DNA of 64,000 nt from Sacculina carcini (Eukaryota; Arthropoda; Thecostraca; Sacculinidae). The DNA is taken from positions 7,220,545-7,284,544 of the forward strand of contig OU696578.1 in the NCBI GenBank assembly GCA_916048095.2, read 5' to 3'. Under the pieces are notes generated by a model. It searched no databases. It saw only the letters and a list, made by a program, of their open reading frames with translations, and had not been told where the DNA came from. This document shows positions 1-64,000 of this stretch, piece by piece. Each line of letters opens with the position of its first letter. Within the stretch, counting starts at the first letter, position 1. Both the position numbers and the translations under genes were made by a program.

Positions 1-458
1 AATTATTAATTATTCCGCACGACGGGCAGGTTTAAATATGAGGCGGGTTGAGGATAATATTTTGTGAAAATAATATAAAAATATAGAAATTTGGATTTTG
101 TGTGGGTTTACTCTTTTATTTTTCAATTCATATTCCTTTTCTCTTATGAATTGAATACAAATTTAATAGTATGAACTGTTCCGCACGACGGGCGGGCTTA
201 CATGCTAGAAATTTCATTGTTTGTTACGTGTTTGTGTTCTGAATTATTCCGCACGGCGGGCAGGTTCATATATGAGGCGGATTGAGGGATAATATTTTGT
301 CAAATTTAAAATAAAAATATTATCATTTAGAGTTTTTATTGGCGAACGTATATACAGGTTAAATTTTTTGCTATTTAATTTGTATTCAGTTTATTTTATG
401 GATTGAATATGAATTTTATCTTATGAATTGTTCAGCACAACGGGCGAGTTCAAATCTA
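1..458 (+). repeat. Helitron-like repeat fragment, edge of window
   Basis: AT-rich DNA with three to four spaced copies of a CCGCACGACGGGC-type block (near 16, 180, 248 and 434), each followed by a GAGGCGGGTTGAGG-like or related module. The same blocks build the array at 48.3-64 kb, there in the opposite orientation. The stretch ends at about 458 in a degenerate terminus (CGGGCGAGTT, then CAAATCTA), directly joined to the next unit. Its left end lies outside the window. Confidence 0.55.
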
Positions 459-912
459 TATATCTATATAAAAGAAATTATCTGTCTATCTGTGTGTGTA
501 TGCTTGAATATGAGGTGACATAATTGCGCGGACTCAATGGTATAGATTAGGGGCTTGAAACGTAAACGAAGCGATGGATCATTTTCATGAAATAAAAATG
601 TCCCGCGGGTAGCAACTATACACAATAGAACGATAAATTTCACCGTGTATAATGAATTATACACAAAATTAATGGATTTGACTTCAAGATCCAGAACGGA
701 TCGTGTTCGAGTTCTGAATTATTCGGCACGAGGGGCAGGCTTAGGGAAAATATTTTGCAAAAGTGAAGATAGATATAATTAAATTTTTACATTTCAATTG
801 ATTAGGATTTTTATGAGTTTACCTTTTTATCTTTTAATTTGCCATATTTTATTAATCAAATATGAATTTCATTTTAAGAATTGCTCCGCACAACGGGCGG
901 GTTTCAATGCTA

Positions 913-913
<1 letters not shown>
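459..913 (+). mobile_element. Short Helitron-like non-autonomous unit (type A)
   Basis: A unit of about 450 bp. The 5' end is TC-containing (TCTATATAAAAGAAATT, from 463) and is followed by a CTGTCTATCTGTGTGTG tract. The 3' end carries CCGCACAACGGGCGGG, a nine-base spacer and then CTAG at 910-913, followed by T. A TC start, a short GC-rich palindromic block about 10 nt before the end and a CTRR terminus are the established Helitron layout. The same unit recurs in reverse orientation at 48299, 51028, 57531 and 57983. No Rep/helicase is present, so it would be non-autonomous. The hairpin is weak (CCGC pairing with GCGG). Confidence 0.55.

Positions 914-980
<67 letters not shown>
914..980. repeat. 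(TA)n microsatellite
   Basis: A pure TA run of about 67 bp directly abutting the CTAG end of the preceding Helitron-like unit, as expected if the element inserted into a TA-rich target. Confidence 0.95.
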
Positions 981-983
<3 letters not shown>

Positions 984-2200
984 TAATAGGCCCTGCAATA
1001 TTCATGTTTTGTTAAAGTCAACAGCAACTTCCGTTTCTTTGTTCAGCTTGTAGTTAAGTTATCGATTTCACGAACAACATATATTTGTTCAGTGGACAAA
1101 TTGTCCACGATATTTATTTCTCGTGACGTCTTTTGGCTAACATTAGCCATCTTCAGGAGTTAAACTAGGCAGAAATTTAAAATACAATTCTAAAATACAA
1201 TACAAAACGTCAAAATTGCATTTCCGCAAGCCGATTCATTCGCGGAATATATTTAAATATTTGGAACAAAAATAGGCACCTTTTTACACATTTAATGTAA
1301 TTGTGATTTATATATTACACTGTTTCTATTCCTTATTTTATCCTCCGAATTTATTTGAATGCTCATTATCCTTTGTTCTCGAGATTGTCGATTATCTCGT
1401 CTCCAAATGGATTACATTTACCAGCGGAGTTCGTATATGTAGTTTACATACGCAAATGTAATTCGTCACACGCATAGCTAGCACATACACACTAGCTATT
1501 TTGGCATGCAAATACGTAGCGAATGGAAGAGAACCAGCAATCAAATTGTCTTAGGAATTCGCTCGTAACTGAAAGCTTTGCGCGAATTGTGAGGGAATCT
1601 TATTAAGACGACGATTGGACTGACAGACGGACAAGATGCTAAACTTTACAATAAATTGAATCTATTCAATTTACCGACGCTGGTTCAGCTTTCAGATTAG
1701 GCCACCACTTTGACCCTGGTACTGATGAAATTGTCGGCTTTTCATCAAAATCAATCTTCCGGGGCTGCCAATTCAATTGTCTGATAATCCCTCGTTGGTT
1801 TTATCTACAAACATTGAACGGCAAAGTGGATTTATGATCCCGTCACCCATAAATCGTGCTTTGTCTGAGAGATATCATCTCTTAATGGATTAATTACTGA
1901 GATATCATGGAAACTGGCTCATGAATGAGTAAATGAAAACTGCATCCAAGAGTTTCCCTTATCATGAATTCTTTCTCCAGAACTAGTGGTGTACACGAGC
2001 ACAAATCGCAATAGAGTGACCCAAAACGCACACCCGTACACTCTTAAATGATAGCACTGTTGGCTGTTTCCAGCCACACGGCTGATAAAAACACTACGTA
2101 TATATTCAAACAGACACACTAATTAAATACTGTCACTAAAATGCAACACAACGCCGCATTACCCGTCGCCTAGTGCCAGGCACACACACTGACTGACTGG
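981..2200. other. No recognisable gene
   Basis: No convincing exon. Short open frames here are scattered and have no family resemblance. Around 1075-1165 there is a small self-complementary stretch (GGCTAACATTAGCC) of the kind common in old dispersed repeats, but I cannot assign it. Confidence 0.5.
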
Positions 2201-2520
2201 CCTCACACGCGTACACACAGAATGCACTTGACTTATAGGTCACTGACCTCACAGTGTGACCAGTGACCTCACAAGGTGAACGAACAAACCTAACAGCAAC
2301 ATACCCATTACGACAACGCTAGGATACACCCAAACAAGCATACACAGTATAAACGCCAATGCTACAACCAACACACGCGCGTGCATACACCGTGTACAAA
2401 TGCGAGCCTACAGTCAAACACACACACACACACACTCACACAACAAGAAGTCAGAATATGCAGAGGCGGTCAAAGTACCACACACACGCCACAACACTAA
2501 GTATAAAAGCTCTTTAACAA
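2165..2520. repeat. CA-rich low-complexity stretch
   Basis: Interrupted (CA)n and CACACGC-type sequence, with a cleaner run near 2417-2442. The open frame across it is composed of repeat-derived TH residues and is not credible as a gene. Confidence 0.7.
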
Positions 2521-4215
2521 ATTGCCCAAACGATGTTTGTGCTGCCAAAATTGGGCTCTGCGCTGTCCACGTCTTGGCTTATACGCTGTATCATCTCTAA
2601 TAATAACGGTCGTCATTTGTCATGGCTGTTTCTGTTCTAATGATATTGTTTCTGTCTCTTTGTCTCTTGATGATCAATGTACGTTCACGTTCTTCCCGTC
2701 TCATGTTGTTTAATTCTATGAACAATAATAAGAATAGTAATGATAATAATAGCAGTCACCATTATAGCGGCTCCATTATTCAGCTCTGATTTCAACAGGA
2801 TTATCCATATTGTTCATTGTCATAGTCTAGATTTGGTTTCGGTCTTTCAAAACCAATTGGAAGCAGTCAGTCAATTGTGCGTCTGCCATTCTAAACAGTT
2901 ACAGAAATAATTTTGTTTTACTGCATTTCTTCCACTCGACAGTCTCTTCTGTTCAAAAGTCTGGTCTTCTCATTCAAACGTTGCCTCATCATGATTGATC
3001 ATATGACCAATGTTGCTCCCTTTATTGTGATGTTCGTCTTGTCAGTTTTCTTCATATATTTTTCTGTGCATGTGAAGTTATTATAATGCGTGTATGATGA
3101 AACGTTTGAGATCTAGATCAAAGAGGCTCACTTGTCCTGAACATTCAACACTGAACATTCTGTACAGATTTACTCAAACACATACATAGCATGCATGTAT
3201 ACCTTGAGTTTTGTAATGAGTATTATAACCCAGAGTTTACTGTTATCATGCATTTTACCCAACATCAGGAGTGTCCTTGTTTCAGCTTCTTCCAGCACTC
3301 CTGCTTTTTCGTCCGTCCAGGGTGATATATGTCTTTTCCAGCGCCGGCGCTCCAGGTTTGTTGTCGTCCTGCACCCCAGCTAAGCCAATGCCACCTAGAT
3401 ACAAGGCCGTTTCACGATTTTGTGACGTCACAGCGTTCGGCCAACGTCGGCGCAGTGTGTATGTGTTGCGGTGCACTGTTAGTTGATATTATGCGTACGC
3501 CGGTGCATTATTTTCACAAATACTCCCAGTTTTAAATGAAACCTTGCATTTAGAAGCTGTATAATGCTTAACAATTCTTTTTACAACCTAATACAAACAA
3601 AATTTAGGAGGTTTACGATCATGTATAGTACCAAGCGTGCGAATTAACAACAAGAAAACGGTCAAATATAGAAGCCAATATGACATGTTTCATTAATTAC
3701 TTGCCACAGTGAATTCAGACACGGGTACGCTATTTAATTCATCATTCACAACATGCTGCAGCCCATCAACATGTCGACAAAAACGTGTTTACACACTTCA
3801 CGAAAACAACATTGCGAAATACAAAGCCAATAACTGAGCATAAATTCCAGCATTGACAAACAACAATGAATGTGATGGTTAATTATGCTGGAATATCACA
3901 TAGAACAGCGGTCCGAAACATGCGCTAATTATCCGCTGATAGATATTGTAAGTGTGTTTGTAAGTGTTGATTTGTCAATTGTAAGTGTCGCTAAGTGGGG
4001 AACTAATGTCGGATAGAAGGACAAATGCGTGTTTTTATCAATCCGAAATCTTTCATTTTCGCTTATATCGACTTCCTGACATTAAATTTGTTCGAACCAC
4101 TGGATTCATAAGATTTCTCAGCGGTGCCAAGAAATCAATGAATTGACACGCTTTCACATGAGAATATTGAATAATCGATCTTAAAGCAAATCCATGGGCA
4201 ATATTTACTCTATAT
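2521..4215. other. No recognisable gene; contains one arm of an inverted repeat
   Basis: Unassigned sequence. At about 3379-3410 lies a 30-base block (CTAAGCCAATGCCACC, then TAGATACAAGGCC) that recurs as its reverse complement at about 6420-6450. A palindromic TGACGTCA occurs at about 3422. No exon supported. Confidence 0.5.
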
Positions 4216-4401
4216 CAACGATAATGGCACACGCAGATATACACCATACCACACATTAACACCATATCACTCATCAACGATAATGACACACGCAGATATA
4301 CACCATACCACACATTAACACCATATCACACATTAACACCATATCACACATTAACACCATATCACAAATTACCACCATATCACAAATAAACACCATATCA
4401 G
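4216..4401. repeat. Minisatellite, about 18-bp unit
   Basis: Degenerate tandem copies of a CATATCACACATTAACAC-like unit. The array is followed by the LINE end at 4402, and the motif ATCACACATTAAC resumes at about 5100 right after that element. The LINE therefore appears to have inserted into the minisatellite. Confidence 0.8.
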
Positions 4402-5104
4402 AAATCAGAAATCAGAAATGTATTGCCACTTTATACAACAAAGTATTGGCATGGATGAAAATATACATACAAATCACACAATGTACACACAAATGAAAAT
4501 GCATCATAAATAAACTTGGGCTCACAGCGGAATAAGACAAACAAGAGTCACACAAAAACACGTATACTACAGAAAAACGAATAATATCGGTGTGGGCTCA
4601 AGAATCTATGTACACATCCAAAAGATATTCATATGATTTGCTGCTGAAAGATTTATAGGAGCTGGAAGTTGTAATTGAACGCGGAAGTTTATTGAACAGA
4701 CGGGTAGCAATGTATTGGAAGGATTTGGAAGACCATGATGATTCGGAAACTGCTCGGGGTTCTAGAAGGGCACTAGATGATCGAGTGTTAGTGTTGTGTG
4801 AGACTGGCACTACCAGCTCCTTCAGATAGGGTGGAGGGTAGGGGGAGTTGATCAATTTTAAAGTGAGACAACATATTTTGTGTTGGGTCATATATTTAAA
4901 AGGAAGCCATCTCAATGTTTTTAGGTATCGAGAGGTGGGATGACGGATAGGAAGTCTGAAAACAAAACGGCACGATTGGCTGAGAATAGATTGGAAGGAA
5001 GAAGTGTCTTTTTTTGGTAGAGAATAAAACAAAGAGGAGCAATAATTGAGATGGGGGAAAATAAAAACATTAATTAGAGCAATGGAGGAACGAGGAAATA
5101 TCAC
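4402..5104 (-). mobile_element. 5'-truncated CR1/L2-like non-LTR retrotransposon (3' end)
   Basis: On the - strand a 168-residue open frame (5104 to 4598) carries the region C-terminal to the reverse transcriptase of CR1/L2/Rex-type LINEs: HLNYCSSLFYSLP, then LRWLPFKYMTQHKICCLTLK, PPYLKELV, RSSSALLEPRA, and ARLFNKLPRSI near the end. These match the family pattern (S-x-LDYCNSLL, LHWLPV-x4-Y-KI, PPYL-x-LL, LWNSLP). The 3' untranslated region ends in a short TTTCTGA-type tandem tail (4402-4420 on the + strand). The catalytic domains are absent, so this is a dead 5'-truncated copy. A second copy of the family lies at 9878-10345. Confidence 0.8.
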
Positions 5105-5344
5105 ACATTAACGCACAATTTGCACGCATCAACATTTACATATATATTATTGTATATTGACATGTCTTGTTTGATAGCTGTCATCCATTTCTTTCGGAGC
5201 ACCTCCTCTTTCGGTGAACAGAAAACGCTCACTTTGGAGCCACTATTGTAGTTGTCTTTGCACCCGGACACATCACTTATCTGGCATATTTCCTGAATAA
5301 CATAATAACAAAATATTGATACACTATACTTGGGGTACCTTTTG
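5105..5344. other. Unassigned spacer
   Basis: No gene or repeat recognised beyond the LINE flank. Confidence 0.4.
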
Positions 5345-5575
5345 AACCTTTGAACTTTGAACCTTTACCTTTTGAACTTTTGAACCTTATCAACCTTTTG
5401 ATGGTTCCATACCACCAATGTATTGTCCAATATGGTTCAATACCCGCGACTTACTTGACTGTTCAAATAATTATCACCAATCCTATCATAATTTGCCAGT
5501 TTGTCTTCCAGATCCACGAATATTGCAATCGCTTGAATAGATACGGATTACTAGGAAATAGCCAATGATAAATTT
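5345..5575 (+). repeat. Dispersed repeat, copy 1
   Basis: Begins with a short AACCTTTGAAC-type tandem run, then about 180 bp (5400-5575) matching the reverse complement of about 36120-36330. Shared strings include TTACTTGACTGTTCAAATAA, TTATCACCAATCCTAT and GTCTTCCAG, with about 80-85% identity by eye. The family is unknown; no transposase or RT sequence is visible. Confidence 0.6.
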
Positions 5576-6418
5576 GTTATTTTATTATTATTTGAGTTAT
5601 TTTATTCACTTTGTTACCTTTAATATTATTATAGCTATTGCTAATTTATAGCGGTATCCAGATATTTAATCCCATACCTCCGACCTTTGATTCCCATTCC
5701 ACCAAGGGGTATGGATTCTCCCGGCTAATAACCACTGGACTAAACAATCACAACGCAATACCAGCTTTTTCAAACAATGGGAGTAAGAATCGTAAGATGT
5801 AATAGATAATGTCATTATTAAGATATAAAATGCAGCGCATAAAATGATCAAATATTTCAAAAAGATTGAAACAAATCTTAACTAATTCAACAAAATCAGG
5901 TTCAACGGAAGAGATAAATGAGTGAGCATTTATTGACTTACCCTTCACTCCGAAAGGTGAAATTCTCCGGAATACACCAATCTAATAATACTTCAAGTAA
6001 ACTTGCGGGAAACACTAAAACACTGCTTAAAGTATGATAGAAGCAACAGCGAATGCAAACGCTCAATGCCACTACAATTGTGAACGCAATACTAACATAA
6101 ACACGTCGAACCAACTACGCTGCACTGAAAATATAATGCGCACAACGCCACAAATAATTATCACAGCGAACACACGTACTATCGCAAGACGCGCAACGCC
6201 ACAAATACACACAACACCACAAACACGCGCTGACAACGAAGTGACAACGCTACACTGACAACGAACTGATCACGTGATCAGCGATGCAGCGTCAGCGTTT
6301 CAATGGTTTGTAGCTGAGTCATTAGCATCGGTTTATAGATGAGTCATAGCAAGATGTGATACCCAGGTAGCGTTAGGACGGACGAGCTGACGTAACATCC
6401 CCCATGGGGAGGGGATGG
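5576..6418. other. No recognisable gene; low-complexity CACAACGCCACAAAT-like repeats
   Basis: AT-rich to 6000. From 6120 to 6250 there are loosely repeated ACAACGCCACAAAT/ACACGC strings. The small open frame there is repeat-derived. No gene supported. Confidence 0.5.
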
Positions 6419-6454
6419 AAGGGCCTTGTATCTAGGTGGCGTTGGCTAAGCCCA
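6419..6454. repeat. Right arm of a dispersed inverted repeat
   Basis: GGCCTTGTATCTAGGTGGC plus GTTGGCTAAG is the reverse complement of about 3379-3410, with one or two mismatches. The arms face each other about 3 kb apart. This could be a terminal inverted repeat pair or simply two oppositely oriented copies of a short repeat. Confidence 0.6.
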
Positions 6455-7079
6455 CGCACCGGCTGCGTGTGCAAAACACACGCATATGCACACGCAATTA
6501 CAGACGGAATGCATTCGTCAGATGAGCTGCTTCATTAATGCCGGTGCCGACAATCACGACCGACATGCCAGCTCGTATATCACTGGCTCTCCAGTCATAA
6601 ATCATCCCTACACGGCGCGGTCTACTGGTCTCTAGCACAACAAGAACATCTTCCGACAATACGATGCACGGCGTGCATACAAATTAAAACGCGAATTATT
6701 ACGAGAATATTTATCATGTCATGGACATTATATCTTATTTACCTTTACATAGGCATGTAATGATTTATATATTTGTCTCATATTTGTCTATCTGTCATTT
6801 CTCTATTGTCTGGCTTCCTTATCTCATCATCTTATTTTATCCCACTTGCTTCATTGATATTCCTTGATTATTATTATTATTATTAATTACAGGCAAATAC
6901 AGTAGCACGGGAAGAGTGCAAGCACTATTACCACGCTAAGGTGGCCCCATTTACCGGAAGCGCCCAAAAGATTCAGAGAGAAAGAGAGTTCTAAAAGAAA
7001 ATAATTAATATGTAACAATAAATAATAAACCATCATCCGATAACACTCCATAATGTCAGTCCGCCCACGTTCCTCAATA
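6455..7079. other. No recognisable gene
   Basis: Unassigned. Contains a short (ATT)n run near 6868-6886. Confidence 0.5.
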
Positions 7080-7565
7080 AATATGAACAATCAATAAATA
7101 TGTGATTCAATAAATGACAACCATAAATAAATATGAATAAATATTAATAGGTAAGTAATAAATAACAATCAAGAACAATAAATATGATTCAATAAGAAAC
7201 AACCAACAATAAATGAAAATAACATTCAATAAGTAACAACAACACAAATATATATGATTCAATAAACAACAACAACACAAATAAATATGATTGAATAAAC
7301 AGCAACAACACCAATAAATATGATTCAATAAACAATAACAGCCAACACTGAGTAAAATTATGACTAAATAAATAACAAAAACCAATAATAAATAGTAATA
7401 AATAGAGAGTAAAATAATAATAAATATGTAAAATAGACATTAAAATGAGAATAAATATAAAAAATAGAAAATAAATGAAAATATATATGAATATATAACA
7501 ATACATATGAATAAATATCAATACATTTGATTAAATAACAATAAATATGAATAAATATACAATTA
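7080..7565. repeat. AT-rich minisatellite
   Basis: Degenerate tandem repeat built on AATAAATATGATTCAATAAA and ACAACAACAC-type subunits, with a period of about 40-45 bp in its central part and simpler AATAAATATG units towards 7565. The leucine/tyrosine-rich open frames on the opposite strand are products of this repeat. Confidence 0.75.
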
Positions 7566-7579
7566 ATAAGACTCAACAG

Positions 7580-7816
7580 TCAATTCCGCTCTTTCAGTAG
7601 CATTTCATTGAATTTGGTCTTGAATTTGCTCAAATTGTTCTGCGAGAAAGCCTCCTCCTTCAACGTGTTCCAAGTAGTCACAGTGGCCGGAAGAAGCAAC
7701 GTTGGAATTGCTTTGAATATATAAAATATTGTTGTTTTTTTAATACTTGTGCAAATGCATTGAATGCTGCTCAAGGTATACGTTGTCCCAGGATCTGTTG
7801 CATACGGAAAATGCAA
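7580..7816 (-). pseudogene. Possible LINE-like reverse transcriptase C-terminal remnant
   Basis: The - strand frame contains LLLPATVTTWNTLKEEAF followed by SKFKTKFNEML. This resembles the end of many LINE ORF2 proteins, where a (F/L)(F/L)P-x-T-x3-WN-x-L block precedes a short FK-x3-L tail. The upstream part has no match I recognise. Weak call: the similarity is a few residues, and the stretch lies beside the minisatellite. Confidence 0.3.
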
Positions 7817-7829
7817 GCTGTCTGATGTT

Positions 7830-8624
7830 GATTTGCCCCAACAAAAACACAGGGAAGTAGTTGCTCGAAGGGAAGAAGCAGATGATCCGCTTTTAGTCGC
7901 CTCTTACAACACGCAGCGGGTGCGGCGGCAGTATTCTGATCCCCTTACCGCAGGGACACACACCACATTATGATCCAGTTCACACACACTTCAGTCCACC
8001 ACGTTCATTGCTGTCGCCAGCCTGTTGCTGCCAGACGAATGCGTCCGAATCGGTGTGGCGTTGCGACTGGGTGCCCCAGTGCGGGAGCCGCACAGATGTC
8101 GCTGCGGTGTCACACCCGACAAGTGGGACCGCAATTGCCTCTCCTGCTGTCGCAATGCCGACCGCCTGCCACGCCACACAGGTCTAAACAACATCATTCA
8201 CCGCAGTTTGGCGTCGGCAGGAATCGCAGCTGTGCTGGAGTCACGAGGCCTGGACCGCGGCGACGGCCGCCGACCGGACGGAATCATCGTGCTCCCATTG
8301 CGGCAGGGAAAGTCTCTGATTTGGGACGTGACCCGCGTCAACACGTTCTGCTGCACACATCTACTGGACGGCGCGGTCGCTCCCGGGGCAACAGCGTAGG
8401 CGGCAGAAGAGCGATGACGATAGGCAGAACTGAGCCAGCGGTACGACTTCGTGTCACTGGCCATCGAGACCACCGGCGTGGTGGGGGCGTCCCTGGACGA
8501 CTTCATCAAACTCTTGGGCGGAAGAATCAGTGAGCGTTCAGGGGAGCCGCGGGAGACGGCCTGGCTTCGGCAGCGAATAAGCCTGGCCGTCATGCGTGGC
8601 AACGCAGCCTCTATTGCATTTTAG
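7830..8624 (+). pseudogene. Broken LINE-type tail with restriction-like nuclease features
   Basis: One frame from about 7980 to 8399 reads ECVRIGVALRLGAPV, then a Cys/His cluster (CRCG, LSCC, RLPRHTGLNNIIHRSL), then RRPDG, nine residues, and SLIWDVTRVNTF. After a frameshift near 8400 a second frame continues to a TAG at 8622-8624 with AIETTGVVGASLDDFI and AWLRQRISLAVMRGNAAS. This succession (H/C cluster, RPDG, WDVT, VETTG, QRLS-x-A-x-QRGNA) is the tail found downstream of reverse transcriptases in a LINE-like family I recall from several invertebrates. RPD followed by (V/I)WDVT resembles a PD-(D/E)XK restriction-like endonuclease core; that reading is inference. The frameshift and the in-frame stop at 7971 mark it as dead. 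Confidence 0.6.
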
Positions 8625-9278
8625 TGTTTTGAATATGTGTACACGTTTGTGAATATATTTGTGTATTGCAAAAAAAGTTAATACACTAATACAATGCTTA
8701 AACACATTTCAATCCAACAAAACTTGCACACACGCATACCCACAGTTCCATTGAACACGCATACACGATCAGTGTAGTCGAGTCACATTCGATGGCACAG
8801 GGGCGTACTCAGCGAAGCTCAGGGGAGCTAACTCCCAGCACAAGCCACTAATATCGCATAACGCTGCAATGGACAATCAGAATGTATACTTCAGTTATGT
8901 GTGAACCAGCGGCTTGGCTGATATCTGGAGGGCTCATCATACACTCAGGCTACGGACTTATAGTACTCGAGACTTCGACGCTCTAGACTCGAGACGATTT
9001 CTGTGACGCAGGGCCAGGGACTAGGCACACTTGGGAACCGGGCTGGGGACAAGATATTTTTAGCACTCATGCCTAGGCACTCATGGTGAAAAAGACTGCG
9101 AACTCATGGAACCAGGGACTAGGGGCCTCGGGAATCAGAACCAGGGATTCGGGATAGGGAAATAGGCGCTTCTCGGAATCGGGACTAGGGACTAGTGATT
9201 AATGTGACTAGGGACTCTATTAGCTATTCACTCATACTAAAGAAGTTAATATATACATGTGTGTATGTGTGTGTACAG
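8625..9278. other. No gene; degenerate GGGACTAG-type repeats
   Basis: From about 9000 to 9225 the motif GGGACTAG, or variants, recurs irregularly. Otherwise nothing recognisable. The last bases (TGTGTATGTGTGTGTACAG) form the splice acceptor of the next exon. Confidence 0.5.
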
Positions 9279-9492
9279 AAGCGAAGCGGATGCACTCGGT
9301 CTCAATACGCCATGTCGTATCCATGGTAACCCTAACTCGCTGGACGACACCGGCAATACTGCAGGTCATGCAACAGTAAACTGCCGCCGCCCGCGTACCT
9401 GCGAGTTTGGCTACTGCCCGGAGGTGCATAAGGCGTTCGAGGGTGTGCAGTTCATTGCCGAAAGCACTCGTCGCGAGCAGGACACCACGAGG
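9279..9492 (+). CDS. Nicotinic acetylcholine receptor subunit, penultimate exon (M3-M4 loop with MA helix)
   Basis: Encodes about 71 residues of a Cys-loop nicotinic acetylcholine receptor subunit, a ligand-gated cation channel of the plasma membrane. The diagnostic part is CPEVHKAFEGVQFIAESTRR, the amphipathic MA helix that in this family immediately precedes M4. The N-terminal part of the exon (CRIHGNPNSLDDTGN) belongs to the variable cytoplasmic M3-M4 loop. The acceptor is TGTGTGTACAG (AG at 9277-9278) and the donor AGG/GTAAGA at 9493. The exon begins with one base of a split codon and ends in phase 0, so it joins in frame to the exon at 24238, giving DTTR then [11 protein letters not shown]. 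Upstream exons (ligand-binding domain, M1-M3) are not in the window. Subunit identity cannot be decided. Confidence 0.88.
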
Positions 9493-9877
9493 GTAAGACA
9501 ATTTCTTGCTAATGTAATTATGCAATATTTGATGTGAGGTAGATTAATGCTCCCCAAGGCGAATTCCATACACTCAAACAGCTCATGAGAAGATTGCAGA
9601 CGATCTATCTAATTAATCATTATATACGGCTCCACCATGATCTTACCCTCGCCATTCAGTGCAGGTCTGTGATGTATATGTGTGTGAGCGTAGTAAAACG
9701 GAGTAAAAATGCAATTGGAAGTATATTTTATTATTGTTCAGCTAGCATGGCGTCATTCATTATGTTGTTTTCATCATTTTAAAGGAGTACACTTAATCTG
9801 GATAATCTTGATCTTAATCTTGCGCAGGATGAAAACTGATTGAAACGAAGGTAGCTGGTCAAAACAAATGAAAAAAA

Positions 9878-10345
9878 TTGCAGAAATTCAGAAATTCATA
9901 AATGTATTGCCACTTTCATACAACAAAGTATTGGCATGGATGAAATTACACATACAAATCACACAATGTACACACAAATTAAAATGCATCATGAAAAATT
10001 TAGGCTCACAGCGGAATAAGACACACAAGAGTCACGCAAAAACACGTATGCTACAGAAAAACGATTAATATCGGTGTGGGCTCAAGAATCTATGTACACA
10101 TACAAAAGATATATAATTTGCTGCTGAAAGATTTGTAGGAGCTAGATGAAATTGAACGGGGAAGTTCATTGTACAGACGGGGGTAATGTATTGGAAGGAC
10201 TTGGAAGACCATGATGATTCGGAAACTGCTCGGGGTTCTTGAAGGGCATTAGATGATCGAGTGTTAATGTTATGTGAGACTGGCACTACTGAGCTCCTTC
10301 AGATAGGCTGGAGGGTAGGGGGAGTTGATCAATTTGAAAGTAATA
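9878..10345 (-). mobile_element. CR1/L2-like LINE end, second copy, decayed
   Basis: Reading on the - strand, this copy matches 4402-4880. It shares the 3' end (ATGTATTGCCACTTT and ACAACAAAGTATTGGCATGG on the + strand) and the coding motif SHNINTRSSNALQEPRAVSE. The frame is interrupted after SSKSFQYI, compared with the open copy at 4598-5104. A short AGAAATTCAGAAATTCA tandem tail sits at 9884-9900. Confidence 0.75.
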
Positions 10346-10869
10346 CAAAATATTTATTATGTCTAACTAGGCTGCTATTGCTGCAATCTTTTGATATGTA
10401 TGGAACACTCAAATGGAACGGGAATGGAATTTAAATGGAATTTAATTTTATTGCACGCAAAGTTGAAGAATCGCACGAACATTAAGAACAACTACTACCA
10501 ATGCAACTGTATCTCGATTATCTTGTTAATTCATCACTCAATTCAATTCAATTCACTGTATTTAGCAGTGGTTGCTGCGATAACTTTTTTTCTAACTTGC
10601 GATAACGATATAACAATATGTTTTTTCCCAACCTGCGATAAACGATAGAAAAGTATAAACCCAACCTGCGGTAAGCGATAAACGATAAAACGATAGCGAT
10701 AAATAATGTTAACTTACGATAACAAAAGCGATAAATGATAAGCATCTCTATTTAGTTGGAATATTTTTAGAAAGGAACATGCAATCTATTTTTCCACAGT
10801 GAACATTATTTAAACTAGACAAAAATTGTCACTGGAACCAGTCTATGGTCAGTCTAGTTCTTTTCCACA

Positions 10870-11166
10870 CAGTGGCGGCGCCAAGGGGAGGCTTGGAGGG
10901 CTCCAGCCTCACAAAAATATGTGAAGTTCCCCCCCTAAGCCCCCCAAAAATCATAATCATGGACATTCAATTTTCTTACCACTGTAAATGAAATCCTGTC
11001 ATTTTGGTTCAAGTTCGAGGGCTCAATCAGTGTGCCCCAGTCCCTTATTTTTATATTATGTAGTCAGCGTTAGAGTGTAGCTCTTCATGCTTCGCCAAGC
11101 CCCCACAACTTTTTCCTTAGCCCCCTCAGCCCCCCCCCCATCGGAAAGATTCTGGCGCCGCTACTG
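10870..11166. mobile_element. hAT MITE (family M1) nested in the hAT transposon
   Basis: Termini are CAGTGGCGGCGCCAAGG at 10870 and its inverted counterpart TCTGGCGCCGCTACTG ending at 11166. The flanks TTTCCACA (10862-10869) and CTTCCACA (11167-11174) match at 7 of 8 bases, an 8-bp target duplication. The interior is rich in polyC/polyG (AGCCCCC tracts). It interrupts the 3' end of the host transposase gene. Relatives lie at 22719-23042 and 27517-27706. Confidence 0.88.
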
Positions 11167-12000
11167 CTTCCACATTAGTCTCTCTGACTCAGACTCTCCC
11201 TCCTTCATCTCCCTCCTCAAGACAGCATCCAGGAACTGAATGTTTCCCTTGGTGAAGACCAACTCCTTAAACATGTCGCTTGTCATGCATGCACGCTTGG
11301 GCCTGAAGACCAAATCAGCAGTGCTGAACATGCGCTCCACGGCATCAGAGCTCGGCATTGCCGTGTTGTACTTAATGAACAGCGAGAGCACTTATCCCTG
11401 TACATGCTGGAGAATCGCCTAGAGTTCACCTCTGTCACCTTGCTCCTTCCGCAGGTGGCTACCTCCTTCTTGATAAGCTCCTCAATATTGGGCCTATCCT
11501 CCTCCATAACAGTGGGACTCTCCAGAAGGGCAAATGGGTCGTCGCTGGCGTCTTTAGGCTTTTTGTCACTATGTCCTGGTTCTGGCTGGGGGGAGGGCCA
11601 GGTGTCACTGGCGGATCCAGAGATGGGGATCAGGGGGCTGAAGACCCCACAAATGTCTCTATCAACTCCTTATAACCGAGAGGTTCACTAAAAGAGGTCG
11701 AGAAACGTTGTTATGCAAAATTTGTTGATATATACATTGTCGCAAAGCCGTTTCATAATGATGCATGTACAGTTTACACGAATCATCGCCCCCAAATTTC
11801 AGCCCCGAAAATTATTTCAGCTCCTCCCAAAATTGCACTGTTATGGATCCGCCACTGTTAGGTGTGGATGTGATGGAGGTGACGATCTTCCTGATGAACC
11901 TCTCCTTGATGTCTTCTTCAAGGGCAGGGGCAACATGCTTTAACATGAAGGGACCATGGCTGGGGTGGGTCAATGCGCATGGGAGAGAGTGACACACACC
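11161..12000 (-). pseudogene. hAT transposase, broken (C-terminal dimerisation domain)
   Basis: On the - strand, the frame from 11391 to 11161 reads FIKYNTAMPSSDAVERMFS, then FRPKRACMTSDMFKELVFTK. This is the hAT C-terminal dimerisation domain (YNT-x-PSSAAVERLFS, then KR-x3-LS-x3-F-x-LVFLKGN). Upstream frames add DDPFALLESPTVMEEDRPNI and ALEEDIKERFIRKIVTSI. The coding sequence is split by the MITE at 11606-11857 and by a frameshift near 11393. The N-terminal BED finger and catalytic residues are not recognisable. It is therefore inactive. Confidence 0.82.
11606..11857. mobile_element. hAT MITE (family M2) nested in the hAT transposase
   Basis: Inverted termini are CACTGGCGGATCCAGAG at 11606 and TATGGATCCGCCACTG ending at 11857. 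The flanks CCAGGTGT (11598-11605) and TTAGGTGT (11858-11865) agree at 6 of 8 bases, the two mismatches being transitions, consistent with an aged 8-bp duplication. Removing it brings two transposase segments back together. Confidence 0.8.
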
Positions 12001-12433
12001 CTCCTAACTCGAGAACTCCAGCGAGACTGGCACACTGCAGCTGTGAATAGTAATGTGATTGGCCAGCTGCACACACTTGGCAGCTCTCTTATGAGATTTT
12101 TAAGGATTCACTTGCAAGCCAGTGTTGATACTTCTAATATCTACCTCATCTATACTCTCAGCTTGAACTGGTCTGGACACGTCAGGCGGGCTGTTGTGGG
12201 CTATTGTGCCGTTTCTCAGCTCTCATATTGTGACTTTTGCCGCCGTTTACATTTTTTTATTTTAACAAAAGTCTTTTGAACTTATCGTTTTTCGTTCTTC
12301 ATTTTTGGGACTAGCGATAAGTGAATGAGGGATAATTTTATAAAATTTTGCGATAATCGATAAACGATTAAAGGTTTGACCTCAGCGATAATTATCGTTT
12401 GTCGCTCATTTTTATCGCATGCGGCAACCACTG

Positions 12434-14250
12434 GTATTTAGCCTCCAACAGGCTATATATATAGCCCTTTTATATGCATATATACACATGTACATATATT
12501 CATATATATATTTATATATACATTCAACACACCGACAATCGTTCAAATACAAACACACACAAGCAGCAACAACAACAACAACAACAAATGTATTTGCTAT
12601 AGCGCACAAAATATTCAGGGGCGCGAAATATAACATACAAATGGGCGAAAAAAGGAAAGAAAATGGAATGAAGCTGCTCGACAGGGGAGATCAAAATGAG
12701 CTGTCGAAGAAAGTTAACATACAAGATAATAAGCAAAAGGAAGATTTCGTGGAGTAAGTGGGCAAGCATTCATAAACGTACATGTTTATATACACATACA
12801 CGTACACACTCATATATACGGGCAGTAATGATACAAGTAATACAGACTCGAGCAACACTGACAGATCCAAAACACAATTTTGGAGGGGGCGCATCTCAAG
12901 TGGTAATTTTAGAGTCAATGAACAAAATTATCGAACAAGTTAAAGTAAGTGGGGGCACAAGAAAGAGCAAATAACAATATGAGGGCTAGTGGCGTCGAAA
13001 CGGAGGAGTAAGAGGGAAAGGCAAGGATAGTAGATAATTGGGCAGTGAGGTAGAAAAGGACGCGTAAGATTTATTCTCCAATATGTGAGGAGGCAGATAA
13101 TTATATTCACGAGGAAAAGAACGTGGAAAACAACGATTTAGCGTTTTTTTTCGTTCGTGGAAAAGAACGATTTAGCGGACCAGTTGGATTCAAACAAACA
13201 ATATAATACAAGCACATACAAACAAAACAAACACATAATTACATATAATTACATATAAACACATATTAGCATAATTATGTAGCATGATTTATGAAATATT
13301 AGTTTATATAATTAAGTAAATAGTAAGTAAGTAATTGTAATTTTGTAATATAAACTAGTGGCAAATTCCGATTATATATTGCAATATATTATCGATAGGT
13401 ATAGACAATAATGGCACAATCTAGTATAGAAGATCCTCACTCTCCTCACAAGATCACACTCCTCTGTCAAGCAACCTGTTAATGTGGTAAACATGCAATT
13501 CATGTCATATATTGTTGGTTGTTAAATGGTTTTAGGTTTTCAACATAAAAACGGTTTCAACCCTTGCTTTCCTACATAATTTTTACACTAATAATTGAAT
13601 GTAACGCTATACTATACCTAGAAGTGCAGCACAGTACCGTGCAAACAACGATATTGGGGCTTTCAGGCACATTATAACATTTGTATTATGCATATTTAAT
13701 GATTATTCAATTTGATTGGCCACTAACAGCATGAATAGCTCGTATGATTATAAAATAATTCATATAATATCCCAAAATATATATAATTTCTATAATTAAA
13801 TTTAAATTTATGACTCTTCAAAAAAACAAAAAACGTATTTTTGTCGAGGTTTTTTGTTAACAAAATAATGAAAAACATCGCTTTTTTAGATTGCCTCTCT
13901 GGTTCCGAGTAAGCACTCAACTGCATGTCACGGTGTATAGAATCAATGTAAAAACAAACTAATGGGGACAGCCAATATGAATGAAAAATACAATATTGGT
14001 AATATGCAGGCTGTAAAATGCATGCAGGCTAAAAAAACCTTCTTGAACGCGGACATACACGACGACGCACATAAATTAATGCTTCGTTTTGCTACGCACT
14101 CTGTCCGCCACTGCGCACTCGCACACGCCACTAAGCTTTTTGCAAGCGCTCACTGCACACCTGTGACACGCACACAGACACCCACATCAATACAATGTGC
14201 GGTGGCCGAAAGACACATGAACAGTGTTCATTGAACACACGTACGACGGC
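12434..14250. other. Unassigned intron sequence with microsatellites
   Basis: Contains TATA-rich sequence at 12455-12525 and (CAA)n near 12567-12588. A GGAAAAGAACGATTTAGCG-like motif is partly repeated at 13120 and 13158. No exon or transposon domain recognised. Confidence 0.5.
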
Positions 14251-14273
14251 GTATATATATATATATATATATA

Positions 14274-14639
14274 CCGTAAATGCTCTATTTATCCGGCAGG
14301 TTCTGATAATCCGGCAGGCTCTGATAATCCGGCACTTCCTGGAAAGGCTTATTGAAAGTGCAACCACGATTCAGTTATAGTTCAGCAACAGTTTATTTAG
14401 CAATCCTCTTATAAACCGGCACTCATTAATCAAAGCAGAAATCATCGTCTTCATATCTGACCTCGTCCCTGTTATCATTGGACTATTTTTGCGTTGCAGT
14501 TTTTGCGCAATCCTACCGTGCGGCGTGACCAAAAATAATGCGACAGGATCTAATAATCTGGCAGGCTCTTATGATCCGGCACCATACGCAGGGGGGTCGA
14601 AAAATAATCCGGCATGTCGGATAAAAAGAGCATTTACGG
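14274..14639. mobile_element. pogo/Tigger-like MITE with TA target duplication
   Basis: Inverted termini are CCGTAAATGCTCTATTTATC at 14274 and, read inward from the right, CCGTAAATGCTCTTTTTATC at 14639, followed by CCGGCA/CCGACA. TA dinucleotides flank both ends (14272-14273 and 14640-14641). Several internal TAATCCGGCA copies occur. The ATCCGGCA-type terminal repeat and TA duplication are characteristic of pogo/Tigger elements in the Tc1/mariner superfamily. At 366 bp it has no transposase. A (TA)n run abuts the left end. Confidence 0.88.
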
Positions 14640-15549
14640 TATATATATATTTAGTATGAACTTAAGTAGCATGATTATGAGAGAACCACTTTTACGCTTG
14701 TTTTCATTGTCCCTCTGTTATGTAAAAACAATTTTTTTCAAACCAACTTCATTCCAACGTGCTCACGTAATTTTCGTCCCGAGTAATTGTTTTGTTTGCG
14801 GTAGCTTAATACTGTCCATCAAGAATATTTTACATTAGCTCACGTGACAAGAGAACATGAGGGCTGAAGTTGGTGACACCTCCATTCATCGATGGGCGAC
14901 GAAAACAAGTGAAATTTTCTAAAAATAGACAGGGAATGCAATATTATATGACTCACCAATCCATCATATTATATGACCTCATCCATCCTGTGCCCAGTAT
15001 GAACAATACATAACATCAATTGAATAAACATCTACGCAATTGAGTGTGTGTGAATCATGTGCATTTTGTATTGCAAGTGCTGACGCATACAGATTTCATG
15101 TTAGTTTTTCTTTTAAAACGTACTCAAGACATATTGTAGATGTCAGTAGAAAGTTTTCCCCGGGCTCAATTTTGAACGTCACTGAACACTTGAACTAAAC
15201 GTCAGTGACCTATTTGCCTGATTGCCGGTGGAGATGGAATGATTGAATCATATATCCATATCCATACAAGTTTTATCCAAGTTTTACTTGAGGCGGAATT
15301 TCAATTATAATTTGGTTTTCTTCAAGTTTTCGCCTGTTGTCGTTGACAATCTTGTTTGGCAACTTTTTCTCAAGTGGATCGCTGTTGCCACGCAGCCTTG
15401 TTATCTCCGCTCGGTTTCTCGTCCACGATTCGCCACAATAACTACCAGCCAATTGGAGCACACTTACATACATACACATACATACGTACACACACAAACA
15501 TACGTAAACACACACAGTAATATATAACACAAAAGGGCAGTCTCTAGAG
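14640..15549. other. Unassigned intron sequence
   Basis: No gene or transposon feature recognised. Confidence 0.45.
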
Positions 15550-15564
15550 AGGTACCCACTAGCA

Positions 15565-15779
15565 GGACAGACACACACACACACTCACACACACTCACAC
15601 ACACTCACACACACACACTCACACACACAAACACATACATACACACACACACAAACACATACATACACACACACATACACACACACAAAAGCACCTCGCA
15701 GCTGGAGACACAAAAGAACGTTCATTAGTGTATTGTTTGTGTGTGTGTGTGTATATGTGTGTGGATATATGTATGTGTG

Positions 15780-15863
<84 letters not shown>

Positions 15864-15896
15864 GGTGTGTGTGTGTGTGTGGGTGTGTGTGTGGGT

Positions 15897-15957
<61 letters not shown>
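15565..15957. repeat. Facing (CA)n and (TG)n microsatellites
   Basis: About 15565-15690 is CA-rich and 15738-15957 is an almost pure TG run with GGGTGTG interruptions. The two are reverse complements separated by about 45 bp, so an intronic transcript could fold into a long imperfect hairpin. All cysteine/valine and threonine/histidine open frames here are repeat artefacts. Confidence 0.9.
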
Positions 15958-16499
15958 CCCGAAAAATTCGCCAGTTTGTTTGCCGAAACACGGGCACTGT
16001 TAATAGGCCACGATTGACACAAGCTCGTGTGTCCATCCAAATTCAACACTTGATCAGCCAGTAACGCAGCAAAACTTCATTTGTTCTGCGCAAATTGTCC
16101 CACTGGTTAATTTTTATCTTATAGGAATTCATCTCAAGAGTGATGGAATGATTGCGAAAGATTGCATAAAGGAGGCATACAAAGGTTCATCAGAAATGGA
16201 TCAGAGACAAAACCGTGAGGAGAATCAAACTAAGACGAACATGGTTGTAAATTGAGTAGGAAGAATCATTTGTATTATTTGAATAGGATTGGATGAGGAA
16301 AATAGCAGAAGTCGGCATATCAAGTGAGAAAAGCTCACGAATAGGTATAGAATGATTGTCAATATAAAAATTTGAGGGACGGATGGAGTAACACAATGGA
16401 CACAGGAGCCTCAAGAGGAGCGAGATAGGATAGCATTGCGAGAAGCATATCATTACGAGGAGGAAGCCGAAAATCGGTGTTTCACGAAAAAAGTTATTA
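15958..16499. other. Unassigned intron sequence
   Basis: A - strand open frame at 16190-16453 has no motif I can place. Nothing else recognised. Confidence 0.4.
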
Positions 16500-18240
16500 G
16501 GTTCAACAAGGTGTTTGGCTCATTTTGACGGAGGTTTGCCGGTTTTTGTTGCTGTGGACAAGTCTCCTGTAGTGATAGGCGTTGATCTTTCAGTGCAAAG
16601 GGAAGACGGTGAGCGGCCAGTGAGATTTGCGTCTCGGTCATTGTCTCCCACAGAACTTAAATATTGCCAGTTTGAGCGTGAAGCGTGGAAATGGTTTTTG
16701 CAGTAACCAAGTTCCACCAATATGTGCTTGGAAGGCCGCTCGTGGTGACCACAGATCATCGACCGCTGTTGGCTCTGCTTAGTCAGAAGCCGCTATCACA
16801 TGCAGCATCACCGCGTATTTGCAGTTAGCGCTTGGCCTTGTTAGCTTATATGTTTCAGCTGCAGTACATTCCTGGAGGAGAGAATGGACACTGCGATGTT
16901 TTGTCGTGACTTCCATTGCCACACATGCCAGCTGAAGTTCCTCAGCCCGGTGATGTAGTTCATTTGTTGTCTTAAGCTGTATCTGAACTGGTGAAAGTGA
17001 AGGACATTTGTAATTTAGCGTGGCAAGATTATGTTTTGACGTCGGTTATCCGCTATAACATGAATGGATGGCCTCAAACCATTGATCCAGAACTGATTTT
17101 TTTTGCAGTCGTCGCGACGAATTGTCGGTGGATCGAGGCTGCCTCTTGTTGGGATGGCGTTTGGTGATTCCTGAACAAGGAAGAGTAGCAGTATTGAATC
17201 TTCTTCATAATAGCCATCCAGGAATTGTGGCAATGAAGACTATGGCGAGAACATTACTTCGGTGGCCCTGTCTAGATAAGGCAATTGAAGAACGTGTGCG
17301 GGCGTGCCTGACATGCCAGCGACACTGAGCAAGCGTGTCGGCGGTTCCCGAGTCACAGTGGACACCACCATTCAAGCCGTGGCAGCCGATTCACATGGAT
17401 TTTGTGGTACCAGTGGAGAGGAAAATATTTCGTGTGATGCTCAATACAGCAAATATTCGGAGACTTATATATGTGGGTCTGCGTCGACACAGACGGTTAT
17501 GGATCATCTTCGCACAGCGTTTGCGTCGCATGGGCTACCTGAACATGTTTTGTCATTTCGTAGACGGAACAATTTCTAGCAACGAATGGAGTAAAGCCAC
17601 GGTTCTTTCCACCACGGTATCCATCTTCTAATGGCTTGGCAGAAGCGATTGTACGCATCGTGAAATTGGGTATCAAGAAGCAACGACCAGCGCCGCTTCT
17701 CGTCACAATAACACGGCGGCTTTACAACTACCACAATGCACCGCACAGCACAACCGACAAGTTGCCGTCGGACTTGATGTTCAAGCGTGGACCACGCACC
17801 CACTTAGATTCTAAATGGACAGTACAAAAAAGAGAACGTGAGACGTCGTGTCATGAGCGTCGGTTCGAGCCAGGTTACTCAGTATATTGCTCTAGTGCAC
17901 CGGGATGCTCGAGCAATTGGACGCCGGCGGTGGTGAGACGAGTTGATGGACTACTCGTGCTTGTATGTCTAGAGGACGGAAGAGAGTCTGTTAGAAATGC
18001 AGATGATTGTACGGACGCGGTTTTCTACGGACGAAGAGGAAGTGGCCAGGCGGGTAGACAAAGTGATGTGTGAGGAGTCGACTGCAAGTACGGTTAGTGA
18101 GATCACAGCTGGACAGCAACAGCAGATGGAGAAGGAAAGCTGCACTCACGGTACCAGGCCGCGAGTGCACGTAGAGCAGGAGCACGAGTTCGAACCAGGA
18201 AAATGTCAGAAAGTGGTTCCGGAGGTCAAAAATGACTAAT
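16500..18240 (+). pseudogene. Ty3/gypsy pol remnant (RNase H and integrase)
   Basis: RNase H-like residues start near 16512: VAVDKSPVVIGVDLS, then RPVRFASRSLSPTELKYCQF, a frameshift near 16700, then AVTKFHQYVLGRPLV and TTDHRPLLALL, and IPGGENGHCDVLS. Integrase follows: a zinc-binding H-x-H/C-x2-C region (HNSHPG to CLTCQRH, 17210-17327), the start of the core (WQPIHMDFVVP near 17380), SHGLPEHVLS in another frame, and YPSSNGLAEAIVRIVK (about 17620-17660). The open 3' part (17636-18073) contains LYNYHNAPHSTTDKLPSDL and FKRGPRTHLD, as in K02A2.6-like gypsy elements. Reverse transcriptase, protease, gag and LTRs are missing. Multiple frameshifts and stops make it defunct. Confidence 0.85.
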
Positions 18241-18599
18241 GCGAGATTGGGAAGGCAGATGTTAGGCGATGCACTCCAGCTTCGGCTGGAGCGGAGGCTA
18301 GGGTTTACAGCGGTATCAACGGATTCGCCGGAAGCCCAAACGTTTCGAGGATTGATGACTGCGTTGTGGCATGTAACCACTTGCGTTGTGACGGTCATGT
18401 CAGTGTAATGAAATTATTTACTCACACTTTCTGATACACTTCACTTTATTAACAAAATTAATAACATATAAATATTTTGGTGCTTCAAGTTCAAACTTCT
18501 AGATGCATATCTCGACCACAGATATAAAACAAAGATGGCTACCAAAATCAACTAAGCTGTGAAACAAGATGTTTAAATTAAATGGCAATTTCATTAATA

Positions 18600-18715
18600 C
18601 AATATCTCAAGCCCTTAAAGCTTTTTATGCCTCGCCAATCACGAACTTTTGTCATTATGTTTTCTGTTCCGTTCTGAATGGCAAAAATACATTTGATTTG
18701 ATTTGATATCTGAAT
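18600..18715 (+). repeat. LINE-like 3' tail
   Basis: ATGGCAAAAATACATTTGATTTGATTTGAT ends in a short (ATTTG)n run, the sort of simple-repeat 3' end seen in CR1/L2/RTE-type LINEs. No coding part is recognisable upstream. The call rests on the tail alone. Confidence 0.4.
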
Positions 18716-19010
18716 ATTTCAAACAAATTGTCAATAATTCGAGTTAAAAATATATGGTTGGAAGAAATATAATCATTCCAGGTTTTATTCAACAAAAGAG
18801 GAATTATTAACAGCGAACCACGGAAGTATTATATTGTATTATGTTTTGTTGACAACGAATTGCGATGCAGAGGCTAACACTTAATAGTAAATAATATTAA
18901 TAAATATTAACTTAACTATGTAAATAATATAATATTAACTTATAATCATTTTTGAGCCCAATTTTAATTATTGACCAAATTTGCTTCCTTTTCCCATTTT
19001 AGTGATCATT

Positions 19011-21134
19011 AGGGCTGTCGAAAGTTATTAAAGTTACTTTTTCATCTAAAGGTCACTTTTTCATAAGCTACCCAAAACTGCATGAAAAAGTTGAGTACGG
19101 TAATTATTCAAAAAGTTATTAGGTTACCAAAAGTGACTTTTTCGTCGATAGGTTAATTTTTTTGCTTTTAGGTTACTTTTTTATCGTCAGGTTACCTTTT
19201 GTTATTTTTCTTGTTATTAGGTAAGTTTACCACGAAGTTTGGTAAATTTTTGCAGATAAGAGGCACAAAAACGGTATATATGAGGATAAAATAGGAAAGG
19301 AGATGGAATATTAGGTCTGAAGATCAAGAAATGTACAAATTTCTGCTGTAAGGATTTAGCAATTGATATGCACCTTAATATCTGTGCTACTCGATATTAA
19401 TACGTTTTTGGGTACGCAGGATAGCGTCACACCATCTTAGGAAATTTCCACAAACCGGAGGATGTACCCAACCCATATTATTATGATTCTAGGCATGCAG
19501 CCTGTTGGGAGTTAGCTCGCAACATGCTGCGTACGCCCCTGCGCAGACTGAGCGTTGACCTGTGAATGTCATTCGTATGTTGACTGTGTGGTGATGTATG
19601 CGCGTGTGCTGACCTGTGCGTGTGCGTATGGTGTATAGACTGCGTGGATGTGAAATATGTGTATGAGTGATTGTTCCAGTTCGTTAAGTTGGCCTGTGTC
19701 TGGTCTTGTGATTGAATACAACGTGTACTTTGTGATCGTCTTCCGTGCGTCGTACCTTCGTAACATCCAAACACAGCCTGGATATATTTTGTGCTTTTTG
19801 TGCTGTCCTTACACGTCTAATATGACACCTATCATATATCACCTAGCATTTATACCCACCCTGCATTCCATATGTCTACATTACACCTATATTTATCATC
19901 AAAATATATTAATGATTATGCTGGATTGAGCACAAACAGTTCATTTGTATAAATTCGTATAAATTCGTATAAATCGGATGAACCGGATGTTTCGATATCC
20001 AAGTTCAAGTCACAAATGAAGCAGCTGCTGCTTTCTTTCTTTCTTTTTTGTTTTTACGTGAACTTCACTTGTTATTTAATTGTGTGTACATATGTTCCGT
20101 ACTTTTTGGTTCTATCTTTGACTTTATTATTTTTGGTGTTTAAATTGGTATGTCATACTTTACTTGTAGTGTTGAATTATGTGTGATGTACATAATACAT
20201 TGTTTGTTTAAATGGCAAGCCAACAAGCGACTGCGGCTTATGCTGTATTTTCCGATTGACGTCTTGTAAATGTTGGAGCCGAATACATGAATGAATTTAT
20301 ACGAATTTATGAATTTACGCGATGTCGTGAGACGTTTGGAGCGTGGTATAGTACGATGGGTGAGCTCTCTATAACAAATACTGCACTGTAGCACTTGAGA
20401 GTACGCATTTACTTGAACAGGAATTAGCACGTGATTTTCAAGGCGTGAGATAGCGCCATTTTCCCACGTTTTACATATATATGACTATGAGCATGGGGTG
20501 CTACATATGGTAGGACGGGGGCATTCACACATGCAGTGTTTACGCTCACACTAACGTACAAGCTGTAGTACGTGATATATTATATAAAGGTACATTGAAA
20601 CAATATAAAGAACATTATTGCGACCATTACTAAAAATATTTACATTTGCAATTAGTGTATTTCACTTTTGTATTAGCTTTCCACTTTATATTCTGATGGT
20701 TATGCTCCTTTTTGTGATGTTAGCCAAATAATATTTAGTCATTTTTGGTGGTTTGTTGTAAAAATGGTACCAGATCGGAGAGAGGGCGGAAAAATAGTAC
20801 CAACTCGGAAAGAGGATAGAAATGAAGGACTGGTGTATTTTCTTCCTTCAGAACTGCAAACAGAATTTGACCTTTTTTGAATGAGGTTATTTTAAGGTTA
20901 ATTTTTGTAGGTTATTAGGTTAATTTTTATGTTCACAAACAAACAACAAACAACCCGTGTATTTCATATAGCGCACTAATCAGCAAAGGCATGATAAACA
21001 TGTGATAAAGCGATACAAAAGTGATAATATCATTAAAACTCATAGGTTATTTTAGTTTACTTTTTTGGGCTACTTTTTCTCGAAAATAAAGTTGCTTTTA
21101 TGTGATTTTTAGGTTATTTTTTTGATAGGCCTGG
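19011..21134. mobile_element. hAT-like element with perfect 8-bp target duplication
   Basis: TGATCATT occurs immediately outside both ends (19003-19010 and 21135-21142). The left end reads AGGGCTGTCGAAAGTTATT; the right end read inward is CCAGGCCTATCAAAAAAAT, an imperfect inverted repeat on a CAGGGCTRTCRAAA theme. Subterminal regions on both sides are packed with AGGTTACTTTTT / AGGTTATTTTT motifs. At 2124 bp it has no recognisable transposase in its interior, so it is probably non-autonomous or decayed. The superfamily is inferred from the duplication length and the terminal sequence. Confidence 0.75.
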
Positions 21135-21709
21135 TGATCATTGAATGTGGTTTTTGGAATGTTTGAACGAGTCAGGAAAAAAATGACATAAACATAAACA
21201 ATTTCTACATCATTTTTGAAAATTAATTCAAGCACAAACAAACAATAATGATGACCTTTTTGAATATCATGATGTCATATTGTTTTCACATATCGTCACG
21301 TCATAATGATTTATGTTGTTGGCTTTTTAGCGCCACGGTTAAAATAGCTTCTTTGTATGTGTGAGATTTACAATATTTTAATTGAAATATGAGAATTATT
21401 TTTGCCAATGCCAATTGCTTTGGCATTGCTATATTAGAATGAAAATGTTGTTATATTATGAGACTGGCTTTTGGCCTTTTTCATAAAAAATTTGGCCCCA
21501 TGTGATTTGAGACGTCTGGCAACCATGCAATAGGGTCTCAGTTGCCTCCGTATTACGCTTATCTCCCGCGGAACTAAAAAAGACATAGACGACACAATTA
21601 CTTGAAGCCGTATCGCCCACACCAATCAATTTTACGTTCATGCTCGCACATGCTTACAACCTTATTCTCGTGAATTCACGCAGAATATCAAGACAAAGTG
21701 CGCAACTAT

Positions 21710-21757
<48 letters not shown>

Positions 21758-21962
21758 CGCATAAAGTAGTTGCACTCACGCACCCGGTAATGGTATATGA
21801 CGAAAAAAGTATACTTCATAGGGCACAATTATTTCTGTATTTGTACCACGGTTCGCCCCAACTAGGCTTTATCTAGTACTGTTTTATAAAATACATCAAA
21901 AGACATTTTTGAAACGTCGTACAACTACAGGAATAGTTGTGCCCGATGAAATATACTTTTTT

Positions 21963-21998
<36 letters not shown>

Positions 21999-22370
21999 AT
22001 CAGAAAACCGCTATTTCCAGAAGTGTTAGTTGAGATAGTCAAAATACGTGACAGCGTGTCATTTCCAGCCGGAGTTCGTTGAAAACTGCTAGTTGGCGAT
22101 TGCCAGTCTGGTGAAATTTCAAGTGTTTCTGTCATCGCAGTTTGTTGGTATGTTTCTTCAATTGAAAACTGAACACTCAATTGGTGAGACCAAATGAGGT
22201 GTCAATATTTCCTGAAATATGTATATGATGTCATTAAAAATCGTCTTCCACTTGCACATTGCCCGTTCATTCATGCGAGATTAGTTTGCGGAATATTGAG
22301 GCAGTCACTATATCTCAATGGAACGATAAATCGAATGGTATTTGCAACATATTTCATATTTTATTATCAG
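21135..22370. other. Unassigned intron sequence with (TA)n runs
   Basis: Pure (TA)n microsatellites at about 21711-21755 and 21967-21996. No exon recognised. Confidence 0.55.
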
Positions 22371-22600
22371 TGGCGGCGCCAAGCGGGAATGCGCTTGTGG
22401 GGTTTGAGCCCTAATACTGTGTCAAGCCCCCCTAAGCCCACCTAGTAATCCTAACCACGAGCGTTTGAAGTGTAGTTGCTCATGTTTCGAAGGCTGACCA
22501 TACGTCCGGTTTATCCCGGACATGTGCCCGTTTTGGCGGCTATCCGGCCTATCCGGCTTCTTTTTGTCAAATGCTTCAAATGTTCGGGGATGGTATAGTT
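22369..22600. repeat. Truncated M1-type MITE joined to another repeat
   Basis: CAGTGGCGGCGCCAAGCGG starts at about 22369, the same terminus as the element at 10870, with AGCCCCCCTAAGCCC inside. No right terminus is found. About 22490 onward (CATACGTCCGG, CCCGGACATGTGCCCG) looks like a different DNA-transposon end. Confidence 0.6.
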
Positions 22601-22718
22601 AGAGTAGTTAAATTCGATATGTTCCCTCTGCGAGTGTATAATGGTTTAGTGGGTGCCAAGAGACGTTAATTCAAATAACTCTCATTGGTCTATAAAATAG
22701 ACCAATTATTTATTACAC

Positions 22719-23042
22719 CAGTGGCGGCGCCAGGATTTTTCCGATAGGAGGGGGGTTGAGGGGGGGGGGGGCTTATGAAAAGTTAGGGGGCTAAGGAAAA
22801 CTTTGAAGGGCTTGGCGAAACATGAAGAGCTACTCTCGAATGCTGACTACATGATATTATAATAAGGAACTGGGGCACACTGAATCAGTCCTCGAACTTG
22901 AATCAAAATTACAGGAGTTCATTTACGATGGTAAGCAATTTTAATGTCCATGAATATGTTTTTTTGGGGGGGCTTAGGGGGGCTTGGCATATTTGGGAGG
23001 AGGGGCTCCAGTCCCCTTAAGCCCCCCTTGGCGCCGCCACTG
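22719..23042. mobile_element. hAT MITE, family M1
   Basis: Left terminus CAGTGGCGGCGCCAGG at 22719; inverted right terminus CCTTGGCGCCGCCACTG ending at 23042. The interior has G-tracts and C-tracts as in the 10870 copy. Flanks TATTACAC and CAACACAC agree at only 5 of 8 positions, so the target duplication is doubtful. Confidence 0.8.
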
Positions 23043-23837
23043 CAACACACCACTCAATTTTTCGCGCACACAAAAGTACCCTCATTTTCGAAATTCAGAA
23101 TTTCGTCACCCTATGTTTTTCGCATATGTGTGTGCAATTCATGATTAATTTTGGTCTTCTATTTGTTTTATCTTCATCTATCGGCTTTTCTCTGGACATT
23201 TATTTTCCATGGGCACTGTTTTGTGTGTCATGACATGCATGCATTTCCATATATCGGACTGTGTCTTTGTTTAGTGATGCTCCTAATACGCGCGCGCGTG
23301 CGTGTGTTTGTGTGTATGTGTGTATGTGTGTGTTTGTGTTTTTGTGTCTTTATGTATGTGTGTGTGCTCTTTTACGTGTTCTCATCTGGCTGTTTTACAG
23401 AATATTTTGTGTGCGTATTTTTGCCAAATTCAATTTCAACACCAAACAGTAATCAATATCATTAAATCTACAGCAAATTAAAAACATATATAAATTTGGC
23501 AGGGACTCACTAAGCGATGTGCATATTTTCAGTAAGTCCCATAAAATAAGCAAAACACCAAAAACAAAATAGAACAAACTACACAACACATGAAATAGCA
23601 CACATACGAAGTTAAAATTATAAAACAGCTGATCGCTTCTCGATAATATAATTATTGAATTAATATAATTACATAATTATGATTAATTATTAAATCTGGA
23701 GAGCTGCAGCCATTTTTTCTTGAAACTCATAATATTTATGCAGAATTTGATCAATTTTTTCCGGATGTCTTTTATTTCTGTTGAATGTTAGATTAGACTA
23801 TCTACAGCCGCCTTGTCTCAGAAATCATTTACATTCT

Positions 23838-23839
<2 letters not shown>

Positions 23840-23869
<30 letters not shown>
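23840..23869. repeat. (TA)n microsatellite
   Basis: Pure TA run of about 30 bp. Confidence 0.9.
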
Positions 23870-23872
<3 letters not shown>

Positions 23873-24146
23873 ATTTACATTTCATTCTTGAATTACCTTA
23901 CATTTTTCGGCTTGAGCACACCCTATGTAGCATTTTCCTTACATCGTATAACTGTCTGGACCACTATATCATCCAGGCCTTTTACGTAGTTTTTTATAAT
24001 TCAAATATGTGTACGATATCGTTCTTTTGATTCCATACTATCCAATTATTGCTGTGTTATTACTAGGAAGCATTCCCGAATGGATTATTCCCTTCCGTTC
24101 TCTTATCAAGTGTAGTTAAACCAAGCTTTTGTAGTCTTTCGTTATT

Positions 24147-24148
<2 letters not shown>

Positions 24149-24214
<66 letters not shown>

Positions 24215-24236
24215 TGGGTGTGTGTGTGTGTGTGTA
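24149..24236. repeat. (TG)n microsatellite forming the nAChR 3' splice site
   Basis: About 88 bp of TG/GGTG repeat that runs into the acceptor TGTGTAG. No conventional polypyrimidine tract lies between it and the AG at 24236-24237. Confidence 0.9.
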
Positions 24237-24237
24237 G

Positions 24238-24438
24238 GTGCGCGAGGACTGGAAGTACATGGCCATGGTGTTGGACCGGTTGTTCTTGTGGATCTTCACG
24301 CTGGCCGTGCTGGTCGGCACTGCTGGTATTATACTACAGGCGCCAACGCTCTACGACGACCGCCGTCCCATCGACGAGGTGTACAGCGAGATCAAAAACC
24401 CGCGAGGACGTCAGCTGTCTGCGGGCAAGCGATATTGA
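24238..24438 (+). CDS. Nicotinic acetylcholine receptor subunit, last exon (M4 and C-terminus)
   Basis: Sixty-six residues ending in TGA at 24436-24438. [19 protein letters not shown], then [20 protein letters not shown] is the conserved M4 region of nAChR subunits (WKYVAMVIDRLFLW-x-F, then LQAPSLYD). M4 spans roughly residues 8-31 of the exon. The extracellular tail, from DDRR to GKRY, is basic and about 27 residues long, which is moderately long for the family. The acceptor is TGTGTAG at the end of a (TG)n run. The exon is in phase 0 with the exon ending at 9492. The channel would be a pentamer at neuronal or muscle membranes; subunit type and ion selectivity cannot be read from these two exons. 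I found no clear AATAAA close downstream. Confidence 0.92.
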
Positions 24439-26331
24439 AGCGTGTTCATTTTTTGCCTTGCTCGACGGTAGTCTCAAGAACACTACTTCACGACAGCGAG
24501 GTGGCTTAGCATTGGTAATTGAGAGGATTAATTGGGGCGAGGTGCTCTGGCGCTCATCATGTGACAAGGCGCGTGAATATGCGGTGTTCACACGACGCTA
24601 TGTACTGCTTGAGTTATAGAGGATGTTCGCTTCGGGCGATATGATGCTGGTGACTGCATGACTGACAATGCGTGTGTAAAGTCGTGCTGCAAGTCGGTTG
24701 ATGTCAGATCGAAGCACTCGCAATGTATTCGCATGTCCATCCTCAGCGGTACAGAATCCGATCTGTTATGGAGGAGTATTTTGCTGTGGTTTTCGGCTCG
24801 GTCCAATTGCTGGCGCGACACAATCAACACAATGGGTGCGTTTTTGTCGGTCGTTTTTGGGGGTGTTGTTGGCGTCGATTTCGCCAATTGAAAGTGCCGG
24901 CGACTAGCGGCGAGCGTGTCTGGAATCTGTCCAATATACGTCAGCTGTCACCATCCGCGGACATTCACTATGTGCCAACTAGCAGTGATGTGTGTGCGTG
25001 TGTCCATTGTCTCCTTTCATCACATTTTCTCGACTTTTGGCCGGTTCATCTTGCAACCGGGAATGACGTTCACTTTCCACTGACCATGCTTCCATTGTGC
25101 GTTTGTTCTCTTGCAGGTTTGTGTATCTGTGTGTGTGTATGTTCGCTTATGTGTCGATAAAGAGCTTGTAACAGTCTGAGGAGAGAGTGGGCGCAGGAGA
25201 GACAAGAGAATGAATGTAGTACCGATTTACCACCCTCTCTCTGTCTCTCTCTCTCTCTCTCTCTGCACGCCAATTACCACAATTATCGACAGATTTTGCC
25301 AGCACAACGGTCATGTTATATCCAGCAAAACGATAGCAAAGACCACACCATTGCACAACACTGACCATTAATTCCTTCATTATTGAATCCTATTGTACAT
25401 TAAGCATGCACAAATGCGCAAATACACTCATGTGCAGCAAATGTAAGAGCGGCGTACGAAAACATAAAGCGAAAGCTGGAAACCATGTGATTGTAACCTG
25501 AAGATGAACAAAATAACAGATTTCATTGAGGGAATACATTTTGTTAGTTGCATCATGTTTAGCGATGCGTGACGTCCAGTTTTGCGCTAGTATTAGATAA
25601 CATACCCAACGTCATTAGGTATTCAAGACCATATTATTATTTCTTCTTTGTGCTTCTGTGGGATGGAAACATTTCGCAATCGTTCTGGGAGTAATTCCTT
25701 CAATGCGTCAAATGTCCCTTAAACAGTGAATTACTACAACTTCTCCATGATGAGCTGTACAAGATTCTTCTTTTCCACGACTACTGTTCCTAGTATGGTT
25801 CTGGAATGGTGTTTTTCCATGAACACACTGTTGTGTGCTAGTAGCTTACATATTTTCTTAACCCGTATATTCTGGGCATAAAAAGAATATGAACAGTTAT
25901 AAATGCCGGCGACATTTCTGACATTTCTGACAACAACTTCAACGTAAGCTGTAGCGCAAAACTGTCCACCGATCAAACATTCGTGTGTATGTCTTCACGT
26001 GGGAACTGTATATCACATACATTAGATTTATCAAAATGCTTTTTGCAGCAATATTTACCGCCACAAATACCACTTTGTCAATCATACTGCCAATCCATTT
26101 CTTCCCTCTGACATGTTATCTCCATTTTGTACGATTGTTTTGTGTATGTGTGTGTTGTGTGTGTTTGTGTTTGTGTGCAAAACAGTCGCGCAGCACCGAG
26201 TATAATGTTGTCCACTGAGATATTGTTTTGAAGTTTGCTCGACTGTCATTGAATTGAGAATGATAATGTAGCGCTGCTGTTGTTGTTAGGACTGATGCTG
26301 GTGTTGTGATTGACGTCATTGTTCAGTGTAT

Positions 26332-26372
<41 letters not shown>

Positions 26373-27516
26373 AAACAAATGAACTGCGACGCACATTTGC
26401 GTCAGTGCATCAAGTTGGCACAGAACAATCAACCTCAATCAACACACTTGCTGAACTTTCTCTCAATCCAGCGACTATTGTGCATTTATAATTAATTTAG
26501 CAATAGTTACTAGAAAACTGAAGTCGATAATCAATGCAGGTGTTGCCTATGTCGCACATAACGAGCAATATTGATCATTCGTTTCCTTGAATTGATTTAT
26601 TTTTGGACGACGTTCAGTCTACACCTCTCTAGAAGTATTTTTATTTTGAAGTTAACTTAATAAGCAGAACCGTAGCATCCTCCCCCTGAACCCCTGTACC
26701 CCATGAAACATTGCATCGGATCTATTCATAAGGGTTTTTATAAATGTTTTGCTTAACTCAAATAAAAATTTTAATGCGATAAATGGCATGGCTTAGCCGA
26801 TGTTATATTTTTATTTCTTGTATAATTAGACACTCCAAGTATAATTGCTTAAACACACCAGATAAGTATATAATCAAGATTGTTTAGGATAGCTTTTTGG
26901 CTATTTTTATATTTACATTTAGATAGGTGTGCTTACTTTATATTATCTTTATCTCAAAACGTTGGTGTATTGATCAATTAACGTCTATGTCAATGTATAA
27001 CATTTATCGGATTCAGAGGATATGCGATACTGTTTACCTTGATCCAGAGGATAATTTCTTGGGCGAATTATATAATCCAACAGACCCTGTCCACCCAGCA
27101 GTCAATGGGTACCAGATATCAGTCATGTGTTGTGTCATGCATTCTGGGGAGGTGGCCCTCTCTAATACGTCTTCCGTCCTTGGGGCGTCATAGCGTGGAG
27201 AGGGTCGGTTCTGCGGTGACAGCGAGCTGCACGGTTCTGCGGTGACAGCGAGCTGCACACCTGTGTGTTCATAAGCTTCGGCTTCTTCCTGTGTAGCAGT
27301 TGTCACTTAGGCCTTTAACCTTTAACCTTTGAAGAAGAGAGAAGAGAAAGTGTTTTCATTATATTCATGTTGTTGAAATGTTTGCGCTGTACAATTGTTC
27401 TCTATTGCTACAGTATTAATTTCAATAGTGGGAACCCTGTCATTGCTAGATTAGTGGAACATGCTCTCTGGTGCAATTGTCTTAAGGGTCATTACATGAT
27501 AATGAATGATGCGAAT
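24439..27516. other. nAChR 3' flank; no further gene recognised
   Basis: Contains part of the nAChR 3' UTR, extent unknown. Also present are a (CT)n run at about 25236-25262, a (TG)n run at about 26328-26369, and a 26-bp exact tandem duplication at about 27207-27258 (unit starts GGTTCTGCGGTGACAGCGAG). No exon supported. Confidence 0.5.
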
Positions 27517-27706
27517 CAGTGGCAGCGCCAAGGGGGGATCGGGAGGCTGAAACCCCCCAAAAATGTGCCCAGCTTTCCCTGAGCTCCCAGCAAAAATCAT
27601 GATCATGAACATTTTGAGTATAGTTCCTCATTTTTCGCCAAGCTCCCGCATGTCTTTCCGTAACCCCGCTCAGCTTCTTACAGGAAAAATCCTGGCGCCG
27701 CCACTG
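27517..27706. mobile_element. hAT MITE, family M1, short copy
   Basis: Termini CAGTGGCAGCGCCAAGG at 27517 and TCCTGGCGCCGCCACTG ending at 27706. The 8-bp flanks ATGCGAAT (27509-27516) and ATGTGAGT (27707-27714) match at 6 of 8, both differences being transitions. At 190 bp it is a shorter derivative of the element at 10870 and 22719. Confidence 0.85.
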
Positions 27707-30700
27707 ATGTGAGTGGCAAGCGAGGCGAGCCGTTGAAGCTGGAATCCGAATTCTTGTATAGTAATATAGTAATATAGTAAGTCCTTTCAGGGAGATTTTC
27801 ATTGGAATTTAGGAACCTCTTAGGCCGATTTTAATTTCCCTTTAAAATTCTGGTCCTTTAACGAGTCTTAGCTACAATGCACTCAGCCCTTCCTTAATCC
27901 GCCACAGTATTCTGTACTAAGGGTGGTTCGTTCACAATATGATAATAGACTAATTCCTCACCAAATCAATAATCCAAAATGTCTGAAGCAGAGAATTGTA
28001 AGGCTTGTAATTTGTGTACAAGGTTGACATGGTTGAAATATTTTCCTAACGGTTATACTACCCGACACTGACGGGAAGCAAATACGCCATTCTCTGTTAG
28101 GAAGAGAATCATAGCGAATTGAATGAAAGGGAACCAATTGATAACTGTTTTAAACCTTTTCTCTAATCAAAGACCGACTATTGGTTAGAACAATGGTGCG
28201 TAACTTAGTCTCTGATGTCCCACCATTTATTGAGCCAGCTCTTCATTTTCCACAACAGCGATGAGAAATCCAATAAAGTCAATTGTTCCATTAAATTAAA
28301 TGCCCGGAAGTCACGTGAAACGAAAATACACATTCGGATTGATAAAAACACACATTTGTCCTTCTATCCGCCCTTTAATTACCCAATTGTCAATCCATCC
28401 ATGCCCAGCAGTCGAGAAGAACACCACAAATTGAGAACTACCTGATAAGATAATCCCGATATATATCATGTATATTACATAATAATATGTAATGAAATTA
28501 GATCAAAATATATGCATATGTCTTAATTCAAACTAAACATGCACTAATCGCATAAGGAAATCTAAACATGTATGTAGGATTTAAGGATTAGGATTGAGTT
28601 GAAGCTATAGAAAAGCCATAAAATGCAATAATTTTATTGGGGTTAATATGGTGTGTGCATACGAGATGATATGTGAGATTGTGCGTGTGTGCGTTTGCGG
28701 AAACAGTAAATTTATAAACAGAGTGCTTATAAGGAGCATTTTATAGATATGTTTCATCTTGGACCAAAAGGAAATGGTCCCAATGGATTCCTTACGACCT
28801 GCTTCTGAATGCTTGTGTGTGTTTGACATGATAATTAGTGGATGAAATTTCGTATTCTTGCAAGAAAGATTGTGTAATCCTCGATTGAAACCACACAAAT
28901 GCCAATTATCTCTCAATATTACAGTGAAACTATAAATTATATATCTGGGTGTTGTTACATTTCGCATTGTCATTTGTATCTTTCGATACGTGTATTTGTA
29001 TATAAGGGCGTATATCTGTGTTTGTGTCTGGGTGTATACGTGTATGTCTATGTGTGTGCATGTGTATCATGTATGTGAATGTGAGTCTCTATAAAATGTC
29101 GGCTGGCGAATTTTGTCCGGATCACTCTTGTTGTTTGCGCGTCCGAACCGAGTCATTTCAGAACGACTGCTCTTTCTGGTCGCCACTATCTAGACATTGT
29201 GCAGATAACTGACTGAATGATCGTTCTTACAGTGTCGGTGAATGTTGCATCGTTGTCGGAAGAAGTCAATACAGGTTATGAAACAATCGAGTGTTGAATT
29301 ATCTCGCAATTTTCCGATCACGTCATGTCTAATAAAATATTATCATTTCGTCTCATTTACATTTTGTGTTTGTCTATCCCCATCTGATGAACACATTCAT
29401 TTCCGGACCCAAAATATCCATATGGCCCTGCGATGATCTTTAATGCCTGATTTGGTTCTGTCGAAAAAACTGACTTTATCATGGAAAAATCATATCATGG
29501 AGATGAAATCAATGGACAATATCATGGAGATGAAATGATGTGAGAAAAAGTAAAAGTTTTGGTGAGTGTCGATCGAATCGGGAAAGGCACACACTGTCGA
29601 CACCAGTAATCACGTAATTTGAAGACATTTCATACTGAACAAATATTAAGCATTTCGGTGGTGTTTGCAAATTCTAGCGAGTATTGGCAGCTGGACACTA
29701 TCAAGGAATAAAATTGCCATACAATAGCATACTGTACATAGTGTCACCAAAGAATTGAAATGGTGATGATTTACATGAAAACCAAATAGTCTACATGGAA
29801 ACATATTTTTTAAAACTGATGTGTGAATTGTACGACTTTGTTTTTCAGCATTGCATACATTTTTTGTTTGTTTTTCTATATGCACAATTGATAATTATAT
29901 AACATTTATATGTAGAAGGTCACAATTGACGTGCATTTATACCTAGCATGCAACAAAGACGAACCCCGGAAAAAGAAAAAAATTCTTCTCATGACAACTC
30001 TCCCACATCCTCGGCACGCTGTATTATTTATTTGTAAGGTAAAACTATTTTATGCTGATATATTTTTACCTAGAATACGCGCGAAATAGGTAATGCGAGA
30101 GGCGTGTAAGCAAGCGTATACACATGGACGGAAACACGCGTAAAATTCGCGGGAACCATAAGCTCTTTATGTACACAATTTGGGAAGGAGAACTTTTTGT
30201 TATTTATTTGGATTAAATTCAGATTCAACTTCATATCTACAGCCTGGTTTAGAGAAAATGCGATTGATTTTATTTAACTCCTGAGAAAATGTCATTCGAC
30301 AAATGCACCGCTATGGTTTTGAATCTGAGCGTCCAGTTTCAATTTGAAATCTTGTCATCCAATTTTTGCAGGTTGGTTTTATCATTCATTATAGCTTTGG
30401 CTTGGAATTGCATAGACTTAAAATCATTAATTTTGGATGAACTAATCATAAACTATTTTTTTCAATATTTGTGTCTTTGTGCTTATTATTGAACAATTTA
30501 TTACCCGCTTACCAAGATAGCATGCGAGTTTTTGGCAAATTCATACAAACAGAATAGCTTCAGTATTAAACCTCGAAGCAATGCAGTCTATGCAGTGACG
30601 GCGCGCGCGCTGGCGGTAAAAGTGTCACCGCCTTGGCGCGCTTTGCTGAAGAGACTCGTTGGTGCGATCTTGTCTCATTAATTACCGCTGCTTGTCCCCA

Positions 30701-31511
30701 TTTATTACCACTGGGTCGTACGCTGCTATCATCATCATCATCATCATATCATATAGCTGTTCTGAGCTTCTTGTAAAAAGTCGGCTGCCGAAAGAAGTAC
30801 CAACTGTTGTCGGTCCGGTCGTGTGTAAGAAAATTAAATGCAAATTATTCATTTCAAGCTTTGCTAAACAATAGAACGTTACTTTGAGGCTCGCTAAAAT
30901 AAAAGGAGTCCAAAGCTCATTGTCGGCGTGAAAAGTTCGCGACGCCCAGTACACGCGACCTGAAGTCACGTGACCTGTGACGTCAGCACGCTACTGGTGA
31001 GGGGCGATTGCTGCGTCTGGCTCAGTGTTGTAATTCATGTTCGTGGTTTTGTGACTGAGCGCTGGCGCATTCATTGTTCATGAGCTGTATTTGCTATTCA
31101 ACTTCATCATCAACTTCAACTTCAACTTGAACATTATTTTCGACTGATACATGAACGGAGAACCTTACGTAAAGTTCACGTTGCTGTAGAGACACCATCT
31201 TTACAAACTGAGGTGGGCGGCTTACTTTTCTGTATCGTCAATGTGTTTTGGAATGTTTACAAATTAATTGCTAAGCTAACTCTACAGTGAAATCAGTCGG
31301 ACCTCTTACATAAATTCAAATTCCAACATTGTAAGGATGGTTTAGTTGCTAATCTCAATGATGTCAAATTCATAGTCAATATGAGTTGACACTGTATTGA
31401 TAGTTCACAGTTTGTTCTGTCGTGTCAAATTTCAAAGTTGCTTTGAGATTTATCTTTAATTTGTTTGGTTGCTTATTGCTCCATTACATTTCACTCGTCA
31501 ACTAGTCATCA
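27707..31511. other. Long stretch without a recognised gene
   Basis: No exon or transposon protein found. An (ATC)n run lies at about 30728-30747. From about 30590 to 31020 the sequence is more GC-rich, with GGCGCGCGCGC near 30600 and a palindromic TGACGTCA at about 30977-30984. This could be a promoter or part of the BEL/Pao long terminal repeat. I could not identify paired LTRs or a primer binding site. Confidence 0.45.
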
Positions 31512-32732
31512 TTGCATGACAAAATGGCTGAAGATGAACTCTCGGGCAAAACACTCAAAGGTTGCCGAGTTCAGAGAGGTATTCTGAAGCGTCAAGTCAC
31601 CATATTGTTTGACAAACTGGAATCTGAGGATAACAGGGATTCGTTCCTTCAAGAACGATCGTCACGTTTAAAGTCAAAACTAGCTGAAATTGCGAAACTG
31701 GACTTGAAGGTAGTCACTCTTCTGTCAGGTCAATCAGATGAAGGTTTTCAACAAGAAATCGACAATCAAACAACGTATCACTATGATATAAATCAGCGAA
31801 TAAGTCAAATCATGGACAAGTCAAGACAAACGAGTGAGTGTAAAACATCAACCGCTCGAACTACTGTCGTGTGTCAACAGAACGCTAAACCGCATGATAT
31901 CAAATTGCCAATATTCAGTGGAGAGCTGACCGATGCAATGGGTTTCAGTGATTTTCTCAGAATGTACGACGATATAATAGGCTCACGTCCGTAATATTCG
32001 TGTACTGTCAAATTGATATATTTGAAATCTTATCTTCGTGGAAATGCGCTTGATGTTGTCAAATATCTTTCGAATTGCGACTCAAACTTTTCAATTGCTC
32101 TTGATTTGCTCAAAAAGGAATATTTTGACGAATACATCATGATTGAGCGAATTCTAGGAGTGCTGACTCAGCTAGATAATCCCGCTGAACATGACTTTGA
32201 TTCGATGCAGTCTTTTTTCCGCTCTGTCCGGTCATCAATTCACGAGCTGAGAAATCATGGTCTCGATGCTATGGAAGCCGAAAGTTTTGGCTCTAGACTG
32301 TCGAGTTTCATTCTGCTGCAGAAATTGCCGCAATCTTTCAGACTGAGACTGAGTCTGCTGCTTGAAACAGACTACCCCAGTGTAGAGCAGCTGATGGATA
32401 AATCGAGCTGTATAATAAAATCGCTGCGGAAGACAGGAGGTGGTGGTGGTGAATGTGTTGATGAGTGTGGTGATGGTGGGAGAAATGATGGTGATGATAG
32501 TGAGGAGGAGGATGAAGTTGTTGGTGATTGTGAGGATGAGCGAGTTGCATGTGAAAATGGGAATGATGGCGATGTCGGTGGTGCTGATGACCGCGATGAT
32601 GTAGATGGTGATGAAACAGAGGTGGTTGATGTTGTTGGTGAATGTGCCAGTGTCGGTGTACGTGCAGGTGTTGATGAGTTTGGTGCGCATAATCAGCAAA
32701 TGAATGAGCGCGTGTATTGTGTGATTTTGTGA
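31512..32732 (+). pseudogene. BEL/Pao retrotransposon gag remnant
   Basis: A frame opening at about 31524 (MAEDEL) and continuing in one register to 32732, broken by a single TAA at 31992-31994. Residues 120-160 contain HDIKLPIFSGELTDAMGFSD. After the stop come KLIYLKSYLRGNALDVVKYL, ALDLLKKEYFDEYIMIERI and FRLRLSLLLETDYPSVEQLM. This is the BEL/Pao gag-like domain (Pfam DUF1759 type: LPKFSG-x3-W-x-F, then K-x-YLKS-L-x-G-A, then A-x3-L-x-x-FG). The N-terminal part is an alpha-helical/coiled region. From about 32436 the frame runs into GAT/GGT trinucleotide repeat. Zinc knuckle, protease and pol are absent. The element is dead or truncated; the single stop suggests it is not very old. Confidence 0.82.
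32436..32700. repeat. GGT/GAT trinucleotide-rich tract
   Basis: Imperfect GGTGGT, GATGGTGATGAT and GTGGTGATG repeats overlapping the end of the gag frame. They code for a Gly/Asp/Glu-rich tail that is probably repeat-derived. Confidence 0.7.
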
Positions 32733-33275
32733 AGTGATGTGCATGTGGTGTGGCACCAGTTCATGCATTGCTGATTCAGTGCAACACTGAACTGAGCATT
32801 TCGTGTGTCGGTGTGTTGTGAGTGTCTGTGTACATATGTGACAGGTGTATGTGTGTCTTGGGCCTGTATAGGGTTATATGTCTCCTGCGAGTATGAGCAT
32901 ACGTGAAATGATCGTGAGCGGGTCATATCTCGGCGTCCTCGCAGGAGACAGTGACATGAGTGTGAATGAAGTTGAGCGTGTGCGAGTGAGGCGAGCGGTG
33001 TTGGTACTGTGTCTGGTGTTTGTGTATGTGTAGCGTGGTGTCATGATTTGAGCCAGTTGCATGGAGCTGAAAAAAACCTGTGGAACCCGGGTGACCGAAG
33101 CCGATCCCAGAAGCTCTACAACCCCGTCGTTCTGACGAGGCTGGAAGGGTTGTTGCTGCGGTTTGACCTCCAAATTGGAGTATGTTCCCACGACGTAGAC
33201 GTCGCAGCTCCAGGACCGAGTTAGTCGTTGTGTGCTCTGTTGTGCCGCTGTATCACAGGTGTGCTGTGCTTGCAG
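32733..33275 (+). promoter_or_regulatory. Upstream region / possible 5' UTR of SMC6
   Basis: Lies between the gag remnant and the first SMC6 coding exon. It is moderately GC-rich near 33070-33275. A TGTGCTTGCAG (ending 33275) just upstream of the start codon could be a splice acceptor of a non-coding first exon, or simply untranslated leader. No TATA box is obvious. The assignment rests on position only. Confidence 0.35.
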
Positions 33276-33283
33276 GCTTGGCC

Positions 33284-33376
33284 ATGTCGCCGCGGCGGAA
33301 ACGTCAGCGGATATCCCAGGACTCTCGGGACGTCTCCCCAAGCACCGGCCCGCTCACAAATGGTGCATTATCGAGC
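33284..33376 (+). CDS. SMC6 coding exon 1 (start and N-terminal tail)
   Basis: ATG at 33284 (GCC ATG TCG, a reasonable context) opens 31 codons of basic, serine-rich tail (MSPRRKRQRISQDSRDVSPS), ending at a GTGAGT donor at 33377 in phase 0. It joins in frame to the Walker A exon. SMC6 proteins typically carry such a short, poorly conserved, basic N-terminal extension before the ATPase head. The start is chosen because it is the first ATG of this open frame and the next exon has none upstream. Confidence 0.78.
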
Positions 33377-34094
33377 GTGAGTGGAGAACTAACCAACTTA
33401 ACTTCTAACTTCACATTTTATGACAATTTCTTAGTTTCATCGTTTTTATAGTTTAGTTTGAGGTTAAATTTGGTTTTAATCGTCGAGATGTGTTGTATTT
33501 TTGTATCGATTTCGTAGTTTTTGTGTTTTCAAAGTCTCGTGATTTGGCGTGTTTTGCCGTAGCTTTTTATACTTTTTCAAGCATTCACTGAAAATGCAAA
33601 CATTCACCCTAAGATACAACAAAGAGGTTTCAAGATGTCAGGATGGCGGGACACCAAAGAGGAACCTGAAGGATTGTAGGCGTGTAGGCAATGCACAATA
33701 ACACACAAGAACATACACTAGAGTACAACTAAACAGCAAAATCATTGTATCATGCTTCAATTCGTCATCCCAACATTTCACATATATATATCCCGGCAGT
33801 ATAAATAATGAAACTATTTAATTATTGAAATTATTTTAATACCACCAGCAGTGCTTTATGAATGACCCACGGCTATACGTACTCAAATTTAGTATAATTT
33901 TATTCTATAGCTCAAATAATCATTTATATCGTAACTATTTTTTCCACGAAGTTTAACTAAAATCTAAATTAATGTGTAATTTTCTGTGCGTATGTGTGTG
34001 TGCGTTTATGTGTGTGTGTGTGTGTGGTTGCGCCAAACACACACACACACACACACACATACGCACATACACCCACGTACTGTTATCCTGCTAG

Positions 34095-34284
34095 GTGAAC
34101 GGCACAATTGTGCGTATCAAGCTGAAACACTTTATGTGTCACACGCACGCCGATATTGAGCTGAACGAGCGCGTCACATTTGTCACGGGCGCCAACGGCA
34201 GCGGCAAAAGCGCCGCACTCACCGGCGTCATGGTGGCGCTGGGAGCGGCCGCGCGCAATACAGACCGGGCACGCACGCTGAAAA
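34095..34284 (+). CDS. SMC6 coding exon 2 (ATPase head, Walker A)
   Basis: Encodes the N-lobe of the ABC-type head of SMC6, a core subunit of the Smc5/6 complex that acts in the nucleus in recombination-dependent repair, replication-fork stability and restriction of extrachromosomal DNA. Key motifs are GTIVRIKLKHFMCHTHADIE (family I-x-LKNFMCH), then VTFVTGANGSGKSAALTGVM, which contains the Walker A P-loop G-x-NGSGKSA, then ALGAAARNTDRARTLK. The acceptor is CTGCTAG at 34094. The donor GTACGC at 34285 leaves one base of a split codon (phase 1). A CA-repeat begins just after the donor. The catalytic Lys and Ser of the P-loop are intact. Confidence 0.95.
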
Positions 34285-34299
34285 GTACGCTTCACAAAC

Positions 34300-34665
34300 A
34301 CATACACACACACACACACACACACTCTCTCTCTCTCTCTCTGTAAGACACACATTTGTTCATTTATTGCACCATTCCGTGCATTTGATACAAGACTATT
34401 TCGTGCATTTGATACAGCTATTTCTATTTTGACAATACAGTATACATACGAAAGCGCGCGCGCACTTACACACACACACACAGACACACACACACACACA
34501 CACACACAGACACACACACACGCATACACACACGCATACACACACACACACACACACACAGACAGAGAGAGATACACATACACACACGCAGATACACATA
34601 CACACATACATACAAGCACAAACACACACACACAGATACACATGCACATACACACATACATACAA
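34300..34665. repeat. CA/CT microsatellites in SMC6 intron 2
   Basis: (CA)n and (CT)n at 34300-34343, then a CA-rich stretch with ACACAGA/ATACACA variants at about 34466-34670. The open frames across it are repeat artefacts. Confidence 0.9.
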
Positions 34666-34826
34666 ACACAATCATTTCTGTTTTATTTCTCCAAGCTTTT
34701 CATGAATCGATGAGATCCCCCGTTCTAATCTCAAGTGTAATTAAATCCAGCTTTTTTAGTCCTCCGTTTTAATTGAGTGTTTTCAAGCTGCTTATGAGTG
34801 TGTGTGTTTGTGTTTGTGTGTGTCAG

Positions 34827-34985
34827 ACTTGATTCAGCGTGGTCGCAGTTCGTGTTTGGTGTCGGTGACGCTACGAAACACGGGTCCGTGCAGCTACAAG
34901 CCGGATAAGTACGGACACAGCATCACTGTCGACCGGATTCTGCAGGCGTCCGGCAGCGGCTGCTACTGTATCCGCGATTCCGATG
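34827..34985 (+). CDS. SMC6 coding exon 3 (head N-lobe)
   Basis: The acceptor TGTGTGTCAG (AG at 34825-34826) ends a TG-rich tract. The two first bases complete the codon begun in the previous exon (N), followed by LIQRGRSSCLVSVTLRNTGP and YGHSITVDRIL, then SGCYCIRDSDG. It matches the SMC6 region where a short LI-x-x-G-x4-A-x-I-x-I-x-LRN segment is followed by the YG-x-x-I-x-I-x-R-x-I strand. The donor is G/GTACTC at 34986, phase 1. Confidence 0.9.
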
Positions 34986-35318
34986 GTACTCCGAACACAC
35001 ACGCGCCCTATTCTCCCGTGTATAATAGTACAATAATACCAAGAAGGGATGCATTATAACAGGTCCCGTTTTGGTCTAAATTTTCACTTTGAAAATAGGG
35101 GCGATTCTTGTACATGGGAGTAATTCTTTTAGCACTAGCGCATATACGATGGGTGTTTCAAATGTAATGTCTCATATGCTTCAACTCAGCCCCCAATAAT
35201 CGTAGAAGGTTGAAATTTACACCATGACATGACTTAACTGCTCCCAGCATGTCCTGAAATTTTAATTTTTATATTACAAATATTTGCTGCGTGACACGGC
35301 TGAATAGGAAAGTTCGTC

Positions 35319-35561
35319 ATGAAAACTCGTCACAATCAGAGATGAGTCATTGAATTTCTTCACAAGGAAGCGAATGAACCCATTGACATTCACCGATGGC
35401 TGAAGAAATTCTATGAACTAGACACGGTGGATGTAAGCACAGTTAGGGGACGGGTCTGTCGTTTTGATAGCGGTGAAAGTGATGAGGCCAATAAAGACAG
35501 TGCCAGAAGACGGTGCACATCACTTTTTCCTCTGATGTCTGGCTGCGATTTCCTTCTCTAG
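35319..35561 (+). pseudogene. mariner-like transposase N-terminus, left arm
   Basis: ATG at 35319, a TGA eight codons later, then an open register with VIEFLHKEANEPIDIHRWLK and DTVDVSTVRGRVCRFDSGES, ending in TAG at 35559-35561. This is the N-terminal helix-turn-helix of mariner-family transposases (R-x-VI-x-FLH-x-EG, then STVRRWV-x-RF). The DDD catalytic region is absent. It sits in the SMC6 intron between exons 3 and 4 and is paired with an inverted copy just downstream. Confidence 0.8.
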
Positions 35562-35599
35562 TGTTCGAGTGGTGGCATATCAGTGGCTGTATTTTGGTG

Positions 35600-35790
35600 A
35601 TGTCCCGTCACCAGTGGCGACGCGCTCTTTAAATCCCCAGCATAGAAGTTCAAGCCACAGACATCAGCGGGAAAAGTGACGTGTACCGTCTTCTGGCACC
35701 GTGTTTATTGTCCACATCACTTTTGCCGCTATGAAAACGACTTAACCATCTCCTAACTGTGCTCGCATCCACCGCGTCTGCTTCATGGAT
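35600..35790 (-). pseudogene. mariner-like transposase N-terminus, inverted right arm
   Basis: On the - strand the register reads NIHEADAVDASTVRRWLSRF, then HSGKSDVDN, then ARRRYTSLFPLMS, homologous to the left arm (DTVDVSTVRGRVCRF, then ARRRCTSLFPLMS). DNA identity over about 125 bp is roughly 80-85% by eye. The two arms face each other around a centre at about 35580, so the pair is a fold-back structure. Confidence 0.78.
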
Positions 35791-35840
35791 GTTGTATTAA
35801 AACACGGCCTGAATGGCTGGGATATACGCTATGCACACAG

Positions 35841-35962
35841 GTCGTGTGGTGTCCCGCGAGCGACGTGAACTGGCCTGCATTCTCGACTCGTTCAACATTC
35901 AGGTGGACAATCCGGTCACCATTCTCACCCAGGAGACGTCCAAGAATTTCCTGCGCACCGAC
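35841..35962 (+). CDS. SMC6 coding exon 4 (signature NIQVDNP)
   Basis: Contains [20 protein letters not shown], then [15 protein letters not shown]. The FNIQVDNPV-x-(I/V)LTQE string is diagnostic of SMC6 and separates it from SMC5 (which has GF-x-ENPV-x-x-LPQ). The glutamine of the Q-loop lies in LTQE. The acceptor is CACACAG at 35840, the donor GAC/GTGAGA at 35963, phase 0. Confidence 0.95.
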
Positions 35963-36119
35963 GTGAGAGCTTTTTCCGCGTTGAATGTTGATCTTGTGCT
36001 AGAACAGGGATACGATACGCCCTGAGGGTGTGGGAGCCAAAGACCGGGGTCTGGCACTCGATTTTTGGGTACCGGTATATATTATCAATGGTTTATATAT
36101 AATGAAATTATCAATGGTT

Positions 36120-36345
36120 AATGTTTGTTTCTAGTAATCCGAATGTAAAGTACAGTAAAATCAAGCGATTGAAATACTCGTGGACCTGGAAGACACACTG
36201 GCAAATAATAGGATTGGTGATAATTATTTGAACAGTCAAGTAAATGAGGTATGAAACCATATACGACAATCCATTGGGGTGTGGGACCATAAAGAAGTTG
36301 AAAATCCCTGTGTTGGATGATGGGGTATATCTACTAGAATTGTGT
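36120..36345 (-). repeat. Dispersed repeat, copy 2
   Basis: Reverse complement of the repeat at 5400-5575, with shared TTACTTGACTGTTCAAATAA and TTATCACCAATCCTAT strings (read on the - strand). It lies in the SMC6 intron between exons 4 and 5. Type unknown. Confidence 0.6.
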
Positions 36346-36369
36346 CGTTTCCGATTGAAAATTTCGCGG

Positions 36370-36630
36370 TTGTGTATGCATGTGTGTTGTATGTGTGTGC
36401 ATGCGTGTATGTACGTGTGGTGTGTGTTTTGTGCGTGTATGTGTGCGTGTGTATTGTGTGTGTGTATGTGTGTGTGTATGTGTATGTGTTGCATGTGTGT
36501 GTGTGTGTGTCTTGTGTGTGTATGTGTATGTACGTGTATGTGTTGCATGTGTGCGTCCTATGTGTGTGTGTGTGTGTATGTATGGGCTGCATGTGTATGT
36601 GTTGAACGTGTGTGTGTGTGTGTGTCGTGA
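36370..36630. repeat. TG-rich microsatellite before SMC6 exon 5
   Basis: About 260 bp of TGTGTGTATG/TGTGTTGCATG variants ending four to ten bases before the acceptor CGTGACAG. Confidence 0.9.
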
Positions 36631-36633
36631 CAG

Positions 36634-36756
36634 GATCCTCAGCTGAAGTACAGGCTGTTCCTGCGCGCCACTTGCATGGAACAGATTCGCCGAGACTATG
36701 ACCTGGCACAGACCAACATTGACACCGCGCAAATGATATTCGCCGACAAGAAACAG
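36634..36756 (+). CDS. SMC6 coding exon 5 (head to coiled coil)
   Basis: DPQLKYRLFLRATCMEQIRR, then DYDLAQTNIDTAQMIFADKK matches the family segment KY-x-FFMKAT-x-LEQ at the point where the head leads into the ascending coiled coil. Forty-one codons, phase 0 at both ends. The acceptor TCGTGACAG follows a TG-rich tract of about 260 bp; the donor is CAG/GTACTG. Confidence 0.92.
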
Positions 36757-37700
36757 GTACTGCACAATTGATTGCAGTCGAGAAAGTCGACTTAAAATTG
36801 CTTGGCATGGAAGTGTGATATGAGATGGTGTCTTTTCCGATCTGTAGCGTATCAGACGGCACATTTATTTGCTGATGGCAATATATTGCGCAGGCTCAAA
36901 TACACACGAAACAGACACTCGCACACTCACACACACACACATCGGTAATATTAAAATGAGTCACAAATGAAATGGTGTAACACTATATATTAATATATGT
37001 CCAGCAAGTAATCTCTGCACCGCTCTTTGATGATATAACGCTGGCACACAACATAAGTTACGTGGGAAACTCCTCGCTAAATGTTCACATAAAATAATAG
37101 AGTTTGTGTGATTCATTTATCGTTGATTTTGGCAATTATGCCCATAGTTTAATCAAAAATTATAATCCATTTTTTTTCATGGTGGGCTTAATGACCAAAC
37201 ATATTTCCGAATGAGAAAAATTCACTCTGCCAAAGTTTTATTTATCCAAAAGAACAAGCTTCATTGTAGTATGAATTATATCAATGTTAATAATGTACAA
37301 ATATGTGCAATAGCTTGATGAAAAACGTAATTCATAGGAAAGGACGGATTTTTTCTCAAAATATTGTTCATGTAGAACAAACAGAACATTTGAAATATAC
37401 TACCGGTGAAAAATTCAAATTTTTAGTGGACTTATTGGACCGTACTACTAAAAACCTAGTATATCAGGCCTGAAAAGTGTCATTGGCTTAATGGCTGGCA
37501 CCTATTGTAGCCAATCCACACTTTATTTATCGTCGCCAAACATTGTCACCGGCTTACTGCATGCATTGTGTGCACTGTTCATGCACGCAGGCTGTGGATA
37601 CATTCACCCGCACCAAGTCAGCTTTTATTTATGAGCAAGAATGATAGGAAAACGCGAATACATCTGAGCGTACATCTATATGTGCTTGTGGGCATGTGTT
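36757..37700. other. SMC6 intron 5, no element recognised
   Basis: AT-rich intron sequence. No repeat family or alternative exon recognised. Confidence 0.5.
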
Positions 37701-37705
37701 AATGT

Positions 37706-37725
37706 GTGTTAATGTGTGTGTGTGT

Positions 37726-37773
<48 letters not shown>
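37706..37773. repeat. (TG)n microsatellite before SMC6 exon 6
   Basis: Near-pure TG tract, about 40 bp upstream of the acceptor at 37810. Confidence 0.95.
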
Positions 37774-37774
<1 letters not shown>

Positions 37775-37810
37775 GTTTATTTCATTGCGCGCGGTTGGAC
37801 GCGCGTACAG

Positions 37811-37930
37811 GGATTGGCGTCGTTTCGTGTGAACGTTGAGAGAATGGAGCGACAACTGAGCGTGTTCAGAAACATTGACCGACTCAACGAACAAATCACC
37901 ACACTCAACACGCAAATACACTGGGCCAAG
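37811..37930 (+). CDS. SMC6 coding exon 6 (ascending coiled coil)
   Basis: Forty codons: GLASFRVNVERMERQLSVFR, then NIDRLNEQITTLNTQIHWAK. Heptad pattern, ending in the H-x-(A/W)A-type motif where family members have (E/I)-x-WA. The acceptor is CGCGTACAG at 37810, with a (TG)n run ending about 40 bp upstream. The donor is AAG/GTGTGTAC. Phase 0. Confidence 0.85.
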
Positions 37931-38073
37931 GTGTGTACACTTTTCCACGTGTCTGCGCGTGGCTGTGTGTGTGTGTGTGCGTGTGTGTGTGTCTGGATGC
38001 CTGATGTGTGTGTATGTTTGTGTACTTATGTCCATATAGGTATGTGAATGTGTGTATATGCTTGTGTGTGTTT

Positions 38074-38830
38074 CTGTACCGATTTGCGCTAAACCGTTAA
38101 GTCAACGTAAGCTAAATAGGCTCCGCCCACCGGATTATCCCAGGCGCGCCGAGATGGATGTGGCTCCGCTCAGTGTGGCAAGAAAAAGTTTGTGAGCCGT
38201 CATTGCAGGAAATAAGTGCAACGCTTCAATTTCTCTGCGCGTTGCTTAGAATTTAGTGAATTTCAAGGCGTAAAGTAGCCTAGATTTTTTTGTCGTTTTG
38301 AGATGATCGTTCGAGCCTTTTTCTAAACATGATTTTTAAGGTTCTTTGGCGTGTTCTAGATAGTCTGGAAAATAATAATATATGTTTATTAATTTAATTG
38401 CAGTGTTAATAAAACCTTAGACATTCATTGCTTCACTTTAATTAGAAATATGCTGGTTTAGCTCGATTTTATGTACTGCGATTCCGATGTTCGACAAAGA
38501 ACAACTTTTCAAAGATGGTTAAGGCTCTTCTAGTGTGCATTTTTCAATATTTTTGAATTATTTCTATTTATTTCTATTTTTGTCTCGCCGACAAAACAAT
38601 AAGAATTATTATACCCAAGTAACATTTATTATTGCAATATTACTTTTTGAACATCGCACTGTTCTAGTGTTATTTTTGACAACTGCCTTTACGTTGTTAG
38701 GTGAGGATAGGCTGGTTAGGTTAGGTTTCCGCCGTTAGAGAGCGCTAGTATCGCAGTGGACGTAGCGCGCCTGTTAGCTCCGCCTCCATTTTGTTTAGCG
38801 CGCTTTTTGTTTAGCGCAAATGGGGTAGTG
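38074..38830. mobile_element. Putative TIR element in SMC6 intron 6
   Basis: ATTTGCGCTAAAC at 38082-38094 and GTTTAGCGCAAAT at about 38809-38821 are exact inverted repeats; both continue outward with TACC/GGTA-like bases. Additional subterminal GCTCCGCCC / CTCCGCCTCC and TAGCGCGC strings occur at both sides. At about 750 bp it has no transposase. The target duplication is unclear, so class and exact ends are uncertain. Confidence 0.6.
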
Positions 38831-39305
38831 CCTCTGTAGGGATGCGTTTATTGGTGTGTATATGTGTGTGTTCGTTTGTGTGTGTCTGTGTGTTTTTGTG
38901 TGTGTCTGTGTATTAATGTGTGAATATATACGTGTGTGTTTTTTATTGTTAATTCAAATTTATCCCACTTCTCACCTTGTTTTATATACAGTGAATATTT
39001 GTCGTTTCATATCTAGACAAATATTGGGCAAATCTTTCTAACCTTGGCTTATATCAGTTGTGTTTATGTATCGTCTTTGTTCGATGAGCTTGTGTATTTA
39101 AGCTTTTGCTTTTTGCTTTTTCCCATTTTAGCACGGCTCTATTGTCATATTTTCGGTTTTTAATGTCAACATCAATTTGTTTGTACGTTTAGTGATTCAA
39201 TGTCATTTTGTGTCTATTTTTCGCATGCTACACGCTGCTACATATGTGTGTGTGCGTGTGTGTGTGCGTGTGTGTGTGCGTGTGTGTGTGTGCTCGTGTG
39301 TGTAG

Positions 39306-39436
39306 GTGAAAGAGGCAGAGGAGGCGGTAGAGAGAGCGTGTGAGCAGCGCGTGGCTCATGAGCGTCTGGTTGCCAAGGCTGACACGCTTAAGCAGAGTTG
39401 CCAAACTAAGCTGCAAGACCAGACACAAAAAACTCG
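39306..39436 (+). CDS. SMC6 coding exon 7 (coiled coil)
   Basis: Forty-three codons plus two bases of coiled coil (VKEAEEAVERACEQRVAHER, then LVAKADTLKQSCQTKLQDQT). The acceptor GTGTGTAG ends a (TG)n tract without a pyrimidine run. The donor is CG/GTGTGTATG, itself the start of another TG tract. The reading is supported by open phase continuity with neighbours rather than by strong sequence identity, as expected for SMC coils. Confidence 0.78.
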
Positions 39437-39923
39437 GTGTGTGTATGTGTGTGTGTGTATGTGTATGTGTGCGAAACTATATACATCCATAGGTAAATAC
39501 GTACACTTACACAAGCACGAACACACGCATACATACACACACAAGCGCACACACATACATACACATATATGCGTCCTGACCTCACACTCTGGTAAGTCAT
39601 ATATGGACGGATGCTTTTTGACAGACAATTAAGGTGCCGTAGCTAGACTAATTGAGACACAAACACCGCACGCATTACTATTACACAAGAACCAGTATAT
39701 GTATTGATGCATTTATTTAATACTATTCATTTATAATTAAATGCATTTTTGACGACAACATTCAAACCAGAGTGTATTCATCAGTTGATCTTTCCAAACA
39801 CATTCATCTACGCACGGTCCACTAATATCAACCAGCACAATTCACACAAATAGCATACCGGCACTGTTTGTGTGTATGTATGTGTATGTGTATGTGTATG
39901 TGTGTGTGTGTGTTGACGGACAG

Positions 39924-40127
39924 CGAGCTGGAGGAGCAGTTGGAGGCGGCCAGTCAACAGCTGCGTGAAAAGCAGCTGCAACACGACCAGCTGAAGGAGC
40001 AGCTGGCCAGTTGTCGGCAGCAGTTGGCGACAGCTGCCGGGGAGACGAGGCAGGCTGCTGCGCGCACCGCCGGCTGCCGTCAAGACCGCGACAATCTGCA
40101 CCGCGAAATAGAGCGCGTCAGAAAGAC
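39924..40127 (+). CDS. SMC6 coding exon 8 (coiled coil)
   Basis: Sixty-eight codons of Gln/Leu/Arg-rich coil (ELEEQLEAASQQLREKQLQH, then DQLKEQLASCRQQLATAAG). The first base completes the split codon from exon 7, and two bases are left at the donor GTGTGTGC at 40128. The acceptor GACGGACAG lies about 10 bp after a TG tract. GC-rich codon use (CTG, CAG, GCC) contrasts with the AT-rich surroundings and marks it as host coding sequence. Confidence 0.8.
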
Positions 40128-40136
40128 GTGTGTGCT

Positions 40137-40600
40137 TCACTCTCTCTCTCTCTCTCTCTCACTCTCTCACTCTATACTGTCAGACTCTCTCTCACTCTAT
40201 ACTCTCAGAATCTCACTCTCTCTCTCAATAGTCTTCCATTTCTGTAGCTTCTCTGGTTGTTTCTCTATGTGTTCGCTGGCTGTTTTTCTCTCACTTTCCT
40301 GTCTCTGTCGTCGCTGATTCCTTCTCTATTCTTCCTGACTCCCAATTTTCCCTGACTCCATTTGGGCTATTTAACTGTCCCTCTAGCTTTATTGACGCTT
40401 TCTTTCTCTAGATTCCCTGATTCTCTCTATCTCGGTTTCCTGAATATTTCCTCCAGTTCCCTGACTCTTTCTCTGGTTTCCCCGAATATCTTTCGCTCTC
40501 TATCTTCCCTGACTGTTGTTTTCACGGCCAGTTTTCTGTCGCTTACTGGCCTTTCTCTTATCCCTTCTCTCTCTCTCTTCTGCTTCTCCATCTTTCTACG
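40137..40600 (+). repeat. (CT)n and polypyrimidine-rich tract
   Basis: CTCTCTCT runs at 40137-40230, followed by several hundred bases rich in TTCCCTGACT- and TTTCTCT-type motifs with a loose repetition of CCCTGA(C/T)T. It starts about 10 bp after the exon 8 donor. Confidence 0.8.
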
Positions 40601-40774
40601 ATACTGTTGCCGGCGTTCACTGCTTGCTTGCGAGCGCTGGCTCGATTTGTCTTGAATTGGTGAAGTATTTCGACAACTTTCTCAGTATCTTGATTCTTAT
40701 GGGTGTTTTTTCTATTTCTCATTATCTATATTTTCCGTTCTGTTCGTACGTTTTTCCCTTTTTTCTTGTTTTAT

Positions 40775-41485
40775 GTAAAATCGACCCTCTAAATAGCGGA
40801 ATCGAAAAGACCGATAAATAATTGGGTGTGTGTTCTGCAGCGATGATTATCAATCTTGTTTACTGTGAATCGTTCACAAAATATTCCCTTATTATTTGCC
40901 GGTTTGCATTTTGCTCAAACGATTCTTCAATACTCGTCATAACCCCACAAAACTATTCAGCTGCGTGGCGTTCTCCTCTGGACGTTATGGATTTGCTATG
41001 CTGCAGCTTGCAGAAGAGCGCCGTTTCATCAATGTTTCATCAACACATCATTAATCCTCGATGCAATAGTAATCGGAATCCACCAAATACGAGCTCCTAG
41101 GCGGCCGCCTAGTCTGTTCATGTTTAAGGCTGGCTGTGATATGTCACTCGTCTCTACCAATCAGTTTGCAAAAGTCAATTGTTGTCAGTCGACAAGCTGG
41201 CGTCAAGCGTATTCCAAGTCAACGTATTCCATACTCCATTTAAAAATCACATTTAATAATCGCTCGTTTTCCGCTATTGGGGGGTGTGTCATATGAAAAG
41301 TGACCAATAGATTATTCCGCTATTTGGAGATGTCCGCTATTTCAATTCCGTTATAGGGAGATGTAAGTAACATGATATTTGATAGGCTTGTGATGGGAAC
41401 CAAGGAAGCATTCCGCTATTTAGAGGTTCATTATTTAGAGGTCCGTTATTAGGAGGTGAGTTATTTGAAGCTCCGCTATTTGTAT
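40775..41485. repeat. pogo/Tigger-like repeat region
   Basis: CCCTCTAAATAGCGGAAT at about 40784 is opposed by TTCCGCTATTTAGAGGT at about 41408, with more TCCGCTATTT copies between 41265 and 41480. CCTCTAAATAGCGGA-type sequence is characteristic of pogo/Tigger terminal regions. Ends and TA duplications could not be fixed. A small open frame inside (40822-41100) has no support as a gene. Confidence 0.45.
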
Positions 41486-41608
41486 GTAGCAATGTTTATA
41501 TTTGATGTATATAAATTTTATTCGTATATCTTTTTTAATACTCATTTATTGTTGTAGCTGTGCATTGTGTAAACGTATGGTAGCAGTAGATGAGAAATAG
41601 AAACTAGT

Positions 41609-42642
41609 GTTCGCAATCTTGGTACTATCTTTGTTTCATCTCTCTCATTCTCGGACAATATCACCTCTGTTGCTCGCACTTGCCGTCTTATTCTACGCTC
41701 ACTCTATCCTATTCGTCCATTTCTTGATAGATACTCTGCTGTCAGCCTTATTCATGCCCTCATATTCTCAAGACTCGACTACTGTAACTGTCTATACTAT
41801 CATGCTCCTCGTTCTCATCTCAAAGTTCTCCAACGAGTTCTTAATCAATGCTGCCGCTTTGTCTTTCATCCTACTCCTTGTCGTCATACATATCATTTCC
41901 TCTTCCAGCTCCGTTGGCTTTCTATCATCCCTCGAATACACTATCATCTATGTTGTCTTATTTACAAACTTTTCCATAATCCTCATGAACCTTCCTACCT
42001 CTCTGATCTTCTCACTCCCACTACTTCTTTCTCTTCTCGCCGCCACCTTCCTCTTCACTGTCCTCGTGCCACCAATGAGTCTCCCTGGTCCTCAAAATCA
42101 CTGTTCTTCCTTGGTCCTCGCCTCTATAACTCTCTTCCTACTCACATCACCGCATCTTCTTCTCTCAACTCTTTTTCTCATCAACTTCGTCAATATCTAT
42201 TTGACCTCTCTTTTGACTCTGTTTCTCACTCACTTACTTCATTCGCCACTTTGTAAATACTGATGCGTTTATATTTTGTTCTATTTGTTGACTTGGTCAT
42301 TATTGCTGGCTTGTTCTGTTCCCGGTGCACAGTCAACTGTTATCTTTTATATCTGTATCTTTCTAGTCTTACTGGTATATTCTCTATCCTGCGTGTCTGA
42401 TCGTGTGATTCTGATTTATCGTGATTTGTTTTCCCATTCTTACTTATGGTGCCCCATGTGTATGTGTATGTTTTGCTTATGTATGTGTGTGTATGTCTGT
42501 GTATGTGTGTGTGTGTGCATTATGTGTTCTAACTGTTGTCACATGTTTATCTCCATCGTTGTGTTTGCCTTTTTAATTTTGTCGCGCTTCTGTGCATATT
42601 AGCGCTATAACAAATACATTGATTGATTGATGGATTGATAGA
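41609..42642 (+). mobile_element. 5'-truncated CR1/L2-like LINE end in SMC6 intron 8
   Basis: An uninterrupted 215-codon register (41609 to TAA at 42254-42256) reads VRNLGTIFVSSLSFSDNITS, FSRLDYCNCLYYHAPRSHLK, FQLRWLSIIPRIHYHLCCLI, EPSYLSDLLTP and GPRLYNSLPTHITA. This is the region C-terminal to the reverse transcriptase of CR1/L2/Rex-type LINEs. The 3' UTR ends in an (ATTG)n/(TTGA)n tail at about 42619-42642. It is on the sense strand of SMC6. The 5' part, with endonuclease and catalytic RT, is missing. Confidence 0.83.
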
Positions 42643-42955
42643 GCGTCAGTGGTGCGCACACAAACACACATTTGTCACTAACATCACAGTATGTTCCCAC
42701 ATTGATAATGACCAGATGATTGCGTGATCAGTACAGATTTGTCAGCACTCGGGAGAAAACAGAGACTAGGTCACCATGTAGCAAGTGAGTGCGGAGAAGA
42801 AGGTGGAAGATAGGATTAGGAACAACAGAGTTAGGAACTGCAACGTTAGAGATAGGATCACGACTTGATACATTTATTTCATTCAACTTGTGTTTGGAAC
42901 CGGCACTCGAGCGTTATCGCATAAAACAACTTCAAGAGGCCTGGCCCACAAGACT

Positions 42956-43010
42956 ATAACTCCAACAACATACAACAACATACAACAACATACAACAACA
43001 TACAACGCTG
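42956..43010. repeat. 10-bp tandem repeat
   Basis: Four to five copies of CATACAACAA. Confidence 0.85.
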
Positions 43011-43178
43011 GCACATTTGGTGCCGTTCTCTACACCGTCAACATATCTGCTACATTTTAGCATCAACCATATTTGTCTTCCTTTTTCGGTATTCTTTTTC
43101 CCCTCCTAGCTACACCAACGTCAACCTATATATTCCTATGTGAATGCATGTGTGTGTGTATGTGTGTGTGCATACCAG

Positions 43179-43375
43179 CGACTACGCCGAGATATACGAG
43201 CGTCAGCGAGTCAGTCAGCAGCGCGTGCAACAGCTGGACGAGTCGGTGCAACAGCTGAATGCGCGCCAAAATACGCGCGCAACTCACGCACAACACGTGG
43301 CCGCATCGGTTGAACAGGCGCGCCGGCAACTACATCAGGCTCAGGCCGACTACAATGCCGCGCGCCGACAACTGG
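43179..43375 (+). CDS. SMC6 coding exon 9 (coiled coil), last one visible
   Basis: DYAEIYERQRVSQQRVQQLD, then ESVQQLNARQNTRATHAQHV and QARRQLHQAQADYNAARRQL: continuous coiled coil with GC-rich codons. The acceptor is GTGTGCATACCAG at 43178, following a TG tract. The donor is G/GTGTGTATG at 43376, which starts the TG tract into which the LINE is inserted. Phase 1 at the end. Cumulative length to here is about 446 codons, whereas SMC6 is usually about 1,050-1,150 residues. The hinge, descending coil, signature and Walker B motifs must lie downstream of this window. Confidence 0.8.
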
Positions 43376-43602
43376 GTGTGTATGTGTGTATGTGTGTGTG
43401 CGTGTGTGTATGTGTGCGTCAATCAATCAATCAATCAATGCTTTATTGCAATCGCTGGGCACGCGCTTTTCATTGCAATATATACATACATAATACTAAC
43501 ATACATATATATAAATACACACATACATACATGTATGAACATACACACAAATACATACATACACATACACAAACATGGTAGCATTTATCGTTAAAATATA
43601 TA

Positions 43603-46407
43603 TTACAAAATTTTGGCCGCTTCATAGTTTATACGTTTGCGAGCTGCTTCCGTGGATATTTTCGGCAGTTCAAGCGGTCTTGTTCGTCTCAAGTTGATGT
43701 TGTGTTCACGTGCTGGTTCAAATGTCTCGTACAAGGCAGTGGGTTTTCGGGTCGTCGTTATCGTTCGAATAAGTCGTTTTCTATTGTCGTTGATGAGTGC
43801 ATCCACTGTAGGTAGGCCGAGCTGTCTACAAGTTTCGTAAATGTGGTCGTATTTTCGTTTTTTCGTGAGGACTCGTGCGCAGAAATTGATAATTTTTTGG
43901 ATTCGCTGTTTTTGGATAACTCCGGTAGCACCATAAACAGATATGCAGTATGCCAATACAGAAAAAATGAACGCATTGATGATAGGCCTATGTGTGTGTT
44001 CGGGTAACGATGTCATAGCTTGGTTTAAACATAAAAGAATTCCAGTAGATTTTTGTGTAACATGGGTGATGTGTTTGGTAAATTGTAGGTGTTTGTCCAA
44101 ATGCACGCCTAGAACTTTTACGGCCTCGCTTTCCTTTATAATGCTGTCTTGAAATGTGATCTCAATTTTCGGGAACGTCTTGAGTAAATATTTTGTGCCA
44201 AATATTATAAATTGTGTTTTTGTTGTGTTCACCTTCATTTTGTTTGCGGAGTAATAATCACTGAGTTCTTTGAGTCGCAGTTCCAGGTTGTGCACGCACA
44301 TGGCGAGGTCTTGTCTTGCAGTGGTCGTCATGATAGTAGTATCATCCGCGTAATGTACTACGCGTAACTCATGGTGTTCGTGTTTTCTTGTAAAATGCGC
44401 CGATAAATCATTCGAGAATATCAGAAACAGCACACAGCTCAGACTGCCACCTTGGAAAATCGAGAGGTTCTCAACTGTCGAAACGGTGTCGGATAGATCA
44501 TATGCATGATGATGCTGGACACGTACTTGTTGAGTGTGGCCGTGTAAATAACTGCCGAACCATGAGGGATCTATGTTATGAGCTGCGATCTTGTCGAGAA
44601 GCTTGTCGTGGTGGACGACATCAAAACATTTTGTGAGATCCACAGACACTAGAAGAGTGGCCTCGCGGTTATTCATGGCTTCATAGGCAGTATCGGCTAT
44701 GACCATGAGTGCTGTTTCGCATGACAATCGTCGCCAGTATCCGTGATGGGCGTCGCTGATGAGATGATTATTTTCTAAAAAGTTCATCGTTTGTATTTGT
44801 ATGGCTTTTTCGAGGAGTTTCATGACGGGCGGAAGAATCGATATTGGTCGAGTGTCGTTTTTCGTTTTTGCGTTGTTTTTTGGTACAGGAATAATTATGG
44901 CGTGTTTGAGTCGTTGTGGTACTTGTCGCGAGGTGATGCTGAGGTTGATTATGTCTAACAGAATATGACTGATCGCTTCAAAAGATCTGAACAGCATTTT
45001 CATGTTGATACCGTCTCTGTCTTCACTCGTTGATATCTTCGTTTTCTTCATTATGTTGAACAGCTCTTGCATCGATATTGGCTGCAGTTCCAGTCTACCA
45101 GTGTTGACACGTGGTAGGAGATTGGTAGCCTCGTGAGATGTTTGTTGTATACTTTTCGTAGTGTCTATTCCGGTTCTGACATATCGTGCATTGAGTTCAT
45201 TAGCATTGATCGTAAATGCTGACTTGGTTTTCTTTCGACCGATGATTTCTTCGCACTCTCGCCACATTGATGAAAACGGCTTGTGTCGCATGCTAGTTTC
45301 TATTCGTTCGCGATTGTAAGTTCGGATAGCATTTTTGCACATCATGTTGATTCGCTTGTATTCATCTTTGCTGCCTTGCCTCAAAGCTCGCTTTCTCTGG
45401 TCATACAGTTGTCGTATAAATATAGGCAGAGGTTTTCTATGTGTGTTTCGTATGCGTTTGAATTCGTATGGGCAGAGTATGTTCATTTGTCGCATGAATT
45501 CGTGTACAAATCGGTCATATTTTTCGTCGACTGTCTTGCCACTGTATACCGGAATCCAATTGGAATTTCGCAGAGTAAAATTCAGTGTTCTCATATCTAC
45601 CGTCGTGTAATTTCGCATTAGTTTATATTGATTGTCTTCGTTTCTATCGTCTGTTGAGAACGTATATGAATTATGTGTCCATTTGTGAGGTGAGCCATAG
45701 TGAGAATGGAAAACAGAAACGTGTGTGAGTGAGTGCGCCACATTGGTGGCTACTATGTCAAGCAAACTGTGTGCTGGAACATATGTAGGAATGGTAGTAT
45801 TGGTGATATAGAAGTCATAAGCTGTGAGTAGATTCATCAACTTTTCACCTGGCGCGTCTTCGGTTTGTTTCAGTAAACAACAGTTGAGATCACCACCAAT
45901 TACAACTGCTTGATACGGGCTTCTTGTGAGCACTTCCTGCAGTTGTTCTTCAAAATCACTCAGATCTTCATTGACCTGTCCCACGGTGTTATCAGGCGGT
46001 CGATACACGCTGGCTAGTAGAACAGTTTGACACTTTTTGATATGCACTTTGACCCACACAATCTCTATGTTGCTGCTTATTGAACATGAACTTGTTTGCA
46101 TGACTTCACATGTGTATCCATCTTTTATGTAGATAGCAACTCCTCCGTGTTTCGGTGCTCGTCGTGATGTTATTGGTCTGTCATGTCTGACCAAGTAATA
46201 ATTATGTACATTCAGAAACCGATCGGGTATTTCAGTATGTAGCCACGTTTCGTTGAGTAATATTGCATCATAATCGTATTTCGTTGCTAGGTCGTTTCTC
46301 AAATCAGGTAGCTTTCCTCTGAGCGACTGGACATTCAACTGCGCCACGTCAAATTTGATTGCGTGCTGGTACTTCACAGATGTAGGCTGTTGAGTGCTTT
46401 GGTTCAA
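43603..46407 (-). CDS. LINE ORF2: endonuclease-reverse transcriptase
   Basis: 934 residues. N-terminal APE-type endonuclease: LNVQSLRGKLPDL (Asn), ILLNETWL (catalytic Glu), GGVAIYIKDG, VVIGGDLNCCL (Asp/Asn) and SLLDIVATN. Where the family usually ends in SDH it has GSPHKWTHN, so the Asp may be substituted. Reverse transcriptase from about residue 480: IIIPVPKNNAKTKNDTRPIS, then LLVSVDLTKCFDVVHHDKLL (first Asp), IFQGGSLSCVLFLIFSNDL, and VVHYADDTTIM with the YADD catalytic pair. Then VKVLGVHLDKHLQFTKHI and a C-terminal region with ARVLTKKRKYDHIYETCRQL. It would nick target DNA and reverse-transcribe its own RNA at the nick. Length and the intact YADD suggest a recent, possibly competent copy. 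Confidence 0.93.
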   Translation of the reverse strand: MNQSTQQPTSVKYQHAIKFDVAQLNVQSLRGKLPDLRNDLATKYDYDAILLNETWLHTEIPDRFLNVHNYYLVRHDRPITSRRAPKHGGVAIYIKDGYTCEVMQTSSCSISSNIEIVWVKVHIKKCQTVLLASVYRPPDNTVGQVNEDLSDFEEQLQEVLTRSPYQAVVIGGDLNCCLLKQTEDAPGEKLMNLLTAYDFYITNTTIPTYVPAHSLLDIVATNVAHSLTHVSVFHSHYGSPHKWTHNSYTFSTDDRNEDNQYKLMRNYTTVDMRTLNFTLRNSNWIPVYSGKTVDEKYDRFVHEFMRQMNILCPYEFKRIRNTHRKPLPIFIRQLYDQRKRALRQGSKDEYKRINMMCKNAIRTYNRERIETSMRHKPFSSMWRECEEIIGRKKTKSAFTINANELNARYVRTGIDTTKSIQQTSHEATNLLPRVNTGRLELQPISMQELFNIMKKTKISTSEDRDGINMKMLFRSFEAISHILLDIINLSITSRQVPQRLKHAIIIPVPKNNAKTKNDTRPISILPPVMKLLEKAIQIQTMNFLENNHLISDAHHGYWRRLSCETALMVIADTAYEAMNNREATLLVSVDLTKCFDVVHHDKLLDKIAAHNIDPSWFGSYLHGHTQQVRVQHHHAYDLSDTVSTVENLSIFQGGSLSCVLFLIFSNDLSAHFTRKHEHHELRVVHYADDTTIMTTTARQDLAMCVHNLELRLKELSDYYSANKMKVNTTKTQFIIFGTKYLLKTFPKIEITFQDSIIKESEAVKVLGVHLDKHLQFTKHITHVTQKSTGILLCLNQAMTSLPEHTHRPIINAFIFSVLAYCISVYGATGVIQKQRIQKIINFCARVLTKKRKYDHIYETCRQLGLPTVDALINDNRKRLIRTITTTRKPTALYETFEPAREHNINLRRTRPLELPKISTEAARKRINYEAAKIL

Positions 46408-46439
46408 GAGACTGATATCATAACTGAGATCGCTCGAGC

Positions 46440-47597
46440 TTACTCGTTTTTTGTGTGACTGTCCAGATCAGTTCGTTTTATGATATTCGACTTTATAGCG
46501 GAAAATATAGGACACATGGTCGAGAAGGATGCGTGTTGGCTGTCTTGACGTCCGGCAAGGACACAGTTGTGACATTTTGGATGATCTTTGCTGCTGCAGT
46601 CGTTTGTTTTGTGCGGTCCAGTGCAGTAGCCGCAAACATGCTTGTGTTGACAGTTGATTGTCTTATGATTGAAGCTTTGACATTTCGTACATCTGTTTAC
46701 CCAGAATCTGTCGTAAACTCTGCATCGCTTTGTACCAATGTATATCAAAGAAGTTGACATTATTGCCGCTCTAAGCATGGACGTTGTTTTCACCACAACT
46801 GTTTTGTAATGTTCGTCTGTGTTTTTAGTGAAGAATATTTTGAAATCATCTCGACATTTCATCAGCTCAGATAAATGCGAATTCTTGTGTTTGATACTCT
46901 CGTATATTTCATCGTCAGTGATTTCTTTTTCAACATGTGTTATTGTCAGCTTTGGCTGAAGTTTTGGTAGTGGCTGAGCTGAGCACATCAGTGAAGAACT
47001 AATGTTGGTCATAACGTTTTGAGCCGTATGGGCATTTGGCAGTTTGACAACGTAGTCTCCTGCATGTGTGCTGGTCAGTTTCACAACAGGTACATCTTTC
47101 AGCGCGTTTGCTATTGTGACCTTGCTGTTGGTCTGTTTGTTTGTTGGTCGTATGATCACATCATGTGTAGGTGTAAACGTTTTAGATTGAAAAACTGCTG
47201 CACGTGATTTTGCGCCCTTGTCACTGTCATTTCGATCGGCCTCTATGACTTCAACTCTGTTTTTCAGTTCGTCAACTGTTTGCAACAAATCCTTGTAAGA
47301 CAGGTTAGATTTGCGTTGATCAATTATTCCAATCCATTTCTCAATCGACGCATAATTGTCATTTTTTGATTTCGTACAATTCTCACAGCAATGCTGCTTT
47401 CTGGATGTGAAATATGCGACACATGAATACATTGGAAGACCGGTGCAGGAGACATGAAAATATCCAGCACAATCGCTGCATTTGATGGCATGTTTTTCTA
47501 TCTCTGAACCACATACCTTGCAAACAGTTTCCGGCGGAGGAATATTCCTCGTCGTGTTGATGTCAGGCGGTGGAGGTTCGCTTGAGCCAGGCTTCAT
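46440..47597 (-). CDS. LINE ORF1: PHD-like finger and CCHC nucleic-acid-binding protein
   Basis: 385 residues. A PHD/RING-like zinc finger near residues 22-75: TVCKVCGSEIEKHAIKCSDC, FHVSCTGLP and HCCENC (C4HC3-type spacing). A short coil follows (LLQTVDELKNRVEVIEADRN), then an RRM-like middle region (KLTITHVEKEITDDEIYESI), and near residues 305-365 three CCHC-type knuckles (RCTKCQSFNHKTINC, VCGYCTGPHKTNDC, PKCHNCVLAG). ORF1 proteins of CR1- and Jockey-group LINEs bind the element RNA; PHD-like fingers are known in some CR1-group ORF1s. ORF2 lies 32 bp downstream, so the two may be read from one bicistronic RNA. Confidence 0.88.
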   Translation of the reverse strand: MKPGSSEPPPPDINTTRNIPPPETVCKVCGSEIEKHAIKCSDCAGYFHVSCTGLPMYSCVAYFTSRKQHCCENCTKSKNDNYASIEKWIGIIDQRKSNLSYKDLLQTVDELKNRVEVIEADRNDSDKGAKSRAAVFQSKTFTPTHDVIIRPTNKQTNSKVTIANALKDVPVVKLTSTHAGDYVVKLPNAHTAQNVMTNISSSLMCSAQPLPKLQPKLTITHVEKEITDDEIYESIKHKNSHLSELMKCRDDFKIFFTKNTDEHYKTVVVKTTSMLRAAIMSTSLIYIGTKRCRVYDRFWVNRCTKCQSFNHKTINCQHKHVCGYCTGPHKTNDCSSKDHPKCHNCVLAGRQDSQHASFSTMCPIFSAIKSNIIKRTDLDSHTKNE

Positions 47598-47720
47598 ATC
47601 TTACAATGATATGGACATCAAAGCGTAATCAGCAGCATCAAGTCACTGATAACGCAGTTTCAATCGCAAAATCGGAGCAAATATGTACACTACCACTCGT
47701 GTCAAGGCCAAGAACTGAAC

Positions 47721-48290
47721 TGTGTGTGTATGTATGTGTGTGTGTATGTATGCGTGTGTGTGTATGTGTGCGTGTGTGTGTATGTGTGCGTGTGTGTGCG
47801 TGTGTGAATGTAGGTATGTGTTTGTGGGTGTTTGTGAATGTAGGTATGTGTTTGTGGGTGTGTGTGTGAATGTAGGTATGTGTTTGTGGGTGTTTGTGAA
47901 TGTAGGTATGTGTTTGTGGGTGTTTGTGTGTGTGTGTGTGTGTGTGTACGTGTGTGTGTGTGAATGTAGGTATGTGTTTGTGTGTGTGGGGGTGTGTGTA
48001 TCTTTGTGTGCGTTTGTGTATGTGCCTTTGTGTGTGGGTGTGTATGAATGTATGTATGTGTTTGTGTATGCTTGTCTGTTTGTGTGTATGTGTATCTTTG
48101 TGTGTGTATGTGTGAGATTATGTATGTATGTGTGTGTGTGTGTTTGTCGGTGTATGTCTATATATCTGTGTGGATGTATGTTTATGGGTTTGTGATTGGG
48201 TGTGTGCGTGTATGTTTGTGTGTGTGTGTGCCTCTGTGGGTGTGCGTGTATGATCGTGTATATTAGTTTGTGTTGTCTTTGTGCTTTTAT
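47721..48290. repeat. TG-rich microsatellite/minisatellite
   Basis: TGTGTGTATG-type repeat. At about 47803-47985 a higher-order unit of about 30 bp, containing TGAATGTAGGTATGTGTTTG, is repeated about five times. It separates the LINE from the Helitron-like array. All open frames here are repeat artefacts. Confidence 0.9.
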
Positions 48291-48298
48291 ATATAACA

Positions 48299-48747
48299 CT
48301 AGCATTAAAACCCGCCCGTTGTGCGGAACAATTAATAAAATATTGCAAATTAAAAATAAATAAGGCAAACTCATGAAAACCTTAATCAATTAAAAGGTCT
48401 AAATTTCATTATTTTTAATTTTATTTTGACAAAATATTTTCACTCAACCCGCCTCATATTTAAACCCGCCCGACGTGAGGAAAAATTCAGAACTCGAACA
48501 CCATCCGTTCTGGTTCTTGAAGTCAAATCCATTAGTTTTGTATATGAATTCATTCTATACGGTGAAATTGAACGTTTTATTGTTGCCCGCGGGACATTTT
48601 TATTTCATAAAAATGAGCCATCGCTTCGTTTGCGTTTGAAGCCCCTGATCATTGAGCCAGCGAACCATGAACCAGCGCAATTATGTCACCTCATATTCAA
48701 GCATACATACACAGACAGACAGATAATTTCTACTTTATGTATATATA
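48299..48747 (-). mobile_element. Array unit 1, type A Helitron-like (449 bp)
   Basis: On the - strand its 3' end is CTAG (48299-48302 on +), preceded by the CCGCACAACGGGCGGG block. Its 5' end is the TATATATACATAAAGTAG / ATTATCTGTCTGTC region, and it abuts unit 2. Matches the unit at 459-913 in opposite orientation. Confidence 0.6.
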
Positions 48748-50813
48748 TAGCATTAAAACCCGCCCGTTGTGCGGAGCAATTCATGACAATTCATATTCAA
48801 TTCATATTCAATTCATAAAAAAATATGGAAAAATAAAAATGAAATAGGGTACACTCATAAAAATATTAATCAATTGAAAATTATAAGTTTAATTATTTTT
48901 ATTTCGACAAAATATTCCCCCTCAGTCCGCCTGAGTCATTTTTAAACCCGCCCGTCGTGCTGAATAATAATTCAGAACTCGAATAACTGAATAATTCAGA
49001 ACTCGAACACGATCCGTTCTGGATCTTGAAGTCAAATCCATTGGTTTTGTGCATGGATTAATTCTACAGGGTAAATTTAACGTTCTATGGTCTATAGTTG
49101 CTGCCCGCGGAGCATTTTTATTTAAAAAAAATACCTTTTTTAAATGAACCATTTGAAAAAATGAACTAAAAAATGGAAACACTTTTTTTAAACCCGCCCG
49201 TCGTGCGGAACAATTCATACAGTACAATTCATATTTGAAGTCAAATCCATTGGTTTTGTGTATGGATTAATTCTACAGGGGAAATTGAACGTTCTATTGT
49301 TTATAGTTGCTGCCCGCGGAACATTTTATTTAAAAAAAAATTACCTTTTTTTAAATGAACCATTTGAAAAAATGATCTAAAAACACTTTTTTAAACCCAC
49401 CCGTCGTGCGGAACAATTCATACAATAAAATTCATATCAAATCCAGAAAATATAATGAATACAAATTGAAAACCAAAAAATGTAACCTATAAATATCTTA
49501 ACCAATATAAAAGTCTAAATGTGAATATTTTTGTTCTTATTTTGACAAATATTATCCCTCAACCCGCCTGATATATAAATCTGCCCGTCGTGTGGTATAA
49601 TTCAGAACACAAACACGAATCAAACAATGAAAGATGATGAAATCATTTCATCAGAATATTTCCAAACTATAAGTGTAATTTTGGATGTATTTGAGAATTT
49701 TGCCAATTTTACACGTTTTTTTGTATCATTTGTGGGTATAAATTATAGCTTATCTTGTAGAACACAAAATTATCTACACAGTAGTATATTCCTGTGTAAT
49801 CGCAAGTGCGCTTAATAGCTGTCAAATTGGCAATATGTCCTTTTGACTTTACACCGCCGTAACTTCCTTCAGATACACTTTGGAAAATTACAAATTATGC
49901 CGTATTGTAGAAAACAAGATTTCTAGCACGATGGTATAATTTATGTTTATGTGTAACAAATAGTTACTGAGAAATAGTAGAAAAATGAATTAATTTTAGT
50001 CGCCCGGTGTTCAAGTGAAATTTTGGATGTATTTGAGAATTTTGACAATTTTACACGTTTTTTGTATCATTTGTGGGTATAAATTAGAATATTTCTTGTA
50101 GAACACAAAATTCTCTACACAATAGTATAATTTTTATAACTGTAACTCTGCTGGTTTAAGAGGAATAGATAGCGGAATTTTGACCAAAATATTCGCGTTT
50201 TTCAGTGCCTTTTTGACTTTGTCATTTTGACTTCACACCGCCGTAACTTTTTTTTAATACGCTCTGGAAAATTAAAATTTATACCGTGCTGTAGAAAACA
50301 AAATTCTCAGCATGATGGTAATATTTATTTAGATGTGTGATGTTTAGTTGCTGAGAAATAGAGAAAAAAGTACAAAAAATCGGACGCGTCGAGCTTGAAT
50401 ATAATTTTGAATGTAGACTGAAATTTTGTCATTTTTACATAATTTATATTTAATTTTTGGATATTAATTATAGCCTATCGTGTAGAACAGAATATTCTCT
50501 ACACAGTGGTATAATCTGTTTGGCTGTACCATTTCTGGTTTATGAGGAGTAGATGTAGGAATATTGACCAAAATTTTCGCATTTTTCAGGGTTCATTTTG
50601 TCTTTTCACCGCGATAACTTTTTTTGGTTTTATTTTTAAAATTTGAAATTTATCCTATCGTGTAGACAAGAAAATTTCCAGCGTAATGGTATAAATTGTT
50701 GGCGGGTACATTTAGTGGTCACCGAGTAGCAGCTTGCTGAAAATGTGACCAAGGAGGGTGGGACAGACAAACACACAGACAGACAGACAGAGGATCTCTT
50801 TTATATATATAGA
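48748..50813 (-). mobile_element. Array unit 2, type B Helitron-like (2.07 kb)
   Basis: The 5' end (- strand) is TCTATATATATAAAAGAG at 50813, followed by a CTGTCTGTC tract and a CCCACCCTCCTTGG block. The 3' end is CCGCACAACGGGCGGG, spacer, then CTA at 48748. The interior has two of the roughly 340-bp CCGCCGTAACTT repeats. It is a deletion variant of units 5 and 9. The 5' TC directly touches the CTAG of unit 3. Confidence 0.6.
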
Positions 50814-51027
50814 CTAGCATTAAAACCCGCCCGTTGTGCGGAGCAATTCATAACATGAATAACTGCCCGCGGGACATTTTTATTTCATAAAAATGAGCCA
50901 TCGCTTCGTTTGCGTTTGAAGCCCCTGATCATTGAACCAGCGAACCATGAACCAGCGCAATTATGTCACCTCATATTCAAGCATACATACATAGACAGAC
51001 AGATAATTTCTTCTTTATGAATATATA
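50814..51027 (-). mobile_element. Array unit 3, internally deleted type A (214 bp)
   Basis: Begins at CTAG (50814-50817) joined without spacer to unit 2. It contains only the terminal blocks and the CCCGCGGGACATTTTT region of type A. Confidence 0.55.
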
Positions 51028-51487
51028 TAGCATTAAAACCGCATTAAAACCCGCCCGTTGTGCGGAACAATTCATAAAAATATTGCAAACTAAAAATAAA
51101 TAAGGCAAACTCATGAAGACCTTAATCAATTAAAAAGTCTAAATTTCATTATTTTTAATTTTATTTTGACAAAATATTTTCACTCAACCCGCCTCATATT
51201 TAAACCCGCCCGACGTGAGGAAAAATTCAGAACTCGAACACCATCCGTTCTGGTTCTTGAAGTCAAATCCATTAGTTTTGTATATGAATTCATTCTATAC
51301 GGTGAAATTGAACGTTTTATTGCTGCCCGCGGGACATTTTTATTTCATAAAAATGAGCCATCGATTCGTTTGCGTTTGAAGCCCCTGATCATTGAACCAG
51401 CGAACCATGAACCAGCGCAATTATGTCACCTCATATTCAAGCATACATACACAGACAGACAGATAATTTCTTCTTTATGTATATATA
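51028..51487 (-). mobile_element. Array unit 4, type A (460 bp)
   Basis: Full type A unit with a 13-bp duplication of its terminal GCATTAAAACC. Nearly identical to unit 8 at 57983-58442. Confidence 0.58.
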
Positions 51488-54400
51488 TAGCATTAAAACC
51501 CGCCCGTTGTGCGGAGCAATTCATAACAATTCATATTCAATTCATATTCAATTCATAAAAAAATATGGAAAAATAAAAATGAAATAGGGTACACTCATAA
51601 AAATATTAATCAATTGAAAATTATAAGTTTAATTATTTTTATTTCGACAAAATATTCCCCCTTAGTCCGCCTGAGTCATTTTTAAACCCGCCCGTCGTGC
51701 TGAATAATAATTCAGAACTCGAATAACTGAATAATTCAGAACTCGAACACGATCCGTTCTGGATCTTGAAGTCAAATCCATTGGTTTTGTGCATGGATTA
51801 ATTCTACAGGGTAAATTTAACGTTCTATGGTCTATAGTTGCTGCCCGCGGAGCATTTTTATTTTTTTTAAATACCTTTTTTTAAATGAACCATTTGAAAA
51901 AATGAACTAAAAAATGGAAACACTTTTTGTAAACCCGCCCGTCGTGCGGAACAATTCATACAATACAATTCATATTTGAAGTCAAATCCATTGGTTTTGT
52001 GTATGGATTAATTCTACAGGGGAAATTGAACGTTCTATTGTCTATAGTTGCTGCCCGCGGAACATTTTTATTTAAAAAAAAAACTTTTTTTAAATGAAAC
52101 ATTTGAAAAAATGATCTAAAAACACTTTTTTAAACCCACCCGTCGTGCGGAACAATTCATACAATAAAATTCATATCAAATCCAGAAAATATAATGAATA
52201 CAAATTGAAAACCAAAAAATGTAACCTATAAATATCTTAACCAATAGAAAAGTCTAAATGTGAATATTTTTGTTCTTATTTTGACAAATATTATTCCTCA
52301 ACCCTCCTGATATATAAATCTGCCCGTCGTGTGGTTTAATTCAGAACACAAACACGAAACAAACAATGAAAGATGATGAAATCTTTTCATCAGAATGTTT
52401 CCAAACTATATTTATTACTTAACATCATTCCCCAATATCATTTGCTCAAGTACTATTTCACTTTTACCGCTATAATATTTATTGTTAAAATTTATATATT
52501 TTCCGCTATCATTAAAATCCAATATAACCTGAGTCAAACCTACCCAACCCAACCCAACCATTCAATATTGACCGCTCTCAGCCTAGTCTGAGGTGATTTA
52601 ACTTATTAGTTTGTGATCACAAAAAATACTGATGCGATCATAATTTGTAATCAGAAGACTGAGATTATCTACCCCAGGGGTCCCAAACACGCGGCCCACC
52701 AATACTTTTCTCTCAACCCGCCAATATAGTATCGGGACCAGACTGTAATGCAGCAAAATTCACATTTGTTGCATAATGCGATATAATTATACACCATTAT
52801 CATATTATCTCATAATTCCCGGTTAATGCTTCCACTAATGCATCATATTCATACAGTTGTTATTTTTTTGATTACACCGATATTACAGCCCTTGATATTA
52901 CAGCCGATATTATATTATGCAATCTATATTCTGCTACGTATTATTCCTAATACATATATCATCAGATCGCAAAATATATCTAAAGGTTCACATCACTCTC
53001 CAAAATCATTTGCTTAAGAGCTATTCTACTTTTATCGCTAGAATATTTACTGCTAGCAAAATATCATATACCTCGCTATCATTTAAACCCACTCTTTATA
53101 GATACATTTAATTCCCCCGTCGTGCGGAACAGTTCATAAAGTATAATTAATATTGAATTCATAAAAATATTAGTGCAAATTGAAAAAGAAAAACAAACCC
53201 ATAGGAACGTTTTAGCCAATATAAATGTCTAAATGTGAAATTTATGCTTCAATTTAGAAAACATGTTTTTCCACAACCCGCCTCATATTTAAAGCTGCCC
53301 GTGGTGCGGAATAATTCAAACACGAAACAAACACAAAGAAAATTGATGAAAAACGACCAACAGAAAAAGTCAAATTTGTAAATTCTTGTTTTAATTATTG
53401 ACGATGTTTTTCCCTCAACACGGCTCAAATTCACACCCGTCCTTCGTGTGTAGTAACTCAGAAGTGTAACACTATCAAAACAATGAAACTTTCTGTCATC
53501 TCTATAATTCCAGATTTATGCGACCGCTAAAACAGCATATTCATATAGTTGGCATTGCATGATATTACAACCCATATCCTTATGCAAGTTAAGCTTATGC
53601 AATTTGAAATTAAACCAATTAAATTATACAGTAAAATTCAGTAGTTAACTTTGTTCCCAGTAGTATTTTACCCGCCCGTCGGGCGGAACAATTCATGTGT
53701 AAATATTGAGGACAATAAAGCCTTTCTATTCAGTATAGTGTAGCATTTATTAAACTGTACCCAATAAAACCACACGATCCATGCTTGGAGCTAATATGAT
53801 GCATTCTTAATTGTGATTGGGCTTCAGTGAAATTTAATCGGTGTATATTCCTGTGTAATCACAAGTGCGCATAATAGCTGTCAAATTGGTAATATGTGCT
53901 TTTAACTTTACACCGCCGTAACTTCCTTCAGATACACTTTGGAAAATTACAAATTATATCGTTTTGTAGAAAATAAGATTTCTAGCACTATGGTATAATT
54001 TATTTTTATGTGTTACAAATAGTTACTGAGAAATAGTACAAAAAAGAATTAATCTTAGTCGCCCGGTGTTCAAGTGTAATTTTGGATGTATTTGAGAATT
54101 TTGCCAATTTTCTACGTTTTTTGTAACATTTGTGGGTATAAATTATAGCTTATCTTGTAGAACACAAAATTCTCTACACAGTAGTATATTCCTGTGTAAT
54201 CGCAAGTGCGTAAATTGTGATTGGACTTTAGTGAAATTAAATCAGTGTATATTCATGTGTAATCGCAAGTACGCATAATAGCTGTCAAATTGGCAACATG
54301 ACATTTTGACTTTACACCGCCGTAACTTCCTTCAGATACACTTTGGAAAATTAAAAATTATACCGTATTGTAGAAAACATAATTTCTAGCACGATGGTAT

Positions 54401-55630
54401 AATTAATTTTAAGGTGTGACAAACAGTTCCTGAGAAATGGGTAGAAAAATGAATAAATTTTAGTCACCCGGTGTTCAAGTGTAATTTTGGATGCATTTGA
54501 GAATTTTGCCAATTTTACACGTTTTTTGTATCATTTGTGGGTATAAATTATACCTTTTCTTGTAGAACAAAAAATTATCTACACAGTTGTATATTCCTGT
54601 GTAATCGCAAGTGCGCATAATAGCTGTCAAATTGGCAACATGTCCTTTTGACTTTACACCGCCGTAACTTCCTTCAGATACACTTTGGAAAACTAAAAAT
54701 TATACCGCATTTTAAAAAATACAATTTCCAGCACGATGATATAATTTATTTTAATGTGTGACAAATAGTTCCTGAGAAATAGGTAGAAAAATGAATTAAT
54801 TTAGGCGCCCGGTGATCAAGTGTAATTTTGGATGTATTTGACAATTTTGCCAATATTACACATTTTTTGTATCATTTGTGGGTATAAATTATAACTTTTC
54901 TTGTAGAACACAAAATTATCTACACAATGGTATAATTTTTATAGCTGTACCATTGCTGGTTTATGAGGAATACATAGCGGAATATTGACCAAAATATTCA
55001 CGTTTTTGTGCGATAATTATGCCTTTTTGACTTTGTCATTTACACTTCACACCGCCGTAACTTTTTTTTAATACACTTTGGAAAATTAAAAATTATCCCT
55101 TGTTGTAGCAAACAAAATTCCCAGCATGATGGTATTATTTATTTAGATGTGTGATAATTAGTTTTTGATAAATAGAGAAAAAAGTATAGAAAATCGGACG
55201 CGTGGAGTTTAAATATAATTTTGAATATAGATTGAAATTTTGTCATGTTTACATCTTTTATGTTCTATTTTTGGATATGAATTATAACCTATCTTGTAGA
55301 ACAGAAAATTCTCTACACAGTGGTATAATCTGTATTACTGTACCATTTCTGGTTTATGAGGAGTAGATGTAGGAATATTGACCAAAATTTTCGCATTTTT
55401 CAGGGTTCATTTTGTGTTTTCACCGCGATAACTTTTTTTGGTTTTATTTTTAAAATTTAAAATTTATCCTATCGTGTAGACAAGAAAATTTCCAACGTAA
55501 TGGTATAAATTGTTGGCGGGTACATTAAGTGGTTACCGAGTAGCAGTTTGCTGAAAATGGACCAAGGAGGGTGGGACAGACAAACACACAGACAGACAGA
55601 CACACAGAGGATCTCTTTTATATATATAGA
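51488..55630 (-). mobile_element. Array unit 5, long type B (4.14 kb)
   Basis: Ends in TCTATATATATAAAAGAG (5' on the - strand) at 55630, immediately followed on the + strand by the CTAG of unit 6 at 55631-55634. It carries several internal CCGCACGACGGGC blocks and at least four tandem repeats of about 340 bp between about 53850 and 55200. No protein with Rep, helicase or transposase motifs. Confidence 0.6.
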
Positions 55631-57530
55631 CTAGCATTAAAACCCGCCCGTTGTGCGGAGGAATTCATAAAATGGAATTAATATTCATAATAATTCATAT
55701 TCATAAAAATATTCCAAATTAAAAAAGAAAATGAAAACTCATCAGTGTCTTACTCAATAGAAAAGTCCAAGTGTTAATATTTTTATTTTTGTTTTGACAT
55801 AATATTTTCCCTCAACCCGCCTCATATATAAACCAACCCATTGTGCGGAATAATTCAGAACACAAACACGTAACAAACAATGAAAATCCTAGCATGTAAA
55901 CCCGCCCGTCGTGCGAAACAGTTCATACTATTAAATTTGTATTCAATTCATGAGAGAAAAGGAATATGAATTAAAAAAGAGTTGAGTAAACCCATAAAAA
56001 AGTCTAAATTTCTATATTTTCATATTTATTTTCACAAAATAGTTTGCCTAAACCGCCTCATATTTATACATGCCCGTCGTGCTGAATAATTCAGAACTCA
56101 GACACGAAACAATGAAAAATGACTACACTTTTTCATCATAATGTTTCCAAAATATTTTAATAACTTAATATCACCGTCTAGCATTGAAACCCGCCAGTTG
56201 TGCGGAGCAATTCATAAGATGAAATTCATATTTAATTCATAAACATATTGCAAATTGAAAAAGAAAACAGATATACTCATTAAAATCTTACTCAATTGAA
56301 AAGTCTAAATTCAATTATATTTTTTGACAACATATTTTCCTTCAGCCCGTCTCATATTTAAACCCGCCCGTCGTGCTGAACAATTTATAAAATAAAATGC
56401 ATATTCAATCCATAAAATAAAATGCATATTCAATCCATAAAATAAACTGAATACAAATTAAAAAGCAAAACATTTAACATTTTCCCTCGAACAGCCTCAT
56501 ATTTGAACCCGCCCGTCGTGCGGAACAATTAAGCCCCAACACCAATGGTTCTTTATATATAAACCAACTAATGACAACTAACTAACTAATATTCAAATGG
56601 TTCTTTATTATATAATAATGGTTTTTTATTTAATGGTTCTATATGGTACAATAATTCAGTAGTTTACTTTGTTCCCAGTAGCATTTTACCCGCCCGTCGT
56701 GCGGAACAATTAAGCCCCTGAACTATACCATTGAACCCGCGCAATTATGTCACCTCATATTCAAGCATACACACACAGACAGACAGATAATTTCTTCTTT
56801 ATGTTTAAATATACCATTGAACCTGCGCAATTATGTCACCTCATATTCAAGCATACATACACAGACAGACAGATAATTTCTTCTTTATGTATATATATGG
56901 CATTAATACAACTTAATAAATAACTTTTTTTTAATACACTCTGGAAAATTAATAATAAACTTTTTTTTAATACACTCTGGAAAATTAAAAATTATACCGT
57001 GCTGTAGAAAACAAAATTCCCAGCATGATGGTAATATTTATTTAGATGTGTCATAGTTAGTTGCTGAGAAATAGAGAAAAAAGTACAAAAAATCGGACGC
57101 GTCGAGCTTAAATATAATTTTGAATGTAGACTGAAATTTTGTCATTTTTACATATTTTATATTTAATTTTTGGATATTAATTATAGCCTATCGTGTAGAA
57201 CAGAATATTTTCTACACAGTGGTATAATCTGTTTGGCTGTACCATTTCTGGTTTATGAGGAGTAGATGTAGGAATATTGACCAAAATTTTCGCATTTTTC
57301 AGGGTTCATTTTGTCTTTCCACCGCGATAACTTTTTTTGGTTTTATTTTTAAAATTTTAAATTTATCCTATCGTGTAGACAAGAAATTTTCCAACGTAAT
57401 GGTATAAATTGTTGGCGGGTACATTAAGTGGTTACCGAGTAGCAGCTTGCTGAAAATGTGACCAAGGAGGGTGGGACAGACAAACACACAGACAGACAGA
57501 CAGACAGAGGATCTCTTTTATATATATAGA
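55631..57530 (-). mobile_element. Array unit 6, composite of truncated units (1.9 kb)
   Basis: Starts with CTAG (55631-55634) and includes further CTAGCAT-type ends at about 55879 and 56163, two copies of the type A 5' end near 56780 and 56880, and a type B 5' end at 57530. Best read as several truncated copies nested or concatenated. Confidence 0.5.
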
Positions 57531-58442
57531 TATAGCATTAAAACCCGCCCGTTGTGCGGAAGAATTAATAAAAATATTGCAAATTAAAAATAAATAAGGC
57601 AAACTCATAAAAACCTTAATCAATTAAAAAGTCTAAATTTCATTATTTTTAATTTACATTTTGACAAAATATTTTCACTCAGCCCGCCTCATATTTAAAC
57701 CCGGCCGACGTGCGGAATAATTCAGAACTCGAACACCATCCGTTCTGGTTCTTGAAGTCAAATCCATTAGTTTTGTATATGAATTCATTCTACACGGTGA
57801 AATTGAACGTTTTATTGCTGCCCGCGGGACATTTTTATTTCATAAAAATGAGCCATCGCTTCGTTTGCGTTTGAAGCCCCTGATCATTGAACCAGCGAAC
57901 CATGAACCAGCGCAATTATGTCACCTCATATTCAAGCATACATACACAGACAGACAGATAATTTCTTCTTTATGTATATATATAGCATTAAAACCGCATT
58001 AAAACCCGCCCGTTGTGCGGAACAATTCATAAAAATATTGCAAATTAAAAATAAATAAGGCAAACTCATGAAGACCTTAATCAATTAAAAAGTCTAAATT
58101 TCATTATTTTTAATTTTATTTTGACAAAATATTTTCACTCAACCCGCCTCATATTTAAACCCGCCCGACGTGAGGAAAAATTCAGAACTCGAACACCATC
58201 CGTTCTGGTTCTTGAAGTCAAATCCATTAGTTTTGTATATGAATTAATTCTATACGGTGAAATTGAACGTTTTATTGCTGCCCGCGGGACATTTTTATTT
58301 CATAAAAATGAGCCATCGCTTCGTTTGCGTTTGAAGCCCCTGATAATTGAACCAGCGAACCATGAGCCAGCGCAATTATGTCACCTCATATTCAAGCATA
58401 CATACACAGACAGACAGATAATTTCTTCTTTATGTATATATA
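57531..58442 (-). mobile_element. Array units 7 and 8, two type A copies in tandem
   Basis: 57531-57982 and 57983-58442 are head-to-tail copies of about 455 bp each. They share the same terminal blocks, differ at a few percent of sites, and the second carries the same GCATTAAAACC duplication as unit 4. Confidence 0.6.
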
Positions 58443-61400
58443 TAGCATTAAAACCCGCCAGTTGTGCGGAGCAATTCATAACATGAAATTCATATTCAAT
58501 TCATAAAAAATATGGAAAAATAAAAATGAAATAGGGTACACTCATAAAAATATTAATCAATTGAAAATTATAAGTTTAATTATTTTTATTTCGACACAAT
58601 ATTTCCCCTCAGTCCGCCTGAGTCATTTTTAAACCCGCCCGTCGTGCTGAATAATTCAGAACTCGAACACGATCCGTTCTGCATCTTGAAGTCAAATCCA
58701 TTGGTTTTGTGTATGGATTAATTCTACAGGGTAAATTGAACGTTCTATTGTCTATAGTTGCTGCCCGCGGAACATTTTTATTTTAAAAAAAAAAACCTTT
58801 TTTTAAATGAACCATTTGAAAAAATGATCTAAAAACACTTTTTTAAACCCACCCGTCGTGCGGAACAATTCATACAATAAAATTCATATCAAATCCATAA
58901 AATATAATGAATACAAATCGAAAAGCAAAAAATGTAACCTATAAATATCTTAACCAATAGAAAAGTCTGAATGTGAATATTTTTGTTCTTATTTTGACAA
59001 ATATTATCCCTCAACCCGCCTGATATATAAATCTGCCCGTCGTGTGGTATAATTCAGAACACAAACACGAAACAAACAATGAAAGATGATGAAATCTTTT
59101 CATCAGACTGTTTCCAAACTATATTTATTACTTAACATCATTCCCCAATATCATTTGCTTAAGTACTATTTCACTTTTACCGCTATAATATTTATTGTTA
59201 AAATTTATATATTTTCCGCTATCATTAAAACCCAATATAACCTGAGTCAAACCTACCCAACCCAACCCAACCATTCAATCTTGACCGCTCTCAGCCTAGT
59301 CTGAGGTGATTTAACTTATTAGTTTGTGATCACAAAATATACTGATGCGATCATAATTTGTAATCAGAAGACTGAGATTATCTACCCCAGGGGTCCCAAA
59401 CACGCGGCCCACCAATACTTTTCTCTCAACCGGCCAATATAGTATCGGGATCAAACTGTAAGGTAGCTAAATTCACATTTGTTGCATAATGCGATATAAT
59501 TTTACACCATTATCATATTATCTCATAATTCCCGGTTAATGCTTCCACTAATGCATCATATTCATACAGTTGTTATTTTTTGGATTACATCGATAATGCA
59601 GCCCTTGATATTACAGCCGATATTATATTATGCAATCTATATTCTGCTACGTATTATTCCTAATACATATATCATCAGATCGCAAAATATATTTAAAGGT
59701 TCACATCATTCTCCAAAATCATTTGCTTAAGAGCTATTCTACTTTTATCGCTAGAATATTTACTGCTAGCAAAATATCATATACCTCGCTATCATTTAAA
59801 CCCACTCTTTATAGATACATTTAATTCGCCCGTCGTGCGGAACAGTTCATAAAATATAATTAATATTCAATTCATAAAAAAATTAGTGCAAATTGAAAAA
59901 GAAAAACAAACCCACAGGAAAGTTATAGCTAATCTAAAAGTCTAAATGTGAAATTTATGTTTCAATTTAGAAAACATGTTTTTCCACAACACTATCAAAA
60001 CAATGCAACCTTCTGTCATCTCTATAATTCCAGGTTAATGCTTCCGCTAAAACAGCATAAGTTGGCATTACATGATATTGCAACCCATATCCTTATGCAA
60101 CTTATGCTTATGCAACTTGAAATTAAACCAATTAAATTACACAGTTAAATTCAGTAGTTTACTTTGTTCCCAATAGCATTTTACCCGCCCGTCGTGCGGA
60201 ACGTTATTGAGGACAATAAAGCCTTTATATTCAGTAGAGTGTAGCATTAATTAAACTGTACGCAATAAAACCACACCATCCATGCTTGGAGATAATATGA
60301 TGCATTCTTAATTGTGATTGGGCTTCAGTGAAATTTAATCGGTGTATATTCCTGTGTAATCGCAAGTGCGCATAATAGCTGTCAAATTGGCAATATGTCC
60401 TTTTGACTTTACACCGCCGTAACTTCCTTCAGATACCCTTTGGAAAATTACAAATTATACCGTATTGTAGAAGAAAAGGTTTCTAGAACGATGGTATGAT
60501 TTATTTTTATGTGTAACAAATAGTTACTGAGAAATAGTATAAAAATGAATTAATTTTAGTCGCCCGGTGTTCAAGTGTAATTTTGGATGTATTTGAGAAT
60601 TTTGCCAATTTTACACGATTTTTGTATCATTTGTGGGTATAAATTATAGCTTTTCTTGTAGAACACAAAATTCTCTACACAGTAGTATATTCCTGTGTAA
60701 TCGCAAGTGCGCATAATAGCTGTCAAATTGGCAATATGTCCTTTTGACTTTACACCGGCGTAACTTCCTTCAGATACACTTTGGAAAATTAATAATTATA
60801 CCGTACTGTAGGAAACAAAATTTCTAGCACGATGGTATAATTAATTTTAATGTATGACAAACAGTTCCTGAGAAATGGGTATAAAAATGAATAAATTGTA
60901 GTCACCCGGTGTTCAAGTGTAATTTTGGATGTATTTGAGAATTTTGCCAATTTTACACGTTTTTTGTATCATTTGTGGGTATAAATTACACCTTTTCTTG
61001 TAGAACACAAAATTCTCTACACAGTAGTATATTCCTGTGTAATCGCAAGTGCGCATAATAGCTGTCAAATTGGCAATATGTCCTTTTGACTTTACACCGC
61101 CGTCACTTCCTTCAGATACACTTTGGAAAATTAAGAATTATACCGCATTTTAAAAAATACAATTTCCAGCACGATGATATAATTTATTTTAATGTGTGAC
61201 AAATAGTTCCTGAGAAATAGGTAGAAAAATGAATTAATTTAGGCGCCCGGTGATCAAGTGTAATTTTGGATGTATTTGACAATTTTGCCAATTTTACACA
61301 TTTTTTGTATCATTTGTGGGTATAAATTATAACTTTTCTTGTAGAACACAAAATTATCTACACAATAGTATAAATTTTATAGCTGTACCATTGCTGGTTT

Positions 61401-62076
61401 ATGAGGAATAGATAGGGGAATATTTACCAAAACATTCACGGTTTCCAGTGCTAATTTTGCATTTTTGACTTTGTCATTTTGACTTCACACCGCCGTAACT
61501 TTTTTTCAATACACTTTGGAAAATTAAAAATTATACCGTGTTGTAGCAAACAAAATTCCCAGCATGATGGTATTATTTATTTAGTTGTGTGATAATTAGT
61601 TTTTGATACATAGAGAAAAAAGTATAGAAAATCGGACGCGTGGAGTATAAATATAATTTTGAATATAGATTGAAATTTTGTCATGTTTACATCTTTTATG
61701 TTCTATTTTTGGATATGAATTATAACCTATCTTGTAGAAGAGAAAATTCTCTACACAGTGGTATAATCTGTTTGGCTGTACCATTTCTGGTTTATGAGGA
61801 GTAGATGGCAGAGCATTGACCACAATTTTCGCATTTTTCAGGGTTCATTTTGTCTTTTCACCGCTATAACTTTTTATGATTTCATTTTTGAAATTTAAAA
61901 TTTAATCTAAAGTGTAGACAAGAAAATTTCCAACGTGATGGTATAAATTGTTAGCGGGTAGGCTGAGTGGTGGCCGAATAATAGCTGATAGAAAATGGAC
62001 CAAGGAGGGTCGAACACACACACAGACACACACACACACAGACAGACACACAGAGGATCTCTTTTATATATATAGA
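58443..62076 (-). mobile_element. Array unit 9, long type B (3.63 kb)
   Basis: Same layout as unit 5. Homologous segments are offset by 6,713 bp at 52373/59086. Three internal tandem repeats with a measured period of 341-342 bp lie at about 60559-61244. The 5' end (- strand) is at 62075-62076. Confidence 0.6.
60359..61300. repeat. Roughly 342-bp tandem repeats inside unit 9
   Basis: The string GCCCGGTGTTCAAGTGTAAT recurs at 60562, 60904 and 61245 (one or two substitutions), giving periods of 342 and 341 bp. Each repeat contains ACCGCCGTAACTTCCTTCAG and TTTTGTATCATTTGTGGGTA. The same repeat occurs in units 2 and 5. Confidence 0.85.
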
Positions 62077-62869
62077 TTTGCCAATTTTACACATTTTTTG
62101 TATCATTTGTGGGTATAAATTATAACTTTTCTTGTAGAACACAAAATTATCTACACAATAGTATAAATTTTATAGCTGTACCATTGCTGGTTTATGAGGA
62201 ATAGATAGGGGAATATTTACCAAAACATTCACGGTTTCCAGTGCTAATTTTGCATTTTTGACTTTGTCATTTTGACTTCACACCGCCGTAACTTTTTTTC
62301 AATACACTTTGGAAAATTAAAAATTATACCGTGTTGTAGCAAACAAAATTCCCAGCATGATGGTATTATTTATTTAGTTGTGTGATAATTAGTTTTTGAT
62401 ACATAGAGAAAAAAGTATAGAAAATCGGACGCGTGGAGTATAAATATAATTTTGAATATAGATTGAAATTTTGTCATGTTTACATCTTTTATGTTCTATT
62501 TTTGGATATGAATTATAACCTATCTTGTAGAAGAGAAAATTCTCTACACAGTGGTATAATCTGTTTGGCTGTACCATTTCTGGTTTATGAGGAGTAGATG
62601 GCAGAGCATTGACCACAATTTTCGCATTTTTCAGGGTTCATTTTGTCTTTTCACCGCTATAACTTTTTATGATTTCATTTTTGAAATTTAAAATTTAATC
62701 TAAAGTGTAGACAAGAAAATTTCCAACGTGATGGTATAAATTGTTAGCGGGTAGGCTGAGTGGTGGCCGAATAATAGCTGATAGAAAATGGACCAAGGAG
62801 GGTCGAACACACACACAGACACACACACACACAGACAGACACACAGAGGATCTCTTTTATATATATAGA
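62077..62869 (-). repeat. Array unit 10, 793-bp direct duplication of the end of unit 9
   Basis: 62077-62869 repeats 61284-62076. I see no differences by eye, including the microsatellite-like CACACACAGACACA block. It lacks a 3' terminus, so it is a tandem duplication or truncated copy rather than a complete unit. Confidence 0.85.
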
Positions 62870-62873
62870 TATA

Positions 62874-64000
62874 TAGCATTAAAACCCGCCAGTTGTGCGG
62901 AGCAATTCATAACATGAAATTCATATTCAATTCATAAAAAATATGGAAAAATAAAAATGAAATAGGGTACACTCATAAAAATATTAATCAATTTAAAATT
63001 ATAAGTTTAATTATTTTTATTTCGACACAATATTTCCCCTCAGTCCGCCTGAGTCATTTTTAAACCCGCCCGTCGTGCTGAATAATTCAGAACTCGAACA
63101 CGATCCGTTCTGCATCTTGAAGTCAAATCCATTGGTTTTGTGTATGGATTAATTCTACAGGGTAAATTGAACGTTCTATTGTCTATAGTTGCTGCCCGCG
63201 GAACATTTTTATTTAAAAAAAAAACTTTTTTTAAATTAACCATTTGAAAAAATGATCTAAAAACACTTTTTTAAACCCACCCGTCGTGCGGAACAATTCA
63301 TACAATAAAATTCATATCAAATCCATAAAATATAATGAATACAAATCGAAAAGCAAAAAATGTAACCTATAAATATCTTAACCAATAGAAAAGTCTAAGT
63401 GTGAATATTTTTGTTCTTATTTTGACAAATATTATCCCTCAACCCGCCTGATATATAAATCTGCCCGTCGTGTGGTATAATTCAGAACACAAACACGAAA
63501 CAAACAATGAAAGATGATGAAATCTTTTCATCAGACTGTTTCCAAACTATATTTATTACTTAACATCATTCCCCAATATCATTTGCTTAAGTACTATTTC
63601 ATTTTTACCGCTATAATATTTATTGTTAAAATTTATATATTTTCCGCTATCATTAAAACCCAATATAACCTGAGTCAAACCTACCCAACCCAACCCAACC
63701 ATTCAATCTTGACCGCTCTCAGCCTAGTCTGAGGTGATTTAACTTATTAGTTTGTGATCACAAAATATACTGATGCGATCATAATTTGTAATCAGAAGAC
63801 TGAGATTATCTACCCCAGGGGTCCAAACACGCGGCCCACCAATACTTTTCTCTCAACCGGCCAATATAGTATCGGGATCAAACTGTAAGGTAGCTAAATT
63901 CACATTTGTTGCATAATGCGATATAATTTTACACCATTATCATATTATCTCATAATTCCCGGTTAATGCTTCCACTAATGCATCATATTCATACAGTTGT
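62874..64000 (-). mobile_element. Array unit 11, type B, runs off the window
   Basis: Starts with the same TAGCATTAAAACCCGCC end as unit 9. It is about 99% identical to 58443-59570 over the visible 1.1 kb, the offset being about 4,430 bp. Confidence 0.6.

What the first reader, a model, noticed from the sequence alone, without database searches (positions are those of the whole stretch)
48299..64000. Gapless head-to-tail concatemer of Helitron-like units
At 50813/50814 and 55630/55631 the 3' end of one unit (CTAG on the - strand) is joined with no intervening base to the 5' TC of the next (TCTATATATATAAAAGAG). At least nine units of two length classes (about 450 bp and 2-4 kb) follow one another in the same orientation for 15.7 kb, and the array leaves the window. 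TC start, a GC-rich palindromic block about 10 nt before the end, and a CTAG terminus are Helitron hallmarks. Head-to-tail joins are what rolling-circle replication without termination would leave. A 15-kb run alternating short and long units inside the intron of an essential gene is unusual. Some junctions show only CTA, and the hairpin is weak.
Basis: partly seen in the sequence, partly recalled or inferred. Interest (0 to 1): 0.75.

Follow-up and report, generated by a model that had tools for sequence, protein, structure and literature searches.

The report
Helitron family that stacks head-to-tail
The stretch is a stack of six pieces of an abundant, fairly young Helitron jumping-gene family whose copies repeatedly land exactly at the front edge of copies already present, so the gapless joins look like repeated landings of different copies rather than one long rolling-circle product.

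Summary
Helitron: yes. Single rolling-circle concatemer: not supported. Both gapless joins (50813/50814, 55630/55631) are real, and the exact join occurs about 400 times in the 264-Mb genome (388 with a 28-letter pattern, 440 with a 32-letter one). Of 2239 exact 5' ends, 1771 follow A and 388 follow the 3' end of another copy; of 3169 exact 3' ends, 2616 are followed by T. The 11 solo copies examined (at most 7 independent insertions) all read A|TC...CTAG|T, and one empty site shows no base gained or lost. The unit's 5' region also lies upstream of an intact 1704-codon Rep-PIF1 frame; that element's 3' end is unresolved. The "two length classes" are mostly an artefact: 57533-62076 is one 4.54-kb element, 99.4% identical to a unit on another contig. 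Six units remain, not nine. Neighbours are usually not sisters (2 of 13 pairs mutually nearest), and 26-31 of 33 joins are distinct pairings. Best reading: serial insertion at the A^T that each resident copy recreates at its own 5' edge. The test of sites just inside that edge stayed unanswered, and the intron claim is unproven.

The parts
62874..64000 (-). Unit U1, 3' part only (the 5' part lies beyond the window, where the next 5000 bases read N); matches C4 unit positions 2504-3637 at 98.8%; ends CTA, followed by a TATA spacer (62870-62873)
62077..62869 (-). Unit U2: 5' 793 bp only, starts at TC, 0 differences to the first 793 bp of U3, broken off at an internal GGCAAA directly before the TC of U3
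57533..62076 (-). Unit U3: full 4544-bp composite non-autonomous Helitron, 99.41% identical to a unit on contig C4; contains internal 3'-type ends without CTAG
55631..57530 (-). Unit U4: 1900-bp family member, TC...CTAG; preceded by a TA spacer at 57531-57532
55630..55631 (-). Gapless head-to-tail join CTAG|TC between U4 and U5
50814..55630 (-). Unit U5: 4817-bp composite member, TC...CTAG, largely colinear with the C4 unit
50813..50814 (-). Gapless head-to-tail join CTAG|TC between U5 and U6
48299..50813 (-). Unit U6: 2515-bp member lacking middle parts of the C4 unit, TC...CTAG; the host base after CTAG is T
48299..48331 (-). 3' terminus with weak GC-rich stem (CCGC/GCGG) and CTAG end
34098..34283 (+). 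SMC6 head-domain exon (Walker A) of a gene upstream of the array; context, not part of the array

Best explanation
The array is a pile-up of separately inserted members of one canonical Helitron family (5' TC, 3' CTAG with a weak GC-rich stem, target A^T, no duplication). Because a Helitron inserts between A and T and itself begins with T, every insertion leaves a new A^T exactly at its own 5' edge, followed by a TA-rich tract. A later copy inserted there is joined CTAG|TC to the resident with no intervening base and in the same orientation. Repetition builds heterogeneous head-to-tail stacks. SHOWN: canonical ends and target, an empty site, many distinct exact joins, mostly non-sister neighbours in the sample, strong orientation bias, 5' sequence shared with a Rep-helicase element. 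INFERRED: that the resident 5' edge is the target (through its sequence, or because transposase bound or nicked it) and that the Rep-helicase relatives supply the transposase.
For: Counts: 5' ends 2239, preceded by A 1771, preceded by another copy's 3' end 388; 3' ends 3169, followed by T 2616; reversed-pattern controls 0 in each. 11 of 11 solos A|TC...CTAG|T; 5 of them share one flank context and count as one insertion at most. Empty site once, on C20. Neighbours: 2 of 13 pairs mutually nearest among 37 5' regions, 0 of 12 among 3' regions. 26-31 of 33 joins distinct pairings at 5% to 1% thresholds. C4 neighbours differ by 38 mismatches and 3 gap columns, C4 unit a and U3 on C10 by 26 and 2, C4 unit b and U3 by 40 and 3. 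Spacers on the first 6.1 Mb of C1, exact ends only: of 51 5' ends, 10 lie within 200 bp of an upstream same-strand 3' end; 7 at spacer 0, the others 6, 16 and 18; opposite-strand control 1, at 33 bp. Head-to-head joins at the same A^T: 1 site versus 388 head-to-tail. Helraiser prefers AT-rich targets, most strongly on the 3' side (PMC4778049, passage), which fits the TA-rich 5' end as target and the common orientation.
Against: Adjacent units are on average closer than random pairs (5' region mean distance 0.092 vs 0.165, resampling P 0.0055; 3' region 0.131 vs 0.217, P 0.043; C4 pairs left out; the resampling ignores shared units), so local duplication or same-burst insertion contributes. L034/L035 and L037/L038 are mutually nearest in the 5' region. 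U2 is an exact local copy of the front of U3 starting at TC. 4 of the 13 'adjacent' pairs are joins 7-17 kb apart and may have a unit between them. Spacered joins exist, including one of 7 bp with a variant 3' end that the exact count missed. The direct test (how often sites just inside the 5' end are hit) did not complete. 30 of the 33 joins compared lie on C1.
Confidence: 0.65

Rival explanations
1. Rolling-circle replication without termination (or integration of a multimeric circle) laid down the array as one concatemer, later diversified.
For: Exact CTAG|TC joins are the joins found in Helraiser circles (PMC4778049 and PMC5876387, passages). Some arrays have uniform periods, e.g. C4 4544 and 4545 bp. 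Neighbours are closer than random pairs on average. Internal 3'-type ends without CTAG in composite units fit bypass of 3' ends.
Against: Window units U3-U6 differ in length (4544, 1900, 4817, 2515 bp) and in identity to the C4 unit. 2 of 13 neighbour pairs mutually nearest in the 5' region and 0 of 12 in the 3' region. One C4 unit is closer to U3 on C10 than to its neighbour. 26-31 of 33 joins pair distinct partners.
Confidence: 0.15
2. Transposase bound to or nicking the 5' end of a resident copy joins the CTAG 3'-OH of another copy to that 5' TC in trans, i.e. the circle-closing reaction carried out between two elements, so the resident end itself and not a generic A^T is the target.
For: 7 of 10 close tandem pairs on the first 6.1 Mb of C1 have spacer exactly 0. 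Exact joins are about 2800-fold above the random-A^T expectation (388 vs 0.14). Orientation 388 to 1. Helraiser transposase cleaves single-stranded DNA exactly between flank and 5' TC (PMC4778049, passage).
Against: Joins with spacers exist (16 and 18 bp in TA tracts; 6 bp; 7 bp), and insertions inside TA tracts next to other copies' 5'-type ends are seen (right flanks), so generic TA sites are used too. The count of sites just inside the 5' end was not obtained. Clustering in insertion-tolerant DNA and later duplication also inflate the enrichment.
Confidence: 0.15
3. Ordinary tandem duplication, unequal crossing-over or segmental duplication of one initial pair.
For: U2 duplicates the first 793 bp of U3 exactly. 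L025 and L029 are near-identical on both sides of the join in inverted orientation 21 kb apart. Solos with identical flanks were co-amplified.
Against: 26-31 of 33 joins are distinct on at least one side, and exact joins lie on many contigs.
Confidence: 0.05

Closest known systems
Helraiser / Helibat1 of bats (canonical animal Helitron; PMC4778049, PMC5876387, passages seen)
   Same: 5' TC, CTAG 3' end, insertion between A and T with AT-rich preference, Rep plus helicase transposase, bypass of the 3' end, exact TC-CTAG joins in circles
   Different: Here the exact joins sit in chromosomal arrays between diverged members, and the Rep-helicase relative is far larger (at least 24 kb of shared blocks counted from the 5' end on C1, against 5.3 kb)
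Tandem Helitron clusters of Myotis and Bombyx, and neighbouring distantly related Helitrons in bat and maize (cited in PMC4067079, passage seen)
   Same: Head-to-tail chromosomal arrays; [quoted passage not shown]
   Different: The tandem arrays are ascribed there to a bypassed termination signal; here the neighbours inside gapless arrays of one family are mostly not sisters in the sample
Centromeric Helitron arrays of plants (Xiong et al. 2016, only as described in PMC12628747, passages seen)
   Same: Tandem Helitron arrays, explained there by rolling-circle amplification
   Different: Many of those have multiple 5' ends and a single 3' end; here five of the six window units have a 3' end
Triple Helitron of Metarhizium and FoHelis with several 5' termini (PMC5148889, passages seen)
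   Same: Authors leave open insertion into a resident 5' end versus rolling-circle replication of a circle; one FoHeli4 sits 2 bp upstream of another
   Different: Single cases there; about 400 exact joins here allow the alternatives to be compared

Membership tests
Helitron (canonical) | 5' TC terminus joined to host A | tested here: met
   1771 of 2239 exact 5' ends follow A, a further 388 follow a 3' end, 80 neither; 11 of 11 solos
Helitron (canonical) | 3' CTRR terminus joined to host T | tested here: met
   CTAG; 2616 of 3169 exact 3' ends followed by T; 11 of 11 solos
Helitron (canonical) | No target-site duplication | tested here: met
   One empty site with no base gained or lost; of 11 solos 7 have no repeat across the insert, 3 have 8, 12 or 18 bp inside TA tracts and 1 has 2 bp (TA)
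Helitron (canonical) | Hairpin about 10-15 nt before the 3' end | tested here: inconclusive
   CCGC/GCGG stem about 13 nt before the end in 4 of 4 window termini folded as DNA, but not more stable than shuffles (z -0.66 to -1.47); RNA-parameter folds of three termini differ
Helitron (canonical) | Autonomous partner with Rep and helicase domains and the same ends | tested here: inconclusive
   Rep PF14214 5.2e-58 and PIF1 4.5e-50 in an intact 1704-codon frame; 5' region shared at two loci, exact 5' end in the C1 copy, about 26 terminal bases missing in the C36 copy; 3' end not resolved
Helentron / HINE (DINE-1 type) | Insertion within TT with T tracts as boundaries | tested here: not met
   A^T target and TC/CTAG ends in 11 of 11 solos
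Helentron / HINE (DINE-1 type) | Subterminal inverted repeats | not tested
   No search for them was made
Rolling-circle concatemer | Adjacent units are sister copies | tested here: not met
   2 of 13 pairs mutually nearest in the 5' region, 0 of 12 in the 3' region; C4 neighbours no closer than a unit on C10. Against: neighbours closer than random pairs on average
Classical satellite DNA | Units found in tandem arrays only | tested here: not met
   11 solo copies with both flanks read; 41 of 51 exact 5' ends in 6.1 Mb of C1 have no exact same-strand 3' end within 200 bp upstream, though at least one of these has a variant 3' end there

The most novel reading that the evidence does not exclude
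Helitron transposase uses the 5' end of resident copies as its target: after nicking (or while bound at) A|TC it joins the CTAG end of another copy to it in trans, so that the circle-closing reaction becomes a chain-building reaction, and stacks grow by terminus-directed insertion rather than by read-through.
Probability: 0.3. Interest if true: 0.7.

Novelty: new member of a known kind. Interest (0 to 1): 0.42.

Why it matters
Head-to-tail Helitron arrays have been cited as support for rolling-circle transposition (PMC5876387, passage). This genome, with about 400 exact joins, over 2000 exact 5' ends and intact Rep-helicase frames, allows read-through to be told from repeated insertion at resident ends, and it shows that a gapless CTAG|TC join alone is not proof of read-through.

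Tried and rejected
Rejected: counting each 450-bp module as a unit. Rejected: taking the Rep-helicase remnant 17 kb beyond the window (C10:7301312-7301886) as partner of this family; no array similarity and no family ends were found in the 10-kb locus L012. Led nowhere: the 3' end of the Rep-helicase element. C1 and C36 copies share blocks of about 88-98% identity over more than 20 kb, and the first 3' end on C1 is 33.6 kb from the 5' end, across rearrangements. Led nowhere: Pfam on the coiled-coil-like frames (only sub-cutoff hits), a PDB search with one further frame (nothing), a viral-contig scan for the 3' end (0 matches). Not done: naming the organism; a proper test for an age gradient along arrays.

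Unanswered (not completed): PF14214 first try (answered); joins just inside the 5' end (in longer form, then with one shorter pattern); SMC family search. One search was a script that failed and was rerun.

In one search only 51 of the 100 listed 5' ends (those up to 6.1 Mb) and 99 of the 100 listed 3' ends were used (one left out); only exact ends were counted. Motif hits ISGGERS and LSGGES at 81291 and 82466 (window numbering) were judged chance and not followed.
Full report
THE OBSERVATION. The window is G000:C10:7220545-7284544 of a 264.4-Mb genome in 43 contigs. The minus strand reads ...CGGGCGGGTTTTAATGCTAG|TCTATATATATAAAAGAG... at 50813/50814 and 55630/55631, with no base between. The exact 32-letter join occurs 440 times in the genome and the reversed control 0 times. 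If all 3169 exact 3'-end copies had inserted at random A^T sites, about 0.14 exact joins would be expected; with the 28-letter pattern 388 are seen (AT density taken from the window).

WHAT THE UNITS ARE. A unit on contig C4 bounded by two perfect joins is 4544 bp long and 99.41% identical, over its length, to window 62076-57533. The 450-bp modules are its 3' parts, and the 3'-type ends inside it lack CTAG. Such composites fit the 3'-end bypass described for Helraiser (PMC4778049, abstract and passages). Counting real ends gives six units from right to left: U1 (cut by the window edge, 3' end 62874), U2 (62869-62077, a 793-bp 5' fragment with 0 differences to the front of U3), U3 (62076-57533), U4 (57530-55631), U5 (55630-50814), U6 (50813-48299, followed by host T). 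The 5000 bases after the window read N, so U1's 5' part cannot be read.

HELITRON MEMBERSHIP. Of 2239 exact 5' ends, 1771 follow A and 388 follow the 3' end of another copy, leaving 80. Of 3169 exact 3' ends, 2616 are followed by T. The 11 solo copies for which both flanks were read, all on C1, read A|TC...CTAG|T. Seven have no repeat across the insert; three have 8, 12 or 18 bp inside TA tracts and one has 2 bp. Five of the 11 show identical 90-bp flanks; two of these (L007, L008) differ by 3 of 1500 bases in the flank and 2 of 1518 in the insert, so they look co-amplified and the 11 are at most 7 independent insertions. The joined flank was found empty once, on C20, 90/100 and 95/100 identical on the two sides, with no base gained or lost. 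A CCGC/GCGG stem lies about 13 nt before the end in 4 of 4 window termini folded as DNA, but is no more stable than shuffles (z -0.66 to -1.47).

AUTONOMOUS RELATIVE. PF14214 gives 150 matches (150 of 179 candidates scored), best E 9.5e-58, several in open frames of over 1300 codons. Two loci were read outward. On C1 the exact 5' end and the array unit's 5' part (90% over 2925 bp) lie about 10 kb upstream of the Rep domain. On C36 the same 5' region (98.4% over 767 bp, lacking about 26 terminal bases) lies upstream of an intact 1704-codon frame with Rep and PIF1 domains. The two loci share blocks of about 88-98% identity over more than 20 kb. On C1 the next 3' end (up to 3 mismatches allowed) is 33.6 kb away, but that stretch holds an inverted piece of the unit and a 716-bp direct repeat pair. 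So the exact 5' end is shared in one copy, the 5' region in two, and a shared 3' end is not shown. The C1 copy's reading frame is broken; it was only described.

READ-THROUGH OR REPEATED INSERTION? A concatemer predicts sister neighbours. Among 37 sampled 5' regions, 2 of 13 neighbour pairs are mutually nearest; among 34 3' regions, 0 of 12. 'Neighbour' means consecutive exact joins; 4 of the 13 are 7-17 kb apart and may hide a unit. Against this reading, neighbours are closer than random pairs on average (0.092 vs 0.165, P 0.0055; 3' regions 0.131 vs 0.217, P 0.043; C4 pairs left out; the resampling ignores shared units), so local bursts or duplications contribute. On C4, neighbours a and b differ by 38 mismatches and 3 gap columns; a and U3 on C10 by 26 and 2; b and U3 by 40 and 3. 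Of 33 joins with both sides read, 31, 29, 28 and 26 are distinct pairings at 1, 2, 3 and 5% thresholds; 30 of these joins lie on C1 because only the first places were given as loci.

On the first 6.1 Mb of C1, 10 of 51 exact 5' ends lie within 200 bp of an exact upstream same-strand 3' end: 7 at exactly 0 bp, the rest at 6, 16 and 18; one opposite-strand case at 33 bp. A further 7-bp case with a variant 3' end was missed by that count. The head-to-head join at the same A^T exists once against 388 head-to-tail.

MECHANISM. A Helitron inserts between A and T and begins with T, so its 5' edge A|TC is a fresh A^T followed by TATATATATA. Helraiser prefers A^T with AT-rich DNA, most strongly on the 3' side (PMC4778049, passage). 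Insertion there gives CTAG|TC with no spacer and the same orientation. This deduction is mine; I did not see it stated in the passages I read, and I make no claim that it is absent from print. Whether plain sequence preference or the transposase itself directs copies to that edge is open, because the count of insertions just inside the 5' end did not complete.

WHAT IS KNOWN. Tandem Helitron arrays are known from bats, silkworm and plants and are read as bypassed termination or rolling-circle amplification; distantly related Helitrons directly next to one another are also noted for bat and maize (PMC4067079, PMC5876387, PMC12628747, passages). The Fusarium paper leaves insertion into a resident 5' end and rolling-circle replication as alternatives for a triple copy in Metarhizium (PMC5148889, passages). 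PMC12628747 reports that McGurk and Barbash saw insertion-site preference as the main route to transposon dimers in Drosophila melanogaster (passage). The finding is a new member of a known kind, with many exact joins.

HOST GENE. 34098-34283 (+) matches SMC6 (E 7.5e-14). Coiled-coil-like frames follow at about 39.3-40.1 kb and, by eye, at 43.1-43.4 kb; then come non-LTR retrotransposon frames at 43603-46467 and 46440-47600 (-). A convincing C-terminal SMC6 motif was not found, so "intron" is unproven.

Noticed in passing
window 43603-46467 (-) and 46440-47600 (-): Non-LTR retrotransposon frame (endonuclease and reverse transcriptase, 954 aa) with an adjoining 386-aa frame, directly beside the array.
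   Followed up: partly
L012 (G000:C10:7296545-7306544), about 2277-6701 (-): A different, frame-broken Rep-helicase Helitron relative about 17 kb past the window, with no similarity to the array units.
   Followed up: partly
G000:C35:3.3-4.5 Mb: 28 of the 150 listed Rep-domain matches, partial and in both orientations, lie in about 1.1 Mb; possibly a repeat-rich region.
   Followed up: no
G000:C36:1181045 and 1210320: Two Rep-helicase copies 29.3 kb apart in the same orientation, 99.97% identical over 3543 bp; recent duplication or assembly duplicate.
   Followed up: no
L007, L008, L069, L073, L075 (G000:C1): Five solo insertions with identical 90-bp flanks inside what looks like another Helitron's 3'/5' contact zone; one larger composite appears to have been amplified.
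   Followed up: partly
window 62077-62869: A 793-bp fragment that starts exactly at the 5' TC and is a perfect local copy of the neighbouring unit's front; not easily explained by slippage.
   Followed up: no
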